Source: Thauera sp. (GTDB lineage Bacteria; Pseudomonadota; Gammaproteobacteria; Burkholderiales; Rhodocyclaceae). Taken from it: 64,000 nt of DNA. The position numbers were made by a program, and so were the translations under genes. Location: contig JAFLDS010000002.1 in NCBI GenBank assembly GCA_017302295.1, forward strand, positions 372,001 to 436,000, in the 5' to 3' direction. Below the pieces are notes generated by a model that saw only the letters and a list, made by a program, of their open reading frames with translations, did not search any database and was not told where the DNA came from. Positions 1-64,000 of this stretch are shown one piece after another (within the stretch, counting starts at the first letter, position 1; every line of letters starts with the position of its first letter).

Positions 1-40
1 ACAGCAACCAACCCCGTCAGACACTCACAGGAGCCCAACA

Positions 41-535
41 ATGGCTGTCAAACTGCACACCAACCACGGCGTCATTACGCTCGAACTCGACGCCGACAAG
101 GCGCCGGTCACGGTCGCCAACTTCCTCTCGTACGTCGAATCGGGCCATTACAACAACACGATCTTCCACCGCGTGATCGACGGTTTCATGATCCAGGGCG
201 GCGGCTTCGAACCGGACATGACGCAGAAGCCCACCGGCGAGCAGATCAAGAACGAGGCCGACAACGGCCTCAAGAACGAGCGCGGCACCATCGCGATGGC
301 CCGCACCCAGGCGCCCCATTCCGCCACCGCGCAGTTCTTCATCAACGTCGCCGACAACGACTTCCTGAACTTCCGCTCGCCTGATCTGCAGGGCTGGGGT
401 TACTGCGTCTTCGGCAAGGTGGTCGACGGCCTCGACGTGGTCGACGCCATCCGCAAGGTCAAGACAGGTTCGAGCGGCTTCCACCAGGACGTGCCGAAGG
501 AAACCGTCCTCATCGAGCGCGCCGAGATTGTCTGA
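41..535 (+). CDS. ppiB: Cyclophilin-type peptidyl-prolyl cis-trans isomerase
   Basis: Encodes 164 residues, the usual length of a small cytoplasmic cyclophilin B, which speeds cis-trans isomerisation of X-Pro bonds during folding. The family core is visible: [13 protein letters not shown] (catalytic Arg in FHRVI), then [17 protein letters not shown] and [16 protein letters not shown]. No signal peptide is seen, which favours the cytoplasmic form over PpiA. The ATG has a good Shine-Dalgarno (AGGAG) about 8 bases upstream. Its stop overlaps the proposed lpxH start, so the two are probably co-transcribed. The upstream gene lies outside the window. Confidence 0.96.
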
Positions 536-1343
536 CCCCGTGTCCGACTCGCCTCGCGCTGCCGGCGGCCCTGCCGCCGGCTTCGTGCCGGATGCCGTCT
601 CCGCGGCGCTGCCGGCACTCTTCATTTCGGATCTGCACCTGAGCGAGGACAGCCCCGCGACGGTCGCCGCCTTCATCGATTTCCTCAAGGGGCCGGCGCG
701 CGACGCGGGCAGCCTCTTCATACTGGGCGACCTGCTCGAATACTGGGCCGGCGATGACGACCTCGGGGCGCCGTTCAATCGACGCATCTGCGCCGCCCTC
801 AGCGAGCTTGCCGAGCGCGGCGTGCTGGTCTTCTTCATGACCGGCAACCGCGACCTCCTTGCCGGCGAGGACTTCGCCCTTGCCGCCGGCGCCCGCCTGC
901 TTGCAGACCCCACTCCGGTCTCATTCGGTTCAGACGCCGCACCCCTGCTGCTGAGTCACGGCGATGCGCTGTGCACCGACGACCTCGCCTACCAGGCGTA
1001 TCGCCGCCAGGTACGCGATCCGGCCTGGCAGGCCGGCTTCCTCGCGCAGCCGCTGGCCGCACGCAAGGCCTTCATCGAGAGCCTGCGGCTAAAGAGCGAG
1101 GCCGCCAAGCAGGAAAAGGCGATGGACATCATGGACGTGAATGCGGCGGCCGTGGCCGAATTGCTGCGCTCGCACGGCTACCCCACTCTGATCCACGGCC
1201 ACACCCATCGCCCGGCGCGCCACGAACATCTCGTCGAGGGGCGGCGCTGCGTCCGCTGGGTACTCGCCGACTGGAAGGGCTCGGCGACCTGGCTGAGCTA
1301 CGACGGTATCCGCCTGGTCCCGCACGACGGCGGCGGCCACTGA
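528..1343 (+). CDS. lpxH: UDP-2,3-diacylglucosamine diphosphatase LpxH
   Basis: Membrane-associated metallophosphoesterase of lipid A synthesis that cleaves UDP-2,3-diacylglucosamine to lipid X and UMP. The calcineurin-like metal motifs appear in order: FISDLHL (DxH), ILGDLLEYW (GD), TGNRDLL (GNRD), [12 protein letters not shown] and LIHGHTHRP (GHxH). The length of 271 residues is somewhat above the usual 240 or so because of an N-terminal extension. The start is uncertain: TTG at 528 overlaps the ppiB stop by 8 bases, and an in-frame GTG lies at 540. A ppiB-lpxH pair is common in Proteobacteria. Confidence 0.93.
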
Positions 1344-1492
1344 CGTTCCGTCGCCGAGTCTCCGCACACGGCCCGGACTGGCCGTCACCGCTGCGCTGAA
1401 CTATACCGAGAGCAACCGGGGCGCCGTCGCGCAAGGTGCGCGATCGGGCTACGGTGCCCGGTGTTCGGTCATGTCTCGGCTGGAGGTTCCTG

Positions 1493-2680
1493 ATGGACGG
1501 CGACAGTCCCGGCGCTGCACCGACGACGTCCGGCGGCGTCGGCGGAAACGGCAGCGTGATGCTCCTCGTGGCCACCCGGAAGGGTGCATGGATCTACCAT
1601 TCCGACGCGGAGCGCAAACACTGGAGGGTCGACGGACCGCACTTCCTGGGCCATATCGTCAACCATGTGGTGTTGGACCCACGCGACGGGCAAACCGTGC
1701 TCGCCGCCGCGAAAACCGGGCACCTCGGACCGACGATCTTCCGCTCGACCGATCGCGGTCGCAGCTGGCGGGAGGCCTCCGGACCCCCTGCCTTCGCACG
1801 GGACGAGACAGGCCAGGGACGCGCGGTGGACCATACGTTCTGGCTCACGCCGTGCCACGCCAACGAAAGCCGGGCATGGTACGCGGGCACCTCGCCCCAG
1901 GGGCTGTTCCGCTCGGACGATGGCGGCGACACCTGGCGGCCGTTCTCGTGCATCAACGACGATCCCGCTTACCGGGAATGGATGGGCACCGTGCAGGACG
2001 GCACACCGGACGGCCCGAAGCTGCACTCGATCATCGTCGATCCACGCGACCCGGCGCACCTCTACTTCGCCATGTCGGGCGGGGGTGTGCATGAATCACG
2101 CGACGCCGGGCGCACCTTCCGGCCGGTACTGAAGGGACTCGAAGTCGTCGACGGCTTCGACGCCACGACCCCCACCTTCCACGACCCGCATTGTGTGCGC
2201 CTGTGTCCGAGCCGGCCGGACCGCCTTTATCAGCAGAACCACTGCGGCATCTATCGGCTCGATCGTCCCAGCGACGAATGGTTGCGCATCGGCCGCAACA
2301 TGCCCGCCGACGTCGGCGACATCGGCTTCCCCCTCGTTGTGCACCCACGCGAAGCCGACGTGGCTTGGGTCTTTCCGATGGACGGCCAGTCGGTATGGCC
2401 GCGCACCAGCCCGGACGGACGGCCCGCCGTCTATTCCACCGCGGACGGCGGCGCGACGTGGAAGCGCCTCGATCGGGGCCTGCCCGCCGCGCAAGCCTGG
2501 TGGACCGTCAAGCGCCAGGCAATGTGTGCCGATGGATGTGACCCGGTGGGAGTGTATTTCGGCACGACCAGCGGGGAACTCTGGATGAGCGCGAACGGGG
2601 CCGACCCATGGACCTGCATCGCGCGCCACCTCCCGGAGATCTACGGCGTCGAAGCCATGTCCGGACTCGGCCCTGCATGA
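1493..2680 (+). CDS. BNR/Asp-box beta-propeller protein (sialidase/VPS10-like fold), function unknown
   Basis: About 395 residues with at least four Asp-box (SxDxGxxW-type) repeats: FRSTDRGRSW, FRSDDGGDTW, ESRDAGRTF and YSTADGGATW. This is the signature of a six- or seven-bladed propeller as in sialidases and plant HCF136-like proteins. No signal peptide or sialidase FRIP motif was seen, so a cytoplasmic binding or scaffold role fits better than sialidase activity. The ATG at 1493 is chosen because GGAGG sits 6 bases upstream; an upstream in-frame GTG at 1436 has no such site. The gene ends in an ATGA overlap with the next gene, a ubiquitin-like protein, which implies translational coupling. 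Confidence 0.82.
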   Translation: MDGDSPGAAPTTSGGVGGNGSVMLLVATRKGAWIYHSDAERKHWRVDGPHFLGHIVNHVVLDPRDGQTVLAAAKTGHLGPTIFRSTDRGRSWREASGPPAFARDETGQGRAVDHTFWLTPCHANESRAWYAGTSPQGLFRSDDGGDTWRPFSCINDDPAYREWMGTVQDGTPDGPKLHSIIVDPRDPAHLYFAMSGGGVHESRDAGRTFRPVLKGLEVVDGFDATTPTFHDPHCVRLCPSRPDRLYQQNHCGIYRLDRPSDEWLRIGRNMPADVGDIGFPLVVHPREADVAWVFPMDGQSVWPRTSPDGRPAVYSTADGGATWKRLDRGLPAAQAWWTVKRQAMCADGCDPVGVYFGTTSGELWMSANGADPWTCIARHLPEIYGVEAMSGLGPA

Positions 2681-2934
2681 ACGTGCTGGTCCCTTCGCCT
2701 CTGCGCAGCTATACCGCCAGCCGCATCGTCGAGGCGGAAGGGGAGTGTCTGGACGACCTGCTGATCGACCTCGACCGGCAGTATCCCGGCATCCGCTTCC
2801 GCATGGTCGACGAACAGGGTCGCATCCGGCCCCACCTTCGCTTCTTCCTGCAGGGCAGGCAATTGTTCGACCTGCGACAGAAACTGGAGCCGGATGCCGA
2901 ACTGACGATCGTTCAGGCGCTGAGTGGCGGCTGA
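2677..2934 (+). CDS. MoaD/ThiS-family ubiquitin-like protein
   Basis: Encodes 85 residues beginning MNVLVPSPLRSYT and ending IVQALSGG. The C-terminal Gly-Gly is the hallmark of MoaD/ThiS sulfur carriers, which are thiocarboxylated by an E1-like enzyme. The beta-grasp pattern is clear (FRMVDEQGRIRPHLRFFLQGRQ, then DAELTIVQALSGG). No adjacent moaE, thiG or E1-like gene is present, so a role in molybdopterin or thiamine synthesis is not supported by context. It is coupled by ATGA to the propeller gene and overlaps the 3' end of convergent metZ by 22 bases. The name MoaD or ThiS should not be assigned. Confidence 0.85.
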   Translation: MNVLVPSPLRSYTASRIVEAEGECLDDLLIDLDRQYPGIRFRMVDEQGRIRPHLRFFLQGRQLFDLRQKLEPDAELTIVQALSGG

Positions 2935-4097
2935 AGTCCGCGCAGCAGGTCGGCCTTCAGGTCGTCGACCGATTCCAGTCCGACGGCGACGCGCAGCAGG
3001 CCGTCGCTGATCCCCGCCGCGGCGCGAGCTTCCGGCGTGATGCGGCCATGGGTCGTGGTCGCCGGGTGGGTGATGGTGGTCTTGGTGTCACCGAGATTGG
3101 CGGTGATCGAGATCATCCGGGTGGAATCCACGACGCGCCAGGCCGCCTCGCGACCGCCCTCGACCTCGAAACTCACGATCGCGCCGCCCGATTTCTGCTG
3201 GCGCATCGCCAGCGCGTGCTGCGGATGCGACGGGAGCCCCGGGTAGAACACCCGCGCTACTCCGGGCTGCTGCTCGAGCCAGCGCGCGAGTTCGAGTGCA
3301 GCAGTGGACTGCGCCTCCATGCGGATGCGCAAGGTTTCCAGTCCCTTCAGGATGATCCAGGCATTGAACGGCGACAGCGTCGGGCCGGCTGTGCGCAGGA
3401 ACTTGAGCACTTCATCGGTGATCGCCTTCCTGCCCGCCACCGCTCCACCCAGAACACGGCCCTGACCGTCCAGGTACTTCGTTGCCGAATGCACCACTAC
3501 GTCTGCGCCAAAATCGAGCGGACGCTGCAGTGCAGGCGAGCAGAAGCAGTTGTCGACAGCGAGGATCGCGCCCGCCGCGTGCGCAATCGCTGCAACGCCG
3601 GCGATATCGACCACCTCGGTGAGCGGATTCGACGGCGTCTCGATGAAGAAGAGCCTGGTGCGGGGTCGCACCGCGTCGCGGTAGGCCTGGAGCTCGGTCG
3701 CGGGCACGAAGCTCGTCTCGATGCCGAACTTGCTGAGGATGTTGCCGAACAGTTGTTGCGTCGCACCGAACAGTCCGTTCGACGCCACGACGTGATCTCC
3801 TGCCTGCAACACGGCCATCGCCAGCGACAGGATCGCGGACATGCCCGACGCGGTGGCTACGCAGGCCTCGGCACCCTCCAGCGCAGCCAGCCGCGTCTGC
3901 ATCGCGGTGACGGTCGGGTTGGTGAAGCGTGCGTAGACGTTGCCTTCCTCTTCGCCGGAAAACCGCGCTGCCGCCTTGGCGGCGCTTTCGAAGACGAAGC
4001 TCGAGGTCAGGTACAGCGCCTCGCTGTGCTCATTGAACTGGCTGCGCTCGATACCGGCGCGCACCGCCAGGGTGTCTGGATCAAAATCGTTGCTCAT
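2913..4097 (-). CDS. metZ: O-succinylhomoserine sulfhydrylase
   Basis: PLP enzyme of the Cys/Met gamma family (394 residues) that makes homocysteine directly from O-succinylhomoserine and sulfide. Visible motifs are YARFTNPTV near the N-terminus, ATASGMSAI, the PLP-binding lysine in HSATKYLDGQGRVLGG, and TLSPFNAWIILKGLETL. The overall pattern fits MetZ better than MetB or MetC, but substrate choice cannot be proven from motifs alone. It is the last gene of the minus-strand series following purF (26-base gap), an arrangement common in beta- and gammaproteobacteria. Its 3' end overlaps the convergent ubiquitin-like gene. Confidence 0.92.
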   Translation of the reverse strand: MSNDFDPDTLAVRAGIERSQFNEHSEALYLTSSFVFESAAKAAARFSGEEEGNVYARFTNPTVTAMQTRLAALEGAEACVATASGMSAILSLAMAVLQAGDHVVASNGLFGATQQLFGNILSKFGIETSFVPATELQAYRDAVRPRTRLFFIETPSNPLTEVVDIAGVAAIAHAAGAILAVDNCFCSPALQRPLDFGADVVVHSATKYLDGQGRVLGGAVAGRKAITDEVLKFLRTAGPTLSPFNAWIILKGLETLRIRMEAQSTAALELARWLEQQPGVARVFYPGLPSHPQHALAMRQQKSGGAIVSFEVEGGREAAWRVVDSTRMISITANLGDTKTTITHPATTTHGRITPEARAAAGISDGLLRVAVGLESVDDLKADLLRGLQPPLSA

Positions 4098-4123
4098 GCT
4101 GGAAAATGCCTCTCCCTACCGCC

Positions 4124-5662
4124 TCAGTGCTCGCTGCCGGACGCGAGGTTCAGATCGAGCTGCCCCCCTTCGGCATCATCCGAGGCATCGCCCGTGCCCG
4201 GCTTTTCCTCACCGCGCTGGCTCTCGACCCCGTTCAGGTACTCCGCAGTGACGTCCCCGGTGATGTAGATGCCATCGAAACACGAGGTCTCGAAGCAATT
4301 GATCGCCGGATTCACCGCGCGCACCGCTGCCTTGAGGTCTTCCAGATCCTGGTAGATCAGGCCATCGGCACCGATCGATTCGCCGATCTGCGCCTCATCG
4401 CGATCGGAAGCGATCAGCTCGGAGCGCGTCGGCATGTCGATGCCATAGACGTTGGCGTACCGGACGGGGGGCGCCGCGGACGCCAGGTACACCTTGTTGG
4501 CACCGGCCTCGCGCGCCATGGTCACGATTTCCTTGCTCGTCGTACCGCGCACGATCGAGTCGTCGACGAGCAGCACGTTCTTGCCGCGGAACTCCTGGGG
4601 GATCGTGTTCAACTTCTGACGCACCGATTTGCGCCGCGTCGCCTGCCCCGGCATGATGAAGGTGCGCCCGATGTAGCGGTTCTTGACGAAGCCCTCGCGA
4701 TACGGCAGCCCCAGCTTGTGTGCCATTTCCATCGCGGCAGGCCGACTCGAGTCCGGAATCGGAATGACGACGTCGATGTCGATGTGAGGGTGGGTGCGCT
4801 TCAGCTTTTCGGCAAGGAATTCGCCCATCTTCACCCGCGACTCATAGACCGACACACCATCGATGATCGAATCCGGACGCGCCAGATAGACGAACTCGAA
4901 CATGCACGGCGCCTCGACGGTCTTTGCTGCGCACTGACGGCTGTGGAAAGTGCCGCGCGTATCGATCAGCACCGCTTCTCCCGGCGCGACGTCACGCAGC
5001 AGCTTGAAGCCGAGCACGTCGACCGCCACCGACTCCGAGGCCACCAGCCACTCGGAGCCCGCATCGGTGTCGTTGCGGCCGATCACCAGAGGACGGATGC
5101 CATAGGGGTCGCGGAAAGCGAGCAGGCCGTAACCCGCGATCATGACCACCACCGCGTAGGCGCCGCGGCAGCGCCGATGGACGCCCGCGACCGCACGGAA
5201 CACCGCATCCTCATCCAGCTTGAGGCCGTTGCACGCCGCTTGCAGCTCGTGGGCCAGCACATTGAGCAGGACTTCAGAATCGGAGTTCGTGTTGATGTGG
5301 CGTAGATCCGCCAGGAACATCTCGCGCTTGAGCGCGCCCGCGTTGGTCAGATTACCGTTGTGCGCCAGCAGCAGGCCGAAGGGCGAATTCACGTAGAAGG
5401 GCTGAGCTTCGGCCGCGTTATAGGCCGAACCAGCCGTCGGATAGCGCACGTGGGCAATACCCCAGTTGCCGGCCAGGTTGCGCATGTTCCGGGTACGGAA
5501 TACGTCGCGCACCAGGCCCGAGCCCTTGTGCATGTGAAAACGCCCGCCCTCCGAGGTGGCGATGCCCGCTGCATCCTGTCCGCGGTGCTGGAGCACTTGC
5601 AGCCCGTCATAGAGCAGCTGATTGACCGGATTGGTGGCGACGACCCCGAGAATTCCGCACAT
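4124..5662 (-). CDS. purF: Amidophosphoribosyltransferase
   Basis: First committed enzyme of purine synthesis, making phosphoribosylamine from PRPP and glutamine. It starts MCGILGVV, giving the N-terminal Cys nucleophile of the glutaminase domain after Met removal. The C-terminal phosphoribosyltransferase domain carries the PRPP loop [14 protein letters not shown]. The length of 512 residues is near the usual 505; the tail is acidic and low-complexity ([11 protein letters not shown]). The ATG at 5662 was chosen over an upstream extension because Cys must follow the initiator Met. It lies 10 bases downstream of cvpA, the usual cvpA-purF pair. Confidence 0.97.
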
Positions 5663-5672
5663 GGAAACCTGC

Positions 5673-6164
5673 CTATCTGAAACGAATTTTGTCGGCCACC
5701 GCTTGCGGCAGCCAGGGCTTGGAGGCGATGACCGCCGCCTCCATGGGCGGCGCGAACATGGCCTGCGACCACCATGCCTGACTGGAAAGACCCGCAAGTC
5801 CTCCGATCAGCACCGAAACGAATGCGATGGCAAGGCCACGCAGGATCCCGAACAGAGCGCCGAAGAAGCGATCGGTTGCCCCCAGCCCCGCGGCGCGCAA
5901 CAACTGCCTCAGAAGGTAGCGCAACAATGCTGCCACGAGCAGCACACCGACGACGATGAGGGCCACGCCCGCCACCTGCCGCCAGACGGGCTCGGCAATA
6001 AGACCGGCAAAGAGCTCGGCGGCGCTCTCGTTGTAGCGCCATGCGGCAAACAGCGCAAGCAGCCATGCCAGCACGGCCATGACTTCGCTGACGATCCCGC
6101 GCCACAGGCCGACCGCGGCGGAAAGACCCAGCACGCCGAGGAAAACGTAATCGAACGCCGTCAT
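5673..6164 (-). CDS. cvpA: CvpA family membrane protein
   Basis: Encodes 163 residues with four hydrophobic segments (starting [49 protein letters not shown] and [21 protein letters not shown]). The start [25 protein letters not shown] matches the CvpA pattern. CvpA was named for colicin V production; in Enterobacteria it is also linked to envelope stress and bile tolerance. It precedes purF with a 10-base gap and follows the SPOR gene by 8 bases, so all three are likely one transcript. Confidence 0.93.
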
Positions 6165-6172
6165 CGTTCGCT

Positions 6173-6847
6173 TCAGCGCGGGCTCAGCGCAGCGCTGTAA
6201 CCTTGCGCCTTCAGCTTCGCCGCGGTCCTGTCCGCCGCCTCGCGGCCATTGACCGGACCGATCCGCACGCGAGTCACGCTGCCGGCCTTCTCCGTGTAGG
6301 CGGCAAAGCCCTGCTTCTTGAGATCGGCAGCGATTCGCGCGGCTTTCTCAGCATCGCCGAACGCCCCGACCTGGACGACGTAGGCCTCGTTCCGCGGAGC
6401 CGGCTCCTGGCCGCCAAGCGCGGCCTTCGCACGCGCCGCTTCCGCGTCCGCAGCGGACAGTGCCGGCTTCGCCTCCGCCCGCAGCTCGGGCCGGGCTTCG
6501 GTGCGGGACTCGGCCTTCGGCTCGGATCGGGGCAGCGGCGTCGGCGCGACGGCGACGGGCGGCTTCGCCGCGGCACCATCGGGTTCGACGCTCGTCCCCG
6601 CGGCCGGCTGCTCGTCCGGCGCCGGCGCAACCGGCGCCTCGACTTCCGCACGATCGCGACCGCCAATTGGGCGCGCCCCGCCGCCATCGCGGTCGGGAAT
6701 CGAGACCTGGATGTCCTGGCTCGCCGAACGCGGCGCCTGGTCCATCATCATCGGCAGCACGATCGCGGCCAGCAAAGCCAGGGCGGCGGCGCCTACCAGG
6801 CGCCGTCGCGAGCGCTTCTTGAGTTCGAGATTGTCTGCGTCGCTCAC
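6173..6847 (-). CDS. SPOR domain-containing protein (DedD-like)
   Basis: Encodes 224 residues: a short basic cytoplasmic tail (KKRSRRR), one membrane segment (LVGAAALALLAAIVLPMMM), a Pro/Ala/Glu-rich linker and a C-terminal SPOR domain (AYVVQVGAFGDAEKAARIA onward). SPOR domains bind denuded glycan strands at the septum, so a division-site protein is likely. The position between folC and cvpA is where E. coli has dedD, but the linker is too divergent for a firm orthology call. Confidence 0.9.
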   Translation of the reverse strand: MSDADNLELKKRSRRRLVGAAALALLAAIVLPMMMDQAPRSASQDIQVSIPDRDGGGARPIGGRDRAEVEAPVAPAPDEQPAAGTSVEPDGAAAKPPVAVAPTPLPRSEPKAESRTEARPELRAEAKPALSAADAEAARAKAALGGQEPAPRNEAYVVQVGAFGDAEKAARIAADLKKQGFAAYTEKAGSVTRVRIGPVNGREAADRTAAKLKAQGYSAALSPR

Positions 6848-6859
6848 CGAAAAACTCTG

Positions 6860-8182
6860 TCAGTGCCTTGTTGCCCGGACCGCCGCAAGCACATCCGCCA
6901 CGGTCAGGAAGGATCCGAAAGCGACAATTCTATCACCCTCCGCGGCGCTCTTTTGCGCTGCGGCAAACGCGGCCCCGGGCGAGGCGAAGCAATGAATGGC
7001 CGAGCTCACACCGGCGGCACGCAGCAACTCCGCGAGCGCTTGCGCACGCATGCCACGCGGTCCGGGCAGATCTGCAAGCATCCAGTGGTCGATACGGTCA
7101 CGCAGCAAGGCGATCACCCCCGCGACGTCCTTGTCCCGCAGCATGCCGAACACCGCGTAGGTTTCGGGAAAGAAGCCCATGCTGCCTAGATTCTCGGACA
7201 GCACGCCAGCTGCCTGCGGGTTGTGCGCGACATCGAGCACCACCGACGGCCGACCGGGCAGAACCTGGAATCGACCCGGAACGTCGACCAGCATCAGCCC
7301 CTGGCGCACCGCCTGCATCGATACGGGAATGCGGTCGCGCAGCGTATCGAGGGCGGTCAGCACCGCAGCGGCATTGAGCAGCTGGTTCGCGCCGCGCAGC
7401 GCCGGATAGGCCAGACCGGCACGCTTCACCAGCGCGCCCTGCGCGGGCGGCGTGGCGTAACGCCAGTACCCCCACTGCTGGCGGTCACCCCCGAAGCCGA
7501 AGTCCCGTCCGCTCACCCACAAACAGGCCCCGATCGCGGCGGCGTGCTCCAGCAGCGAGGCAGGTGGCTGCGGGTCGCCGCACACCGCCGGACGGCCCGG
7601 GCGGAAGATTCCCGCCTTCTCCCGTCCGATCGCCTCGCGGTTGTCGCCCAGATACTCCATATGGTCAAGCGCAATGCTGGTGACGATCGCACAGTCCGCA
7701 TCGAACACATTCACGGCATCAAGCCGACCACCGAGACCGACTTCGAGGATGATCACATCCGGCTTCACCTGCTTGAAGATCGTCCAGGCGGCAAGCGTGC
7801 CGTGCTCGAAATAGGTGAGCGGCGTCTCTCCGCGCACGCGCTCGACCGCAGCGAAGCCGGCAATCAGTTGCTCGTCGCTTGCATCGCGCCCGTCGATGCG
7901 CACGCGCTCGTTGTAACGCAGCAGGTGCGGCGAGCAGTAGCAGCCGACGCGGTAGCCCGCCGCCAGCAGGATGCTTTCGAGCATCGCACAGGTCGAACCC
8001 TTGCCGTTGGTTCCGCCGACCGTGATCAGGACGGCGTCGGGATCCGGCCCCAATGCCGCACGTACCACCTCGACCCGGTCGAGTCCGAGCTTGATCGTCT
8101 GCGCATGCCGCCCCTCGAGCAGGGACAGCCATTCATCCAGCGTCTGCGGCAAGTGCGCGCCGCCATTCTCTTCGTGCTTCAA
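6860..8182 (-). CDS. folC: Bifunctional folylpolyglutamate synthase / dihydrofolate synthase
   Basis: Mur-ligase-type ATP enzyme (440 residues) that joins glutamate to dihydropteroate and adds further glutamates to folates. The P-loop [12 protein letters not shown] and the metal/ATP region [14 protein letters not shown] are visible. Later motifs are [25 protein letters not shown] and [12 protein letters not shown]. The ATG overlaps the accD stop in an ATGA junction, the conserved accD-folC pair. Downstream is the SPOR gene after 12 bases. Confidence 0.96.
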
Positions 8183-9051
8183 CCGGCCACCGATGGCTGA
8201 CGGGTTAACAGGGCGAGCAGGCTGGCCAGTTGCTCGCGCATCTGGCGGCGGTCGACGATCATGTCGATCGCGCCCTTCTCGAGCAGGAACTCCGAACGCT
8301 GGAAACCCTCGGGCAGCTTCTCGCGCACCGTCTGCTCGATCACGCGCGGCCCGGCGAAGCCGATCAGTGCGCCCGGCTCGGCAATGACCACATCGCCCAT
8401 GAAGGCGAAACTCGCCGACACCCCCCCCATCGTCGGATCGGTCAGAACGGTGACGAAGGGCAGCTTGCGCTCGGCAAGCTGCGTGATGGCAGCGGTCGTC
8501 TTGGCCATCTGCATCAAGGAGAACAGCCCCTCCTGCATGCGAGCGCCGCCCGATGCGGTGAAGCAGATGAATGGCACGCGCTGCTCGAGCGCCGCACGGG
8601 CGCCGCGCACGAAGCGCTCACCGACCACCGACCCCATGGAGCCGCCAAGGAACTCGAACTCGAAGCACGCAACGACGACCGGTACCGTCAGGATGGCACC
8701 CTGCATCACCACCATCGCATCGGCTTCACCGGTGTCGGATACCGCCGCCGCAAGACGCTCGGGGTACTTCCGCGAATCCTTGAACTTGAGCGGATCCATC
8801 GGCAGTACTTCGGCGCCGATCTCGAAGCGGCCTTCGGCGTCGAGCAGCAGATCCAGACGCTGGCGGGCGCGCAGACGCTGATGATGGCCGCACTTCGGAC
8901 AGACATTGAAATTGCTCTCGAGGTCGGAGCGGTACAGCACCGCTTCGCAGGCTGGACACTTGCTCCACAAACCCTCGGGAATGGACTTGTTGCGCAGGGC
9001 CGATTCGCTACGCTTGATCTTCGGCGGCAACAGTTTCTGCAGCCAGCTCAT
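8179..9051 (-). CDS. accD: Acetyl-CoA carboxylase carboxyltransferase subunit beta
   Basis: Encodes 290 residues. The N-terminus carries the four-cysteine zinc ribbon (CPAC near residue 33, then CPKCGHH about 20 residues later), followed by the crotonase-like carboxyltransferase domain ([38 protein letters not shown]). With AccA it transfers carboxyl from carboxybiotin to acetyl-CoA, the first step of fatty acid synthesis. The start overlaps the trpA stop by 4 bases and the end overlaps folC by 4 bases, so translation is coupled on both sides. Confidence 0.97.
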
Positions 9052-9872
9052 TGCTTGGCTCCTTGGTTGGGCGCGAGCGCGTCAAGAGCCTCGCGGATGC
9101 CGTTAATGAAGGCCTCCACATTGGCCACCACGCTCTCCCGCGGGCTGCTCTCGATCTCCTCGATGATGCGACTGCCGATCACTACCGCATCAGCCACCGC
9201 ACCGATGCGCTGGGCACTGCCCGCATCGCGAATGCCGAATCCGACGCCGACCGGCATGCCGACCGCAGCACGAATCACCGGAATGCGGCGCGCGACCTCG
9301 TCCAGATCGAGCTTGCCGCTGCCGGTCACCCCCTTCAGGGAAACATAGTAGATGTAGCCGCTGCCCGCCCGCGCCACATCGGCAAAGCGCTTCTCGGTCG
9401 ACGTCGGCGCCAGCAGGAAGATCGGGTCGAGCCCGGCCGCCTTGGCGGTACCGGCGAAATCGACACACTCTTCCGGCGGGTAATCGACGACGAGCACGCC
9501 GTCCACGCCAGCGGCTCTGGCCTCACTGACGAAGCGCTGGGCGCCCATCGCTTCGATCGGGTTCGCATACCCCATCAGCACGACGGGCGTGGCCGCGTCG
9601 TCCGCGCGAAAGGCGCGCACGCACTCGAACACCTTGCGCAGGCTCATGCCTCTGGCGAGCGCGCGCTCCGATGCGCGCTGGATGGTCGGGCCATCAGCCA
9701 TCGGATCGGAAAACGGCACGCCGAGCTCGATGATGTCGGCACCGCCCCTGACGAGCGCGTGCATCAACGGAACGGTGAGTTCCGCGTCGGGATCCCCCGC
9801 AGTGATGAACGGAATCAGCGCCTTGCGGCCTTGGCCCTGCAGACGCTGGAAGGTAGCTTGAATTTTCGACAT
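9048..9872 (-). CDS. trpA: Tryptophan synthase alpha chain
   Basis: Encodes 274 residues with the TIM-barrel motifs of Trp[12 protein letters not shown], the catalytic Glu in [15 protein letters not shown] and the catalytic Asp in the same segment, then [11 protein letters not shown] and [11 protein letters not shown]. It cleaves indole-3-glycerol phosphate to indole, which is channelled to TrpB. It lies 42 bases downstream of trpB and overlaps accD by 4 bases. The trpF-trpB-trpA-accD-folC order is typical of beta- and gammaproteobacteria. Confidence 0.97.
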
Positions 9873-9914
9873 GTCGGAGTCAGAACGGGCCGCGATGCGG
9901 CCCGTGGAAGTTGT

Positions 9915-11129
9915 TCAGAACTGGATGCCCGAGCGCTCGGCAACGGTATGCATGTCCTTGTCGCCGCGACCGGAGAGGTTCACCAGCAGGATGCGATCCT
10001 TGGGCAGGGTCGGCGCGAGCTTGGCGGCATACGCCAGCGCATGCGAGGACTCGAGCGCGGGGATGATGCCCTCGAGGCGGCACAGGTCGTGGAAGGCCTG
10101 CAGCGCTTCGGCATCGGTCACCGCCACGTATTCGGCACGACTGGAATCCTTCAGCCACGCGTGTTCCGGCCCGACGCCCGGGTAATCGAGACCTGCCGAA
10201 ATCGAGTGGGTCTCGATGATCTGGCCGTCCTCGTTCTGCATCAGATAGGTGCGATTGCCGTGCAGCACGCCGGCCTTCGCGTTGGCGGTGAGCGGTGCCG
10301 CGTGACGACCCGTCTGGATGCCTTCGCCCGCCGCCTCTACCCCGACGAGCTTGACGCCCGGCACGCCGATGTAGGGATGGAAGATCCCGATCGCGTTGGA
10401 GCCCCCACCAACGCAGGCGAGGACGTAGTCCGGCTGGCGACCGGCCAGTTCGGGCATCTGCACCAGGCATTCCTTACCGATCACGGTCTGGAAGTCGCGC
10501 ACCATCATCGGATAGGGATGCGGACCGGCCACAGTGCCGATGATGTAGAAGGTATCGGCGATGTTGGTCACCCAGTCGCGCATCGCCTCGTTCAGCGCAT
10601 CCTTGAGCGTCTTCGAGCCGGACTCCACCGGTACGACCGTAGCGCCGAGCAGCTTCATGCGGTACACATTGGCCGCCTGGCGCTTGACGTCCTCGGACCC
10701 CATATAGACGACGCACTGCATGCCGTAGCGGGCGGCGATCGTCGCTGTCGCCACGCCATGCTGGCCGGCGCCGGTCTCGGCGATGACACGCGGCTTGCCC
10801 ATGCGGCGCGCGACCAGCGCCTGGCCGATGCAGTTGTTCACCTTGTGCGCGCCGGTATGGTTCAGATCTTCGCGTTTGAGGTAGATCTGCGCCCCGCCAA
10901 AGCGGTCAGACAGGCGTTTCGCATGGTAGATCGGGCTCGGGCGGCCGACGTAGTGCTTGAGTTCGTACTCGAATTCAGCAATGAACGCCGGGTCGTTCTG
11001 GCAGGCCTCGTAGGCCTCCCGCAGTTCGACCAGCGCAGGAATCAGGGTCTCGGCAACGAAGATGCCACCATAGGGGCCGAAGTGGCCGCTGGCATCTGGA
11101 AACTGGTAGGGCGTGTCAGCCATCTGCAT
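9915..11129 (-). CDS. trpB: Tryptophan synthase beta chain
   Basis: PLP enzyme joining indole and serine to tryptophan. The PLP lysine is in [11 protein letters not shown], with [13 protein letters not shown] and the phosphate-binding GGGSNAIG loop following. The preferred start is ATG at 11129 ([10 protein letters not shown]; 404 residues) because GGAG lies 6 bases upstream; a second ATG is at 11123. A longer frame to 11192 has no ribosome site and adds residues foreign to the family. The start lies inside the 3' end of trpF, a 14-base overlap. Confidence 0.96.
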
Positions 11130-11739
11130 TTCTAACTCCGGCAATGAATGCAGCCATTCGTGCTGCATCCTTGATTCCCTTCGCACTTTCAACGCCGCTC
11201 GAGACGTCCACCGCCCACGGTCGAAGCCGCCGCACGGCCTCGGCTACGTTGTCGGGGTCGAGCCCGCCCGACAGGATCAGCGGGCGGCCTAGCCCGGCAG
11301 GAATGAGGGACCAGTCGAAAGTCTTCCCTCCGCCGCCATAACCGTCTACGAAGGCGTCGACGAGAATGCCACGTGCGCCGGGATATAAAGTCGAGAATTC
11401 TATCAGATCGACTCCGGGCCGCATCCTTGCCGCCTTGATCCAAGGCCGGCCATGGCGCGCGCACTCGGCATCCTGCTCGTCGCCGTGAAATTGCAGCAGC
11501 TGCAACGGCACCTTTGACAGCGCCTCGGTGACGAAAGTCCGATCAGGATTGACGAACAGGCCGACCGCCGTGACGAAGGGCGGCAACAGCGCGGCAAGCT
11601 CTGCCGCCTGTTCGAAACTCACCGCCCGCGGACTCGGTGGATAGAAGACGAAGCCGATCGCGTCGGCGCCACTGTTGACGGCCGCGCGGACATCCTCCGG
11701 CCGCGTGAGGCCGCAGATCTTGATTCGGGTACGAGACAT
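11116..11739 (-). CDS. trpF: Phosphoribosylanthranilate isomerase
   Basis: Encodes 207 residues. [32 protein letters not shown] contains the catalytic Cys, and the other family motifs [23 protein letters not shown] and [10 protein letters not shown] are present. It converts phosphoribosylanthranilate to the carboxyphenylamino-deoxyribulose form. Its ATG abuts the truA stop (TGAATG), and its 3' end overlaps trpB, so truA, trpF and trpB are very likely one transcript. Confidence 0.96.
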
Positions 11740-12537
11740 TCAGATCACGGGTAGCTGGGGCAGCGCGATGATACGCCCATCGTTCGGCAGCGACCAACGC
11801 GCCGGGTAGCTCACGCCGCATAGATACAGACCGTCCGCCGTGAAGGTCGGCGCAGCGCGGCTGCGGTCGCGCGCTGCGAGGACTTCGGCGAGCCAGCCGG
11901 GAGGGTAGCGGCCCTTCCCGACGTATACCAGCGCACCGACAAGATTGCGGATCATGTGGTGCAGGAAGCCGTTGGCACGAAAATCGAACATGAAGCAGTC
12001 GCCCTCGCGTCGCACCGTCGCCTCGTGCAGGTGCCTGACGGGCGACCGGGCCTGACAGCCTGCCGCACGGAATGTGGTGAAGTCGTGCGTTCCGACGAGG
12101 GCGCTGGCAGCCTCGGCCATCAACCGTCCGTCGAGCGGCAGGTGGAACCAGCCCACTCGCCCCGAGAGCAGCGCCGGGCGCGTGGAGGTATTCACCAGCA
12201 GGTAGCGATAGCGCCGCTCGAAAGCGAGGAAGCGAGCGTGAAAGGTCTCGTCGACCTCGACCGCCCAGCGCACGACCACGGACGCCGGCAGATTCGCATT
12301 GACGCCTCGCACCCAGGCGGAAGACGGCCGCACCGCGGTCGTGTCGAAATGAACGACCTGAGCGGTAGCATGCACGCCGGTGTCGGTGCGGCCGGCGCAA
12401 TGCAGTCTGACGGGCTCGTCCGCGATCCGCTGCAGCGCAAGCTCCAGGGTGTCCTGAACCGTACGCCCATGCCTCTGGCTCTGCCAGCCTTCGAAGGCGT
12501 CGCCCGCATATTCGACACCCAAGGCGATCCTCGTCAT
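11740..12537 (-). CDS. truA: tRNA pseudouridine(38-40) synthase
   Basis: Encodes 265 residues from the ATG at 12537 (MTRIALGVEYAGDAFEGWQ); the frame is open further upstream but the family start is here. The catalytic Asp is in AGRTDTGVHA; FDFRANGFLHHMIRNLVG follows. It modifies positions 38-40 of the tRNA anticodon arm. The start overlaps the stop of the upstream membrane-protein gene by 4 bases. The fimV - small membrane gene - truA - trpF order is frequent in betaproteobacteria. Confidence 0.95.
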   Translation of the reverse strand: MTRIALGVEYAGDAFEGWQSQRHGRTVQDTLELALQRIADEPVRLHCAGRTDTGVHATAQVVHFDTTAVRPSSAWVRGVNANLPASVVVRWAVEVDETFHARFLAFERRYRYLLVNTSTRPALLSGRVGWFHLPLDGRLMAEAASALVGTHDFTTFRAAGCQARSPVRHLHEATVRREGDCFMFDFRANGFLHHMIRNLVGALVYVGKGRYPPGWLAEVLAARDRSRAAPTFTADGLYLCGVSYPARWSLPNDGRIIALPQLPVI

Positions 12538-13139
12538 GCAAGGCCCCACACGGCGAGCGACAGCACCACCGCCGCACCGACCAGGCACTCGGCAGGACCG
12601 AGCGATTCGCGTTCAAGGCGGACAACCGCAACGACCGGGGAGTCGTCATCCTCCAGCAGCCAGGCGCGCCAGCCACGGGCCTTCGCCCCCTCGACCGCTT
12701 CGACATGGCGAAGCACGAGGAGCAGACGCAGCGCGAGCTTCTCCGACGGCAACCCGATCCAGGCAGCTGGACGGCAGATCGCGTGCAGCCCGCTCACCAG
12801 CCTGTCTACCGACAGGCGCTCGAGCACGATGGCCACACTTGCGATGACGGCGATCAGCCTCAGCGCATGCTCGGACGCGAGGACAAGCCCTTCCCGACTG
12901 GGCCCCAGCTCTGGCCACTGCGTGAGCACGGACTCCCCCGGCGTTAGCCAGCCGAACAACACCAGGATCGCAGCGAGCAGCACGCGAATCCGGCGCAGCA
13001 GAGCGAGAAAACGCCCGCGTGCAAGGATCATGGCCGCCGCGGCGATCGCAGCGGCCGCCCAAGGGAGCGTCGCGGCAGGCAGCGACTGCAGGGTCCCGAG
13101 ACCCGTCAGCCAGAGCAGAAGCAGAAAACCCGAGTGCAT
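12534..13139 (-). CDS. EcfT/CbiQ-like integral membrane protein, partner unknown
   Basis: Encodes 201 residues from the ATG at 13139 (MHSGFLLLLWLTG). It has about five hydrophobic segments and a cytoplasmic helical part (ERLSVDRLVSGLHAICRP, then RHVEAVEGAKARGWRAW). The AxARGW element resembles the Ala-Arg-Gly coupling motif by which EcfT T-components contact their ATPases. No ATPase or substrate-binding S-component gene is nearby, so transport is not established. It overlaps truA by 4 bases and lies just after the fimV terminator, so it may start a new transcript or depend on read-through. Confidence 0.7.
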   Translation of the reverse strand: MHSGFLLLLWLTGLGTLQSLPAATLPWAAAAIAAAAMILARGRFLALLRRIRVLLAAILVLFGWLTPGESVLTQWPELGPSREGLVLASEHALRLIAVIASVAIVLERLSVDRLVSGLHAICRPAAWIGLPSEKLALRLLLVLRHVEAVEGAKARGWRAWLLEDDDSPVVAVVRLERESLGPAECLVGAAVVLSLAVWGLA

Positions 13140-13140
13140 G

Positions 13141-13182
13141 AAAATGTAAAGGCCGCCGCGCAGCCTTCGCTCCGCGGCGGCC
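13141..13182 (-). terminator. Rho-independent terminator of fimV
   Basis: On the minus strand a perfect 10-bp GC stem (GGCCGCCGCG pairing with CGCGGCGGCC, loop of 12) starts 13 bases after the fimV stop. It is followed by TTTACATTTT. The T tract runs right up to the start of the EcfT-like gene. Confidence 0.85.
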
Positions 13183-13194
13183 CGAAGTGAGAGT

Positions 13195-16100
13195 TCAGCC
13201 CAGTCTCGCGACGATCTCGCGAGCGACGGCCTGTTGCTGCGCGCTACCCTCGCGCACGACCTCGTCGAGCAGTTCGAGCGCGCCCTCCTTGTCTCCCATT
13301 TCCTCATAGGCGCGCGCGAGTTCGATCTTCGTCTCGATCTCTTCGTGATTGGCGGCAAGCGGCCCCTGCGGCCCGGCTCCAGTCCCGGAAGCGCTCACCT
13401 CCGGCACCTCCTCGGGCGCCGCGCCCAGGCCATCGAGATTGAGATCTATGGACGTCAGGTCCAGGCTTGGTGCGACACCTGCCTCAACCGGGTGCGGCTC
13501 GAGATCGAAGTCGAAATCGAGCAGGCCCTCGTCGAAGTCTGCCTTGGATTCGACCGCCGCCGCAGCACTCGCCTGGGTGGCTGGCGGTCCGCTCTCGGGG
13601 CCCGGCGCTGCGCTGCCGCTCCCTGCCACGTCCGCTGCTCCAAGGTCGAGGTCGAGATCAAGATCCGGCAGGTCGAAATCCAGATCGAGTGCGGTCGCAT
13701 CGGGCGAGAAGGCCGACGATTCAGGCGCAACTACCGTCGCCTGCATGTCAAGGATTTCGGACATCACGATGTCGGACGCGTCTTCCGGAACATCGAAGTC
13801 GATGCCGAGCGCTGTCGTCTCCGGCTCGAATGGAGCCGGCGATACGTCGATCATGGTCGCGTTCAGGTCGGGAGCTGTGGCCGTGGCGAAACTCTCGTCA
13901 AACCCCGCGAGGTCGAAATCCATGCCTCCCACTTCCGAAGCCTGCACGTCTTCCAGCACGGTTTCGGACATCGCCTGCTCAGTCTGCTGCTCAGCGGCCT
14001 GCGGCACCGGGGCCGTCGGCGCACCGACGCTCAGTTCGCCCACATCCAGATCAAAGGTAAGCCCCTCGACATCTGGCTCAACCCCAGTCACAGGGACATC
14101 GAGTTCCACGCCAGTTGCTGCCGACACCCCAGCCTCTGCGACCGGGGTTTCGTCGATGCCAAGATCGAAATCGATGACGTCCAGTGTCGCCGGCAACTCC
14201 GCTTCGGGTGCAGACTCGACCGCCACGCCCGCCTCATCGTCGATCCGATCGGAAAACTGTGCCAATTCCCCCGGCCGCGTCCAGGTGTCCTTCAATTGCG
14301 AATGACTCGGTTCCACAGCCGGCATCGACGACGTGAAATCGAGCGCGGACAGACTCTCCGGCTGAACGGCATCGGGCTCGGAGACCAACGGCGCCGCAGC
14401 GCTGTCGCCCGCAGCAACAGGCGCAGTGACGGCTGCGGCTGCCACCCCCGCACCCAAACCCGCAAAAACGGAAAGCGGAACCTCGGTAACCGGCGCGGTC
14501 ATGTCCGCATCGGTCACGGGTGCGCGCTCACCATAAAGCGGATTCTCGGGGTCGAGCTTGCGACCCATCGCCGCCGCACGCTCCCAGTCCGCGCCGCGCC
14601 CTCCGGTGCGGGCGTAGAGGTCGGTTGCGACCGTCTCGAACTGCTTGACGCTCTTGCGTTGAGCGTAGATCTCGAGAAGCTTGAGATAGATGGCAGCCCG
14701 CTCGGGATCGACCTTCATTGCATCCTGCAGAATCTCCTCGGCCTGGGCATCGCGTCCGTATGCCATGTAGACATCGGCCTCGGCGACCGGGTCGACCCCC
14801 TCATCCGTATCGATCGCAGAGAGACCCGACTGACTGAAGTCGGTCATCAGCATGCTGGCACCGGTATCGACGCTCTGTCCGCCGGTTTCGCCGAACACTG
14901 CCTTCCCCGCCACCGGGGAAACCTCGCCAGCGCCATCCTCGCCTGCCGGAGCCGCAGCGGATGCCGCACGCCGTTGGCGCAACTTCAGGCCCGCCAGCGC
15001 AAGCAACAGGGCGATTACGCCCCCCCCGGCAGCCAGCATGGTCGGGTCGCCCATGACCGACTCGAGGAAACCCGGCTCTTCGGGCGCCGGCGGTGGCGGT
15101 TGGACCTTCCTGGGTGCAGCCGGCTTGGGTGCAGCGGCCTCGGGCTTGGGGGCTTCCTCCGCCACGGCCGGTTTGGCCGCTTCAGTCGCTGCAGGCTGAA
15201 CCGCGGGCTCCTGCGTTTTCTCGGGCAAAGCGGCAGTCGCGGGAGCGGCCTCGGACGCAGCAGGCGCGGACGTCGGCGTTGACGCTTGCGAAGACGGAGC
15301 GGGACCCGCAGCCGGCACACCGCCAGCCTGCTGCTGCGCCTGCGCGAGCGACGCGCTGCGCACTTCCAGCAGCTTCTGCATGTCCCGAATGCTCTGCTCG
15401 AGCTGGGCTAGGCGCTGATTGGCATCCTGCAAGGCCTTCTCGCGTGTCGCGAGCTCTTCCTCGAGCGCCTGCAGGCGCGCGCCAGCATCGCCTTCGCCCG
15501 GCTTTGCTGACCGTGAAACGCGAACCTTGTCACCACTGTCTGCTGCCTGGCGCGCCTCCTCGACCTTGGGCACCACGCGGCCACCGCTGGCCTGCTCAGC
15601 CTCGGCTTCGGCAGCAGCCGGTCTGGCTGCGACCGAGCCCGCTAGCCGCCGCCTGTAGGCCTCGAAATCCGCAGACTGGGCAACGATTTCACGCCTTGCC
15701 TCGACCGCATCGATGGACTGCACCCGGTCTGCCGAGGGCACGGAAAGCACCGCACCGGCGCGCAGGCGATTGATGTTGGCGCCGTCGAAAGCGCCCGGAT
15801 TGGCGCGGAAGAGCGCGACCAGCATCTGCTCAAGACTGGCGCCCGCAGGCGCGGTCGACGCTGCGATGCTGCGCAGCGTGTCGCCTCGCCTGACGGTATA
15901 GCGGTCAACCACTGGGGCGGCCGCAGGCACCCTGGAAGGCTCGCGCACGACCGGGGTCGCGGCAGCCGGCATCGATGGCGCGGCCGGCGCCTCGGCTCGC
16001 GCAGTGACAGGCTTCGGCGCTGCGAGATCGACCGGATCGAGCAGGAAAGTGTATTCGCGCGAAAGCTGGCCCGACGCCCAATTGAGCTCGACCAGCAACT

Positions 16101-16428
16101 CCATGAAGGGATCGTTGATCGGGCGGACGCTGGATAGCCGGATCAACGGTCGGCCGCCGCGGGTATCGAGGCTGACCCTGACAGCCGATGCAGCGGACGA
16201 AAAGGGCAGATTGGCGGCGCGGAAAGCTTCGACGGAACCTATGCGCGCACTCAGCGACTGCAGCTCCTGAGGCGTCGCACTCACGGCAATCTCCGCGCGG
16301 AGCGGCTGTCCCAGACCACTGAAAACGTTGATCTGCCCCAGGCTGGCAGCCTGGCTGCCTAGGGGAAACGAGGCGATCGCGAGCGCGATCAGGGATGCCT
16401 TGAACGACGTCTTCATGATGTTTTTCAA
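13195..16428 (-). CDS. fimV: FimV-family LysM peptidoglycan-binding polar hub protein
   Basis: Large protein (1077 residues) with an N-terminal signal peptide (ASLIALAIASFPLGSQAASLGQI). A FimV N-terminal domain comes next, then a LysM motif (DRYTVRRGDTLRSIAAS), a coiled coil (LQALEEELATREKALQDANQRL region), a membrane segment (MLAAGGGVIALLLALAGL) and a long acidic cytoplasmic part. It ends in a TPR-like FimV C-terminal domain (ELARAYEEMGDKEGALELLDEV). FimV organises the cell pole, type IV pili and twitching in Pseudomonas. The start is uncertain: TTG at 16428 has GGGAG 9 bases upstream, while ATG at 16416 lacks a well-placed site. Confidence 0.93.
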   Translation of the reverse strand: MKNIMKTSFKASLIALAIASFPLGSQAASLGQINVFSGLGQPLRAEIAVSATPQELQSLSARIGSVEAFRAANLPFSSAASAVRVSLDTRGGRPLIRLSSVRPINDPFMELLVELNWASGQLSREYTFLLDPVDLAAPKPVTARAEAPAAPSMPAAATPVVREPSRVPAAAPVVDRYTVRRGDTLRSIAASTAPAGASLEQMLVALFRANPGAFDGANINRLRAGAVLSVPSADRVQSIDAVEARREIVAQSADFEAYRRRLAGSVAARPAAAEAEAEQASGGRVVPKVEEARQAADSGDKVRVSRSAKPGEGDAGARLQALEEELATREKALQDANQRLAQLEQSIRDMQKLLEVRSASLAQAQQQAGGVPAAGPAPSSQASTPTSAPAASEAAPATAALPEKTQEPAVQPAATEAAKPAVAEEAPKPEAAAPKPAAPRKVQPPPPAPEEPGFLESVMGDPTMLAAGGGVIALLLALAGLKLRQRRAASAAAPAGEDGAGEVSPVAGKAVFGETGGQSVDTGASMLMTDFSQSGLSAIDTDEGVDPVAEADVYMAYGRDAQAEEILQDAMKVDPERAAIYLKLLEIYAQRKSVKQFETVATDLYARTGGRGADWERAAAMGRKLDPENPLYGERAPVTDADMTAPVTEVPLSVFAGLGAGVAAAAVTAPVAAGDSAAAPLVSEPDAVQPESLSALDFTSSMPAVEPSHSQLKDTWTRPGELAQFSDRIDDEAGVAVESAPEAELPATLDVIDFDLGIDETPVAEAGVSAATGVELDVPVTGVEPDVEGLTFDLDVGELSVGAPTAPVPQAAEQQTEQAMSETVLEDVQASEVGGMDFDLAGFDESFATATAPDLNATMIDVSPAPFEPETTALGIDFDVPEDASDIVMSEILDMQATVVAPESSAFSPDATALDLDFDLPDLDLDLDLGAADVAGSGSAAPGPESGPPATQASAAAAVESKADFDEGLLDFDFDLEPHPVEAGVAPSLDLTSIDLNLDGLGAAPEEVPEVSASGTGAGPQGPLAANHEEIETKIELARAYEEMGDKEGALELLDEVVREGSAQQQAVAREIVARLG

Positions 16429-16618
16429 CCCGCGTTTCTCCCGGAGGCTTGTCCCGAGGCGCTCTGGCCATGAGTCTGGCTTAACAATCTAGCATCCTCG
16501 CGTATTTCACGCTGTATTCATCTCGCCTGCAAACCGTCTCTATCGTGACTTAATTCCGCCCGTCGGCGAAATGCAGCGCGGCAGGGAGCCTGGGCCCCCT
16601 GCGCCCACGCACCGAGAG

Positions 16619-17752
16619 TCAGCGCTCGATCAGGATACGCAGCATGCGGCGAAGCGGCTCGGCCGCCCCCCACAGGAGTTGATCGCCGACCGTGAACGCG
16701 CCCAGATAGTCCGGCCCCATCGCCAGCTTGTGGAGGCGCCCGACCGGGACCGACAGGGTGCCGGTGACGGCCGTCGGGGTGAGTTCGCGTTCCGTGATCT
16801 CGCGCTCGTTCGGCACCACCTTCACCCACTGGTTGCCGCCGGCGATGATCTCGCTCACCTCGTCGAGCGGCACGTCCTTCTTCAGCTTGATCGTCAGCGC
16901 CTGGGAATGGCAGCGCATCGCGCCGATGCGGACGCACAGGCCGTCGATCGGGATCGAGCCCGCAGCGCGGAACGGCGCGTTGCCGAGGATCTTGTTGCAC
17001 TCGGCCCCGCCCTTCCACTCTTCCTTGCTCTGGCCATGTTCGACTGGAACGTCGATCCACGGGATCAGGCTCCCAGCGAGCGGCGTGTTGCGGAAGTTCT
17101 TCTTCGGGAAGCCTTCCGAGCGCATCGTCTCGGCCACCTTGCGGTCGATCTCGAGGATGGCAGACGCCGGATCGGCGAGCAGATCCTTCACCGAATCATG
17201 GATGGTGCCCATCTGCGCGATCAGTTCGCGCATGTTCTGCGCGCCCGCGCCCGACGCGGCCTGATAAGTCATCGCCGAGATCCACTCGACGAGACCATGC
17301 TTGAACAGGCCCCCGAGGCCCATCAGCATCAGCGACACCGTGCAGTTACCGCCGATCCAGTCACGACCACCCTTTGCGAGCGCGGCGTCGATGACGTTGC
17401 GGTTGACCGGATCGAGGATGATCACTGCGTTGTCTTCCATGCGCAGCGCGCTCGCGGCGTCGATCCAGTGACCGTTCCAGCCGGTCGCACGCAGCTTCGG
17501 GTACACCTCCTTGGTGTAGTCGCCCCCCTGGCAGGTGATGACAATGTCGCACGCCTTGAGGGCGTCGATGTTCATCGCGTCCTGAAGCGGCTCCGCTGCC
17601 TCCTTGCCGCCGAGCACCGGCGCCTTGCCACCCGCGTTCGAGGTGGAAAAATACACTGGCTCGATGTAGGCGAAATCGCCCTCTTCCACCATGCGCTGCA
17701 TCAGCACGGAACCCACCATTCCGCGCCAGCCGACCAGACCGACTCGATTCAT
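16619..17752 (-). CDS. asd: Aspartate-semialdehyde dehydrogenase
   Basis: Encodes 377 residues from the ATG at 17752 ([17 protein letters not shown], the NADP-binding glycine loop). The catalytic Cys is in [16 protein letters not shown], and [18 protein letters not shown] carries the conserved His of the C-terminal catalytic domain. It reduces aspartyl phosphate on the way to Lys, Met, Thr and diaminopimelate. It follows leuB by 37 bases; leuC-leuD-leuB-asd-fimV is a conserved order in betaproteobacteria. The 190 bases to fimV show no strong terminator. Confidence 0.96.
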
Positions 17753-17789
17753 GACCTTGCTTCCTAAACCAGACTTCAATTCGACTGCG

Positions 17790-18854
17790 TCACAGTGCGG
17801 CGAGCACGGCGTCGCCCATTTCCTTCGTCCCTACCCGGCGTGTGCCCGGTTCGTAGATGTCGCCGGTGCGATAACCCTGCGCGAGCACCTTCTTCACCGC
17901 GTTTTCGATGCGCTGGGCGCCCTGCTCGTTGCCGAACGAGTAACGCAGCATCATCGCCGCCGACAGCATCGTCGCCAGCGGATTGGCCAGGTTCTTGCCC
18001 GCGATGTCGGGAGCCGATCCATGCGAAGGCTCGTACATGCCCTTGTTGTCTGCGTTCAGCGACGCCGACGGCAACATGCCGATCGAGCCGGTGAGCATTG
18101 ACGCCTCGTCCGACAGGATGTCGCCGAACATGTTGCCGGTCACCATCACGTCGAACTGCTTCGGGTTGCGCACGAGTTGCATGGCGGCGTTATCCACCAG
18201 CATGTGGGTCAACTCGACCTCCGGGTAATCCTTCTTCGTTTCTTCGGCAATATCGCGCCAAAGTTGAGTGGTTTCGAGCACGTTCATCTTGTCGACGGAA
18301 CACAGCTTTTTGCCGCGCTTCATCGCCGCCTCGAAGGCTACGCGCAGGATGCGGCGAATCTCGTATTCGGCGTAGATCATGGTGTTCCAGCCGACACGCT
18401 GCTGCGTCCCGTTGACTTCGCGCAGTTCGATACCGCGCGGCTGGCCGAAGTAGATGTCGCCGGTCAGCTCACGCACGATCAGAATGTCGAGACCGGACAC
18501 GACTTCGGGCTTCAGCGTCGACGCATTGGCCAATTCGGGATAGAGGATCGCCGGTCGCAGGTTGGCGAACAGCGCCAGATCCTTGCGGATGCCGAGCAGA
18601 CCCAGTTCCGGGCGCTGATGGCGCGGGAAGGAATCCCACTTCGGGCCGCCGACGGCGCCGAGCAGGATCGCATCCGCCTCGCGCGCGAGCTTGAGCGTCG
18701 CCTCCGGCAGCGGCGTGCCGGTCGCATCGACGGCGCAGCCGCCGACCAGGCCCTCTTCAATCTCGAACTTCAGCTCGATCGCGTCGAGCACGCGAATGGC
18801 CTGAGCCATGATCTCCGGACCGATGCCGTCACCCGGCAGTACACAAATCTTCAT
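17790..18854 (-). CDS. leuB: 3-isopropylmalate dehydrogenase
   Basis: Encodes 354 residues from the ATG at 18854 ([16 protein letters not shown]). Visible family motifs are [11 protein letters not shown], the substrate-binding YFGQPRG and [12 protein letters not shown], the signature [17 protein letters not shown], and NAD-contact [14 protein letters not shown]. It oxidises and decarboxylates 3-isopropylmalate in leucine synthesis. It lies 36 bases downstream of leuD. Confidence 0.97.
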
Positions 18855-18890
18855 CGGTTCAATTCTCCACATGAGGCCGATCGATGACGA

Positions 18891-19529
18891 TCAGGCGAAG
18901 TAATAGGGGTGTTCGGCGCGGCGTTGCGCCTCGAATGCACGGATCTTGTCCGCCTGGCGCAGGGTCAGGCCGATGTCGTCCCAGCCGTTCAAGAGGCATT
19001 CCTTGCGGAAGGGATCGACTTCGAACGCGATCGCCTTGCCATCCGGCCGGGTGATCGTCTGCGCGGCGAGATCGACCGTCAGGCGGTAGCCCTCGCTGGC
19101 CGCGCACTGACGGAAAAGTTCGTCCACCTCGTCGGCGCCGAGCTTGATCGGCAGCAAACCGTTCTTGAAGCTGTTGTTGAAGAATATGTCGGCGAAGCTC
19201 GGCCCGATCAGCACGCGAAAACCGTAGTCCTCCAGTGCCCAAGGCGCATGCTCGCGCGAGCTGCCGCAGCCGAAGTTGTCGCGCGTCAGCAGGATCTGCG
19301 CGCCCTGGTAGCGCGGCTGGTTGAGGACGAAGTCCGGATTCAGCGGGCGCGTGCTGTTGTCCTGGCCCGGCTGGCCGACGTCGAGGTAGCGCCACTCGTC
19401 GAAGGCGTTGGGGCCGAAGCCGCTGCGCTTGATCGACTTGAGGAACTGCTTCGGGATGATGGCGTCGGTGTCGACGTTGGCGCGGTCTAGCGGCGCCACG
19501 AGGCCGTCAAGAACTTTAAATGGCTTCAT
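18891..19529 (-). CDS. leuD: 3-isopropylmalate dehydratase small subunit
   Basis: Encodes 212 residues with the swivel-domain motifs [30 protein letters not shown] and [14 protein letters not shown]. It forms the isopropylmalate isomerase with LeuC. The ATG shares its first base with the stop of the small lipoprotein gene (TAATG), which implies coupled translation. Confidence 0.97.
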
Positions 19530-19657
19530 TATTTCGCTGTCCTCTGGATGATCTCCCCGCCGCGTTCGATGTCCTGCCCGATGCCGCGCACCGTGTTGCA
19601 GGCCGCAAGGCTCGCGCCCAGGCTGAGCGCGGCGAGAAGAAGTGCCAGTTTTCTCAT
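19529..19657 (-). CDS. Entericidin-like small lipoprotein between leuC and leuD
   Basis: A 42-residue protein starting [20 protein letters not shown]. It has two Lys/Arg, a hydrophobic stretch, a lipobox ending in Cys20, then [19 protein letters not shown]. This is the EcnA/EcnB lipoprotein pattern. It sits between leuC (40 bases upstream) and leuD, sharing one base with the leuD start. It is too short for most default gene callers. A toxin or antitoxin role, as in E. coli, is not shown here. Confidence 0.88.
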
Positions 19658-19697
19658 GATCTGTTCCGCAATGAGCGCTCGTGTGGCAAGCCGGGGC

Positions 19698-21107
19698 TCA
19701 GCCCAGCGTGCGCACGTCGACGAAGTGGCCGGTCACCGCAGCGGCAGCAGCCATCGCCGGACTGACCAGATGGGTACGTCCGCCCGCACCCTGACGCCCC
19801 TCGAAATTGCGGTTCGACGTCGACGCACAGCGCTCGCCCGGTTCGAGACGGTCGGCGTTCATTGCCAGACACATCGAACAGCCCGGCTCGCGCCATTCGA
19901 AACCGGCGGCGAGAAACACCTCGTGCAGGCCTTCGGCCTCGGCCTGGCGCTTGACCAGGCCCGAGCCCGGCACCACCAGCACACGTCGCACGTTCGCCGC
20001 CTTGCTGCGCCCCCTGGCCACTGCAGCCGCCTCGCGCAAATCCTCGATGCGGGAATTGGTGCACGAACCGATGAAGACCTGATCGACCTTGATCTCGGCA
20101 ACCGGCGTATTGGCCTCGAGCCCCATGTACTTGAGTGCCCGCTCCATGCCCTCGCGCTTGACCGGATCCGGTTCCTGCGCCGGATCAGGCACGCGATCGC
20201 TCACCGTGACCACCATTTCCGGCGAGGTGCCCCAGGTCACCTGCGGCTGAATCGACGCAGCATCGAGTTCGACGACCTTGTCGAACTTCGCGCCATCGTC
20301 CGTCTTGAGCGTGCGCCAATAGGCCACCGCCTGCTCCCACGCCTCGCCCGTGGGCGCAAACGGCTTGCCCTTCAGGTAGGCGATGGTGATCTCGTCGACG
20401 CCCACCATGCCGGCGCGCGCGCCCGCTTCGATCGCCATGTTGCAGATGGTCATGCGGCCTTCCATCGACAGCGCACGAATCGCGCTGCCGCCGAACTCCA
20501 TCGCGTAGCCGGTGCCCCCCGCGGTACCGATCTTGCCGATGATGGCGAGCACGATGTCCTTGGCAGTGACACCACGGCCGAGTTGCCCCTCGACCTTGAT
20601 CAGCAGCGTCTTCGACTTCTTCTGCAGCAGGCACTGCGTCGCGAGCACGTGCTCGACCTCGGAGGTGCCGATGCCGTGCGCCAGGCAGCCGAAGGCGCCG
20701 TGCGTCGAGGTGTGCGAATCACCGCACACCACGGTCATGCCCGGCAGCGTGGCGCCGTTTTCCGGCCCGATGACGTGGACGATGCCCTGGCGCTCATCTC
20801 TGAACGGGAAATAGGCGAGCGAACCAACCTCGCGGATGTTCGCATCGAGCGTCTCGACCTGCTGACGCGACACTGGATCCTCGATGCCCCGCTCCCAGTG
20901 GTCGGTGGGGGTGTTGTGATCGGCGGTGGCAACGATGGAGGAAATGCGCCACGGTTTGCGACCGGCTAGCTTGAGCCCTTCGAAGGCCTGCGGACTGGTG
21001 ACTTCGTGCACCAGGTGGCGATCGATATAGATCAGCGCCGTGCCGTCGGCCTCCTGGTGGACGACGTGGCTCGACCAGAGCTTTTCGTACAGCGTTTGCG
21101 CTTCCAT
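19698..21107 (-). CDS. leuC: 3-isopropylmalate dehydratase large subunit
   Basis: Encodes 469 residues of the aconitase family. The 4Fe-4S ligands are visible in [15 protein letters not shown] and [26 protein letters not shown] and [14 protein letters not shown] are also typical. It dehydrates and rehydrates isopropylmalate with LeuD. It is the first leu gene of the minus-strand group; the 78 bases upstream hold no obvious Leu-rich leader peptide. Confidence 0.97.
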
Positions 21108-21185
21108 CCAATAAGATCCAAGGAAAGAAAAGGTTACGATTATTTCACAAAGGCCGCCGACCTGAACAGCGGCGCCCGGGCGGCG

Positions 21186-22001
21186 TCAGCGCCGCGCGCG
21201 CTCGTACAGCGGCATCACGCGGGCAGCGTAGTCGACCAATTCGCGCTGGCGAGTGGCATGCGAGGGGTGGGTGGATAGCCACTGCGGAGGCCCGCCGTTG
21301 GAGGCACCCGCCATCTTGTTCCACAGTGTCACCGCCGCGCGCGGATCGTAGCCGGCCCGGGCCGCCAGCTCGACGCCCATGCGGTCGGCCTCGATCTCGT
21401 ATTCTCGCGAGTTCGGCAACTCGAAGCTGACCTTCGCCACCATCCCCATCAGGTCCTGGCCAGCCGAACCCACGCCGAGCAGCGCCCCGGCAACGGAAAC
21501 GCCGAGTCCGGTCGCCATCGACTTCGACACCTTCTCACGCGCGTGCTCCCGCAATGCATGAGCGATCTCATGCCCCATCACCGCTGCGATCTCGTCGTCG
21601 GTCAGATTCAGACGTTCGATAAGCCCGGTATATATCGCCATCTTTCCGCCGGCCATGCACCACGCATTGAGTTCGTTCGAACTGAAGACATTGACCTCCC
21701 ACTGCCAGCGCAATGCATCCTGCCGAAATGCCCCGGCCTGGGCGGCGAGCCGCGAAACGATGGTCCGCACCCGCTGCACCTGTGCCGGATCACGATTGAG
21801 CGCGTTCTTGCCTCGCGCCTCGGCCACCATCTGTTGATACTGCTGGCGGGATGCCTGCTCGACCTCCTGGGCCGAGACCATCATCATTTGCGTACGATCC
21901 ACGCCGACCGCGCCGCCGGCTGTCGTCTGCACCGTCTGGCAGGCGGTGGCGATCGACGCGGCGAGCAAGGCGGGTATCAGGGAACGCCCAAGCACCTTCA
22001 T
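21186..22001 (-). CDS. M48 family zinc metalloprotease lipoprotein (LoiP/BepA-like)
   Basis: Encodes 271 residues. The N-terminus (MKVLGRSLIPALLAASIATAC) ends in a plausible lipobox, Cys21. The zinc-protease core GHEIAHALREHA carries HExxH, and the third zinc ligand Glu lies in SREYEIEADRMGVELAARAG. ThePattern matches small periplasmic M48 proteases such as LoiP that degrade misfolded envelope proteins. It stands between the MFS gene and leuC on the same strand. Confidence 0.9.
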   Translation of the reverse strand: MKVLGRSLIPALLAASIATACQTVQTTAGGAVGVDRTQMMMVSAQEVEQASRQQYQQMVAEARGKNALNRDPAQVQRVRTIVSRLAAQAGAFRQDALRWQWEVNVFSSNELNAWCMAGGKMAIYTGLIERLNLTDDEIAAVMGHEIAHALREHAREKVSKSMATGLGVSVAGALLGVGSAGQDLMGMVAKVSFELPNSREYEIEADRMGVELAARAGYDPRAAVTLWNKMAGASNGGPPQWLSTHPSHATRQRELVDYAARVMPLYERARR

Positions 22002-22014
22002 TCGAGATCCTCCG

Positions 22015-23166
22015 TCAATTCGATTCTTCGTCCGCCGCCGGCCACCCTCGATGCAGCCAGAGGGCGCCTAGCAGCGCGAACCCGGCGCCCAGCGTATACG
22101 TCCAGGCGGAGCCGAGCGCGTCCCAGGTGTAACCGCTGACGAGCCCGCCCAGCATTCCGCCCGCACCGAACGACAGGCTGCCGTACAGCGCCTGCCCTTG
22201 CGCCTGAAGGCGTCCGGGAAACCAGCGGTTCACCATCGCGATCGCGGCCGCATGATAGGCGCCGAACGTCACGCCGTGCAGCAACTGGGCGAACACCAGC
22301 ACCGGCAGACTGCCCACGCCCCAGCCGATCAGCACGAAACGCAGCACGGCCACGCCAAACGAGCATAGCAGGATCGTGCGCATCGACCAGCGCCGGGCAA
22401 GGCGCGACATCGACATGAACACCGCGATCTCGGCCAGCACGCCCAGCGTCCACATCCAGCCGACCACGCCCTTGCTGTAGCCGTGATCGACCAGATAGAT
22501 CGAATAGAAGACATACAAGGCGCCGTGCGCCGCGGCCATCAGGAAACAGGCCCCCAGGAGTGCGCGCACCTCCGGCCGCCGCAACGTGTCAAGCAGGCGC
22601 ACCTGCTCGCGCTGCGTGCCGGACACCGGCGCTTCGGGCACGAGCATCGCGCAGCCGAAGATGCCCGCCAGGACCAGGGCGACCACCCATAACAGCGCAG
22701 ACACGGGAAGCTGGTCGAGGGCATGCCCCAGCACCAGCACCGCGACGATGAAACCGACGGATCCCCACACCCGGATCCCGCCGTAGCGATGTCCGTCTAC
22801 ACCCAAATGAGCAAACGTGACGCTCTCGATCAGCGGCAGGGCGGCGCTCCAGAAGAAGGACATCAGCGCCATCGCGACGAACAGTCCGGCAAACGACTCG
22901 GTGATGAAGAAGATCGAGAAACCGGCGAGGCTCAGCAGGGCCGAGGCACGCACGATGGGCAGGCGCATGCCGAAACGCTCGGCGAGCCAGCCCCACAGAC
23001 TGGGTGCAAGCACCCGCATGACCTGCATCAGCGACATCAGTACCGCGATGTCGGTGGCCGACAACTTCAGCGCCTGCAGGTAGAGCGCGAAATAGGGCGA
23101 GAAGGCGCCGACGAAGGCGAAATACGCAAAGTAGTACGCCGACAGGCGCCAGTAGGGTAGTTTCAA
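22015..23166 (-). CDS. MFS transporter, HcaT/3-phenylpropionate-permease-like
   Basis: About 383 residues with 12 hydrophobic segments; it begins LKLPYWRLSAYYFAYFAFVGAFSPYF, the opening typical of the HcaT-like subgroup. Substrate is not known; many members are only predicted. The start is proposed as TTG at 23166; the frame stays open to 23256, but those residues look non-coding and would start 6 bases from the aroC stop. No clear ribosome site supports either choice. It follows aroC on the same strand. Confidence 0.78.
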   Translation of the reverse strand: MKLPYWRLSAYYFAYFAFVGAFSPYFALYLQALKLSATDIAVLMSLMQVMRVLAPSLWGWLAERFGMRLPIVRASALLSLAGFSIFFITESFAGLFVAMALMSFFWSAALPLIESVTFAHLGVDGHRYGGIRVWGSVGFIVAVLVLGHALDQLPVSALLWVVALVLAGIFGCAMLVPEAPVSGTQREQVRLLDTLRRPEVRALLGACFLMAAAHGALYVFYSIYLVDHGYSKGVVGWMWTLGVLAEIAVFMSMSRLARRWSMRTILLCSFGVAVLRFVLIGWGVGSLPVLVFAQLLHGVTFGAYHAAAIAMVNRWFPGRLQAQGQALYGSLSFGAGGMLGGLVSGYTWDALGSAWTYTLGAGFALLGALWLHRGWPAADEESN

Positions 23167-23262
23167 GTCGATTTCACGCGCTCGGACAACGGCCAGGCAG
23201 GGTGAAAACCCCGCTCGGTGAAACCGCGCCCATGCTGGCTCCGACGCGCAGCGCAACCGCGA

Positions 23263-24399
23263 TCAGCTCGCCTGCGGCGACGGCACCGGCTGGCTACCGT
23301 CCGGCGCCAGCCCTGCGATCTTCGGCGTCGTCGTCACGACGTCGGCGCACTGCGCCCGGTGGCGCAAGGCGTGGTCGATCAGCACCAGCGCAAGCATCGA
23401 TTCGGCGATGGGCGTCGCACGGATACCGACGCAGGGGTCGTGCCGTCCATGCGTATTGACCACCACCGGATTACCCTGCCGGTCGATGGAACGGCGATCG
23501 AGCCGGATGCTGGAGGTGGGCTTGATCGCCATGCTGACCAGAACATCCTGCCCGGTGGAGATGCCACCGACGACACCGCCCGCGTTGTTCGACAGGAAGC
23601 CCTGCGGCGTCAGCTCATCGCCATGCTCGGTTCCCCGCTGCGTGATGGACGCGAAGCCCGCTCCGATCTCGACCCCCTTGACCGCATTGATGCCCATCAT
23701 CGCGTGCGCGATGTCCGCATCCAGCCGGTCATAGACGGGCTCGCCCCAGCCCACCGGAACCCCGCTGGCAACGACGTTGATGCGGGCACCGATCGAATCG
23801 CCCGACTTGCGCAACTCGTCCATGTAAGCCTCGAGCTCCGGCACGATGCCCGCATTGGGCGCAAAGAACGGGTTGGCATCGACGTCGTCCCACGACACGA
23901 ACGGAATCTCGATCGGGCCGAGCTGCGCCATGTAGCCCCGGATCACGATGCCGTATCGCTGCTGCAACCACTTTCGCGCGATCGCGCCGGCGGCAACCCG
24001 CACAGCCGTTTCCCGCGCCGACGAACGGCCGCCGCCACGAAAATCCCGGATACCGTACTTCTGCCAGTACGGATAGTCCGCATGTCCAGGGCGGAAGGTG
24101 TCGGCGATGTTGCCGTAGTCGCGCGAACGCTGATCCTGGTTGCGGATCAGCAAACCGATCGGCGTACCGGTGGTCAGCCCTTCGAAGACGCCCGACAGGA
24201 TCTCGACCTCGTCCGGCTCGCGGCGCTGCGTCACATGTCGCGAAGTACCAGGCTTGCGCCGGTCGAGTTCCGCCTGAATTTCCTCGACACTGATCGGCAG
24301 CCCCGGCGGACATCCGTCGACCACGCAGCCGATCGCCGGACCGTGAGATTCGCCAAAGGAAGTGACGGTGAACAAGGTTCCGAAGGAATTGCCGGACAT
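23263..24399 (-). CDS. aroC: Chorismate synthase
   Basis: Encodes 378 residues starting [20 protein letters not shown], the family signature with the FMN-site His. Also present are [24 protein letters not shown] and [11 protein letters not shown], and later [14 protein letters not shown]. It performs the last common step of aromatic amino acid synthesis, releasing phosphate from EPSP with reduced FMN. A GGAG-type site lies upstream of the ATG. Confidence 0.97.
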
Positions 24400-24525
24400 G
24401 GAGGAGATCCGTTCAGCTGAAAGCAGATTGACAAGAAAAAAGGCGCTGCCGAGTTTAGCACACGCCTTTTTGGGGCCCCGACCGCAGCCGGCCGCGCTAC
24501 AGCGGCAGGCTGCGGATGATTCGCG

Positions 24526-24843
24526 TCAGTGGAAGAAGTTCTCCAGGCGCTCGAACACTTCGTGCTCGGCGCCATGCTGGCGCACCGCCAGCACGTCTTC
24601 GAGCTTCTCGAGCTGGCGCACCATCTGGTCGAGTCGCTGGTCCTCATACACGAGCAGCCAGATGCGGCTGCGGCGTGCGTCGGTCATCGGCATGCATAGA
24701 ATGCCTTCGACGTTGAAGGCGCGGCGCGCGAAGAGATTGCAGATGTGGCTCATCACGCCCGGGTGATTGTTCACCTCGAGTTCCAGCACAATCTTGGCGT
24801 AGCCGGCTTGCGGCAAGGGGTCGGCAACCTGCTCGATCATCAT
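24526..24843 (-). CDS. ilvN: Acetolactate synthase small subunit, IlvN type
   Basis: Encodes 105 residues, the short IlvN form rather than the longer IlvH. One ACT domain is visible (VLELEVNNHPGVMSHICNLFARRAFNVEGILCMP) and then IWLLVYEDQRLDQMVRQLEKLEDV. It binds valine for feedback control of the catalytic subunit. It shares one base with the ilvB stop at 24843. The spacing and type match the enterobacterial ilvBN isozyme I operon. Confidence 0.92.
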   Translation of the reverse strand: MMIEQVADPLPQAGYAKIVLELEVNNHPGVMSHICNLFARRAFNVEGILCMPMTDARRSRIWLLVYEDQRLDQMVRQLEKLEDVLAVRQHGAEHEVFERLENFFH

Positions 24844-26510
24844 CAGCCTCCGATCATCTCGGTATTGGCCGCACCCGGCGGCACCATGGGGTAAACGAAC
24901 TGCTCACGATCGATGGAGACATGGATCAGGCAGGGGCCCGGCTCGGCAAGCACCTGGGCAAGCGTGGCGCGCGGGTTTTCCGCATCGTCGAGATTGACCG
25001 CCGGGACGCCGAAGCCTTCAGCGATCTTGACGAAGTCCGGCGCCCCCCGATACTTGGAGGCGAAGACCCGCTTGCCGTAGAACAGGTTCTGCTGCTGGTA
25101 CACCAGGCCGAGCGAGTTGTTGTTCATCAGCACGATCTTGACGTTCAGACCCTCCTCGGCCAGCGTCGCGAGTTCCTGGATGTTCATCTTGAAACTGCCG
25201 TCGCCCGAGAAGCAGACCACCGTGCGCTCGGGCTCGGCCAGCGCGGCGCCGATCGCTGCCGGCATGCCGAAGCCCATGGTGCCCAAGCCGCCGGACGTCA
25301 GCCACTGGCGCGGCCGACGGAAGGGATAGGCCTGCGCGACCCACATCTGGTGCTGACCGACGTCGGTGGTGACGATGGCGCTGTCGTCGAGCGCGTCGGC
25401 AACGGCCTGAATCAGACCGTAATGCGTGCGCGGATCGTCGGCGCCGGGCAGTTGCATGGGGAAGCGCACCTTGAGGCTCTCGACGTGCGATAGCCAACGC
25501 TTGCGCAACGTGACCTCGACCCGCGGCAGCAAGGCTTCCAGCGCGGCGGTGACATCGGCATGGATGCCGATATGCGCAGTCTTGATCTTGTCCAGTTCCG
25601 AGCGGTCGATATCGATGTGGACGATCTTCGCGTTCGGGCAGAAGGCGGCGGCGCGGCCGATCGCGCGATCATCGAAGCGGGCGCCAACGCACACCAGCAG
25701 GTCGGCCTCCTCGAGCACGAAGTTGGTATGGCGCGCACCGTGCATGCCGAGCATGCCGATCGACAGGGGGTGGTCCATCGGCATCGCGCCGAGCGCCATC
25801 AGCGTCATGGTCGTCGGCATGCTCGCCTGCTCCGCAAGCGTCACCGCCAACCCCGCCGCACCCGAATGAACGACGCCGCCGCCCAGGTACAACACCGGAC
25901 GCTCGGCCTCATTGATCATGCGCGCGGCCGTTTCGATCGCATCCATGTCGAGCGCCGGCGCCGGATCGGCGACCGCCGGCTCGGGAAATGCTTCGAACTC
26001 GAAGACCTGGTTCTGCACATCCTTCGGCACATCGACCAGCACCGGCCCTGGTCGACCGGACATCGCGATGCGGAATGCCTCGGGGATGACCGCGAGCAGC
26101 TCCTCCGCCGAACGGACGAGGAAATTGTGCTTCGTGATCGGCACCGTGATGCCGTAGATGTCGACCTCCTGGAAGGCGTCGGTACCGATCATCGACTGCG
26201 GCACCTGACCAGTGATCGCCACCAGCGGAATCGAATCGAGACAGGCGTCGGCGATCGCCGTCACCAGGTTGGTGGCGCCGGGGCCGCTCGATGCGAAGCA
26301 CACCTCCGGCCGCCCCGAGACGCGCGCCATGCCCTGCGCCATGAAACCGGCGCCCTGCTCGTGGCGTGCCAGCACATGGTGGATCATGTCGGTTTGCGAA
26401 AGCGCGTCGTAAAGCGGCAGGATCGCGCCGCCCGGGATACCGCAGATGGTGCGGACACCCTGCCGTTCGAGTAAGCGCACGATCATCTGCGCGCCGGTCA
26501 TTTTCATCAT
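24843..26510 (-). CDS. ilvB: Acetolactate synthase large subunit, isozyme I type
   Basis: ThDP enzyme of 555 residues that condenses pyruvate to acetolactate for valine and leucine, or acetohydroxybutyrate for isoleucine. ERQGVRTICGIPGGAILPLYDAL carries the ThDP Glu region; the ThDP/Mg motif is GDGSFKMNIQELATLAEEGLNVKIVLMNNNS. The ATG at 26510 has AGGAG 6 bases upstream and is preferred to 26531. Upstream lie an intrinsic terminator and a Val-rich leader peptide, so expression is likely controlled by attenuation. Confidence 0.95.
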   Translation of the reverse strand: MMKMTGAQMIVRLLERQGVRTICGIPGGAILPLYDALSQTDMIHHVLARHEQGAGFMAQGMARVSGRPEVCFASSGPGATNLVTAIADACLDSIPLVAITGQVPQSMIGTDAFQEVDIYGITVPITKHNFLVRSAEELLAVIPEAFRIAMSGRPGPVLVDVPKDVQNQVFEFEAFPEPAVADPAPALDMDAIETAARMINEAERPVLYLGGGVVHSGAAGLAVTLAEQASMPTTMTLMALGAMPMDHPLSIGMLGMHGARHTNFVLEEADLLVCVGARFDDRAIGRAAAFCPNAKIVHIDIDRSELDKIKTAHIGIHADVTAALEALLPRVEVTLRKRWLSHVESLKVRFPMQLPGADDPRTHYGLIQAVADALDDSAIVTTDVGQHQMWVAQAYPFRRPRQWLTSGGLGTMGFGMPAAIGAALAEPERTVVCFSGDGSFKMNIQELATLAEEGLNVKIVLMNNNSLGLVYQQQNLFYGKRVFASKYRGAPDFVKIAEGFGVPAVNLDDAENPRATLAQVLAEPGPCLIHVSIDREQFVYPMVPPGAANTEMIGG

Positions 26511-26554
26511 CTGCTTCTCCTGGAATTGCACTGCGACGACGCCAGCGGCGGCCC

Positions 26555-26596
26555 AAAAACGAAAAACCCCCGCCGGCCATGCGCGCCGACGGGGGT
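26555..26596 (-). terminator. Attenuator terminator in the ilvBN leader
   Basis: On the minus strand, ACCCCCGTCGGC pairs with GCCGGCGGGGGT (12 bp including one G-U pair) around a 7-base loop. It is followed by TTTTTCGTTTTT. It lies between the leader peptide stop (26626) and the ilvB ribosome site, so it would stop transcripts before ilvB unless an alternative fold forms. Confidence 0.85.
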
Positions 26597-26625
26597 TGAG
26601 AATTCTGCTGCCTGAACCTGTTCCC

Positions 26626-26703
26626 TTACGACGCGCGCTTTCCTACGCCTACGACTACGCGTACGAAAAGGACGAAGAGGGTCGGGACAAAACGGATCAT
26701 CAT
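26626..26703 (-). CDS. ilvBN leader peptide (IvbL-like)
   Basis: A 25-residue frame beginning MMIRFVPTLFVLFVRVVVGVG. Seven of 25 residues are Val, two Leu and one Ile, with the run VLFVRVVVGVG resembling the VVVVRVVVVVG block of E. coli IvbL. It ends 30 bases before the attenuator stem. An in-frame TGA upstream limits the start to one of the two ATGs. No good Shine-Dalgarno is seen, which is the main weakness. Ribosome stalling on Val/Leu codons when the charged tRNAs are scarce would favour read-through into ilvBN. Confidence 0.8.
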   Translation of the reverse strand: MMIRFVPTLFVLFVRVVVGVGKRAS

Positions 26704-26728
26704 GGTGAAGATGGATCAGGTGGAGCCG

Positions 26729-26757
26729 ATGAAACCATGAACCGCGGACAATTTCAA
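26729..26757 (-). promoter_or_regulatory. Candidate promoter of the ilvBN leader transcript
   Basis: Minus-strand TTGAAA, 17 bases, then TTTCAT. The -10 match is weak. Transcription would begin near 26722, about 20 bases before the leader peptide ATG, which is the expected geometry. Confidence 0.35.
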
Positions 26758-26788
26758 GCGCGATTTTCGAACTTTTTTGCGCACTGCA

Positions 26789-28453
26789 TCATGCCTCGTC
26801 GCGCAGCGCCCGCCGCAGGATCTTGCCGACGTTGCTCTTGGGCAACTCCTTGCGAAACTCCACGAGATGAGGAACCTTGTACCCGGTGAGATTCGCTCGG
26901 CAGTGCTCGATGACCTCCCGTTCAGTCAGATCAGGATTCTTGCGCACGATGAAGACCTTCACCGCTTCGCCGCTGCGCTCGTCGGGCACGCCCACCGCTG
27001 CGACTTCCAGCACTCCAGGATGGCTCGCGACCACGTCCTCGACCTCGTTCGGATAGACGTTGAAACCCGACACCAGGATCATGTCCTTCTTGCGATCGAC
27101 GATGCGGATGAACCCCTGGTCGTCGATCGTCGCGATGTCTCCGGTCCGCAGAAACCCGTCGGCGGTGAATGCGCGCGCGGTCTCTTCCGGGCGGTTCCAG
27201 TACCCCGGGGTGACCTGCGGACCGCGTACGCACAACTCGCCGCGCACCCCTATCCCCAACTCGACACCCTCGTCGTCGCGGATGCTGATCTCGGTCGAAG
27301 GTACCGGAAGCCCGATGGAGTGGTTGAACTCGCGCAGACCGAGCGGGTTAATCGCCACCGCCGGGGAGGTTTCGGTGAGGCCGTACGCCTCGATGAGAGA
27401 TTTTCCGGTCACACGCTGCCACTTCTCGGCAACCGCCTGCTGAACCGCCATGCCGCCGCCGAGCGATATCTTCAGTGAAGAAAAGTCGAGGCGCGCGAAA
27501 TCGGCGTTGTGAAGCAGCGCATTGAACAGCGTATTGACACCGGTGATCGCGGTGAACCGATGTTGCGACAACTCCTTCACGAATGCGGGAATGTCCCTGG
27601 GATTCGTGATCAGGACATTCGTGGCGCCGATTTTCAGAAAGGTCAGGCAGTTCGCGGTCAGCGAAAAAATGTGATAGAGCGGCAGCGCGGTGATGATCAG
27701 TTCTTCGCCATCACGCACCGTCGGCGCGATCCAGGCATGCGCCTGCTGAAGATTGGCGATGATATTGCGATGCGTGAGGACCGCCCCCTTGGCCACGCCC
27801 GTCGTCCCGCCAGTGTACTGGAGGAACGCCATGTCGTCGTGGCCGACGGCGACGGGCACGAGCGCATGCGCCGCCCCCCGCTGCAAGGCCCTTGAAAACG
27901 GGACGGCACCCCGGAGCCGCCACGGCGGGACCATGCGCTTGAGGCGACGAACGACGAAATTGACGATCGCCCCTTTGGGAAAACCCAGCATTTCTCCCAG
28001 ACTCGTCACCAACACATGGCGCAAGGGGAGGCGATCGCGCACCTGCTCCAGCGTATGGGCGAAATTCTCGAGGATGACGATGGCCTCGGCGCCGGCGTCC
28101 TTCAGCTGATGCTCGAGTTCCCGTGCGGTGTAGAGCGGATTGACGTTCACCACGACATAACCGGCCCGCAGCGCCCCGAACAGCGCAACCGGATACTGCA
28201 GGACGTTAGGCATCATCAGGGCGATCCGCGCGCCCGGCGGCAGCTTCAAGTCGCCCTGCAGAAAAGCCCCGAACCGCGCCGACAGCACATCAAGCTCGGC
28301 ATACGTGACCTGCTTTCCCATGCAGACATAAGCCGCCCGTGATGAGAAGCGCGCCACGGTCCTGCTGAACAGATCGCCAACCGAACTGTATTCGCCGACA
28401 TCGATCTCCGCCGGCACGCCGGAGGGATAACTCTTGAGCCAGATCCTGTCCAC
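26789..28453 (-). CDS. fadD: Long-chain fatty acid-CoA ligase (FadD-like)
   Basis: Encodes 554 residues of the AMP-forming ligase family. The GTG start at 28453 ([18 protein letters not shown]) has AGGAGG 4 bases upstream and aligns with the MKKVWLNRYP start of E. coli FadD. The P-loop is [13 protein letters not shown]; the adenylate motifs are [10 protein letters not shown] and RTGDIATID; the catalytic Lys is in [17 protein letters not shown]. It activates fatty acids to acyl-CoA for beta-oxidation. Chain-length preference is not readable. About 170 bases of non-coding sequence separate it from the ilvBN leader. Confidence 0.9.
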
Positions 28454-28560
28454 CCAGCCTCCTCCAGCATCGAAAGTGACCAATGACGCCAAGCATCGAG
28501 CGACAAGCACTGCCGCCGTCGCTCGATTCCCCGCGCCGACTTCGGTCCCGGCCCTGTCTC

Positions 28561-28596
28561 AGGCCTCCCCTCTCAGGCCTCCCCTCTCAGGCCTCG
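28561..28596. repeat. 14-bp direct repeat at the end of the CBS gene
   Basis: AGGCCTCCCCTCTC occurs twice in tandem (28561-28574, 28575-28588) with a third partial copy (AGGCCTCG) that encodes the last residues of the CBS protein. The TGA stop of that gene lies within the second unit. Confidence 0.85.
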
Positions 28597-29036
28597 CCTT
28601 CTTCCGCGGGCCAGTTACGGATGTAATTCTTGAGCATCCGGTTCTCGAAGCTCTGCTCCTCCAGCACCGCCTTGGCCACGTCGTGAAAGCTCACCACGCC
28701 CATCAGTGTCCCGCCATCCATGACCGGCAGATACCGCTGATGATGTTCGACCATCAATCGGCGCAGTTCGTCCATCTCCATCGTGGGCGAGGCCGACAGC
28801 GGCGCCGCCAGCATGGTCTGTTCAACGCTGACCTCTTCCCAGCTTGCCCCGGCGCGCTGCACCGCCTTGAGGACCTCGCGAAAGGTGAGCAGCCCGACCA
28901 TCTGCCCGCGGGAAAACACCACCAGCGATCCGACATCCTGCTCATTCATGATGGCGACCGCCTCGGCGACGCTTCGGTTGGGCGCAATCGTATAGAGCAC
29001 CTTGCCCTTGATCGCGAGAATCTCGCTCACCAGCAT
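28587..29036 (-). CDS. CBS-domain pair protein
   Basis: Encodes 149 residues from the ATG at 29036 (MLVSEILAIKGKVLYTI), with GGGAG 6 bases upstream. Two CBS motifs are visible: VAEAVAIMNEQDVGSLVVF...VGLLTFREVL, then MDELRRLMVEHHQRYLPVMDGGTLMGVVSFHDV. Such proteins bind adenosine ligands and sense energy or redox state; no partner domain is fused. It sits between fadD and fdxA on the same strand. The downstream edge is a short tandem repeat. Confidence 0.88.
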   Translation of the reverse strand: MLVSEILAIKGKVLYTIAPNRSVAEAVAIMNEQDVGSLVVFSRGQMVGLLTFREVLKAVQRAGASWEEVSVEQTMLAAPLSASPTMEMDELRRLMVEHHQRYLPVMDGGTLMGVVSFHDVAKAVLEEQSFENRMLKNYIRNWPAEEGEA

Positions 29037-29151
29037 TCCATTCTCCCTGACATGACCCGGTAAACTCCGGCGCCGTACCCGGCATGATCTTAGTGCAAGG
29101 ACCGATGTGCGCCTAGCTGCGCGCCTGAATCGCGGCGCCGCGCAAATCCAC

Positions 29152-29475
29152 TCAGCGCTTGAGCTCCGCAAGCTTGTCCTTGACCTTCGCCCACTGCTCG
29201 GCATCGGGAAGCGCATCCTTGCGCTCCACAATCGGCTTCCACTGCTTGGCCAATTCGGCGTTCAGCGCGATGAACTGCTCCTGGCCGGCGGGCACGTCGT
29301 CCTCGGCATAGATCGCCTCGACCGGGCACTCGGCGACACAAAGCGTGCAATCGATGCATTCATCCGGGTCGATGACGAGGAAGTTCGGTCCCTCGCGGAA
29401 ACAGTCCACCGGGCACACGTCCACGCAATCGGTGTACTTGCAGCGAATACAGGATTCGGTCACGACGTATGTCAT
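29152..29475 (-). CDS. fdxA: Seven-iron ferredoxin FdxA
   Basis: Encodes 107 residues with two cluster motifs: [18 protein letters not shown], the 3Fe-4S type spacing at the N-terminus, and [16 protein letters not shown] for a 4Fe-4S cluster. The length and C-terminal extension match FdxA of proteobacteria and Azotobacter ferredoxin I. It is a low-potential electron carrier in the cytoplasm. It is divergent from trxA with 258 bases between the starts. Confidence 0.95.
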
Positions 29476-29605
29476 TGCCGCATATCTCCATGAATGTGAT
29501 GGGTATGGACGAGGATGTCCGCGCCTCTGGCCTGAATCTTAGTCCAGCGCATTGCATTTCCGCCACGCACCGCACGATTCGCCGCACTGCGCAGGGAGAT
29601 TGTGT

Positions 29606-29634
29606 TGACGGCGGGGCCGGCATCGCATAACTTG
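29606..29634 (+). promoter_or_regulatory. Sigma-70 type promoter for trxA-rho
   Basis: TTGACG, a 17-base spacer and TAACTT, lying 100 bases upstream of the trxA ATG. The -35 matches consensus at five of six positions. Confidence 0.6.
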
Positions 29635-29733
29635 TTCGAAAAACCTCCGGAGCGCTCCCACGCTCCGCCGTTGTCGGCCGGCTCCGGCCCCCACTCCCCG
29701 AAGACTATTCGTACGCCCCTGTTGCGAGGAATC

Positions 29734-30060
29734 ATGAGCGAGCATATTCATTATGTGACTGACGGCAACTTCGAATCCGAAGTGCTGCAGTCCCAGACCC
29801 CGGTGCTGGTCGATTACTGGGCCGAATGGTGCGGTCCGTGCAAGATGATCGCCCCGATTCTCGACGATGTTGCGAAGGACTATGCTGGCAAGCTGAAGGT
29901 TGCCAAGCTCAACATCGACGAAAATCAGGAAACGCCTGCCAAATACGGCATTCGCGGAATCCCTACGCTGATGCTGTTCAAGGGTGGCAACGTCGAGGCG
30001 ACCAAAGTGGGCGCCCTTTCCAAATCTCAACTGACCACCTTCATTGACAGCAACATCTAA
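29734..30060 (+). CDS. trxA: Thioredoxin 1
   Basis: Encodes 108 residues from the ATG at 29734 ([18 protein letters not shown]), with GAGGA just upstream. The redox motif [13 protein letters not shown] and the cis-Pro segment [15 protein letters not shown] are intact. It is the general cytoplasmic disulfide reductant. It lies directly upstream of rho, an arrangement conserved from E. coli onward, and overlaps the proposed rho start by 17 bases. Confidence 0.97.
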
Positions 30061-31495
30061 GCCGGACGCTCCGGCCCGTTCTCGCGGTCCTTCGCGCGCC
30101 CGTCGCCGCGGGCCCCGTAACCGCGACGGTAATTCCCCCCAGAACGCCCTTCCCGACAACGAGTTGCTCGACATCGACGCTTCGCTCGAAGAAGGCTCTT
30201 CCTCGTCCGCCGAATCGACGGCCGCCGCTGCGCTGCATCTGTCGGAGCTGAAAGCGCTCCACGTCAGCGAGCTGCTCGAGATGGCCGTCACGAACGACGT
30301 CGAGGGCGCGAACCGACTGCGCAAGCAGGAACTCGTGTTCGCCCTGCTCAAGAACCGAGCAAAGAAGGGCGAGCCGATCTACGGCGATGGCGCGCTCGAA
30401 GTACTTCCCGACGGCTTCGGCTTCTTACGCTCGCCAGACACGTCCTACCTGGCGGGAACGGACGATATTTACGTCTCGCCCTCGCAGATCAGGCGCTTCA
30501 ACCTGCGCACCGGCGACACGATCGAGGGCGAGATTCGCACGCCGAAGGACGGTGAGCGCTACTTCGCGCTGGTCAAGCTCGACAAGATCAACGGCCGACC
30601 GCCCGAGGAGTGCAAGCGCAAGATCCTGTTCGAAAACCTCACGCCGCTGCATCCGCAGGAGTGCCTGAAACTCGAACGCGACACCCGGGGCGAGGAAAAC
30701 ATCACCAGTCGCGTCATCGACATGATCGCGCCGATCGGAAAGGGCCAGCGCGGCCTGCTCGTCGCACCGCCCAAGAGCGGCAAGACGGTAATGCTGCAGC
30801 ACATCGCGCACTCGATCACGGCCAATCATCCCGACGTGGCGCTGATCGTGCTGCTGATCGACGAACGCCCGGAAGAAGTGACCGAGATGCAGCGCTCGGT
30901 GAAGGGCGAGGTCGTGGCCTCTACCTTCGACGAGCCCGCCTCTCGCCACGTCCAGGTCGCCGAGATGGTGATCGAGAAGGCCAAGCGCCTGACCGAGCAC
31001 AAGCGCGACGTCGTGATCCTGCTCGACTCCCTGACGCGCCTGGCGCGCGCCTACAACACCGTGGTGCCGGCCTCCGGCAAGGTGTTGACGGGCGGCGTCG
31101 ATGCCAACGCCCTGCAGAAGCCCAAGCGCTTCTTCGGCGCGGCGCGCAATATCGAGGAAGGCGGCTCGCTCACGATCATCGCCACCGCGCTGATCGACAC
31201 CGGCAGCCGGATGGACGACGTCATCTACGAGGAGTTCAAGGGCACCGGCAACATGGAACTCCACCTCGACCGGCGCATGGCGGAAAAGCGCGTCTATCCC
31301 GCAATCAACGTCAACCGCTCCGGCACCCGCCGCGAAGAGATGCTGCTCAAGCCCGACGTGCTGCAGAAGGTGTGGATCCTGCGCAAGTTGCTTTACGGTA
31401 TGGACGACATCGATGCGATGGAGTTCCTGCTCGACAAGATCAAGGCTACCAAGAGCAACGCCGAATTTTTCGACGCGATGCGCTCCGGCCGCTGA
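30044..31495 (+). CDS. rho: Transcription termination factor Rho with N-terminal extension
   Basis: The core matches Rho: [18 protein letters not shown] (N-terminal domain), [14 protein letters not shown] (RNA-binding cold-shock fold), the P-loop [25 protein letters not shown] and [23 protein letters not shown]. The frame opens at a TTG within the end of trxA, giving 483 residues against the usual 418-420. The extra 63 or so residues are Arg/Ser/Pro-rich then Glu/Ser-rich. The residue aligned to the usual Met start is Leu (CTG), so no normal start exists there. A hairpin terminator follows the gene. Confidence 0.95.
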
Positions 31496-31508
31496 CCTGG
31501 CACACCAC

Positions 31509-31539
31509 AAAAAAGCCACCGCATCGCGGTGGCTTTTTT
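31509..31539. terminator. Bidirectional Rho-independent terminator between rho and hbd
   Basis: GCCACCGC, loop ATC, GCGGTGGC, flanked by an A tract on the left and a T tract on the right. It can serve both rho (plus) and the convergent dehydrogenase gene (minus). Confidence 0.92.
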
Positions 31540-31579
31540 ATTTGCTGGTGCGCACGGCGGCCGTGAGCCCCCGTACGCC

Positions 31580-32434
31580 TTACTTGGCGTAGGAGAAGAA
31601 CCCCCTGCCTGTCTTGCGGCCGAGATAGCCGGCCTCCACCATTTCCACCAGCAGCGGCGCCGGGCGGTACTTGGGATCCTTCGTCCCTTCGTAGAGCACC
31701 TGCATCACCGCCAATTCGACGTCGAGCCCAATAAGGTCGCAAAGCGCCAGCGGACCGATCGGGTGGTTGCAACCCAGCTTCATCGCCTCGTCGATTTCCT
31801 CGGGTTTCGCCAGCCCCTCGGACAGGGTGAAGATCGCCTCGTTGATCATCGGGCACAGCATGCGATTAACGACGAAGCCCGGGCTGTTCTTCACCTTCAC
31901 TGGCGTCTTACCGATCGACTTCGCGAGACTTTCGACTGCAGCAAAGGTCCCCGCGGAAGTCTGCAGACCGCAGATCACTTCGACCAGCGCCATCATCGGC
32001 ACCGGATTGAAGAAGTGCATGCCGATGACCTGCTCCGGACGCTTCGTGCCAGCCGCAAGGAGCGTGATGGAAATCGACGAGGTGTTGCTGGCGATGATTG
32101 CGTCCGGCGCCAGAATGGCATCCAGATCGGCGAATACTTTCAGCTTGAGATTCACATTCTCGCTGGCGGCCTCGATCACCAGCCCGCAATCGGCCAGCCC
32201 CTCGAGCGAAGTCACCGTGGTGATGCGACCGACGGTTGCGAGTTTCTCCGCTTCCGTCATCTTCTCCTTCTTGATCAGGCGATCCAGGCTGCCGACGATG
32301 GTAGCCAGACCGCGCGCAACCTGCGCCTCGCCGATATCCATCATCACCACACTGAGGCCCGCAACCGCGCAGGCCTGGGCAATGCCGCTACCCATCGTAC
32401 CCGCGCCAACGATCCCGACTTTCTTGATTTCCAT
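31580..32434 (-). CDS. 3-hydroxybutyryl-CoA dehydrogenase
   Basis: Encodes 284 residues. The NAD-binding loop is VGIVGAGTMGSGIAQ at the N-terminus, and GMHFFNPVPMMALVEVI carries the catalytic His of the HCDH family. DLIGLDVELAVMQVLYEG lies in the C-terminal dimerisation domain. It oxidises 3-hydroxyacyl-CoA with NAD; the single-domain length fits Hbd, PaaH or related short-chain enzymes. It stands alone between two convergent terminators, so pathway context does not settle the name. Confidence 0.9.
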   Translation of the reverse strand: MEIKKVGIVGAGTMGSGIAQACAVAGLSVVMMDIGEAQVARGLATIVGSLDRLIKKEKMTEAEKLATVGRITTVTSLEGLADCGLVIEAASENVNLKLKVFADLDAILAPDAIIASNTSSISITLLAAGTKRPEQVIGMHFFNPVPMMALVEVICGLQTSAGTFAAVESLAKSIGKTPVKVKNSPGFVVNRMLCPMINEAIFTLSEGLAKPEEIDEAMKLGCNHPIGPLALCDLIGLDVELAVMQVLYEGTKDPKYRPAPLLVEMVEAGYLGRKTGRGFFSYAK

Positions 32435-32572
32435 TGTTCGTCACCTCTGCACGTCGCTAAGACCCCTCAGCCGCACGTCGAACTCAAGGTGCTCGCGCGA
32501 CGACACAGGGGAAAACGGACACGAACTCTAGCCGATCGTCCAAGGGGTCGCCAGCATAGAATGTCGCGGCAA

Positions 32573-32601
32573 GAAAAAAGGGAGCCTTTCGGCTCCCTTT
32601 T
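32573..32601 (-). terminator. Terminator of the tRNA operon
   Basis: Minus-strand GGGAGCC, loop GAAA, GGCTCCC, then TTTTTTC. It lies 7 bases after the last tRNA. Confidence 0.9.
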
Positions 32602-32607
32602 CAAAGA

Positions 32608-32684
32608 TGGCGGAGTGGACGGGACTCGAACCCGCGACCCCCGGCGTGACAGGCCGGTATTCTAACCGACTGAACTACCACTCC
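32608..32684 (-). tRNA. tRNA-Asp (GTC), copy 2 in transcription order
   Basis: A 77-base cloverleaf with acceptor GGAGTGG/CCACTCC, discriminator G, encoded CCA, T loop GGTTCGAGTCC and anticodon GTC in CCTGTCACG. Identical to the copy at 33008-33084. Confidence 0.97.
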
Positions 32685-32747
32685 GCACTGATCGTGCCCT
32701 TCGCTTTCGCGTCAGGCGCGAACCGGCTTCAGCCGGCCCGCTTGATT

Positions 32748-32823
32748 TGGCGTCCCCACGGGGATTCGAACCCCGGTTATCGCCGTGAAAGGGCGGTGTC
32801 CTAGGCCTCTAGACGATGGGGAC
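32748..32823 (-). tRNA. tRNA-Glu (TTC), copy 2 in transcription order
   Basis: A 76-base tRNA with acceptor GTCCCCA/TGGGGAC, anticodon TTC in CCTTTCACG and encoded CCA. Identical to the copy at 33148-33223. Confidence 0.97.
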
Positions 32824-32846
32824 TACATACTTCGACTACATTCGTT

Positions 32847-32922
<76 letters not shown>

Positions 32923-33007
32923 AACGAGTCGGCGATTATAGCTTCTGTTCAAGCTCACCGCAACACCCGGATCAACCGGCTTGCAGGGCAATCACCCTGC
33001 ATGAAAC

Positions 33008-33084
33008 TGGCGGAGTGGACGGGACTCGAACCCGCGACCCCCGGCGTGACAGGCCGGTATTCTAACCGACTGAACTACCACTCC
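33008..33084 (-). tRNA. tRNA-Asp (GTC), copy 1 in transcription order
   Basis: Same 77-base sequence as the tRNA at 32608-32684, with anticodon GTC and encoded CCA. It is the third gene of the six-gene tRNA operon. Confidence 0.97.
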
Positions 33085-33147
33085 GCACTGACCTGCACCG
33101 GCTTTCGCCGGCATCGCCTCGCAGCCATCGGCTACGACGCTTGAAAC

Positions 33148-33223
33148 TGGCGTCCCCACGGGGATTCGAACCCCGGTTATCGCCGTGAAAGGGCGGTGTC
33201 CTAGGCCTCTAGACGATGGGGAC
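33148..33223 (-). tRNA. tRNA-Glu (TTC), copy 1 in transcription order
   Basis: Same 76-base sequence as the tRNA at 32748-32823, with anticodon TTC and encoded CCA. Confidence 0.97.
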
Positions 33224-33245
33224 AGCATACTGCAATCTCTTTCTT

Positions 33246-33321
<76 letters not shown>

Positions 33322-33339
33322 GACATCGAAAGAGCGCGC

Positions 33340-33368
33340 ATTGTAGGCCCTGGGTTTGGCCCTGTAAA
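33340..33368 (-). promoter_or_regulatory. Sigma-70 promoter of the tRNA operon
   Basis: Minus-strand TTTACA, exactly 17 bases, then TACAAT; five of six matches in each box. It lies 18 bases upstream of the first tRNA. Confidence 0.85.
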
Positions 33369-33402
33369 CATCTTTCGCAAAAATTCTTCGTAATGCGGCT
33401 AC

Positions 33403-34815
33403 TCAGAGGCCAAGCACCTTGCCCGGGTTCATGAGCCCGCGCGGGTCGATGGCCCGCTTCACCGCCAGCATCAGGTCCAGTTCGACGCTGGACTTGTAAC
33501 GGCGGATCTCGTCGCGCTTGAGCTGGCCGAGCCCGTGCTCTGCCGAGATCGAACCGCCTAGGTCAGCCACGAGGTCATGCACGACGCGGTTGGCTTTCTC
33601 GCTCTCGGCAATGAAGTCGCGATTCACCTGCGCGCCCGCGTGAGACAGGTTGTAGTGCAGATTGCCGTCACCGATATGCCCGAACACGACGATGCGCAAC
33701 TCCGGCCAGACCGCCCGCAACAAGACATCCGCGCGCTCGAGGAACGCGGGAATCCTGCTCACGGGAATGGAGATGTCGTGCTTGATGCTGACGCCTTCGA
33801 TGCGCTGCGCCTCGGAGATGCTCTCGCGCAACAGCCAGAGCGATTGAGCCTGCGCAAGACTCCCGGCGATCACCGCGTCGGTCACCAGCCCTTCCGCACC
33901 GGCAGCGGCAAGCGCCTCCTCGAAGGCTTCCCGAAGCGCCGACCCGTCCCGCGCGTCGGCCACTTCCGCCAGCACCGACCAAGCGGCCGTTCCGACAGCG
34001 GGCGCACGTGCGCCGGGGATATGGCGCAGAACGAGCGTAAGCGCCTCGTGCCCGATGATCTCGAACGCAGTCACCCGATCGCCGCACGCGCTGCGCAAAC
34101 GGCCCAGTAACGCGACTGCCGCCGCGGGACCGGGCACCGTCAGCCATGCGACTTCACGGCAGCGCAGGGCTGGGAACAGTTTCAGGACCGCCGCGGTGAT
34201 GACGCCGAGCGTTCCCTCCGCACCGATGAAGAGCTGCTTGAGGTCGTAGCCGGTGTTGTCCTTGCGCAGCGCACGCAGCCCGTCCCAGACACGACCGTCG
34301 GGCAGGACGGCCTCGATTCCGAGCACCAGCTCGCGCGTATTGCCGTAACGAAGAACCTGGACGCCACCCGCGTTGGTCGACAGATTGCCACCGACCTGGC
34401 AACTCCCCTCCGACGCGAGCGACAGGGGGAAGAGGCGATCGACGGACTCTGCAGCGGTCTGCACGGCCGCCAGCGTGCAGCCGGCCTCGACACATAGCGT
34501 ATTGTTCAGTGGATCGATCGCCCGCACGCGATTCAGCCGGGACAGGCTGATCACGACGGCGCGGCCATCCGGAAGCGGCGTGGCACCGCCACACAGCCCC
34601 GTGTTGCCCCCCTGGGGCACGATGGGCACACCCGCTTGGGCACACAGTCGCACCGCGGCGGCCACCCCTGGCGTATCGCGCGGGCACACGATAGCGCGCG
34701 CGGAGCCCTGATAGCGCCCCCGCCAGTCGCGCAGGTATGGCGCCATGTCATCGGGCGCGGTGATCAGCGCCTCCGCGCCAAGCGCGTCGGCCAGACCTTG
34801 AAGAAAGGAACCCAT
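33403..34815 (-). CDS. FAD-linked oxidase, GlcD/D-lactate dehydrogenase type
   Basis: Encodes 470 residues from the ATG at 34815 (MGSFLQGLADALGAEAL), with AGGAG 6 bases upstream; the ATG at 34830 lacks such a site. The PCMH-type FAD domain is seen in VPIVPQGGNTGLCGGATP and GSCQVGGNLSTNAGGVQVLRYG. The C-terminal FAD-oxidase domain has FGHIGDGNLHYNL and SAEHGLGQLKRDEI. The family oxidises 2-hydroxy acids (glycolate, D-lactate, D-2-hydroxyglutarate); the substrate is unresolved and no GlcE/GlcF partner is next to it. Confidence 0.88.
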   Translation of the reverse strand: MGSFLQGLADALGAEALITAPDDMAPYLRDWRGRYQGSARAIVCPRDTPGVAAAVRLCAQAGVPIVPQGGNTGLCGGATPLPDGRAVVISLSRLNRVRAIDPLNNTLCVEAGCTLAAVQTAAESVDRLFPLSLASEGSCQVGGNLSTNAGGVQVLRYGNTRELVLGIEAVLPDGRVWDGLRALRKDNTGYDLKQLFIGAEGTLGVITAAVLKLFPALRCREVAWLTVPGPAAAVALLGRLRSACGDRVTAFEIIGHEALTLVLRHIPGARAPAVGTAAWSVLAEVADARDGSALREAFEEALAAAGAEGLVTDAVIAGSLAQAQSLWLLRESISEAQRIEGVSIKHDISIPVSRIPAFLERADVLLRAVWPELRIVVFGHIGDGNLHYNLSHAGAQVNRDFIAESEKANRVVHDLVADLGGSISAEHGLGQLKRDEIRRYKSSVELDLMLAVKRAIDPRGLMNPGKVLGL

Positions 34816-34878
34816 CCCGCTCTCCTGCATTCACATGCTGCCCGCTGCGTTCCAACCCCACCGGCCCGCAGCCTGACC

Positions 34879-35847
34879 CTATGCGGACCGCCCCGCCGCC
34901 TGTTCGACAACATAACGCAGCGTCGGACGCGCACGCGCCACCGCTGCCTCCCCTTCGGCGATCGCCTCATCGGCACGGTGGTAGTCCATCAGACCCAGTT
35001 GTCCCACGCGCGGCGCGATCAGTACGTCGGCCGGCTCGCCGGCGAGCCGGCTGCGCGCGATGCGGATCTGCATGATGTTGATCGACGAACTGAGCACGGT
35101 AACGAGCGAGGGCAGATTGTCGGAGGCACTCTGCTCGGGCGCATTACCATTGGCGAATCCGAAACGCGCCAGCAGCCGATCGCTCCAGCCGGCCTCCGTC
35201 TCGTCCGCGGGCACTGGCGCGGCCGCGGTGCGCCTCCAGGCGCGGCCTACCATGTCCGATCCGAGATCGACGGCAATGACGATGTCCGCACCCATGGCAC
35301 GACAGAGCGACACCGGCACTGGATTCACCAGACCTCCATCGACCAGCAGGCGGCCGCCGTGCATAACCGGAGTCAGCAGGCCCGGCAGGGCGATCGACGC
35401 CCGCACCGCCTGCGAGACACTGCCCTCATGCAGCCAGATCTCGCGACCGGATTCGAGCTCGGTGGCCACGCAGGCGAAGCGCGTCTGCAGTTCGGCGAAA
35501 TCGCGATCGACGAAGTTGCGTTCGAAGAACTGGATCAAGCGCTCGCCTTTGATCAGGCCGCCGCGCAGGGATACGTCGAGCAGGGACACGACATCCTGCC
35601 ACTTCAGCGACTCCGCCCATTGCCTGAGCTTCTCGAGGTCGCCCGACGCCGCTGCCGCACCCACAAAGGCGCCGATCGAACAACCACAGAGGATATCGGG
35701 AACGATCCCTTCGGCGGCAAGCGCGCGCAGCACGCCCAGGTGCGCCCAACCACGAGCGGCGCCGCTGCCCAGCGCAAGGCCGATCACCGGGCCGCCGCCG
35801 CACGCAGCGGCGCTCGGTATCACCAGCTGCGGACGAACGTCGGCCAC
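34879..35847 (-). CDS. Patatin-like phospholipase (RssA-like)
   Basis: Encodes 322 residues. The Gly-rich oxyanion region is GLALGSGAARGWAHLGVL, the nucleophile elbow DILCGCSIGAFVGAA (GxSxG), and the catalytic Asp is in LLVDGGLVNPVP (DGG). A Ser-Asp dyad lipid hydrolase of the bacterial patatin family is well supported. No signal peptide is obvious. It lies between rimO and the FAD oxidase on the same strand; function in this organism is unknown. Confidence 0.9.
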   Translation of the reverse strand: MADVRPQLVIPSAAACGGGPVIGLALGSGAARGWAHLGVLRALAAEGIVPDILCGCSIGAFVGAAAASGDLEKLRQWAESLKWQDVVSLLDVSLRGGLIKGERLIQFFERNFVDRDFAELQTRFACVATELESGREIWLHEGSVSQAVRASIALPGLLTPVMHGGRLLVDGGLVNPVPVSLCRAMGADIVIAVDLGSDMVGRAWRRTAAAPVPADETEAGWSDRLLARFGFANGNAPEQSASDNLPSLVTVLSSSINIMQIRIARSRLAGEPADVLIAPRVGQLGLMDYHRADEAIAEGEAAVARARPTLRYVVEQAAGRSA

Positions 35848-35886
35848 GACCGCAACCTCGCTTCATGCCGGCGGCAGCCGGCCGAA

Positions 35887-37218
35887 TCAGCCCACGCGTT
35901 CGGCGTAGAGATCGTGCACATCGCAATCGGTGATGCGTACATGCACAAAGTCTCCCGGCTCAAGATCGTCACCGTCGGGGATGATGACCAGACCATCGAT
36001 CTCGGGCGCATCCCCACTCGAACGGGCGATGGCTCCGTCCTCGTCCACCTCATCGACGAGCACCGTCATCTCGCGCCCGATCTTGGCCTCGAGGCGCTGC
36101 GTGGAGATGTCCTCCTGGAACTCCATCAGGCGGGCGCGTCGCTCCTCGCGAACCTCGTCAGGCACCGCATCGGGCAGTTCGTTTGCCGCCGCGCCTTCCA
36201 CCGGCGAATAGGCGAAGGCGCCGACGCGGTCGAGCTGCGCCTCCTCGAGGAAGCGCAGCAGCTGCTCGAAATCTTCGTCGGTCTCGCCCGGAAAACCGGT
36301 GATGAAGGTCGAGCGTATCGTCAGTTCCGGGCAGATGCTGCGCCACTTGCGCACGCGCTCGAGTACGTTCTCGGCGTTGGCCGGGCGCTTCATCGCCTTC
36401 AGGATGCGCGGGCTGGCGTGCTGGAAGGGCACGTCCAGGTAAGGCAGGATCTTGCCTTCGGCCATCAACGGAATCAGGTCGTCGACGCTTGGGTAGGGAT
36501 AGACGTAGTGCAGCCTGATCCAGATGCCCAGTTCGCCCAGCGCCTGCGCGAGTTCGAGCAGCCGCGTCTTCACCGGCCGGCCGCCCCAGAAACCGGTACG
36601 GTACTTGACGTCAACGCCATACGCCGAAGTGTCCTGGGAAATCACCAGGATCTCCTTCACACCGGAGTCGGCAAGCGCCTCCGCCTCGCGCATCACTTCA
36701 TGGATCGGTCGGCTGACAAGATCGCCGCGCATCGACGGGATGATGCAGAAAGTGCAACGGTGGTTGCATCCCTCGGAAATCTTCAGGTAGGCGTAATGCT
36801 GGGGCGTGAGGCGGATGCCCTGTGGCGGGACCAGGTCGGTGAATGGATCGTGCGGCTTGGGCAGATGTTTGTGCACGGCATGCATCACCTCTTCCGTCGC
36901 ATGCGGCCCCGTCACCGCCAGCACCTGGGGATGGGTCGCCAGCACCACGTCGTCCTTCGCGCCGAGGCAGCCGGTGACGATCACCTTGCCGTTCTCGGCC
37001 AGCGCCTCGCCGATCGCATCGAGTGATTCCTCGACCGCGGCGTCGATGAATCCGCAGGTGTTCACCACCACGAGGTCGGCATCGTCGTAGCTACCCGAAA
37101 TCACATACCCCTCGGCGCGCAAGCGGGTCAGGATGTGTTCGGAGTCGACGGTCGCCTTGGGGCAGCCGAGGGAAACGAAGCCGACGCGCGGCAGGTCCGA
37201 GGATTTCTGGATGATCAT
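35887..37218 (-). CDS. rimO: Ribosomal protein S12 methylthiotransferase RimO
   Basis: Radical SAM enzyme of 443 residues that adds a methylthio group to Asp88 of S12. The N-terminal MTTase domain starts [16 protein letters not shown], with further cluster Cys in [10 protein letters not shown] and VTGCLGAK. The radical SAM motif is [20 protein letters not shown]-terminal TRAM domain ends in [18 protein letters not shown]. These features fit RimO rather than MiaB. Confidence 0.95.
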
Positions 37219-37285
37219 GCTGGAATAGGCCTGTCGGGGTCGGCTGCAAGGGAAGCCCGAGGCCTCCCGTGTAACTCACTGGCGC

Positions 37286-37888
37286 TTATTTTTCGACACT
37301 CGACCGCGTGCCGGAGGCCGAATTGCCGGACTGCTCCTCGGGCTCGGCAGTCTTGCCGTAGGAGGGGAACTGGAATCCTGAAAACATGTTGCGCGTCTGG
37401 CTCTCGAGCTGCTCCTGCATCTGCTGGAACATCTTCTTCGACTGCTCAACATAGGCGCCCATCATGCTCTGCAGCGCCGGCCCCTGGAAGTTGAGGAACT
37501 GCGCCCACAGGTCCTGCCCGACCGGGCTGTTGTCGCCGTAAATCGCGCGCGCCTGCTCCTGGAGCTTGGCCTGCATGTCGGTAAAGGCCTTGATGTTGCT
37601 CTCGAGATACTTGCCCATCATGCCCTGCATGGCATTGCCATAGAACCGGATCATGTGCGCGAGAAGATCACTGGTGAACATCGGCGCCCCACCCGCCTCC
37701 TCTTCCAGAATGATCTGCAAGAGAATGCTGCGCGTGAGATCGTCGCCCGACTTGGCGTCCACGACCTGGAACTCATCGTGATTGAGGACCAGTTCCTTGA
37801 CATCGGTCAGGGTGATGTAGGAACTCGTCCGCGTGTCATAGAGGCGGCGATTCGGATACTTCTTGATCAGGCGCGACTGTTCAGCCAT
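37286..37888 (-). CDS. phaR: Polyhydroxyalkanoate synthesis repressor PhaR
   Basis: Encodes 200 residues. The N-terminal DNA-binding domain is typical (RLIKKYPNRRLYDTRTSSYITL), followed by the PHB-binding accumulation regulator segments (DDLTRSILLQIILEEE and PMFTSDLLAHMIRFYGNAMQ). The C-terminus is Gln/Met-rich and helical (QSKKMFQQMQEQLESQ). PhaR represses phasin and its own gene until it is titrated by PHB granules. It lies just downstream of the reductase genes and has its own -10 element. Confidence 0.94.
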   Translation of the reverse strand: MAEQSRLIKKYPNRRLYDTRTSSYITLTDVKELVLNHDEFQVVDAKSGDDLTRSILLQIILEEEAGGAPMFTSDLLAHMIRFYGNAMQGMMGKYLESNIKAFTDMQAKLQEQARAIYGDNSPVGQDLWAQFLNFQGPALQSMMGAYVEQSKKMFQQMQEQLESQTRNMFSGFQFPSYGKTAEPEEQSGNSASGTRSSVEK

Positions 37889-37938
37889 TTCTCCATCTCC
37901 TCGGCGGCGCTCGCAGTCCGCTCTTGAATTACGTAATC

Positions 37939-37944
37939 ATTATA
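37939..37944 (-). promoter_or_regulatory. Consensus -10 box upstream of phaR
   Basis: Minus-strand TATAAT, 51 bases before the phaR start. No good -35 is visible at the normal distance. Confidence 0.45.
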
Positions 37945-37952
37945 CCGCGCTG

Positions 37953-37983
37953 CGAAAACGAAACCCCGTCTTGCGACGGGGTT
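37953..37983 (-). terminator. Terminator downstream of the first phbB gene
   Basis: Minus-strand AACCCCGTC, loop GCAA, GACGGGGTT, followed by TCGTTTTC. It separates phbB (38013-38753) from phaR. Confidence 0.85.
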
Positions 37984-38012
37984 CGTGATCTAACGCATGA
38001 CGCAATGCGTCA

Positions 38013-38753
38013 TCAGCACATGTGCAGGCCGCCGTTGATATTGATCGTGGCACCGGTGATGTACCCAGCCTTGTCCGAGGCGAGGTAGGCGCACAGGTCT
38101 CCGATCTCGTCCGGACGCCCCAGGCGCTTCATCGGGACAGTGTCGATGATGCTCTGACGGATATCCTCGCGGATCGCCATCACCATGTCGGTACCGATGT
38201 AGCCCGGGGCGATCGCATTGACCGTCACGCCCTTCGTGGCGAGCTCGGCGGCCAACGCCTTGGTGAAGCCCAGCACGCCGGCCTTGGCCGTCGAATAGTT
38301 GGTCTGACCTGCCTGACCTTTGACGCCGTTGACGGACGAGATGTTGATGATGCGACCCCAGCCGCGCTCGGCCATCTTTGCCGAGACGTGATGAGTGACG
38401 TTGAACAGGCTGTTGAGGTTGGTGTTGATCACCGCATCCCACTGACCTTTTTCCATCTTCGGGAAAAACTTGTCGCGCGTGATGCCGGCGTTGTTCACCA
38501 GGACATCGATCTGACCGAGATCGGACTCGATCTTCGCAACCATGGCTGCACAGGATTCATAGCTGGAAACATCGCCTTCTGCGGCGATGAATTGGAACCC
38601 GAGGTCGCGCTGGGCAGCCAGCCAGCCATCCTTGTGCTCGAAACCCGGCAGGCAGTTCGCGACAACCTTGAAGCCGTCCTTTGCCAGCGACTGGCAAATT
38701 GCGGTGCCGAGGCCACCCATGGCGCCGGTGACGAGAGCAATCTTCTGCGACAT
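38013..38753 (-). CDS. phbB: Acetoacetyl-CoA reductase, promoter-proximal to phaR
   Basis: SDR enzyme of 246 residues reducing acetoacetyl-CoA to (R)-3-hydroxybutyryl-CoA for PHB synthesis. It has the cofactor loop TGAMGGLGTAI, NNAGITRD, the catalytic Ser (ISSVNGVKGQAGQTNYS), and Tyr/Lys in NYSTAKAG. The C-terminal GYITGATININGGLHM is typical of PhbB. The segment after beta-2 (NCLPGFEHKDGW) differs from the Asn-Ser-x-Arg found in the NADPH-dependent Ralstonia enzyme. A paralogue lies immediately upstream. Confidence 0.93.
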   Translation of the reverse strand: MSQKIALVTGAMGGLGTAICQSLAKDGFKVVANCLPGFEHKDGWLAAQRDLGFQFIAAEGDVSSYESCAAMVAKIESDLGQIDVLVNNAGITRDKFFPKMEKGQWDAVINTNLNSLFNVTHHVSAKMAERGWGRIINISSVNGVKGQAGQTNYSTAKAGVLGFTKALAAELATKGVTVNAIAPGYIGTDMVMAIREDIRQSIIDTVPMKRLGRPDEIGDLCAYLASDKAGYITGATININGGLHMC

Positions 38754-38866
38754 TATCTGATCCTTCTGGAACGGTTGTTAGCGCCGAAAAAACGCCCCGA
38801 AAACCACACACCCAAGGGGCAATTTCCGACCTCAATGCGGCAGCGCATCAGCTGCAACGCCGAGGC

Positions 38867-38903
38867 ATTATAAACCCTTCCAGCTCAGGATGTTGCATTG
38901 CAA
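38867..38903 (-). promoter_or_regulatory. Candidate promoter and PhaR-type operator upstream of phbB
   Basis: A minus-strand TATAAT lies at 38867-38872. A perfect inverted repeat TTGCA-T-TGCAA lies at 38893-38903, in the -35 region of that promoter. PhaR proteins are known to bind TGCA-rich palindromic sites upstream of PHB genes, so this is a plausible operator; binding is inferred. Confidence 0.4.
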
Positions 38904-38925
38904 AACACAATACTCGAATACCAGT

Positions 38926-38958
38926 AAAAACGGCGCACCCCCGCATGAGGGTGCGCCG
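38926..38958 (-). terminator. Terminator of the phaC-phbB transcript
   Basis: Minus-strand CGGCGCACCC, 8-base loop, GGGTGCGCCG, followed by TTTTT. It lies 23 bases after the upstream phbB paralogue and separates it from the second reductase gene. Confidence 0.88.
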
Positions 38959-38980
38959 CGCGAGCCCGTGCAGGCGCCGG

Positions 38981-39721
38981 TCAGAACATGTGCTGACCGC
39001 CGTTGATCGAGATGTTGGCACCCGTCACGAACGCTGCCTCTTCCGACGACAGGTAGGCAACGAGACCGGCGATCTCCTCCGGCTTGCCCAGACGCGAGAC
39101 AGGGATCTGCGGCAGGATCTTCGAGTCGAGGATTTCCTGCGGGATCGCCATCACCATCTTGGTGCCGATGTAGCCCGGGGAGATGGTGTTGACCGTCACC
39201 CCATTGCGTGCAACCTCGAGCGCCAGCGCCTTGGTGAAACCGTGCATGCCGGCCTTGGCCGCAGCGTAGTTGGTCTGGCCGAATGCGCCCTTCTGACCAT
39301 TGACCGACGACACGTTGATGACGCGGCCCCACTTGCGCTCCACCATGCCATCAATCACCTGTTTGCACATGTTGAAGGCCGAGTCGAGGTTGGTGCTGAT
39401 CACCGCATCCCAATCGGCCTTGGTCATGCGCTTGAAGGTCATGTCGCGCGTGATGCCGGCGTTGTTCACCAGCACGTCGACCGCCCCGACGTCCTTCGTC
39501 ACCTGCTCGACGCAAGCCTTGCACGACTCGAAGTCGGCGACGTCGCACGCATAGGCCTTGAAGCCGTAGCCCATGTTGTTCATGGTCTGCAGCCACTCGG
39601 CCGCCTTCGTGTTGTTGGGCGAATGCGTCGTGACGACCTTGTAGCCCAACGCGGCAAGCTTGATGCAGATTGCCTCGCCAAGCCCCCCCATACCGCCGGT
39701 AACCAATGCAACTCTGGACAT
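38981..39721 (-). CDS. phbB: Acetoacetyl-CoA reductase, paralogue adjacent to phaC
   Basis: A 246-residue SDR from the ATG at 39721 (MSRVALVTGGMGGLGEAI), chosen because GGAGG lies 8 bases upstream. Catalytic features are VSSVNGQKGAFGQTNYAAAKAGMHGFTKALA and GYIGTKMVMAI. It is clearly related to but diverged from the neighbouring phbB, so the duplication is old. The cofactor segment reads THSPNNTKAAEW. It follows phaC by 140 bases and is closed by its own terminator. No thiolase gene (phaA) is present here. Confidence 0.93.
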   Translation of the reverse strand: MSRVALVTGGMGGLGEAICIKLAALGYKVVTTHSPNNTKAAEWLQTMNNMGYGFKAYACDVADFESCKACVEQVTKDVGAVDVLVNNAGITRDMTFKRMTKADWDAVISTNLDSAFNMCKQVIDGMVERKWGRVINVSSVNGQKGAFGQTNYAAAKAGMHGFTKALALEVARNGVTVNTISPGYIGTKMVMAIPQEILDSKILPQIPVSRLGKPEEIAGLVAYLSSEEAAFVTGANISINGGQHMF

Positions 39722-39861
39722 AGTTCTTCCTCCTCTCCCTTTATGGGTGCTCACACGGCGGGCAACGATTGTCGCGGCAGCCCCGCCTCCTCACTACCGC
39801 AGCAGCCTGAACCGATGTTCCTGAACCGGCTTCAACTTGCAGACGCCCCCTCTGCCTGCCG

Positions 39862-41607
39862 TCAGGATCTTTCCTTCACGTAACGTCCCGGAGCCGGCTC
39901 GATCGGCTCGTACTTCGTACTTCCAAGCCTGCCGCGCGCGGCCACCATCTTGCCGCCGTGGCCACGCAGCCATTCGATCCAGTGCAGCCACCAGCTGCCC
40001 TTTTGCTCGACGGCGGACTCCAGCCACTCGTCGGGATCCTTGGGCGCCGTCGTCGACGTCCAGTAGCTGCGGCGATTCTTTGATGCCGGATTGATCGCGC
40101 CGGCAATATGGCCGCTGGCGCCGAGCACGAATGTCGTCTCGCCGCCCAGCAGGTTGCGCGCGAGATAGGCGCTGGACCAGGGCACGATATGATCCTCGCG
40201 CGCCGCGAGCAGGTAGGCGGGCATGTCCACCTTGGCGAGATCGATCTTCTGCCCCAGCATCTTGAGCTTTCCGGGCACGCGCAAGTTGTTCTCGAGGTAC
40301 ATGTTGCGCAGGTACCAGGTGAGGAACGGCCCCGGCAGATTGGTCGAGTCCGCATTCCAGTACAGCAGATCGAAGGCCTGGGGCTTGTTGCCCTTGAGGT
40401 AATTGCCCACCACGTACTGCCAGACGAGGTCGTTGGCGCGCAGGAAGGAAAATACGTTGGCCAGTTCCTGCCCTGGCAGCACCCCGCCCTTGCCAATTGC
40501 CGCCTCGCGCGCGGTGACGCTGGCTTCATCGACCAGACAACCGAGTTCGCCCGCATCGGCGAAATCAAGCAGCGTGGTCATCAGCGTCAGGCTCGCCACC
40601 GGCTCCACGCCAAGCGCACGCTCGACCGCAAGCGCAGAGGTGAGGATCGTGCCGCCGACGCAAAATCCCAGCACGTTGGGCTTCTTGACGCGGGTGATCG
40701 AGCGCACGACCTCGAGCGCCGCAAGCGGCCCCTTCTCCAGGTAGTCGTCCCAGGTGTAATGCCCGCCGGTATCGGGGCGCGGATTTCGCCACGACACCAG
40801 GAACACGGTGAAGCCCTGCTCGACGATGAAGCGCACCAGGGAGTTCTCCGGCTGGAGATCCATGATGTAGAACTTGTTGATGCAGGGCGGCACGATCAGC
40901 AGCGGCGTCTGCGCAACCTTGTCGGTCAGCGGCGCGTACTGGATGAGTTGCATCAGCTCGTTCTCGAAAACGACCGCCCCGGGCGTGAGCGCAAGGTTGC
41001 GACCCACCTCGAAAGCCGAATCGTCCGTCATCGAGATACGCCCCTTCTCGAGATCGGCAAGCAGGTTCTGCACGCCACGGGTGATGCTCTCGCCCTTGGT
41101 CTCGATCGCGTTCTTGATGAACTCCGGATTGGTGGCGGCGAAATTGCTCGGCGCCAACGCGTCGACGTACTGTCGCGTCAGGAACTGGATGCGCGACTTG
41201 GCGCGGCCATCGGCCATCGGCAAGGCATCCGCAACCTGTTTCAGGAAGCCGGAATTGAGCAGGTAGGCCTGACGCACGTAGTCGAACACCGGGCTCTCCT
41301 GCCACGCCGGCGAGGCAAAACGCCGGTCTCCCGGCTCGGGCTCTACAACCGGTGCGGAAGCTGCGTCGCCCTTGCCCGCCAGCATCGACGACCACAGTGC
41401 AACATGCCTTTCTCCAAACTCCTTCTGCATCTCTGCAAAAACGTCGGCCTCGGGCAGGGGTACACGCGGTGCCGCGACACCGGAGGAATCCTGTATCGCG
41501 GCATGCTGCCGCGCGAGCGTATCGAAGAACGACTGAGCCATCGCCTGGCCCGCCTGAAACATCATCTGCATCGCTTCCGTCGACTTCTTTTCGTTCGACC
41601 CCGACAT
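39862..41607 (-). CDS. phaC: Class I polyhydroxyalkanoate synthase
   Basis: Encodes 581 residues. The lipase-like box with catalytic Cys is LGFCVGGTILTSALA. The catalytic Asp is in AREDHIVPWSSAY and the His in LGASGHIAGAINP; NKFYIMDLQPENSLVRF is also typical. Length and the single-chain form place it in class I, which polymerises short-chain (R)-3-hydroxyacyl-CoA. It heads the PHB cluster on the minus strand. The phasin and thiolase genes are absent from the window. Confidence 0.95.
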   Translation of the reverse strand: MSGSNEKKSTEAMQMMFQAGQAMAQSFFDTLARQHAAIQDSSGVAAPRVPLPEADVFAEMQKEFGERHVALWSSMLAGKGDAASAPVVEPEPGDRRFASPAWQESPVFDYVRQAYLLNSGFLKQVADALPMADGRAKSRIQFLTRQYVDALAPSNFAATNPEFIKNAIETKGESITRGVQNLLADLEKGRISMTDDSAFEVGRNLALTPGAVVFENELMQLIQYAPLTDKVAQTPLLIVPPCINKFYIMDLQPENSLVRFIVEQGFTVFLVSWRNPRPDTGGHYTWDDYLEKGPLAALEVVRSITRVKKPNVLGFCVGGTILTSALAVERALGVEPVASLTLMTTLLDFADAGELGCLVDEASVTAREAAIGKGGVLPGQELANVFSFLRANDLVWQYVVGNYLKGNKPQAFDLLYWNADSTNLPGPFLTWYLRNMYLENNLRVPGKLKMLGQKIDLAKVDMPAYLLAAREDHIVPWSSAYLARNLLGGETTFVLGASGHIAGAINPASKNRRSYWTSTTAPKDPDEWLESAVEQKGSWWLHWIEWLRGHGGKMVAARGRLGSTKYEPIEPAPGRYVKERS

Positions 41608-41713
41608 CCGTGCCTCCTGTGGCGCTTGCAGCGGGCTGTCCGTCGCAGCCCGGAAATGCCCCGATTATGCACCGGCCGCGCAGGCGATCGCGAGCGGACG
41701 GTACAATTTGCCA

Positions 41714-41926
41714 ATGTACCTCATCGCGATTGCCTGGCTTTACGTCGCACTGCTCGCCGCCGTGGCGGAAGACACCGTGCTCGGCGGCATCCTCACCTTC
41801 GTCTTCTACGGCGCAGCGCCGCTTGCGCTCGTCCTGTGGCTGCTCGGCTCACCAATCCGTCGCCAGCGTCGGCGGCAGCGCGAGCAGGCTGCAAACGATA
41901 GTGCCGATTCCGGGGGCAGGCAATAG
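41714..41926 (+). CDS. Small two-helix membrane protein, function unknown
   Basis: Seventy residues beginning MYLIAIAWLYVALLAAVAED with a second hydrophobic stretch (ILTFVFYGAAPLALVLWLLG). A strongly basic, then acidic and Gly-rich tail follows (RRQRRRQREQ). The ATG at 41714 is preferred to a TTG at 41708. No clear ribosome site is seen. Two transmembrane helices with both ends in the cytoplasm are likely. I do not recognise a named family. Confidence 0.65.
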   Translation: MYLIAIAWLYVALLAAVAEDTVLGGILTFVFYGAAPLALVLWLLGSPIRRQRRRQREQAANDSADSGGRQ

Positions 41927-41960
41927 CAGGCACCGGCGCCGCATGCCCGGTGCGCGCCGA

Positions 41961-42716
41961 TCACGGGAGCGCGATCCAGATCAGCGACGCAAGCCGCCCG
42001 GTCTGACCGTCCCGCCTGTAGGAGTAGAAGCGCTCGGCGTCGCTGTGGGTGCACAGACCACCGCCGTGGATGCGCGTTACGCCGGCCCGCTCTAGCCGCT
42101 GTCGGGCGAGCAGGTACAGATCCGCCATCCATTTCCCGGCCTGCGCCGCAGGCACGAAGCCCCGCGACGCCCGCGCCTCCTGCGCGATGAAGGCCGCCCT
42201 CACCTCGTCGCCGACCTCGAACGCCTGCGGTCCGATCGCTGGCCCCAGCCAGGCCAGTGTCGCGTGCGGCGGAACCGCCATGCGCTCGAGGGTGGCCTCG
42301 AGGACGCCGCCGAGCAGGCCCCGCCATCCGGCGTGCGCCGCCGCGACCACGCTGCCCGACTCATCGCACAACAGCACCGGCAGGCAATCAGCGGTGAGTA
42401 CCGCACACACCCTGCCCGGCTGGCGCGCCACGGCAGCATCGGCCACTGGCGGCGCCCCCGAGGCGACATCGTCATGATCGACGTCTGCCACCTCGATGCC
42501 ATGCACCTGATTCAGCCAGACAGGCTCGGCGGGGAGCAACCTGCGCAGCCGCGCACGGTTCTCGACGACAGCATCGGCCGCATCGCCGACATGGGCGCCA
42601 AGATTCAAGGCGTCGTAGGGTGGAGCGCTGACACCGCCCGCGCGCGTCGTCACGCAGGCGCGCACCGCGGCCGGCGCCGGCCAGTCGGGCCGGATCAGGG
42701 GCAATTTCAGGTCCAC
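41961..42716 (-). CDS. pgeF: Purine nucleoside phosphorylase / laccase-domain protein
   Basis: Encodes 251 residues from a GTG at 42716 (VDLKLPLIRPDWPAPAAV), with GGGGAG 6 bases upstream. The zinc/copper-type ligands lie in VLTADCLPVLLCD (Cys) and VAAAHAGWRGLLGGV (His), with an N-terminal NQVHG His. YfiH/PgeF proteins were first called polyphenol oxidases and are now linked to purine nucleoside cleavage and peptidoglycan editing. It overlaps the end of rluD by 10 bases, the usual rluD-pgeF pair. Confidence 0.93.
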   Translation of the reverse strand: MDLKLPLIRPDWPAPAAVRACVTTRAGGVSAPPYDALNLGAHVGDAADAVVENRARLRRLLPAEPVWLNQVHGIEVADVDHDDVASGAPPVADAAVARQPGRVCAVLTADCLPVLLCDESGSVVAAAHAGWRGLLGGVLEATLERMAVPPHATLAWLGPAIGPQAFEVGDEVRAAFIAQEARASRGFVPAAQAGKWMADLYLLARQRLERAGVTRIHGGGLCTHSDAERFYSYRRDGQTGRLASLIWIALP

Positions 42717-43708
42717 AATCGGCTCCCCAGGGCATGCAGCAGGTTCGCCAGATCCGCCTCCATCGGCACCGACCATTCCATGTCTGCGCCCGTCACCGGA
42801 TGAATCAGGCCCAACCGGAATGCATGCAGGGCCTGCCGCGGAAAAGCCTGGAGGCGGGGGTCCGCACTGCGCCGCGAGCCATACACCGGATCACCGACGA
42901 GCGGATGGCCGAGCTGGGCCATGTGCACCCGGATCTGGTGGGTGCGCCCTGTTTCAAGCCGGCACTCGACCAGGGTCGCCCGCTCGAAGCGCTCGCACAC
43001 CGTATAACGCGTCACCGCAGTCCGCCCGCCCGGCACCACCGCCATGCGCGTGCGGTGCTGGGGATGGCGGCCGATCGGCGCGTCCACCGTGCCCCCCTTG
43101 TCGAGCAGGCCATGCACCAGGGCGTAGTAATGCCGCCTCACGGTGCGCGCCTGCAGTTGCCGCACGAGGTCGGTCTGTGCTTCCAGCGTCTTCGCCACTA
43201 CCAGCAGGCCGCTCGTATCCTTGTCGAGCCGGTGCACGATCCCCGCCCGCGGCACGCCAGCGAGCGCCGGCGCATGGTGCAGCAAGGCATTGAGCAGCGT
43301 ACCCGTCCAGTTGCCGCTGCCCGGGTGCACCACCAGGCCTGCCGGCTTGTCGAGAACGAGCAGCGCCGCGTCCTCGAACACCACGCGCAAGGGGATGTCT
43401 TCGGGAAGCTCGGCCAGCATTTCCACCGGCGGAGCCTCGTCGATCTCGAGGCGTTCGCCCCCCCAGACCTTGCGCTTGCTCTCCGGCGACGCGCCGTCGA
43501 TACGGACCCTGCCTTCCTTGAGCCAGGTCTGCAGACGGCTGCGGGAATGCTCCGGAAACAGGCGGGCAAGCGCCTGGTCGACCCGTAGTCCGCCCAATTC
43601 AGCGGGAATCACCACCGGAATCGTCGACTCGGCAAAGGAGTCGTCGTCTTCCGCTGGGCTATAATCCGCCCGTTCATTCACGCGAGTGTTATCGATGGCT
43701 AGGTTCAC
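42707..43708 (-). CDS. rluD: 23S rRNA pseudouridine(1911/1915/1917) synthase
   Basis: Up to 333 residues, with an S4 RNA-binding domain (LRVDQALARLFPEHSRSRLQTWLKEGRVRIDG) and catalytic Asp in HRLDKDTSGLLVVAKT. QIRVHMAQLGHPLVGDPVYG is family-typical. It modifies helix 69 of 23S rRNA. The start is unclear: GTG at 43708 would overlap the divergent bamD start by 14 bases, and GTG at 43681 is an alternative; neither has a strong ribosome site. Confidence 0.93.
   Translation of the reverse strand: MNLAIDNTRVNERADYSPAEDDDSFAESTIPVVIPAELGGLRVDQALARLFPEHSRSRLQTWLKEGRVRIDGASPESKRKVWGGERLEIDEAPPVEMLAELPEDIPLRVVFEDAALLVLDKPAGLVVHPGSGNWTGTLLNALLHHAPALAGVPRAGIVHRLDKDTSGLLVVAKTLEAQTDLVRQLQARTVRRHYYALVHGLLDKGGTVDAPIGRHPQHRTRMAVVPGGRTAVTRYTVCERFERATLVECRLETGRTHQIRVHMAQLGHPLVGDPVYGSRRSADPRLQAFPRQALHAFRLGLIHPVTGADMEWSVPMEADLANLLHALGSRLWT
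43660..43665 (+). promoter_or_regulatory. Consensus -10 box upstream of bamD
   Basis: TATAAT 29 bases before the bamD ATG. The -35 region (GGAGTC at 17 bases) is poor. It lies within the 5' end of the divergent rluD frame. Confidence 0.4.
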
Positions 43709-44504
43709 CTTGGGAAGTTTAGCGGGAAATGCCGCGCTTATCGGCGCTCTGCTGCTCGGCGGCTGCGGACTGATGCCCGAAGAGATCGACGAGACGGCGG
43801 GCTGGAATGCGCAGAAGCTCTATTCCGAGGCCAAGGCATCGATGAGCGAGGGGGGTTACGACCGCGCCGTCAAACTGTTCGAGAAGCTCGAGGCACGGTA
43901 TCCCTACGGCCGCTTCGCCCAGCAGGCGCAGATCGAATCGGCCTATGCCCATTACAAGCAGAACGAGCCGGCGCTGGCGCTCGCTGCGGCGGACCGCTTC
44001 ATCAAGCTGCACCCGAACCACCCCAACGTCGATTACATGTACTACCTCAAGGGCCTGGTGAACTTCAACGAGGACCTCGGCCTGTTTGCCGGCCTGTCGA
44101 ATCAGGACCTTTCCGAGCGCGACCCGAAAGGCGCGCGCGAGGCCTTCGAGAGCTTCCGCGAGCTCATCACGCGCTTTCCGGAAAGCCGCTACGCGGACGA
44201 CTCGCGCAAGCGCATGCAGTACCTGGTGAATTCGCTCGCTGCGCACGAGGTCCATGTGGCGCGTTATTACTACCGCCGCGGCGCCTACGTCGCGGCAGCG
44301 AACCGCGCCAAGACGGCGATCACGACCTTCCCGCAGGCCCCCGCAAACGAGGAGGCGCTATTCCTGATGGTGAAGAGCTACGACGCACTGGGCATGACCG
44401 CGCTGCGTGACGACGCCGACCGTGTGCTGCGCAAGAACTTCCCGAACAGCGTCTACTTCTCCGGGGGCCCGGCAGACACCCGCCCCTGGTGGCAACTCTG
44501 GTAA
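43695..44504 (+). CDS. bamD: Outer membrane assembly lipoprotein BamD
   Basis: Encodes 269 residues from the ATG at 43695. A lipoprotein signal ends at LLLGGCGLM (lipobox GGC). TPR-like pairs follow (LYSEAKASMSEGGYDRAVKLFEKLEARYPYGRFAQQAQIESAYAHY), with the family-typical DYMYYLKGL and SRYADDSRKRM. It is an essential part of the BAM complex that folds outer membrane beta-barrels. It is divergent from rluD, a conserved pairing. Confidence 0.96.
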   Translation: MARFTLGSLAGNAALIGALLLGGCGLMPEEIDETAGWNAQKLYSEAKASMSEGGYDRAVKLFEKLEARYPYGRFAQQAQIESAYAHYKQNEPALALAAADRFIKLHPNHPNVDYMYYLKGLVNFNEDLGLFAGLSNQDLSERDPKGAREAFESFRELITRFPESRYADDSRKRMQYLVNSLAAHEVHVARYYYRRGAYVAAANRAKTAITTFPQAPANEEALFLMVKSYDALGMTALRDDADRVLRKNFPNSVYFSGGPADTRPWWQLW

Positions 44505-44520
44505 CCGTGGCGTCAGGTCG

Positions 44521-45234
44521 ATGAGCGATACCAGCTATCTCTGGCAACCACCGGCGGTCGTGTCGCTGCCGGTCGCCGGCAGCGAGGCACGCTACCCGGT
44601 GAGCCGCATCTTCTGCGTTGGCCGCAACTACCAGGCGCACGCGATCGAGATGGGCATGAAGGGCGTGGACAAGAGCACGTCGCGCCCCTTCTACTTCACC
44701 AAGACGCCGTCCGCCCTGGTCGAGAGCGGCGCTACCATTCCCTACCCGCCCGGCACCGCCGACTTTCACTACGAGATGGAACTGGTCGTGGCCATCGGCG
44801 CGGCCGGCTTTCGCGTGGCCGAAAGCGAGGCGCAGCGCCTGATTTTCGGCTACGCCGCAGGGCTCGACCTGACGCGCCGCGACCTCCAGGCGGTCGCGCG
44901 CGAAAGCGGGCGGCCGTGGGACCTGAGTAAGAACTTCGAGAACGCCGCGGTGTGCACGAGCGTCGTGCCGGCTGGCGAGCTCGGCGTGCTCGACAGCGGC
45001 GCCATCACGCTCGCCGTCAATGGCACGACGCGCCAGTCGGGCGACCTGTCGCAGCTGATCTGGAACATCCGCGAGCTGATCGCCGACCTGTCGCAGTTCT
45101 ACCACCTGCAGCCGGGCGACCTGATGTACACCGGCACACCGGAGGGCGTGGGCGCGTTGAAGCCGGGCGACCGCATTACCGGCCACATCGACCGCGTCGG
45201 CGACATCGCACTCACCATCGGCGAGCCCGACTGA
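44521..45234 (+). CDS. FAA hydrolase family protein, probably fumarylpyruvate hydrolase
   Basis: Encodes 237 residues starting MSDTSYLWQPPAVVSLPV. Motifs are RIFCVGRNYQAHAIEMG, PFYFTKTPSAL, the metal ligands in DFHYEMELVVAIG (ExE), and YAAGLDLTRRDLQ, which resembles NagK-type fumarylpyruvate hydrolases of the gentisate pathway. The family also includes fumarylacetoacetate and 2-hydroxyhepta-2,4-dienedioate enzymes, so the substrate is not certain. It is 16 bases downstream of bamD and convergent with pobR. Confidence 0.8.
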   Translation: MSDTSYLWQPPAVVSLPVAGSEARYPVSRIFCVGRNYQAHAIEMGMKGVDKSTSRPFYFTKTPSALVESGATIPYPPGTADFHYEMELVVAIGAAGFRVAESEAQRLIFGYAAGLDLTRRDLQAVARESGRPWDLSKNFENAAVCTSVVPAGELGVLDSGAITLAVNGTTRQSGDLSQLIWNIRELIADLSQFYHLQPGDLMYTGTPEGVGALKPGDRITGHIDRVGDIALTIGEPD

Positions 45235-45245
45235 CGCAGCTGCGC

Positions 45246-46133
45246 CTAAGCTTGCCGGTCGCGGCCGTGCAACTTGCGGAACAAGGAGGGCGCCACGCCC
45301 TCCAGACGGGCGAAGAAGCGGGAGAAATAGGCGGGGTCGCGAAATCCGAGCGAATAGCCGATGTGGCCGACATCGAGCCCGGAATACGCACGCAGCCGGC
45401 GCGCCTCGAGCAGCACGCGGTCGTGAATCATGCGCTGGGCGCTGCGGCCTGTCCTGCGACGGCAGTCGTTGTTGAGCTGCGCCGCCGACACGCCGAGTCG
45501 TTCGGCATAGAACGCGACCGGGCGCGATTCACGGAAGTGCCGCTCGACGAGCTCGTGAAAGCGATCCACGCGGCGCGCTGCGCGCGCGCTGTCGGCACGC
45601 GCAGGAGAGCGACCGCAGGCACGCGCCAGCCACACCAGTATCTGCGTCAGCAAAGCCAGCAACACACTCATCCGTCCGCCACCTCCGGCGGAATACTCGT
45701 CACGGAAGCGTGCAAACAGCGCGCTCAGCAACGCAATCGACGCCGCATCGTCACCGAGATCGAAGCGCCGTGTCGCCTTCAGCTCGTCAAGGAGTTCGGG
45801 AGACAGCGCCAGCAACTCGGCAACCTGGAACTGCGGCAGCGTGACGACATGGCCGACGGCATCGGGCGAAAACGCGAACCCGTGCACCTGGCGCGGCGCG
45901 ACCATGACGATGCACGGCGTGGGCAACACACCGCTGTGCGTCTCCATGGTCATGCCTGCATGCCCCTGCTCCAGCAGAAGAATCTGGAACAGGTTGTCGT
46001 GACTGTGCGGCGTGATCTCCCAGTTGTAGAGAGAACTGCGCTCAGCGATGGTCTCGTAATGCACCGGCTCCGGCCCCGGCCACAGCTCGGATTCGCCGAA
46101 CAGCTTGTAACTCGGGATGCGCGACTCATCCAT
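45246..46133 (-). CDS. pobR: AraC-family regulator PobR
   Basis: Encodes 295 residues with an N-terminal cupin-like effector domain (HSHDNLFQILLLEQGHAGM) and a C-terminal double helix-turn-helix (RPVAFYAERLGVSAAQLNNDCRR, then LDVGHIGYSLGFRDPAYFSRFFARLEG). It is transcribed away from pobA across a 223-base gap, which matches AraC-type PobR activators responding to 4-hydroxybenzoate. Effector identity is inferred from the pairing. Confidence 0.88.
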   Translation of the reverse strand: MDESRIPSYKLFGESELWPGPEPVHYETIAERSSLYNWEITPHSHDNLFQILLLEQGHAGMTMETHSGVLPTPCIVMVAPRQVHGFAFSPDAVGHVVTLPQFQVAELLALSPELLDELKATRRFDLGDDAASIALLSALFARFRDEYSAGGGGRMSVLLALLTQILVWLARACGRSPARADSARAARRVDRFHELVERHFRESRPVAFYAERLGVSAAQLNNDCRRRTGRSAQRMIHDRVLLEARRLRAYSGLDVGHIGYSLGFRDPAYFSRFFARLEGVAPSLFRKLHGRDRQA

Positions 46134-46158
46134 CGCCGAAACACCCCCCTTTGACTAG

Positions 46159-47547
<1,389 letters not shown>

Positions 47548-47579
47548 GACCATTGCCGGGTTGAACAGCGCGGCGAAAT

Positions 47580-47618
47580 GTTCGGGCCCGGCCGGGGCAA
47601 TCCCGGCCGGGCCCGAAC
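47580..47618. terminator. Long bidirectional hairpin between pobA and dctM
   Basis: A perfect 17-bp inverted repeat (GTTCGGGCCCGGCCGGG and its complement) around a 5-base loop (GCAAT), 33 bases after pobA and 44 bases after the convergent TRAP permease gene. T tracts are short on both sides. Confidence 0.75.
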
Positions 47619-47661
47619 GTCTTTCGGTCCTGCCCCCCGCGACTGCGGTGGGGTCAGCCCC

Positions 47662-48987
47662 TTATCCGGCCACCCTCAGCGCGAACAGCGAGATGCCCGG
47701 CACGAAGACCAGCAGCAGGATGCGCAGCAGGTCGGAGGCAAGGAAGGGCATCACGCCGCGGAACATCGTCGCCATCGGAATGTCCTTGGCGACCCCGCTG
47801 ATGATGTACACATTCATCCCCACCGGCGGCGTGATGAGGCCGATCTCCATCACCACCAGCGCCACCATGCCGAACCAGATCGCCTTCTCCTCCATTCCCA
47901 TGCCGAAATAGTCCATCCCGAGGATGATGGGCAGGAAGATCGGCACGGTGAGCAGGATCATCGACAGGCTGTCCATGATGCAGCCCAGCACCAGGTAGAT
48001 CGCGATGATCGTGAACAGCACGGTGAACGGGCCGAGCCCCAGACTCTGCACCCACTGCGCGGCCTCGGCCGGCAGCTGGCTGACCGCCATGAAGGAGTTC
48101 AGCGTGTCGGCGCCGAGCAGGATCAGGAACATCATGCCGGTGCCCTTGGCCGTGCCGAAAAGGCACTCCATCAGCCCTTCGCCCTTCAGACCGCCGGACT
48201 TCCAGGCGGTCAGCCCGGTCGCCAGCGCGCCGATGGCCGCTGCTTCGGTCGGGGTGAACAAGCCTCCATAGATGCCGCCAATGACCACCGCGAAGATCAG
48301 CATCACCGGCCACGTGTCGATCACGGTCGAGATACGCTCTGCCCAGGTGTGCTTCGGCGAACCGGGCCCGCCTGCCGCCGGGACGACACGGCAGACGATG
48401 GCGATCACCACCATGTAGCCGACCGCTGCCAGGATGCCCGGGATGAACGCGGCCAGGAAAAGCTTGGCGATGTTCTGCTCGGCGAGGATGGCGTAGATCA
48501 CCAGCGGCACCGAGGGCGGGATCAGGATGCCCAGCGTGCCGCCTGCCGCCAGCGAGCCGGTGGCCAGCGCCGGGCTGTACTGGTGGCGCTTGAGTTCGGG
48601 CAGGACCACGTGCGTCATCGTTGCCGCGGTGGCGAGCGAGGAGCCGCAGATCGCGCCGAAGCCGGCGCACGAAGCCACACCCGCCATCGCCATGCCGCCC
48701 TTCCAGTGGCCGATGAAGGCGTTGCCGGCGCGGAACAGCGCGCGCGACAGCCCGCCATGGGTGGCGAACTGGCCCATCAGCAGAAACAGCGGCACCACCG
48801 ACAAGTCGTACAGCGAGAAACGCCCGTAGGGAGCGTCCTTCAGGTAGGCGAGCAGCGGATCGAGCCCCGACACCCACACGTAGCCGATGGCGCCGGTGAG
48901 GAACATGGCGATGCCGATCTGCACCCGCAGCGCCAACATGCCCATCATCACCGCACCCATGATCATGCCGATCGTCGCGCTGCTCAT
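47662..48987 (-). CDS. TRAP transporter large permease (DctM)
   Basis: Encodes 441 residues from the ATG at 48987 (MSSATIGMIMGAVMMGML). About 12 hydrophobic segments are present. Typical DctM motifs are PLFLLMGQFATHGGLSRALF, AGGTLGILIPPSVPLVIY, FTPTEAAAIGA and MEIGLITPPVGMNVYI. It carries the sodium-driven transport channel of a C4-dicarboxylate-type system. Its start overlaps the dctQ stop (ATGA). The position beside aromatic-acid genes suggests an aromatic or carboxylic acid substrate; this is inference. Confidence 0.94.
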   Translation of the reverse strand: MSSATIGMIMGAVMMGMLALRVQIGIAMFLTGAIGYVWVSGLDPLLAYLKDAPYGRFSLYDLSVVPLFLLMGQFATHGGLSRALFRAGNAFIGHWKGGMAMAGVASCAGFGAICGSSLATAATMTHVVLPELKRHQYSPALATGSLAAGGTLGILIPPSVPLVIYAILAEQNIAKLFLAAFIPGILAAVGYMVVIAIVCRVVPAAGGPGSPKHTWAERISTVIDTWPVMLIFAVVIGGIYGGLFTPTEAAAIGALATGLTAWKSGGLKGEGLMECLFGTAKGTGMMFLILLGADTLNSFMAVSQLPAEAAQWVQSLGLGPFTVLFTIIAIYLVLGCIMDSLSMILLTVPIFLPIILGMDYFGMGMEEKAIWFGMVALVVMEIGLITPPVGMNVYIISGVAKDIPMATMFRGVMPFLASDLLRILLLVFVPGISLFALRVAG

Positions 48988-49508
48988 GGCTTCACCTCCC
49001 CACGCAGTTCCAGACTGAAGGTGTAGAGCGCGGCCACGCCCAGCAGCACGAAGGACGGCACCACCGGCACATAGCCCCACCACACCGGCAGCGAGATCAC
49101 CATTGTCGTCTCGCCGTATTCACGCATCTCCAACATGCCGTGCCAGATCCGCCACGCCAGCAGAAAGGCCGCCCCCGCCATCAGCAGCGAGGCGAGCGCA
49201 TCGAGCGCGATCTTCAGCCGGTCGGGCGCCCACAGCGTGAAGAAGTCGACGAACACGTGCCCCTTCTTGATCTGGCAGTACGGCAGGCACATCGCGATGC
49301 CCATCGCCGACAGCATCTGCACGATCTCATAGTCGCCCGGCACCGGTCTGCCCAGCGTCGCGCGCCCCACCACACTCACCACCGACATCACCGATTCGAT
49401 GCAGAACGCCAAGCCCGCCAGCACGGCCATCGCCGCGCAGGCCCATTCGATCGACCTGCCGATCGGGCCGTGAGCAACGGCGATCGGCTGGTCCAGAGCT
49501 TCCGCCAT
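48984..49508 (-). CDS. TRAP transporter small permease (DctQ)
   Basis: Encodes 174 residues with four hydrophobic segments (WACAAMAVLAGLAFCIESV, DYEIVQMLSAMGIAMCLPYC, ALASLLMAGAAFLLAWRIW and WGYVPVVPSFVLLGVAALY). GHVFVDFFTL is characteristic of DctQ. It pairs with the DctM encoded immediately downstream by an ATGA overlap and with the binding protein encoded 75 bases upstream. Confidence 0.93.
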   Translation of the reverse strand: MAEALDQPIAVAHGPIGRSIEWACAAMAVLAGLAFCIESVMSVVSVVGRATLGRPVPGDYEIVQMLSAMGIAMCLPYCQIKKGHVFVDFFTLWAPDRLKIALDALASLLMAGAAFLLAWRIWHGMLEMREYGETTMVISLPVWWGYVPVVPSFVLLGVAALYTFSLELRGEVKP

Positions 49509-49583
49509 GGAAACCTCCAGTTCAATATTGAGACGCGCCCCGCAAGGCGAAGCCCGCGGGGCGCGAGACGAAGCGCGTATCGC

Positions 49584-50609
49584 TTACTTGGAGTACTGCT
49601 TCACCAGCGCGAGGGCATCTTCGTAGAGTTTCTTGCCGTCATGGCCAGCGGCGCTGGCTTCCTTGATCCATTCGTCATCGACCTGGGCCGTGGCGGTCTT
49701 CCACTTCGCCAGTTCCTCGGCCGAAAGCTGATAGACCGTGTTGCCGCGCGAGGTCGCCGCCTCGCGGCCTGTCGCATCGGCGGCCTTGAACTGGCCCGCG
49801 ACCCAGGCGGAGGTTTCGCGGCCGCTGTTGTTGTCGATGACCTTCTTCAGGTCGTCGGGCAGGCTGTCGTACTTCTTCTGGTTCATGACGTACAGCATGG
49901 TCGCCGTCGTCATCGCCTGCTGCACACCCGACTCGGCGTGGAATTTGGTCAGTTCATGCGTTTTCGTCGCCGGAACGACCTCCCACGGGATCAAGGCCCC
50001 GTCGATCACGCCCTTTGACAGGCTTTCGGCCATCTGCGGCACCGGCATGCCGACCGGCGTGGCGCCCAGCGCGGCGAGCATCTTCGTACCCAGGCGCGAC
50101 GGCGCGCGCACTTTGACGCCCTTCAGGTCCTCCAGCGTCTTCACCTGCTTGTCACGGAAATGCAGCACGTTGGGGCCATTGACCCAGGTGGCGATCGGCT
50201 TCATGCCGGCCAGCTCCTTGGCCGAGTGCTTCTGCATGAAATCCCACAACGCGCGGGAAGAGGCCTCGTGCGTGGTGGTGACGAACGGCAGTTCGAACAC
50301 TTCGGAGGTCGGGAAGCGGCCAGGCGTGTAACCGGGCAGCGTCCATACGATGTCTGCGACACCGTCGCGCACCTGGTTCAGAAGCTGCGGCGGCGTGCCG
50401 CCGAGTTGCATCGCGGGGTAGATCTGGCACTTCAGCTTGCCCTGCGACTCGGCGGCGATCTTGTCGCACCAGGGCACGATGACCTTGGCGTGCATCGTCG
50501 ACACCGGCGGCAGAAAGTGGGCCACCTTCAGGATCGTCTCCTGCGCCATGGCAGCAGCCGGGATCATGGTAGCGGCCGCAAGGCCGACGCTCAGCATACG
50601 AATTTTCAT
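49584..50609 (-). CDS. TRAP transporter substrate-binding protein (DctP)
   Basis: Encodes 341 residues. The signal peptide (MKIRMLSVGLAAATMIPAAAMAQ) ends at an Ala-x-Ala site. The DctP core includes KVAHFLPPVSTMHAKVIVPWCDKIAAES, LKGVKVRAPSRLGTKMLAALGA (Arg that usually contacts the ligand carboxylate) and GALIPWEVVPATKTHEL. It delivers ligand in the periplasm to DctQM. The ligand is likely a carboxylate, given the conserved Arg. Confidence 0.93.
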   Translation of the reverse strand: MKIRMLSVGLAAATMIPAAAMAQETILKVAHFLPPVSTMHAKVIVPWCDKIAAESQGKLKCQIYPAMQLGGTPPQLLNQVRDGVADIVWTLPGYTPGRFPTSEVFELPFVTTTHEASSRALWDFMQKHSAKELAGMKPIATWVNGPNVLHFRDKQVKTLEDLKGVKVRAPSRLGTKMLAALGATPVGMPVPQMAESLSKGVIDGALIPWEVVPATKTHELTKFHAESGVQQAMTTATMLYVMNQKKYDSLPDDLKKVIDNNSGRETSAWVAGQFKAADATGREAATSRGNTVYQLSAEELAKWKTATAQVDDEWIKEASAAGHDGKKLYEDALALVKQYSK

Positions 50610-50671
50610 TTTTGTCTCCGTCTTGTACTGCAGTCTCTGGGAACCGTTTCATGCCCTCAGGCATGGATGAA

Positions 50672-50704
50672 GAATTCGGCGCCGCTCAAGACGGCGCCGA
50701 ATTC
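50672..50704. terminator. Perfect hairpin between the first ring-cleavage module and dctP
   Basis: GAATTCGGCGCCG, 7-base loop, then its exact complement. It lies about 150 bases after the dioxygenase stop and 60 bases before the dctP start on the minus strand. No long T tract is seen, so Rho-independent action is uncertain. Confidence 0.55.
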
Positions 50705-50849
50705 CTGCTGCGCATTATTGCGTCAAACGTGGGACGCTGACCGCGGGGAGAACGGGATCGAGCGATCCCTCTTCGCCCTCGGTGCGGAGTACGCCACACC
50801 GCGAGTCACAAAACGAGACTCGACCGGGTGAGCCGTCACGCGCTGCTGC

Positions 50850-51704
50850 TCAGCCCTGCAGCTGCCCGAGCGTCTGCGTGGTGGCCAGCGCCATCACGAC
50901 GTTGCCGCTGCCCGAGGACTGCGCGTACTCGCCGTACTGCCGGCCCGCCAGCGCCCCCTGCTCGGCCGCCATCGCCTTGGCCACCCCCAGCATCGTCGCC
51001 AGCGGCCGCCCGCCCATCTCCGCGCCGACGAACTTGCTGTACTCGGCGATCCCCGCCACCGCCTCGTCGATCTGCCCCGCCTTCAGCTGCCCGATGAAGC
51101 GCTGGTCCGCCTCGATGCGCTCGGGCAGCGGCCAGTTCTCGCGCCCGCGCACCAGCACGTGGCTGAGCGCCGAACTGGTCACGAACACCGCACGCCGTCC
51201 AAGCTTCTTCGCCGTCGCATGCACGATTTCACCCGCGCGCACGCATTCCTCATGCGTCGACATCAGCACCGAAGGCAGCACCACCACCGGCACGTCACCG
51301 GTCGGGTCGAGGTACTGCAGCGGCACGAAGGTGCCGTAGTCCCACTCGAAGTACTCCGAGTCGTTGCGGTTGGACGGCACGCCGCCCGCCTTGAACGCCT
51401 CGACCAGCGCCCCGGCGAATTCGGGGTCGCCCGGGTAGTCGTAGGGGCGGCCCGGAATCAGCTGCGGCGCCTCGTCGGCGACGCAATGGCCAACGTGCCG
51501 CGGCTGGCAGGTCACCGGCCAGTCGAAGGTCGCCACCCAGTGGCTGGAGACGATCACCCACAGGTCGGGCTTGAGCTGCCGGCGAATCGCTTCGCCCATC
51601 TCGCGCTCGGCCGCCACCAGCGTCTGCTGGTAGTCGGGCGTGTTCTTCGCCAGCCCCAGCGTGGGCACATGCGCCGCGATCGTCGCGGCAATCACTCCAC
51701 TCAT
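50850..51704 (-). CDS. Class III (LigB-type) extradiol ring-cleavage dioxygenase, copy 1
   Basis: Encodes 284 residues. Iron-ligand candidates are His12 (AAHVPTLG) and His55 (IVSSHW), with a Glu in FVGAEMGGRP near residue 229. EWDYGTFVPLQYL and SSALSHVLVRG (catalytic-site His) resemble HpaD/AmnB-type enzymes more than LigB of protocatechuate 4,5-cleavage. It is predicted to open an ortho-diphenol ring next to a hydroxyl with Fe(II) and oxygen; the exact substrate is unknown. It follows the CMD-like gene by 24 bases. It is identical to copy 2 except for the last 10 or so residues (here ATTQTLGQLQG). Confidence 0.88.
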   Translation of the reverse strand: MSGVIAATIAAHVPTLGLAKNTPDYQQTLVAAEREMGEAIRRQLKPDLWVIVSSHWVATFDWPVTCQPRHVGHCVADEAPQLIPGRPYDYPGDPEFAGALVEAFKAGGVPSNRNDSEYFEWDYGTFVPLQYLDPTGDVPVVVLPSVLMSTHEECVRAGEIVHATAKKLGRRAVFVTSSALSHVLVRGRENWPLPERIEADQRFIGQLKAGQIDEAVAGIAEYSKFVGAEMGGRPLATMLGVAKAMAAEQGALAGRQYGEYAQSSGSGNVVMALATTQTLGQLQG

Positions 51705-52201
51705 CGTCGTTTCCCCTCAGTTAACAGCTCAGTTAACACTATTCGCGCCCGCTTTCGCGGTCGCTTCTTCATCGGCCTCGCGCTTGGCGATGTTGGCCAG
51801 AATCTCCGCGCCCCGGTTGGCCGCCGACAGGCCGCGGAACAGGAAGGCCAGACCGATCGTCGCCTGCAGTTCTTCCCAGGTGGCGCCGGCGCGGCGCGCC
51901 GCGATCGCGTGCAGCGGCGCGGCGTCGTTGAGGTCCATCATCAGCATGCCGAACAGCATCAGCTGCGAGGTCTTCACGTCGAAGCACTTCGGATACATCG
52001 CGTGCGCGCGCATCTGCTCCTGCAGCTCGAGCAGCTTCGGGTCGAGCGCGCCCGTCACGTTGATGCGCGCCTCGATGCGCGGCGGCACGAAGCCGATCAG
52101 CTCCTTGTAGATCGCAAAACGCTCGTCCTGCGTGTAGTCCTGCTCGGCGTAGGCGCCGATGCGTTCGCGGACCAGATCGATATTGACGCGGGGGGGAATC
52201 A
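50883..52201. repeat. Direct repeat, left copy, of the dioxygenase/CMD module
   Basis: About 1319 bases matching 55545-56863 at a constant offset of 4662. Four single-base differences were noticed by eye, all in the CMD-like gene. The similarity begins about 11 codons before the dioxygenase stop and ends one base from the CMD-like start codon. Confidence 0.93.
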
Positions 52202-52202
52202 T
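51729..52202 (-). CDS. Carboxymuconolactone-decarboxylase-like protein, copy 1
   Basis: Encodes 157 residues from the ATG at 52202 (MIPPRVNIDLVRERIGAY). The CMD fold is suggested by GFVPPRIEARI, LDPKLLELQEQM, FDVKTSQLMLFGMLMMDLND, and LHAIAARRAGATWEELQATIGLAFLFRG. The position where AhpD-type members have CxxC reads NDAAPLH, so peroxidase activity is unlikely. It always precedes the extradiol dioxygenase here, which suggests a partner subunit or a next-step enzyme. The intergenic 24 bases contain a repeated GTTAACTGAG. Confidence 0.82.
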   Translation of the reverse strand: MIPPRVNIDLVRERIGAYAEQDYTQDERFAIYKELIGFVPPRIEARINVTGALDPKLLELQEQMRAHAMYPKCFDVKTSQLMLFGMLMMDLNDAAPLHAIAARRAGATWEELQATIGLAFLFRGLSAANRGAEILANIAKREADEEATAKAGANSVN

Positions 52203-52244
52203 TGGAGTCTCCTTGGAAATCGGACCGATGGCCAAAGTACCACT

Positions 52245-52258
52245 TGACCATACGGTCA
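52245..52258. promoter_or_regulatory. Palindromic operator candidate upstream of CMD copy 1
   Basis: TGACC-ATAC-GGTCA, a perfect 5-4-5 inverted repeat, 43 bases upstream of the CMD-like start. It is not present upstream of copy 2. Confidence 0.45.
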
Positions 52259-52277
52259 TTGTCGAGCTTGCGATCGC

Positions 52278-52309
52278 CACCGGGGCCTGGCCGCATGCCG
52301 GCCCCGGTG
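52278..52309. terminator. GC-rich hairpin between the MobA-like gene and the first module
   Basis: CACCGGGGCC pairs perfectly with GGCCCCGGTG; the inner GGC/GCC can extend the stem. It lies 70 bases after the MobA-like stop on the minus strand. No T tract is seen. Confidence 0.45.
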
Positions 52310-52378
52310 CGATGTTCGATTGCAGCGCATCTCTATCGAACGCATGAAGCGTTTCGATCATCCTGCGCTGACATCGAA

Positions 52379-54289
52379 TTACCGGAGAATTCCAGCAAAG
52401 AACGACGACAGGTCGGCGAAGCCATCCAGCGGCAGGACGTGCGCAACGTACTGGTCGGGACGAACCACCACCATGCAGCCCCTGTCGCGGTCGATGCCGC
52501 GCATGTCGAAAATGTCGCCAGCACCCTTGTGATCGACGCAGAAGACCTTCTCGAAGTCGATCAGGCCGAGCTTTCCGGTCTTCGGCTTCAGCAAGGACGG
52601 CAGGTTCTCGTAGGCGAGCTGATCGAAGGTTTGCTGGAACACCGCGCGGAAGTCGATCACCGCGTCGATGTCTTCGCCCTCGCGGGTGTGCTTGACGACG
52701 GGCGAGCTGGGGTTGGTTTCCAGCCAGTCCGCGAGCTTGTGGATCGCCGAACCGGCGTTCGAGCTGTCCGCCTTGCCAGCGAACGCATAGATGCGCCAGC
52801 GTGCATCTGCCTCGGCGGCATGGCCGAGTTGCATCTGCTTGGCGTCCGACACACGGACCACCGGCGCCGAGTGGAAGCGACGGCCAATCTCCAGCTTGCT
52901 CGCAAGCGCCTGGTGAGTCCCGGCACCAGTCAGTCGGGACGGGTCATATTTCACTGCATTACCGCCGGTGAACTCGAGGTTCTCCTTGAACGTGCGAATG
53001 ATGCGCGGCTCTTCGGTTCCATTGCGTTCGGCTTCGGTGGTCGGCGCCGACATGACCCGGGCCCACTTGTGATCGGTCTCCACCAGACGCTTCGCCTCGG
53101 TCAGACGCTCCTTGGAGTAGGTTCGCAGCAGGCTTGCATCGGCGCGCCCCTGGAGGACGTGCACAAGCTTCCAGCCCAGGTTGAAGGTGTCCTGCATCGA
53201 CACGTTCATCCCCTGACCCGCCTTGGGCGAGTGCGTGTGGCATGCGTCGCCCGCCGTGAAGACGCGAGGATCGCGGTCTTCGCCTTCGGGGACGTCATCG
53301 AATCGGTCGGTGATGCTGTGTCCGATATCGTAGATGGACCACCACACCACCTCCTTCACGTCGATCGTGTAGGGCTTGATGATGCGGTTCGCCGCGGCAA
53401 TCATGTCGTCCTGGGTGAACTTGCGCTCCGCCGCTTTCTCGTCCGGCCTGAGCTTGTCGAGCTCGACATACATGCGGAAGATGTAGCCGCCCTCGCGCGG
53501 GAGGATCAGCACATTGCCCTCCTTGGCGGAGGAGATCAGGCACTTCTGCCGGACGTCCGGGAAATCCGTGTTGGCGAGGATGTCCATCACACCCCAGGCT
53601 TGATGCGCGGCATCGCCGTGCAGTTGGCCACCAATCGATGTGCGCACGGCCGAACGCGCACCATCGCATCCGACGACGTAATTGGCCCGGACGGTTCGGG
53701 TTGCCCACCAGTACACACCGGTTACGTCCTTCAACGTCACGGTGACCGGATGGTCGTCGGTCGTGGGATCGACCGTCACATTCACGACTTCCCAACCGTA
53801 GTCGGGTTCGAGTCGCGAGGGCGAGTTTTTCATGATCTCCAGGAACAGCTCATGCATTCGTGCCTGGTTGATCAGGATATGCGGCATTTCCGAGCTGTCA
53901 TCGGCCACGTCCTGCACCCGACCGACGCGCTTGATGTGCTCGGGATTCTTGGGATCGGGCATCCAGAACGCGGTCTGATTGACCCAGTAGGTTTCGCGCT
54001 TGACCTTGTCGGCGAATCCGAAGGCCTGGAACATTTCCATGGTGCGCGTGTTGATGCCGTCGGCCTTGCCCTTGATGATGTTGCTGGGCATGCGCTCGAT
54101 GATCATCGTGTCGATCTCGGGGAACTGCGACAACTGGGCGGCAAGACACAGGCCGGCAGGTCCGGTGCCGGCAATCAGCACATCCACCTTCTCGGGCAAG
54201 GGTTCGTTGATCCCGCGGTTGCGACGGTTCGGTGCCGCCGGCTTGATGTCGGGGTTGCCACCTCTGAATCCATTTTTATAGAACTGCAT
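52379..54289 (-). CDS. MobA-like FAD monooxygenase, probably 3-hydroxybenzoate 4-monooxygenase
   Basis: Encodes 636 residues. FAD motifs are VDVLIAGTGPAGLCLAAQL, VVGCDGARSAVR and VFTAGDACHTHSPKAGQGMN; a C-terminal thioredoxin-like domain ends in VVVRPDQYVAHVLPL. The opening (MQFYKNGFRGGNPDI), ADGINTRTMEMFQAFGFAD and NSPSRLEP strongly recall Comamonas MobA, which converts 3-hydroxybenzoate to protocatechuate. Phenol 2-monooxygenase is a related alternative. It is divergent from a LysR gene with a likely operator between them. Confidence 0.85.
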   Translation of the reverse strand: MQFYKNGFRGGNPDIKPAAPNRRNRGINEPLPEKVDVLIAGTGPAGLCLAAQLSQFPEIDTMIIERMPSNIIKGKADGINTRTMEMFQAFGFADKVKRETYWVNQTAFWMPDPKNPEHIKRVGRVQDVADDSSEMPHILINQARMHELFLEIMKNSPSRLEPDYGWEVVNVTVDPTTDDHPVTVTLKDVTGVYWWATRTVRANYVVGCDGARSAVRTSIGGQLHGDAAHQAWGVMDILANTDFPDVRQKCLISSAKEGNVLILPREGGYIFRMYVELDKLRPDEKAAERKFTQDDMIAAANRIIKPYTIDVKEVVWWSIYDIGHSITDRFDDVPEGEDRDPRVFTAGDACHTHSPKAGQGMNVSMQDTFNLGWKLVHVLQGRADASLLRTYSKERLTEAKRLVETDHKWARVMSAPTTEAERNGTEEPRIIRTFKENLEFTGGNAVKYDPSRLTGAGTHQALASKLEIGRRFHSAPVVRVSDAKQMQLGHAAEADARWRIYAFAGKADSSNAGSAIHKLADWLETNPSSPVVKHTREGEDIDAVIDFRAVFQQTFDQLAYENLPSLLKPKTGKLGLIDFEKVFCVDHKGAGDIFDMRGIDRDRGCMVVVRPDQYVAHVLPLDGFADLSSFFAGILR

Positions 54290-54417
54290 GTCCTTACCTC
54301 CTCAGTGCTGCCCCGACCGGATGGTCCGAGCATGGTCTCGAATGGCGAATGCGTGAAAGAAATCCTGTGCGCACTTTAGTCCCGCCCCCCTTATCCAGCA
54401 ACGCAATGAGTAGAATA

Positions 54418-54444
54418 GGTTCAATTCAAATAAGGAATAGAACC
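54418..54444. promoter_or_regulatory. LysR-type operator candidate between the MobA-like and lysR genes
   Basis: GGTTCAATTC, 7 bases, GAATAGAACC: an inverted repeat matching at 9 of 10 positions, with an internal TTC-N9-GAA (T-N11-A) core. It ends 5 bases before the lysR ATG and fits autoregulation plus control of the divergent monooxygenase. Confidence 0.6.
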
Positions 54445-54449
54445 CCTTC

Positions 54450-55373
54450 ATGCAGAACCTCGACACCCGCTTGCTCCAGGTCTTCGACGAGATCTACAAG
54501 ACACGCAGCGTCAGCCGCGCGGCGGAGCAGCTCGGGCTGGGCCAGCCGGTGGTGAGCATCGCGCTGGGAAAGTTGCGCCAGCACTTCGGCGACCCCCTTT
54601 TCGTGCGCACTTCGACAGGCATGGATCCGACGCCGCTGGGAGAGGAACTTGTGCGGCCGATCCGGAATGCGATCGACGCCTTGGAGGCGGCCCTGGGTTA
54701 CCGCACGACCTTCGACCCCGGTTCGGTGCGGCGGACCTTCAACATCGCGATGACGGACATCTCGCAGATCGTCCTGCTGCCCCGCTTGTGGGCCAGGCTG
54801 CACGCGGTGGCGCCGGGGGTGTCGGTGGAGGTGGCGAACCTGTCGGCGGAGACCGCACGTCTGTTGGAGGCCGGCGAGATGGACCTCGCTCTCGGCTTCA
54901 TCCCGCAGCTCGATGCGGGCTTCTATCAGCAGACGCTGTTCGCACAGCGCTACATCTGCCTCGCGAGAACGGATCACCCGCGCATTCAGGGCGAAATGAG
55001 CCTGGAGCAGTTCCAGGCGGAAGAGCATGCCGCGGTGATCAGCCCGGGCACCGGCCATGGCTATCTGGACCGCGAGCTCGCGCGGCAGAACATCACGCGC
55101 AAGGTCGTTCTGCGGGTTCCGAACTTTCTCGGCGTCGCCCTCGTTGTCGAGCACACCGACCTGGTGGTCACGATCCCGGCGCGGCTCGGCAAGATGATGG
55201 AACGACATGGCCGTTTCCAGATTTACCCGACACCGTTCTCCATTGCAGGCTACCAGATCAAGCAGTTCTGGCACGAGCGCTTTCATCACGACCCTGGAAA
55301 CTGCTGGCTACGCAAGCTGATCCGCGAGTTGCTCGGCGCCCCTTCGAGCGCCGGCGCTGACGGCAAGGCTTGA
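54450..55373 (+). CDS. LysR-family regulator (NahR/NagR-like)
   Basis: Encodes 307 residues. The helix-turn-helix is LDTRLLQVFDEIYKTRSVSRAAEQLGLGQPVVSIALGKLRQHFGDPLFVR. The effector domain follows (TDISQIVLLPRLWARLHAVAPGVSVEVANL), which resembles the NahR/NagR/DntR branch that senses salicylate-like aromatics. Divergent placement suggests it activates the MobA-like gene. The effector may be a hydroxybenzoate; this is inferred. Confidence 0.9.
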   Translation: MQNLDTRLLQVFDEIYKTRSVSRAAEQLGLGQPVVSIALGKLRQHFGDPLFVRTSTGMDPTPLGEELVRPIRNAIDALEAALGYRTTFDPGSVRRTFNIAMTDISQIVLLPRLWARLHAVAPGVSVEVANLSAETARLLEAGEMDLALGFIPQLDAGFYQQTLFAQRYICLARTDHPRIQGEMSLEQFQAEEHAAVISPGTGHGYLDRELARQNITRKVVLRVPNFLGVALVVEHTDLVVTIPARLGKMMERHGRFQIYPTPFSIAGYQIKQFWHERFHHDPGNCWLRKLIRELLGAPSSAGADGKA

Positions 55374-55455
55374 ACCGGCGTCGCCGGCCCGGGTGGCGAC
55401 GCGGGCCGCGCCTGTGCAGCGACGCGATGCCCGAGCACGCGCTGTAAGCGAACCA

Positions 55456-55489
55456 TGGATCCGACCGGAGCAGGCACCGGTCGAATCCA
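55456..55489. terminator. Hairpin between convergent lysR and dioxygenase copy 2
   Basis: TGGATCCGACCGG, 8-base loop, CCGGTCGAATCCA: 12 of 13 paired. It lies between the lysR stop and the second dioxygenase stop, and could act in both directions. No T tract is seen. Confidence 0.5.
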
Positions 55490-55511
55490 CGTTGTCGCGC
55501 GTCGTCCGGCC

Positions 55512-56366
55512 TCAGCCGGCCAGTTGCGCCAGCGTGCCGTGAGCGGCCAGCGCCATCACGACGTTGCCGCTGCCCGAGGACTGCGCGTACTCGCCGTACT
55601 GCCGGCCCGCCAGCGCCCCCTGCTCGGCCGCCATCGCCTTGGCCACCCCCAGCATCGTCGCCAGCGGCCGCCCGCCCATCTCCGCGCCGACGAACTTGCT
55701 GTACTCGGCGATCCCCGCCACCGCCTCGTCGATCTGCCCCGCCTTCAGCTGCCCGATGAAGCGCTGGTCCGCCTCGATGCGCTCGGGCAGCGGCCAGTTC
55801 TCGCGCCCGCGCACCAGCACGTGGCTGAGCGCCGAACTGGTCACGAACACCGCACGCCGTCCAAGCTTCTTCGCCGTCGCATGCACGATTTCACCCGCGC
55901 GCACGCATTCCTCATGCGTCGACATCAGCACCGAAGGCAGCACCACCACCGGCACGTCACCGGTCGGGTCGAGGTACTGCAGCGGCACGAAGGTGCCGTA
56001 GTCCCACTCGAAGTACTCCGAGTCGTTGCGGTTGGACGGCACGCCGCCCGCCTTGAACGCCTCGACCAGCGCCCCGGCGAATTCGGGGTCGCCCGGGTAG
56101 TCGTAGGGGCGGCCCGGAATCAGCTGCGGCGCCTCGTCGGCGACGCAATGGCCAACGTGCCGCGGCTGGCAGGTCACCGGCCAGTCGAAGGTCGCCACCC
56201 AGTGGCTGGAGACGATCACCCACAGGTCGGGCTTGAGCTGCCGGCGAATCGCTTCGCCCATCTCGCGCTCGGCCGCCACCAGCGTCTGCTGGTAGTCGGG
56301 CGTGTTCTTCGCCAGCCCCAGCGTGGGCACATGCGCCGCGATCGTCGCGGCAATCACTCCACTCAT
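55512..56366 (-). CDS. Class III (LigB-type) extradiol ring-cleavage dioxygenase, copy 2
   Basis: Encodes 284 residues, identical to copy 1 through VVMALA; the C-terminus then reads AHGTLAQLAG. Thus His12, His55 and the Glu near 229 are all kept. The near-identity implies recent duplication or gene conversion. It is transcribed from a different upstream region, after the second CMD-like gene. Substrate is as uncertain as for copy 1. Confidence 0.88.
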   Translation of the reverse strand: MSGVIAATIAAHVPTLGLAKNTPDYQQTLVAAEREMGEAIRRQLKPDLWVIVSSHWVATFDWPVTCQPRHVGHCVADEAPQLIPGRPYDYPGDPEFAGALVEAFKAGGVPSNRNDSEYFEWDYGTFVPLQYLDPTGDVPVVVLPSVLMSTHEECVRAGEIVHATAKKLGRRAVFVTSSALSHVLVRGRENWPLPERIEADQRFIGQLKAGQIDEAVAGIAEYSKFVGAEMGGRPLATMLGVAKAMAAEQGALAGRQYGEYAQSSGSGNVVMALAAHGTLAQLAG

Positions 56367-56863
56367 CGTCGTTTCCCCTCAGTTAACAGCTCAGTTAACA
56401 CTATTCGCGCCCGCTTTCGCGGTCGCTTCTTCATCGGCCTCGCGCTTGGCGATGTTGGCCAGAATCTCCGCGCCCCGGTTGGCCGCCGACAGGCCGCGGA
56501 ACAGGAAGGCCAGACCGATCGTCGCCTGCAGTTCTTCCCAGGTGGCGCCGGCGCGGCGCGCCGCGATCGCGTGCAGCGGCGCGGCGTCGTTGAGGTCCAT
56601 CATCAGCATGCCGAACAGCATCAGCTGCGAGGTCTTCACGTCGAAGCACTTCGGGTACATCGCGTGCGCGCGCATCTGCTCCTGCAGCTCGAGCAGCTTC
56701 GGGTCGAGCGCGCCGGTGACGTTGATGCGCGCCTCGATGCGCGGCGGCACGAAGCCGATCAGCTCCTTGTAGATCGCAAAACGCTCGTCCTGCGTGTGGT
56801 CCTGCTCGGCGTAGGCGCCGATGCGTTCGCGGACCAGATCGATATTGACGCGGGGGGGAATCA
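55545..56863. repeat. Direct repeat, right copy, of the dioxygenase/CMD module
   Basis: Matches 50883-52201 with about four base differences seen. The outer sequences on both sides are unrelated between copies. Confidence 0.93.
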
Positions 56864-56864
56864 A
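56391..56864 (-). CDS. Carboxymuconolactone-decarboxylase-like protein, copy 2
   Basis: Encodes 157 residues from a TTG at 56864 (LIPPRVNIDLVRERI), with AGGAG 8 bases upstream. The equivalent codon in copy 1 is ATG. One residue difference was noticed: His in EQDHTQDE where copy 1 has Tyr. The AhpD-type CxxC is again missing. It lies back to back with the VOC dioxygenase gene, with about 300 bases between the starts. Confidence 0.82.
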   Translation of the reverse strand: MIPPRVNIDLVRERIGAYAEQDHTQDERFAIYKELIGFVPPRIEARINVTGALDPKLLELQEQMRAHAMYPKCFDVKTSQLMLFGMLMMDLNDAAPLHAIAARRAGATWEELQATIGLAFLFRGLSAANRGAEILANIAKREADEEATAKAGANSVN

Positions 56865-56950
56865 GAGGGTGTCTCCTGTGGGATGGATAGGTTGAGGCTG
56901 AACCATGGTAGGCAGCACCCCGAGGGTCGGCAATGCGGCGGACCAAGATG

Positions 56951-56967
56951 CGTGCGCAGAGCGCACG
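56951..56967. promoter_or_regulatory. Palindrome CGTGCGC-N3-GCGCACG between CMD copy 2 and the VOC dioxygenase
   Basis: A perfect 7-3-7 inverted repeat, 87 bases upstream of the second CMD-like gene and about 195 bases upstream of the VOC gene. The same GTGCGC-N3-GCGCAC core occurs at 59210-59224 in the iclR-dctP gap, so a shared regulator is likely. Confidence 0.55.
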
Positions 56968-57162
56968 GCAGTCAATGGGCGGCAGCGGTCAGCTGCGTGC
57001 CACTGCAGCACCACCCAGAGTCAGTGGCAACCGGCCTTCGGGCTGCCTTAACTCATCGAAAACGCTCATGCATCTATTCATGAAAATGCGGTTTATCAAC
57101 GCATCCGGAAGCTGGACACTGTGCGTCGTTCCCTTCCCACCATTCGATCCAAGGAGACAGAA

Positions 57163-58170
57163 ATGAGCACATACAAGGAACCCCTGCTCGACGTGGCCCA
57201 CCTCGGCCGACTCGAACTGCTGACCCCCAAGCCCGAGCAGAGCCTGTGGTACTTCCGTGACCTGCTCGGCATGGAAGTGGTGGCCACCGAAGGCGATTCG
57301 GTCTACATGCGCGCCTACGGCGACTATGCGCACTCGACCTTCAAGCTGACCGCCGCCAGCCAGCCCGGCCCGGGCACCATCTCGTGGCGCTGCATGAGCC
57401 CGCAGGCGCTGGAGCGCCGCGTGAAGGCAATCGAAGCCGCCGGTCTGGGCATCGGCTGGAAAGACGGTGACGTCGGCCGCGGCAGGTTCTACCAGTTCCG
57501 CGATCCCGATGGTCACCAGATGGACATCTACTTCGAGGAGCAGAAATACCGCGCCCCCGATGCGCTGCGCTCGACGCTGAAGAACCTGCCGCAGCGCTAC
57601 ACCGCGCGCGGCGCCAACGTGCGCCGCATCGACCACCTCGCGCTGTGCGCGCAGGATGTGGCGAAGAACCGCGAATTCGCCATGGATCTGCTCGGCTTCC
57701 GCGTGCGCGAGCAGGTCGTCTACAACCAGGGCCGGACCGAGATCGGCTCCTGGATGAGCCTGGGCCAGATCCACCACGAGATGGCCTATGTGCTGGACGT
57801 GAAGGGCGCGCACGGGCGCATGCACCACATGTCGTTCTGGATCGACAATCGCGAGGACGTGCTGCGCGCGGCCGACATCCTCGCCGAGAACAACATCTTC
57901 ATCGAGGCCGGCCCGTCCAAGCACAACAACTCGCAGGCTTTCTACCTGTACTCGTACGAGCCGGGCGGCAACCGTATCGAGATCTACTCGGGCAGCTTCA
58001 TCGTCACCGCGCCGGACTTCGAGACGGTGACCTGGAACGAGGAGGAACGCGGCACCGGCGTGTATTGGGGCGGTGCGCTGCCGCCAAGCTTCCTGAACTA
58101 CTGCACGCCGAACGTGGATGTGCCGGTGCCGGAAGAGAACGCGAACGTGCCGGTGTTCGATCCCGTCTGA
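57163..58170 (+). CDS. VOC-type (class I) extradiol dioxygenase, catechol 2,3-dioxygenase-like
   Basis: Encodes 335 residues from the ATG at 57163, with AAGGAG 8 bases upstream. There are two VOC modules: LGRLELLTPKPEQSLWYFRDLLG at the N-terminus and IDHLALCAQDVAKNREFAMDLLGF in the C-terminal half. Iron ligands are likely His in RRIDHLAL, His in RMHHMSFW and Glu in NRIEIYSG. It cleaves a catechol-type ring next to the diol; substrate is unresolved. It is unrelated in fold to the class III enzymes encoded beside it. It is convergent with iclR. Confidence 0.88.
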   Translation: MSTYKEPLLDVAHLGRLELLTPKPEQSLWYFRDLLGMEVVATEGDSVYMRAYGDYAHSTFKLTAASQPGPGTISWRCMSPQALERRVKAIEAAGLGIGWKDGDVGRGRFYQFRDPDGHQMDIYFEEQKYRAPDALRSTLKNLPQRYTARGANVRRIDHLALCAQDVAKNREFAMDLLGFRVREQVVYNQGRTEIGSWMSLGQIHHEMAYVLDVKGAHGRMHHMSFWIDNREDVLRAADILAENNIFIEAGPSKHNNSQAFYLYSYEPGGNRIEIYSGSFIVTAPDFETVTWNEEERGTGVYWGGALPPSFLNYCTPNVDVPVPEENANVPVFDPV

Positions 58171-58269
58171 GACCCTTCAACATCCCTGTCCGGCACGGCC
58201 CCCTTGGGTCTGCCGCGCAGGACACGGGCTCTCGCTTCACGCGCAAATCATCGGCGGCCGCTTCCACGC

Positions 58270-59175
58270 TCAGGCGCGAGTGGCCGCCTTTTCGCTCGCC
58301 TTCTCGCCCAGCTTCTTCGCCGCCTCGCGCAGCGGCTCCAGGAAGCGGTTGCGCATCTGCGTCGCGTTGGTACGAACGCTGTTGGCCAGCACATTGACGC
58401 CGCTCACCACCGCCCCGGACGGATCGCAAACCGGCACGGCGATCGAGCTTAGCCCCACCTCCATCTGCTGGTTGGCAATCGCGTAACCGTCGTTCCGGAT
58501 GCCCTCTAGCGCCGCCCTCAAGCCGCTGGCGCTGACGATCGTGTTCGCGGTGAAGGGAAGAAAGGTCGCGTGCGCCAGATAGGCTTCCAGTTCCGCCTCC
58601 GGCAGATGGGCCAGCAGCACCTGCCCGATCGACGTCGCGTACGCCGGGAGCCGGTTTCCCACATTGAGCGAGGGCGACATGATGCGCGACGACGTCGCCC
58701 GCGCCAGATAGACGATCTCGTTGCCGTCGAGCACCGCCATCGAGCACGCCTCGCCGACGGTTTCGCTCAGTTCGTCGAGCACCGCCTGGGCGTAGCCGCC
58801 GAGTGGCGAGCCCGACAGATAGGCGTTGCCCAGCGACACCGCCTTCGGCGCCAGTGAAAAGCGCGTGCCGTCCTGGCAGCGCACGAAGCCGAGCACGGTG
58901 AGCGTGTGCAGATAGCGCCGCACCGCCGCGCGGGTGATCCCCGTGCGGTAGCTGATCTGCGAGATCGTCAGTTGCCGCCCCTGGTTGGTAAACGCCTGGA
59001 TCACCGCCAGGCCGCGCGCGAGCGCGGTGACGAAATCGCGGTCGTCCTTGTGGCGAGCGGAGCGCTCGGCATCGTCCTCATCGGCCACACCGTCATGAAG
59101 CCCGGGAGCGCCTGGCGTGCCCTGCTCGTCTTCATCCGGCAGTGCCGACCCCATCCGTGATCGATCCGTATGCAT
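58270..59175 (-). CDS. IclR-family regulator (PcaR/PobR-type)
   Basis: Encodes 301 residues from the ATG at 59175 (MHTDRSRMGSALPDEDEQ); ATG at 59154 is an alternative. The winged helix is FVTALARGLAVIQAFTNQGRQLTISQISYRTGITRAAVRRYLHTL. The effector domain follows (GEACSMAVLDGNEIVYLARA...SIGQVLLAHL). It resembles PcaR/PcaU/CatR-like IclR regulators of protocatechuate or related catabolism. Palindromes in the gap to the TRAP gene suggest autoregulation. Confidence 0.9.
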   Translation of the reverse strand: MHTDRSRMGSALPDEDEQGTPGAPGLHDGVADEDDAERSARHKDDRDFVTALARGLAVIQAFTNQGRQLTISQISYRTGITRAAVRRYLHTLTVLGFVRCQDGTRFSLAPKAVSLGNAYLSGSPLGGYAQAVLDELSETVGEACSMAVLDGNEIVYLARATSSRIMSPSLNVGNRLPAYATSIGQVLLAHLPEAELEAYLAHATFLPFTANTIVSASGLRAALEGIRNDGYAIANQQMEVGLSSIAVPVCDPSGAVVSGVNVLANSVRTNATQMRNRFLEPLREAAKKLGEKASEKAATRA

Positions 59176-59209
59176 GGCGTTTCTCACTGTCGTCCGACAT
59201 CCGCGCGAC

Positions 59210-59224
59210 GTGCGCACGGCGCAC
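59210..59224. promoter_or_regulatory. Palindrome GTGCGC-N3-GCGCAC upstream of iclR
   Basis: A perfect 6-3-6 inverted repeat 35 bases upstream of the iclR start, sharing its core with 56951-56967. It is a candidate IclR-family operator. Confidence 0.5.
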
Positions 59225-59273
59225 ATTAGGACGATTTGCAGTCCGCGACAAGGTGGCCCGCGCGCGGCAATAC

Positions 59274-59290
59274 TGTGCGCCAGTCGCACA
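59274..59290. promoter_or_regulatory. Second palindrome TGTGCG-N5-CGCACA in the iclR-dctP gap
   Basis: A perfect 6-5-6 inverted repeat with a related GTGCG core, about 126 bases upstream of the TRAP binding-protein gene. A third GC-rich palindrome (CTGCGC-AC-GCGCAG) follows near 59299-59312. Confidence 0.4.
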
Positions 59291-59415
59291 AGTCGGCCCT
59301 GCGCACGCGCAGCCACCACCGGACCGGTGCCTACAATGCGCTCACGTTTGATCCGCATCAAAAAGCCATTCCACACGCCGAGGCCAGGGTCCCGGCTCAA
59401 CCAAGGAGACAACAA

Positions 59416-60405
59416 ATGAACACATCCAGCACATCCAGCCTCAAGAGCGCCGCCGGATTCAAGTTCGGCAAACTGTTCGCCGGCATGGTCGGCGCCCTTT
59501 CACTGTCGCTGCTCGCGAGTTCGGCGCAGGCCGAGATCCGCGCGCACAACTTCAAGGTCGCCATCGCAGTCAGTGCCGGCGCGGCGCACTACGACGGCGG
59601 CGTAAAGTTCTGCGAGCTGCTGGAGAAGAAGAGCGGCGGCAAGATGAAGGCGAAGATGTTCGGCGGCGGCGCGCTCGGCAAGGACACCGCGGTGGTGTCG
59701 TCGATGCAGGGCGGCGTGATCGACATGGGCATCATGAACGCCAACCTGCTCACCGGCCTGGTCAAGGACTTCGGCGTGCTGGACTTCCCCTTCGTGTTCG
59801 AAAGCGAGAAGGTCGCCTACAAGGTACTGGACGGCGCCTGGGGCCAGAAGCTGAGCAACAAGCTGCTCGACAAGGGCATCGTCGGACTCGGTTACTGGGA
59901 AATGGGCTATTTGAACTATCACACCGGTACCAAGCCGATCAACAAGCTCGAGGACATCGCCGGGCTGAAGATCCGCGTCACCGAGACGCCGCTGCAGATC
60001 GATTTCCAGAAAGCGCTCGGCGCCAACCCGCTGCCCATCCCCTACGTCGAGCTCTATACCGCGCTCGAGCAGCGCACGGTCGACGGCGGCAACCAGACCT
60101 TCATCAACGTCCAGGTCGCGAAGTTGTTCGAAGTGCAGAAGTACATGACGGTGACCAACCACATGTACAACCCGCAGATGTTGCTGATGAGCAAGAAGGT
60201 GTACGACAAGCTCAACGACGACGAGAAGAAGGTGCTCAACGAGGCCGCCATCGAGGCGCGTGACCACCAACGCATGCTGTCGCAGCAATACACCGCGAAG
60301 GCGATGGAGTTCCTGAAGGACAAGATCACCATCAGCGTGCGTATTCCGATCGTTCGTGACCGGTCAGTCCAGTTCGACGTGATCACCAGTTCCGATTCGT
60401 ACTGA
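59416..60405 (+). pseudogene. TRAP substrate-binding protein (DctP), 3' end replaced by IS sequence
   Basis: The ATG at 59416 has AAGGAG 8 bases upstream. The signal peptide (LFAGMVGALSLSLLASSAQA) and most of the DctP core are intact, including GGALGKDTAVVSSMQGGVIDMG and LKIRVTETPLQIDFQKALGANP. After MEFLKDKITISV, near 60340, the sequence RIPIVRDRSVQFDVITSSDSY does not fit the family and runs into the IS21-type element. The intact part is about 310 of an expected 330-340 residues, so the protein may be unstable or altered at its C-terminus. No dctQ or dctM follows. Confidence 0.8.
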
Positions 60406-60487
60406 TCAGTCGTCCCGGTGCTCGTGAGCACCAGGACGGCACCGTGACCGCTAAGCTGACGTCACGCTCATCGTTCCAGCGACATGA

Positions 60488-61240
60488 TCACGCGGGGGGC
60501 ATCTTCCGCTTTGCCTGAAGCTTGCGCATGGATTCACCCTTGAGCGTAATCCGGTGCGCCTGATGCACCACGCGGTCAAGGATTGCGTCTGCCAAGGTCG
60601 GATCGGGGAAGAACCCATGCCACTGGTCTGTTGGGAACTGGCTTGTGATCAGCAAGGATCCGGTACGCATCCGCCGATCCACCACATCCAGCAACACCTG
60701 CGCAGCTTGCGAAGAAATCTCGCTCAGACCGAAGTCGTCGATGATAAGCAAACTCGGTTTAATCAGACCGGCCTTGAGCTTAGGCAACGAACCGTCATGG
60801 CTGGCAACTGCGATCTCTTGATAAAGATCGCTCGCCCGGAAGAACGTAGCGGGTAAACGCTGTCGGCAAGCCTGAGAACCGAAGGCACATGCAAGCCATG
60901 TCTTTCCGACCCCCGTTGCGCCAAGGACGATCAAGTTAAGCTGCTGTCGAATCCATTCGCAACTGGCCAGCGAGGCGATGAACCCTTTGTCGATATCTCG
61001 CGAAGCTCGGTAATCGGCGTCTTCGAGCGATGCGGATTCAGGGAATCCTGCACTCCGCACGAGCCGCTTCAATTTCTTCGAGTCACGTTCAGAGGCTTCA
61101 TGCTCGACAAGCAACCCGAATCGGTCATCGAAAGAGAGTTGGTGAAGCTTCGGCTGCTGCAACTGGACCGAATACGCTTCGGCCATCGACGTCAATCGCA
61201 ATTCACGTAGGCGGGAGATGGTTTGATGGACGCCGCTCAT
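60488..61240 (-). CDS. istB: IS21 helper ATPase IstB
   Basis: Encodes 250 residues from the ATG at 61240 (MSGVHQTISRLRELRLTSMAEAY). AAA+ features are Walker A LGATGVGKTWLA and Walker B LLIIDDFGLS; VDRRMRTGSLLITSQFP is sensor-like. It assists the IstA transposase in target capture. It overlaps istA by 4 bases. Confidence 0.95.
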   Translation of the reverse strand: MSGVHQTISRLRELRLTSMAEAYSVQLQQPKLHQLSFDDRFGLLVEHEASERDSKKLKRLVRSAGFPESASLEDADYRASRDIDKGFIASLASCEWIRQQLNLIVLGATGVGKTWLACAFGSQACRQRLPATFFRASDLYQEIAVASHDGSLPKLKAGLIKPSLLIIDDFGLSEISSQAAQVLLDVVDRRMRTGSLLITSQFPTDQWHGFFPDPTLADAILDRVVHQAHRITLKGESMRKLQAKRKMPPA

Positions 61241-62778
61241 GTGTTTTCTCCAAAGTAGCTCGCACCCCGCACATTGTCGTGGGCTGGCCTCGGCGCCGTG
61301 CCGCTGACAGAGTGGGCGCGTTTGTCGGGTGCCTGCTTGAGAATGGAATCGAGGCTGCGCAATGCCGTAATGTTGAGCGATAGCGCATATGCACACGCCT
61401 CTTCGAAGCGTTGGTCGCCGTGGATACGAGCCAGATCGCGCATCCGCCGGGCTGCTTTCAGACCATTGACGGCATCGGATCGGTTTTCCAGGTGATGGCG
61501 AATCATTGCCGCCGAGCCTTCCCCTACCGACTCGGCCCATAGCATGAGTGCCCTCGGTTCGCCCTCAAGCACGCGGACATGCGCTATCGGACGATGCTCA
61601 GGCAACGTCTGGACTGTGCCTTCGCATTGTGCCAATGCGTGCAAGGCAACGCGCTGGCCGCGATGCATGACCTCGAGCATCGATCCGGTGTAACGCAGAT
61701 CGACACGCTGTCCGCGCAACTCCGACGGCACGGAGTAGAAGCTCCGCGCATGTTCGACATGGTAATCGTCGCCAGCCCGCACCCCATATCGCCAATCGCA
61801 TAACTCGAAGGGAATGGGCGGCAGGCGCTTCAAAGTCGAACGCTCGGTTTTCTCAAATCGTTCGATGCGGGAGCCTGACATCTTCTTGAAGGGATGAGCG
61901 TTCAGCGTTACCACGAGCCTCCTGAGGGCGTCATTCAGTTCATCGAGGCTAAAGAATGTTCGGTCGCGAAGTGCGAACAACACCCAACGCTGTGCGATCT
62001 GCACACCGACCTCGGCCTTCGCCTTGTCTTTCGCCTTCCTGACACGAGCTGGTAGTGCAGCGGTGTTGTAGTGCTGCAGGCACTCCCGGTAGGCCGGGTT
62101 GATAACGACGCGATCCTTCTCACGCCGCCAGACAGCCGCCTTCAGGTTGTCCGGCACAACCCAGGCCGGCACGCCCCCCATTGCCGCAAAGCAATCGACA
62201 TGGCATCTCACCCAATCAGGGGTTTTCTGCGAGGCGACTGCCTGCAGGTAGGTCAGGTTCGAGTAGCCAAGCACGGCAACGAAGATTTGCGCATAGATCG
62301 AGGGACCGCCGCTTCGATCCCTGATCTCGACTGTACGGCCGGCGAAATCGACGAACAACTTCTCACCCGGGCGATGGGCCTGACGCATCACGATATGTTG
62401 TCGCTTCGCCCACGCCCGGTAACCGGCAGTGAATTGCGAGTAGGCGATTCCCTCCGGGCACTGACTGCGCCACTCCCGCCACAGCTGCTCGAGTGTGGCG
62501 TCGGGGCGCTGCATCTCGGCGTGCACCCAATCCCAATCTGGCGCTCTCTTGCGTTGCGCGATGCTCTTGTTGCCAGCACCCAGAACCGCGTACCAGGCGT
62601 CGTCATCCAATGAATGAAGATCGGCACCAAAGGTGTCGCTTTTTCTGAGAATTCGGCGCATTTCGCGCACGGTGTTTGCGGAAACACCAACTGACCGTGC
62701 GATGGCTCGGTTGGACTGTGAGGTATCGTAGAAGTGCAAACGCGCGATCTCGCGCTGTAGGTGGATAGGCAGACGCAA
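61237..62778 (-). CDS. istA: IS21 transposase IstA
   Basis: Encodes 513 residues from a TTG at 62778 (LPIHLQREIARLHFYDTSQSN follows Met-Arg), with GAGGAG upstream. An N-terminal helix-turn-helix is QSNRAIARSVGVSANTVREM. The DDE residues are visible as Asp in KLFVDFAGRTVEI, Asp in WVVPDNLKAAV and Glu in INPAYRECLQHY. No frameshift was seen, so the transposase may be active. Confidence 0.95.
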   Translation of the reverse strand: MRLPIHLQREIARLHFYDTSQSNRAIARSVGVSANTVREMRRILRKSDTFGADLHSLDDDAWYAVLGAGNKSIAQRKRAPDWDWVHAEMQRPDATLEQLWREWRSQCPEGIAYSQFTAGYRAWAKRQHIVMRQAHRPGEKLFVDFAGRTVEIRDRSGGPSIYAQIFVAVLGYSNLTYLQAVASQKTPDWVRCHVDCFAAMGGVPAWVVPDNLKAAVWRREKDRVVINPAYRECLQHYNTAALPARVRKAKDKAKAEVGVQIAQRWVLFALRDRTFFSLDELNDALRRLVVTLNAHPFKKMSGSRIERFEKTERSTLKRLPPIPFELCDWRYGVRAGDDYHVEHARSFYSVPSELRGQRVDLRYTGSMLEVMHRGQRVALHALAQCEGTVQTLPEHRPIAHVRVLEGEPRALMLWAESVGEGSAAMIRHHLENRSDAVNGLKAARRMRDLARIHGDQRFEEACAYALSLNITALRSLDSILKQAPDKRAHSVSGTAPRPAHDNVRGASYFGENT

Positions 62779-62985
62779 GGGGGTAACTCCTCATGGGATG
62801 GCACCGGCGGTGCTGACCGGGCCAGACAAAATCACCCCGTCCGCGCAAGTTCGTCGCATGATTGACGAACGTGAACGCGCAGCTCATACTGATCGGACAA
62901 GATCCCACTTGTACCGGCAGCGATGCTGGCGCGACGCCCGAGGCAGCCCCCTCGGGCGTTCGCGTCTACGAGGTGGAGAATCGAG
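62779..62985. other. Gap between istA and the next gene; IS right end not resolved
   Basis: This 207-base stretch has a strong hairpin near 62932-62956 (CGCCCGAGG and CCTCGGGCG around CAGCCC), possibly a terminator for the gene at 62986-63276. No terminal inverted repeat matching the left IS end was found. Confidence 0.5.
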
Positions 62986-63276
62986 TTAACTGGGAGAGAT
63001 TCGTCCTCCTGCGGATGCGCCCATTCGGGTCGCAGAAAGCCAATCCGCGACATCCAGCGTCAAGGCAAACCACCCTCGGCGATTGGGTACAGTGAAGAGC
63101 GGCACCATTACTTGACCACGTCGCCGTGCCTGTCTAAGTGATGCAACGCTTCGATGTCCTAGTGCCGCCGCGAGGGGCTCGCCGCCCAGCAGAGGACCGT
63201 GAAGGCGCAGGAGTGTCTCGCGCAATTCCTTGCGCAAGTGGGCCAGTGCTTCGGTCTGTTCAGGCAGCGAGTTCAT
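62986..63276 (-). CDS. Small unrecognised protein, possibly DNA-binding
   Basis: Encodes 96 residues from the ATG at 63276 (MNSLPEQTEALAHLRKELRETLLRLHG), with GAGG 6 bases upstream. GGEPLAAALGHRSVASLRQARRRGQV looks like a helix-turn-helix followed by a basic stretch, and a second part reads VPNRRGWFALTLDVADWL. This recalls short excisionase- or MerR-like DNA-binding proteins on mobile DNA, but I do not recognise the family. It is divergent from the next gene. Confidence 0.6.
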   Translation of the reverse strand: MNSLPEQTEALAHLRKELRETLLRLHGPLLGGEPLAAALGHRSVASLRQARRRGQVMVPLFTVPNRRGWFALTLDVADWLSATRMGASAGGRISPS

Positions 63277-63373
63277 CGAATACCTCAATGCGTTTGTCAC
63301 GCAGTGTTCGTGACTGTCCACATTTTCTCCACCCGAACCGATAATTCGATTTTCTGTACTCCAGATAAGCCTT

Positions 63374-64000
63374 GTGCACACAATCATCAGACCAAAGGGG
63401 CGCGGTCGCCCGACCACCCAGCCTGTCGATCGCCTTCGGACACGACTTTGGTTTCGCGCGCTGCGGGACATATCTGGCCTGTCGTCCGCATACGCCATTG
63501 AGATGGCGCTCGACGGGGACCGCGTCCGCAAACGCGACACAGACGTCGCTCGCCCCAGGAAGTGGGACGCTTACGAGAAAGGGACACGGGTCCCCAATGA
63601 CCGGCCCGGACCGCGCAACGCTGTCGAGCAGGCGCAAGCCCGATTCCCGGGCACGTCGCGCTGGTTCCGTAGCCCGTTGTGGCGCTACCTGAAGAAGGAG
63701 CCGCTCGATGCAATGCAGTTTGAGGAGGCGCTACGCACCCTCGAACCGCCGGTTACGGCATTACTGTTTGAGGCGGAGCCGCGCGAACACGAGCAAGTGC
63801 CCCGTCAGCGTCCCTTTGACGATGAAAGTTCTCGACAACTCATCGCGCTCGGTAGCTTCGATGCGCTAGTTGCAGCTGTGCTGATGGCAGGTCTGTCGGA
63901 AGTCATCGCCTCGCCCGATCTTCGAGAACGGGCGTTGCACGTTTACGTTGGGATTCAGGCGAAGCTGCGAGAAACGCCCCTCTTGGAAGGCATCTATCCT
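63374..64000 (+). CDS. Unrecognised protein, partial at the right edge
   Basis: An open frame from a GTG at 63374 to the end of the window, 209 codons without a stop. The N-terminus is basic (PKGRGRPTTQPVDRLRTRLWFRAL), with an AT-hook-like GRGRP. Later parts are RFPGTSRWFRSPLWRYLKKEPLD and LIALGSFDALVAAVLMAGLSEV. The start is uncertain; the frame is open from 63314. Codon use is less GC3-biased than the core genes, which suits transferred DNA. Function is unknown. Confidence 0.7.
   Translation, partial: MHTIIRPKGRGRPTTQPVDRLRTRLWFRALRDISGLSSAYAIEMALDGDRVRKRDTDVARPRKWDAYEKGTRVPNDRPGPRNAVEQAQARFPGTSRWFRSPLWRYLKKEPLDAMQFEEALRTLEPPVTALLFEAEPREHEQVPRQRPFDDESSRQLIALGSFDALVAAVLMAGLSEVIASPDLRERALHVYVGIQAKLRETPLLEGIYP

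Follow-up and report, generated by a model that had tools for sequence, protein, structure and literature searches.

Why does one Thauera genome carry the same pair of catabolic genes twice, nearly identical within the genes and surrounded by different DNA? We analysed the two copies in a stretch of 64,000 nucleotides (the window), asking how they came to be alike, what the pair does and what separates the copies. Gene conversion, a function in 2,3-cleavage and separate control from a LysR and an IclR side, taken as one explanation, have in our judgement an even chance of being correct together.

Extent and boundaries of the repeat

The genes and the repeated blocks are as follows.

50850–51704, minus strand: ligB1, class III extradiol dioxygenase, copy 1 (PF02900, E 6.5e-22); the last 33 nt (50850–50882) are diverged from copy 2
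51729–52202, minus strand: cmd1, CMD-like, ATG start at 52202 (PF02627, 22.5 bits)
55512–56366, minus strand: ligB2, class III extradiol dioxygenase, copy 2 (PF02900, E 5.5e-22); the last 33 nt are diverged from copy 1
56391–56864, minus strand: cmd2, CMD-like, TTG start at 56864 (PF02627), near-identical to cmd1
50883–52201, unstranded: near-identical block, copy 1
55545–56863, unstranded: near-identical block, copy 2

The first-pass annotation had described a two-gene module present twice in direct orientation, 4662 bases apart, with about four differences seen by eye. A whole-window comparison and an exact alignment agree with this: the offset is exactly 4662, the repeat is gap-free, and the blocks are equal at 1315 of 1319 positions. 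All four mismatches (51993, 52053, 52056 and 52136, each against the position 4662 further on) lie in the cmd gene, within its first 209 nt (p 0.0006, calculated post hoc); three are silent and the other is a Tyr23/His23 difference. Over the 822 nt of ligB that belong to the block, the copies do not differ at all. The limits of identity were also correctly placed: the 5' edge of the block is the first base of the CMD start codon, the only base in which the two start codons differ, and the 3' edge lies 33 nt short of the end of the dioxygenase gene. Across the whole genome (4.11 Mb, 53 contigs) the unit is present at these two places only; a third DNA match to it is 33 bases long, and among proteins the sole further match covers part of LigB at 23% identity.

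The DNA upstream of the start codons and beyond the stop codons is unrelated between the copies, except for an AGGAGAC ribosome-site motif noticed by eye. The earlier statement that the upstream DNA is unrelated thus holds; on the ligB side the copies do not simply turn unrelated where the block stops, as the gene ends there are diverged homologs. Although 14 of the last 33 nt differ, the tails are alike at 22 of 36 nt when one shared codon and the stop are included, and they have frame, length and stop in common. Their likeness over 30 nt (16/30) compares with 8.6 ± 2.5 for random 30-mers of the window and was reached in 0.5% of 200,000 draws; we therefore reject a 3' junction with unrelated DNA. 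The two dioxygenases, of 284 codons each, differ at 5 residues, all within the last ten.

Gene conversion or fresh duplication

The history of the copies has to be read against their neighbours, which are the following.

46357–47547, plus strand: pobA-like 4-hydroxybenzoate 3-monooxygenase (NF006091, 605 bits, cut-off 351)
47662–50609, minus strand: TRAP genes dctP (49584–50609), dctQ (48984–49508) and dctM (47662–48987), downstream of ligB1 (PF03480, PF04290, PF06808)
52379–54289, minus strand: mobA-like 3-hydroxybenzoate 4-hydroxylase; best solved structure 2dkh, 3-hydroxybenzoate hydroxylase (E 8.4e-222, full length)
54450–55373, plus strand: lysR-type regulator, divergent from mobA (PF03466, PF00126), orthologous beside mobA in two relatives
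57163–58170, plus strand: VOC (class I) extradiol dioxygenase, ATG at 57163 (TIGR03211, 309 bits, cut-off 320.2)
58270–59175, minus strand: IclR regulator of the PcaR/PcaU/PobR type (TIGR02431, 280.5 bits, cut-off 284.75), start taken as ATG 59175

Because the tails are homologous but diverged, the near-identical block lies inside two diverged homologous genes. On the 3' side it is bounded by these tails; on the 5' side its edge coincides with the end of coding homology, with no clear diverged homologous DNA there. Both edges of the block are located at or within homologous coding sequence, and the tails are homologous though diverged; for these reasons the sequences favour, short of proof, conversion between paralogs that already existed and not a fresh duplication. 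The first-pass annotation had proposed either event and called it recent; recency is upheld, as the ligB copies differ at 0/822 positions between themselves and at 74–75 of 822 from the two nearest relatives, and conversion is the better fit of the two. We infer that two diverged cmd-ligB pairs existed in one Thauera genome and that a recent non-reciprocal recombination made them alike over 1.3 kb; the core probably came from the mobA-linked sequence, and in each pair the upstream DNA and the final dioxygenase codons stayed as they were. Two single-copy relatives have orthologs of mobA and of the region upstream of copy 1, but not of the region upstream of copy 2; compared with these relatives the core and mobA are similarly alike (about 0.9), and cmd1 shows 98% identity to the mobA-linked protein in two relatives. 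Copy 1 more likely belongs to a mobA-cmd-ligB cluster followed by the TRAP genes, and in G090 cmd-ligB is likewise followed by dctP and dctM. Contrary to a simple conversion from copy 1, however, the copy 1 tail is unlike that of the mobA-linked relatives (20/33, on a tail of only 33 nt), and the model then needs one more exchange at copy 1. In favour of conversion, neither tail is as close to that of KAN-75 and 2A1 (20/33 for copy 1, 23/33 for copy 2) as the ligB core is to theirs (about 91%).

A fresh duplication, with cmd-ligB copied once into the VOC locus and one ligB tail later replaced or rewritten by a rearrangement near the TRAP genes or lysR, would agree with the near-zero divergence between the copies and with the occurrence of the dioxygenase in 5 of 28 other genomes of the genus, once each (one is a fragment). 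It would also agree with the presence of VOC-iclR-dctP in G016, a genome that gave no ligB match, and with two orthologous loci (L012 and L013) in which lysR is followed by pobA and not by ligB, an arrangement from which it follows that the copy 2 place was rearranged. Random copying, however, would hardly be expected to start precisely at an initiation codon preceded by a usable ribosome site, or to stop within homologous last codons, where the two tails share length, frame and residues; we consider fresh duplication doubtful, while giving it real weight. A genome in the prior state, with two diverged copies, was not found among the 28 other genus genomes and 394 other family genomes, where carriers are few (7 of the 394 family genomes at E 1e-60, once each). 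That a single real copy was duplicated by the assembly, a draft in 53 contigs, is highly improbable: a single contig contains four different junctions (TRAP-tail 1, mobA-ATG, lysR-tail 2 and VOC-TTG), and these require two copies, the sole alternative path would, from the contig structure, put the middle segment on a separate circle, and the junction of copy 1 with mobA matches two relatives. As first described, the mobA-like gene and lysR sit between the copies, and it is reasonable to suppose that recombination of the direct repeats could delete this middle segment.

The dioxygenase and the proposed pathway

Domain, fold and conserved residues identify LigB as a class III extradiol dioxygenase with predicted ring-cleavage activity. 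The ligB1 model (pLDDT 84.5) has as nearest folds 2-aminophenol 1,6-dioxygenase and 3,4-dihydroxyphenylacetate 2,3-dioxygenase (Foldseek TM 0.84–0.85 to 7txy and 8iq8). Residues H12, H55, H182 and E229 are invariant in 12 aligned proteins, were aligned with 8iq8, and presumably serve as metal ligands and in catalysis (two His, one Glu and a second-sphere His); the structure alignments (A5 and A6) comprise the window proteins and related loci, G001 excepted.

The pair most likely cleaves protocatechuate, which commonly arises when plant aromatics are degraded, in the 2,3 manner and decarboxylates the product. PobA (TIGR02360 521.5, just under 538.7) and the MobA-like enzyme would yield protocatechuate from 4- and 3-hydroxybenzoate, respectively; LigB would open the ring beside the hydroxyls, the CMD-like protein would convert the cleavage product to 2-hydroxymuconic semialdehyde, and a catechol meta pathway on another contig would complete its breakdown. 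On that contig (C10), 2-hydroxymuconic semialdehyde dehydrogenase and 4-oxalocrotonate decarboxylase score over cut-off (TIGR03216, 846 bits; TIGR03218, 466 bits), but since a catechol 2,3-dioxygenase is found there too, this later pathway may simply serve catechol. PcaH had no match in the genome, in a search that was positive in 4 of 14 controls; LigA (PF07746) had none either, in a search that was silent in all 14 controls. No PraH-type amidohydrolase linked to the dioxygenase was found in the window; we take OpaD, NbaD and PraH to be amidohydrolases.

The CMD-like protein and its partners

Our tentative reading is that this small CMD-family protein is an undescribed decarboxylase of the protocatechuate 2,3-cleavage product that replaces PraH behind two unrelated types of dioxygenase, LigB in proteobacteria and VOC in Thermus, conversion having delivered the pair to the VOC/IclR unit. 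The window copies score 22.5 and 22.6 bits for the carboxymuconolactone decarboxylase family (PF02627), just under the cut-off of 23 (relatives score 26.0, 23.5 and 30.2), and the structure model is poor (pLDDT 57.9). Among 13 non-window loci with a whole ligB, cmd adjoins ligB in nine; this count omits the G021 ligB (100 residues at a contig end), which is counted as a match, and takes G013, G006 and G024, identical with L017, L018 and L019, once each. The cmd-ligB pair is near pobA in G013, G006, G001, G024, L020 and L021, near mobA in G013 and G006, and near a semialdehyde pathway in G090. Each of the four loci without cmd (L022, L023, L024 and Priestia L028) carries an Amidohydro_2-type gene within the DNA fetched, recognised by Pfam in three of them and by an 88% match in L023, and such a gene is absent from all nine cmd-ligB loci within the 9–21 kb fetched. 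Away from these loci, however, several genomes do hold amidohydrolases: a 44% homolog of the L024 protein in the window genome (G000:C34:53170-54156, on another contig), a 44% homolog also in G013 and G006, and weaker ones in G001 and G084. The local pattern is therefore weaker genome-wide, and CMD is not the sole candidate for the decarboxylase.

The 44% amidohydrolase of the window genome is also in keeping with an alternative that we regard as unlikely, namely that the CMD-like protein assists LigB or forms its second subunit, in the way LigA does in protocatechuate 4,5-dioxygenase, or that the pair acts on another catechol acid. The tight linkage of cmd and ligB, with a gap of 24 nt, resembles ligA-ligB, and the CMD score lies at the Pfam cut-off. 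LigB relatives at 62–65% identity nevertheless lack cmd nearby (L022–L024), and on pAA229, a Thermus plasmid, the gene of an unrelated VOC dioxygenase is directly preceded by that of a CMD homolog (69% over 113 aa); a subunit would hardly be expected to pair with partners of different folds. An obligate LigB subunit is thus less likely, since partners change between loci. There, iclR and genes with a semialdehyde-pathway annotation run divergently from the CMD homolog, the 14.3 kb contain no match to LigB or to an amidohydrolase, and the VOC dioxygenase of the window is 46.5% identical to the enzyme paired with CMD there. Nine plasmid records have a CMD match and the gene context was examined in three; besides pAA229 these are L062, where the match is a 101-residue piece beside transposase and alpha/beta hydrolase genes, and L063, a record without listed genes, neither being informative on pairing. 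A plasmid search returned no LigB at or over 60% identity (48 records, all below).

Control of the two copies

The following sites lie in the spacers concerned.

52245–52258, unstranded: palindrome TGACCATACGGTCA (TGACC-N4-GGTCA), mobA-cmd1 spacer, not conserved in two orthologous loci
56952–56966, unstranded: putative IclR operator GTGCGCAGAGCGCAC (GTGCGC-N3-GCGCAC), between cmd2 and the VOC gene
59210–59224, unstranded: second operator-like palindrome with an exact match, 34 bp upstream of the iclR start, with counterparts in L029 and L030
59275–59289, unstranded: third operator-like site, one mismatch, iclR/dctP2 spacer, same sequence in L029 at 2412

Both palindromes named in the first-pass annotation are present, and its proposal of two regulators fares differently for the two copies. 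For copy 2 the sequence data are in its favour. Within one mismatch, GTGCGCN3GCGCAC has only three sites in the window, all in the copy 2/VOC and iclR/dctP2 spacers (the operator-site p-values were calculated after the sites had been seen), and those on the iclR side are seen again in two other genomes, where exact matches are also found elsewhere (L029 at 9607; L030 at 3207 and 9312). This comparison covers the iclR side, as the contig of G016 begins only some 180 bp ahead of VOC and that of G021 breaks off within VOC. The palindrome common to the upstream regions of iclR and copy 2 is thus a putative IclR regulon site, and copy 2 is probably under another regulator than copy 1: the neighbouring IclR protein would control it, probably along with the divergent VOC gene. 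The copy 1 palindrome, in contrast, is rejected as a conserved operator, since L012 and L013 contain no TGACCN4GGTCA site within one mismatch; copy 1 may be expressed together with mobA, on the LysR side. A scan for sigma-70 promoters and terminators gave results near chance (promoter-like 1 vs 0.9 expected; terminator-like 4 vs 3.8). As the products differ only at the five LigB residues and at CMD residue 23, the start codon aside, expression and not chemistry is the likely difference between the copies.

Comparison with known systems

In the pra pathway of Paenibacillus sp. JJ-1b, PraA opens protocatechuate to 5-carboxy-2-hydroxymuconate semialdehyde and PraH is the decarboxylase acting on this 2,3-cleavage product (PMC12455638, PMC13254512, PMC6362003); OpaD is described there as 30% identical to the ACMS decarboxylase NbaD and 28% to PraH (PMC6362003). 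For 5-carboxy-2-hydroxymuconate semialdehyde, PMC13254512 gives a wavelength of 350 nm. The route proposed here likewise consists of extradiol opening of protocatechuate followed by decarboxylation, and the nearest pra-like protein available for comparison, from a Priestia plasmid, is 36% identical to LigB. Thauera differs in that the CMD-like gene takes the place expected for a PraH-type gene, PobA and MobA-like genes lie near the pair, there are two copies, and the later genes are on another contig. With the LigAB protocatechuate 4,5-dioxygenase the Thauera enzyme shares the LigB fold superfamily (1bou_B, TM 0.75), but it is nearer to aminophenol and homoprotocatechuate dioxygenases in fold and sequence, and its partner gene is CMD-like and not LigA-like by Pfam. 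The meta-cleavage cluster of pAA229 (L061) resembles the window in its CMD homolog, VOC dioxygenase, iclR and semialdehyde-pathway genes; unlike the window, it is a single unit, with no LigB match in the 14.3 kb fetched.

In Acinetobacter, gene conversion keeps the duplicated catabolic genes catIJF and pcaIJF nearly identical, although our search listed no paper describing this. Duplicate catabolic genes, two regulatory units and near-identical cores are common to both cases; the genes and the pathway are different, and the Thauera case, coming from a single genome, is no evidence of repeated conversion. Among the titles and abstract openings listed in literature searches, none dealt with this pairing of CMD and LigB or with gene conversion in genes of this kind.

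If the proposed function is correct, Thauera has the 2,3-cleavage route for protocatechuate known from work on Paenibacillus, but with a decarboxylase of another family, and if the tentative reading given above for the CMD-like protein holds, one ring-cleavage step would be served by two enzyme folds under two regulators. If conversion is correct, the locus would be a natural case in which one enzyme pair has been placed under two regulators, with 33-nt tails that still identify each copy.

A near-identical block within two cmd–ligB pairs

The duplicated pair of genes, cmd (for a CMD-like protein) and ligB (for a class III extradiol dioxygenase), is a real feature that the first-pass annotation described accurately. 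BLASTN of the window against itself yields one long repeat (50849-52201 versus 55511-56863), and together with an in-register count it bears out the coordinates and spacing given there; the start codons and palindromes were also right, and the estimate of about four differences becomes exactly 4 mismatches in 1319 nt (50883-52201 / 55545-56863). Three are silent and one is a Tyr23/His23 difference in the CMD-like protein; all four fall within the first 209 nt of cmd (p 0.0006 under random placement, a value calculated once the differences had been seen), and the 822-nt ligB portion of the block is identical in both copies. A whole-genome DNA search of the 4.11 Mb draft genome places the cmd-ligB unit at these two loci only.

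In the genus Thauera, six of 29 genomes carry the dioxygenase: the window genome twice, four others once and whole, and G021 as a fragment of 100 residues where a contig ends. At E 1e-60 it occurs in eight of 395 genomes drawn from the family, twice in the window genome only, and no other genome of either set has two copies. The gene order is araC, pobA, lysR, mobA-cmd-ligB in the KAN-75 MAG and Thauera sp. 2A1, and araC, pobA-cmd-ligB elsewhere (G001, T. phenylacetica B4P, L021).

Origin of the two copies

The DNA before copy 1 corresponds without a break to the mobA-cmd spacer of KAN-75 and 2A1, and the likeness to these two relatives is similar for the core and for mobA (about 0.9). The upstream DNA had been called unrelated, which holds before the copy 2 start codon except for a similar ribosome-site motif. 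At the other edge, about 11 codons before the dioxygenase stop as had been noted, the copies part past 50883/55545: their tails, the last 33 nt of ligB, differ at 14 of 33 positions and share frame, length, stop and a likeness above chance. KAN-75 and 2A1 agree with each other at 33/33 tail positions, with copy 1 at 20/33 and with copy 2 at 23/33. These edges, and the homologous but differing tails, show that the near-identical block sits within two genes with diverged ends.

Of the two origins first proposed, recent duplication or gene conversion, conversion between two resident cmd-ligB pairs would most simply account for both the block and the diverged tails; homogenization of duplicate catabolic genes is a kind of event known in principle. 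A fresh duplication with one tail changed later is still a serious rival. Conversion leaves unexplained the unlikeness of the copy 1 tail to that of its mobA-linked relatives, which suggests that copy 1 may have undergone an exchange before the conversion; the partner was perhaps an operon in which TRAP transporter genes follow cmd-ligB, an order present in G090 and in the window.

Regulation and neighbouring genes

The motif GTGCGCN3GCGCAC, with up to one mismatch allowed, occurs only three times in the window: once in the spacer separating cmd2 from the gene for a VOC (class I) extradiol dioxygenase and twice in the iclR/dctP2 spacer. Together these spacers amount to 0.9% of the window. Such sites occur again before iclR in G016 and G021, loci that hold exact matches elsewhere too, and the IclR protein scores just below the PcaR/PcaU/PobR cut-off. 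This confinement and recurrence, with the IclR score, indicate that copy 2 probably belongs to an IclR unit. Copy 1 follows mobA after a 176-nt spacer, and its palindrome is lacking in KAN-75 and 2A1. A GC-rich inverted repeat in this spacer (52278-52309, CACCGGGGCC...GGCCCCGGTG) has, by eye, a counterpart in L012, a locus orthologous to copy 1.

The solute-binding protein DctP2 looks truncated, since it departs from the G016 protein (L029 2555-3610) after codon 308 (nt 60339); an IS21-type element (istB/istA) lies after dctP2 at 60340-62778. Elsewhere in the window are two adjacent acetoacetyl-CoA reductase-like genes (38013-38753 and 38981-39754, ~72% identical over 509 nt), with a phaR repressor gene near both, and a 320-nt direct repeat, 89% identical (32608-32925 and 33008-33324).

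Enzymes and the role of the CMD-like protein

LigB is a PF02900 member with H12, H55, H182 and E229 invariant across 12 proteins; its model (pLDDT 84.5) is closest to 2-aminophenol 1,6-dioxygenase and 3,4-dihydroxyphenylacetate 2,3-dioxygenase, with LigAB further away. The MobA-like protein has a full-length match in 3-hydroxybenzoate hydroxylase (2dkh), and PobA is scored as a 4-hydroxybenzoate 3-monooxygenase by one model and falls just below the cut-off of another. The window genome has no PcaH match; its contig C10 carries 2-hydroxymuconic semialdehyde dehydrogenase, 4-oxalocrotonate decarboxylase and catechol 2,3-dioxygenase.

A whole ligB is present at 13 further loci. In nine of them (G013, G006, G001, G024, G090, G084, G116, L020, L021) cmd adjoins it, and none of these nine has an Amidohydro_2-type amidohydrolase gene in the 9-21 kb covered; the four that lack cmd (L022-L024 and one Priestia plasmid) do have such a gene in the DNA covered, ~6 kb away in L023. 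OpaD bears a resemblance both to PraH, the known decarboxylase for the protocatechuate 2,3-cleavage product, and to ACMS decarboxylase (PMC6362003). Counting against the cmd/amidohydrolase pattern, an amidohydrolase with 44% identity is encoded on another contig in each of G013, G006 and the window genome, in the last of these as follows:

G000, C34:53170-54156 (L064): amidohydrolase, 44% identical to the ligB-linked one of L024

Matches are weak in G001 and G084, and there is none at E 1e-10 in G024, G090 and G116.

In G090, cmd-ligB is followed by dctP and dctM and is divergent from genes for a semialdehyde dehydrogenase, hydrolase, hydratase, acetaldehyde dehydrogenase and aldolase. On a Thermus thermophilus plasmid (L061, 6944-8335) a gene for a relative of CMD (69% over 113 aa) directly precedes a VOC dioxygenase gene, the two divergent from the adjoining iclR and from genes annotated aldolase, acetaldehyde dehydrogenase, tautomerase and aldehyde dehydrogenase. 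With this plasmid VOC, the VOC protein encoded next to copy 2 shares 46.5% identity, against 27% with its own genome's catechol 2,3-dioxygenase. That the pathway is kept while the dioxygenase partner changes makes it more likely that the CMD-like protein acts on the ring-cleavage product than as a dioxygenase subunit. The cmd-ligB module seems to be a version of the protocatechuate 2,3-cleavage route in which a candidate CMD-family protein would take the place of PraH as the decarboxylase.
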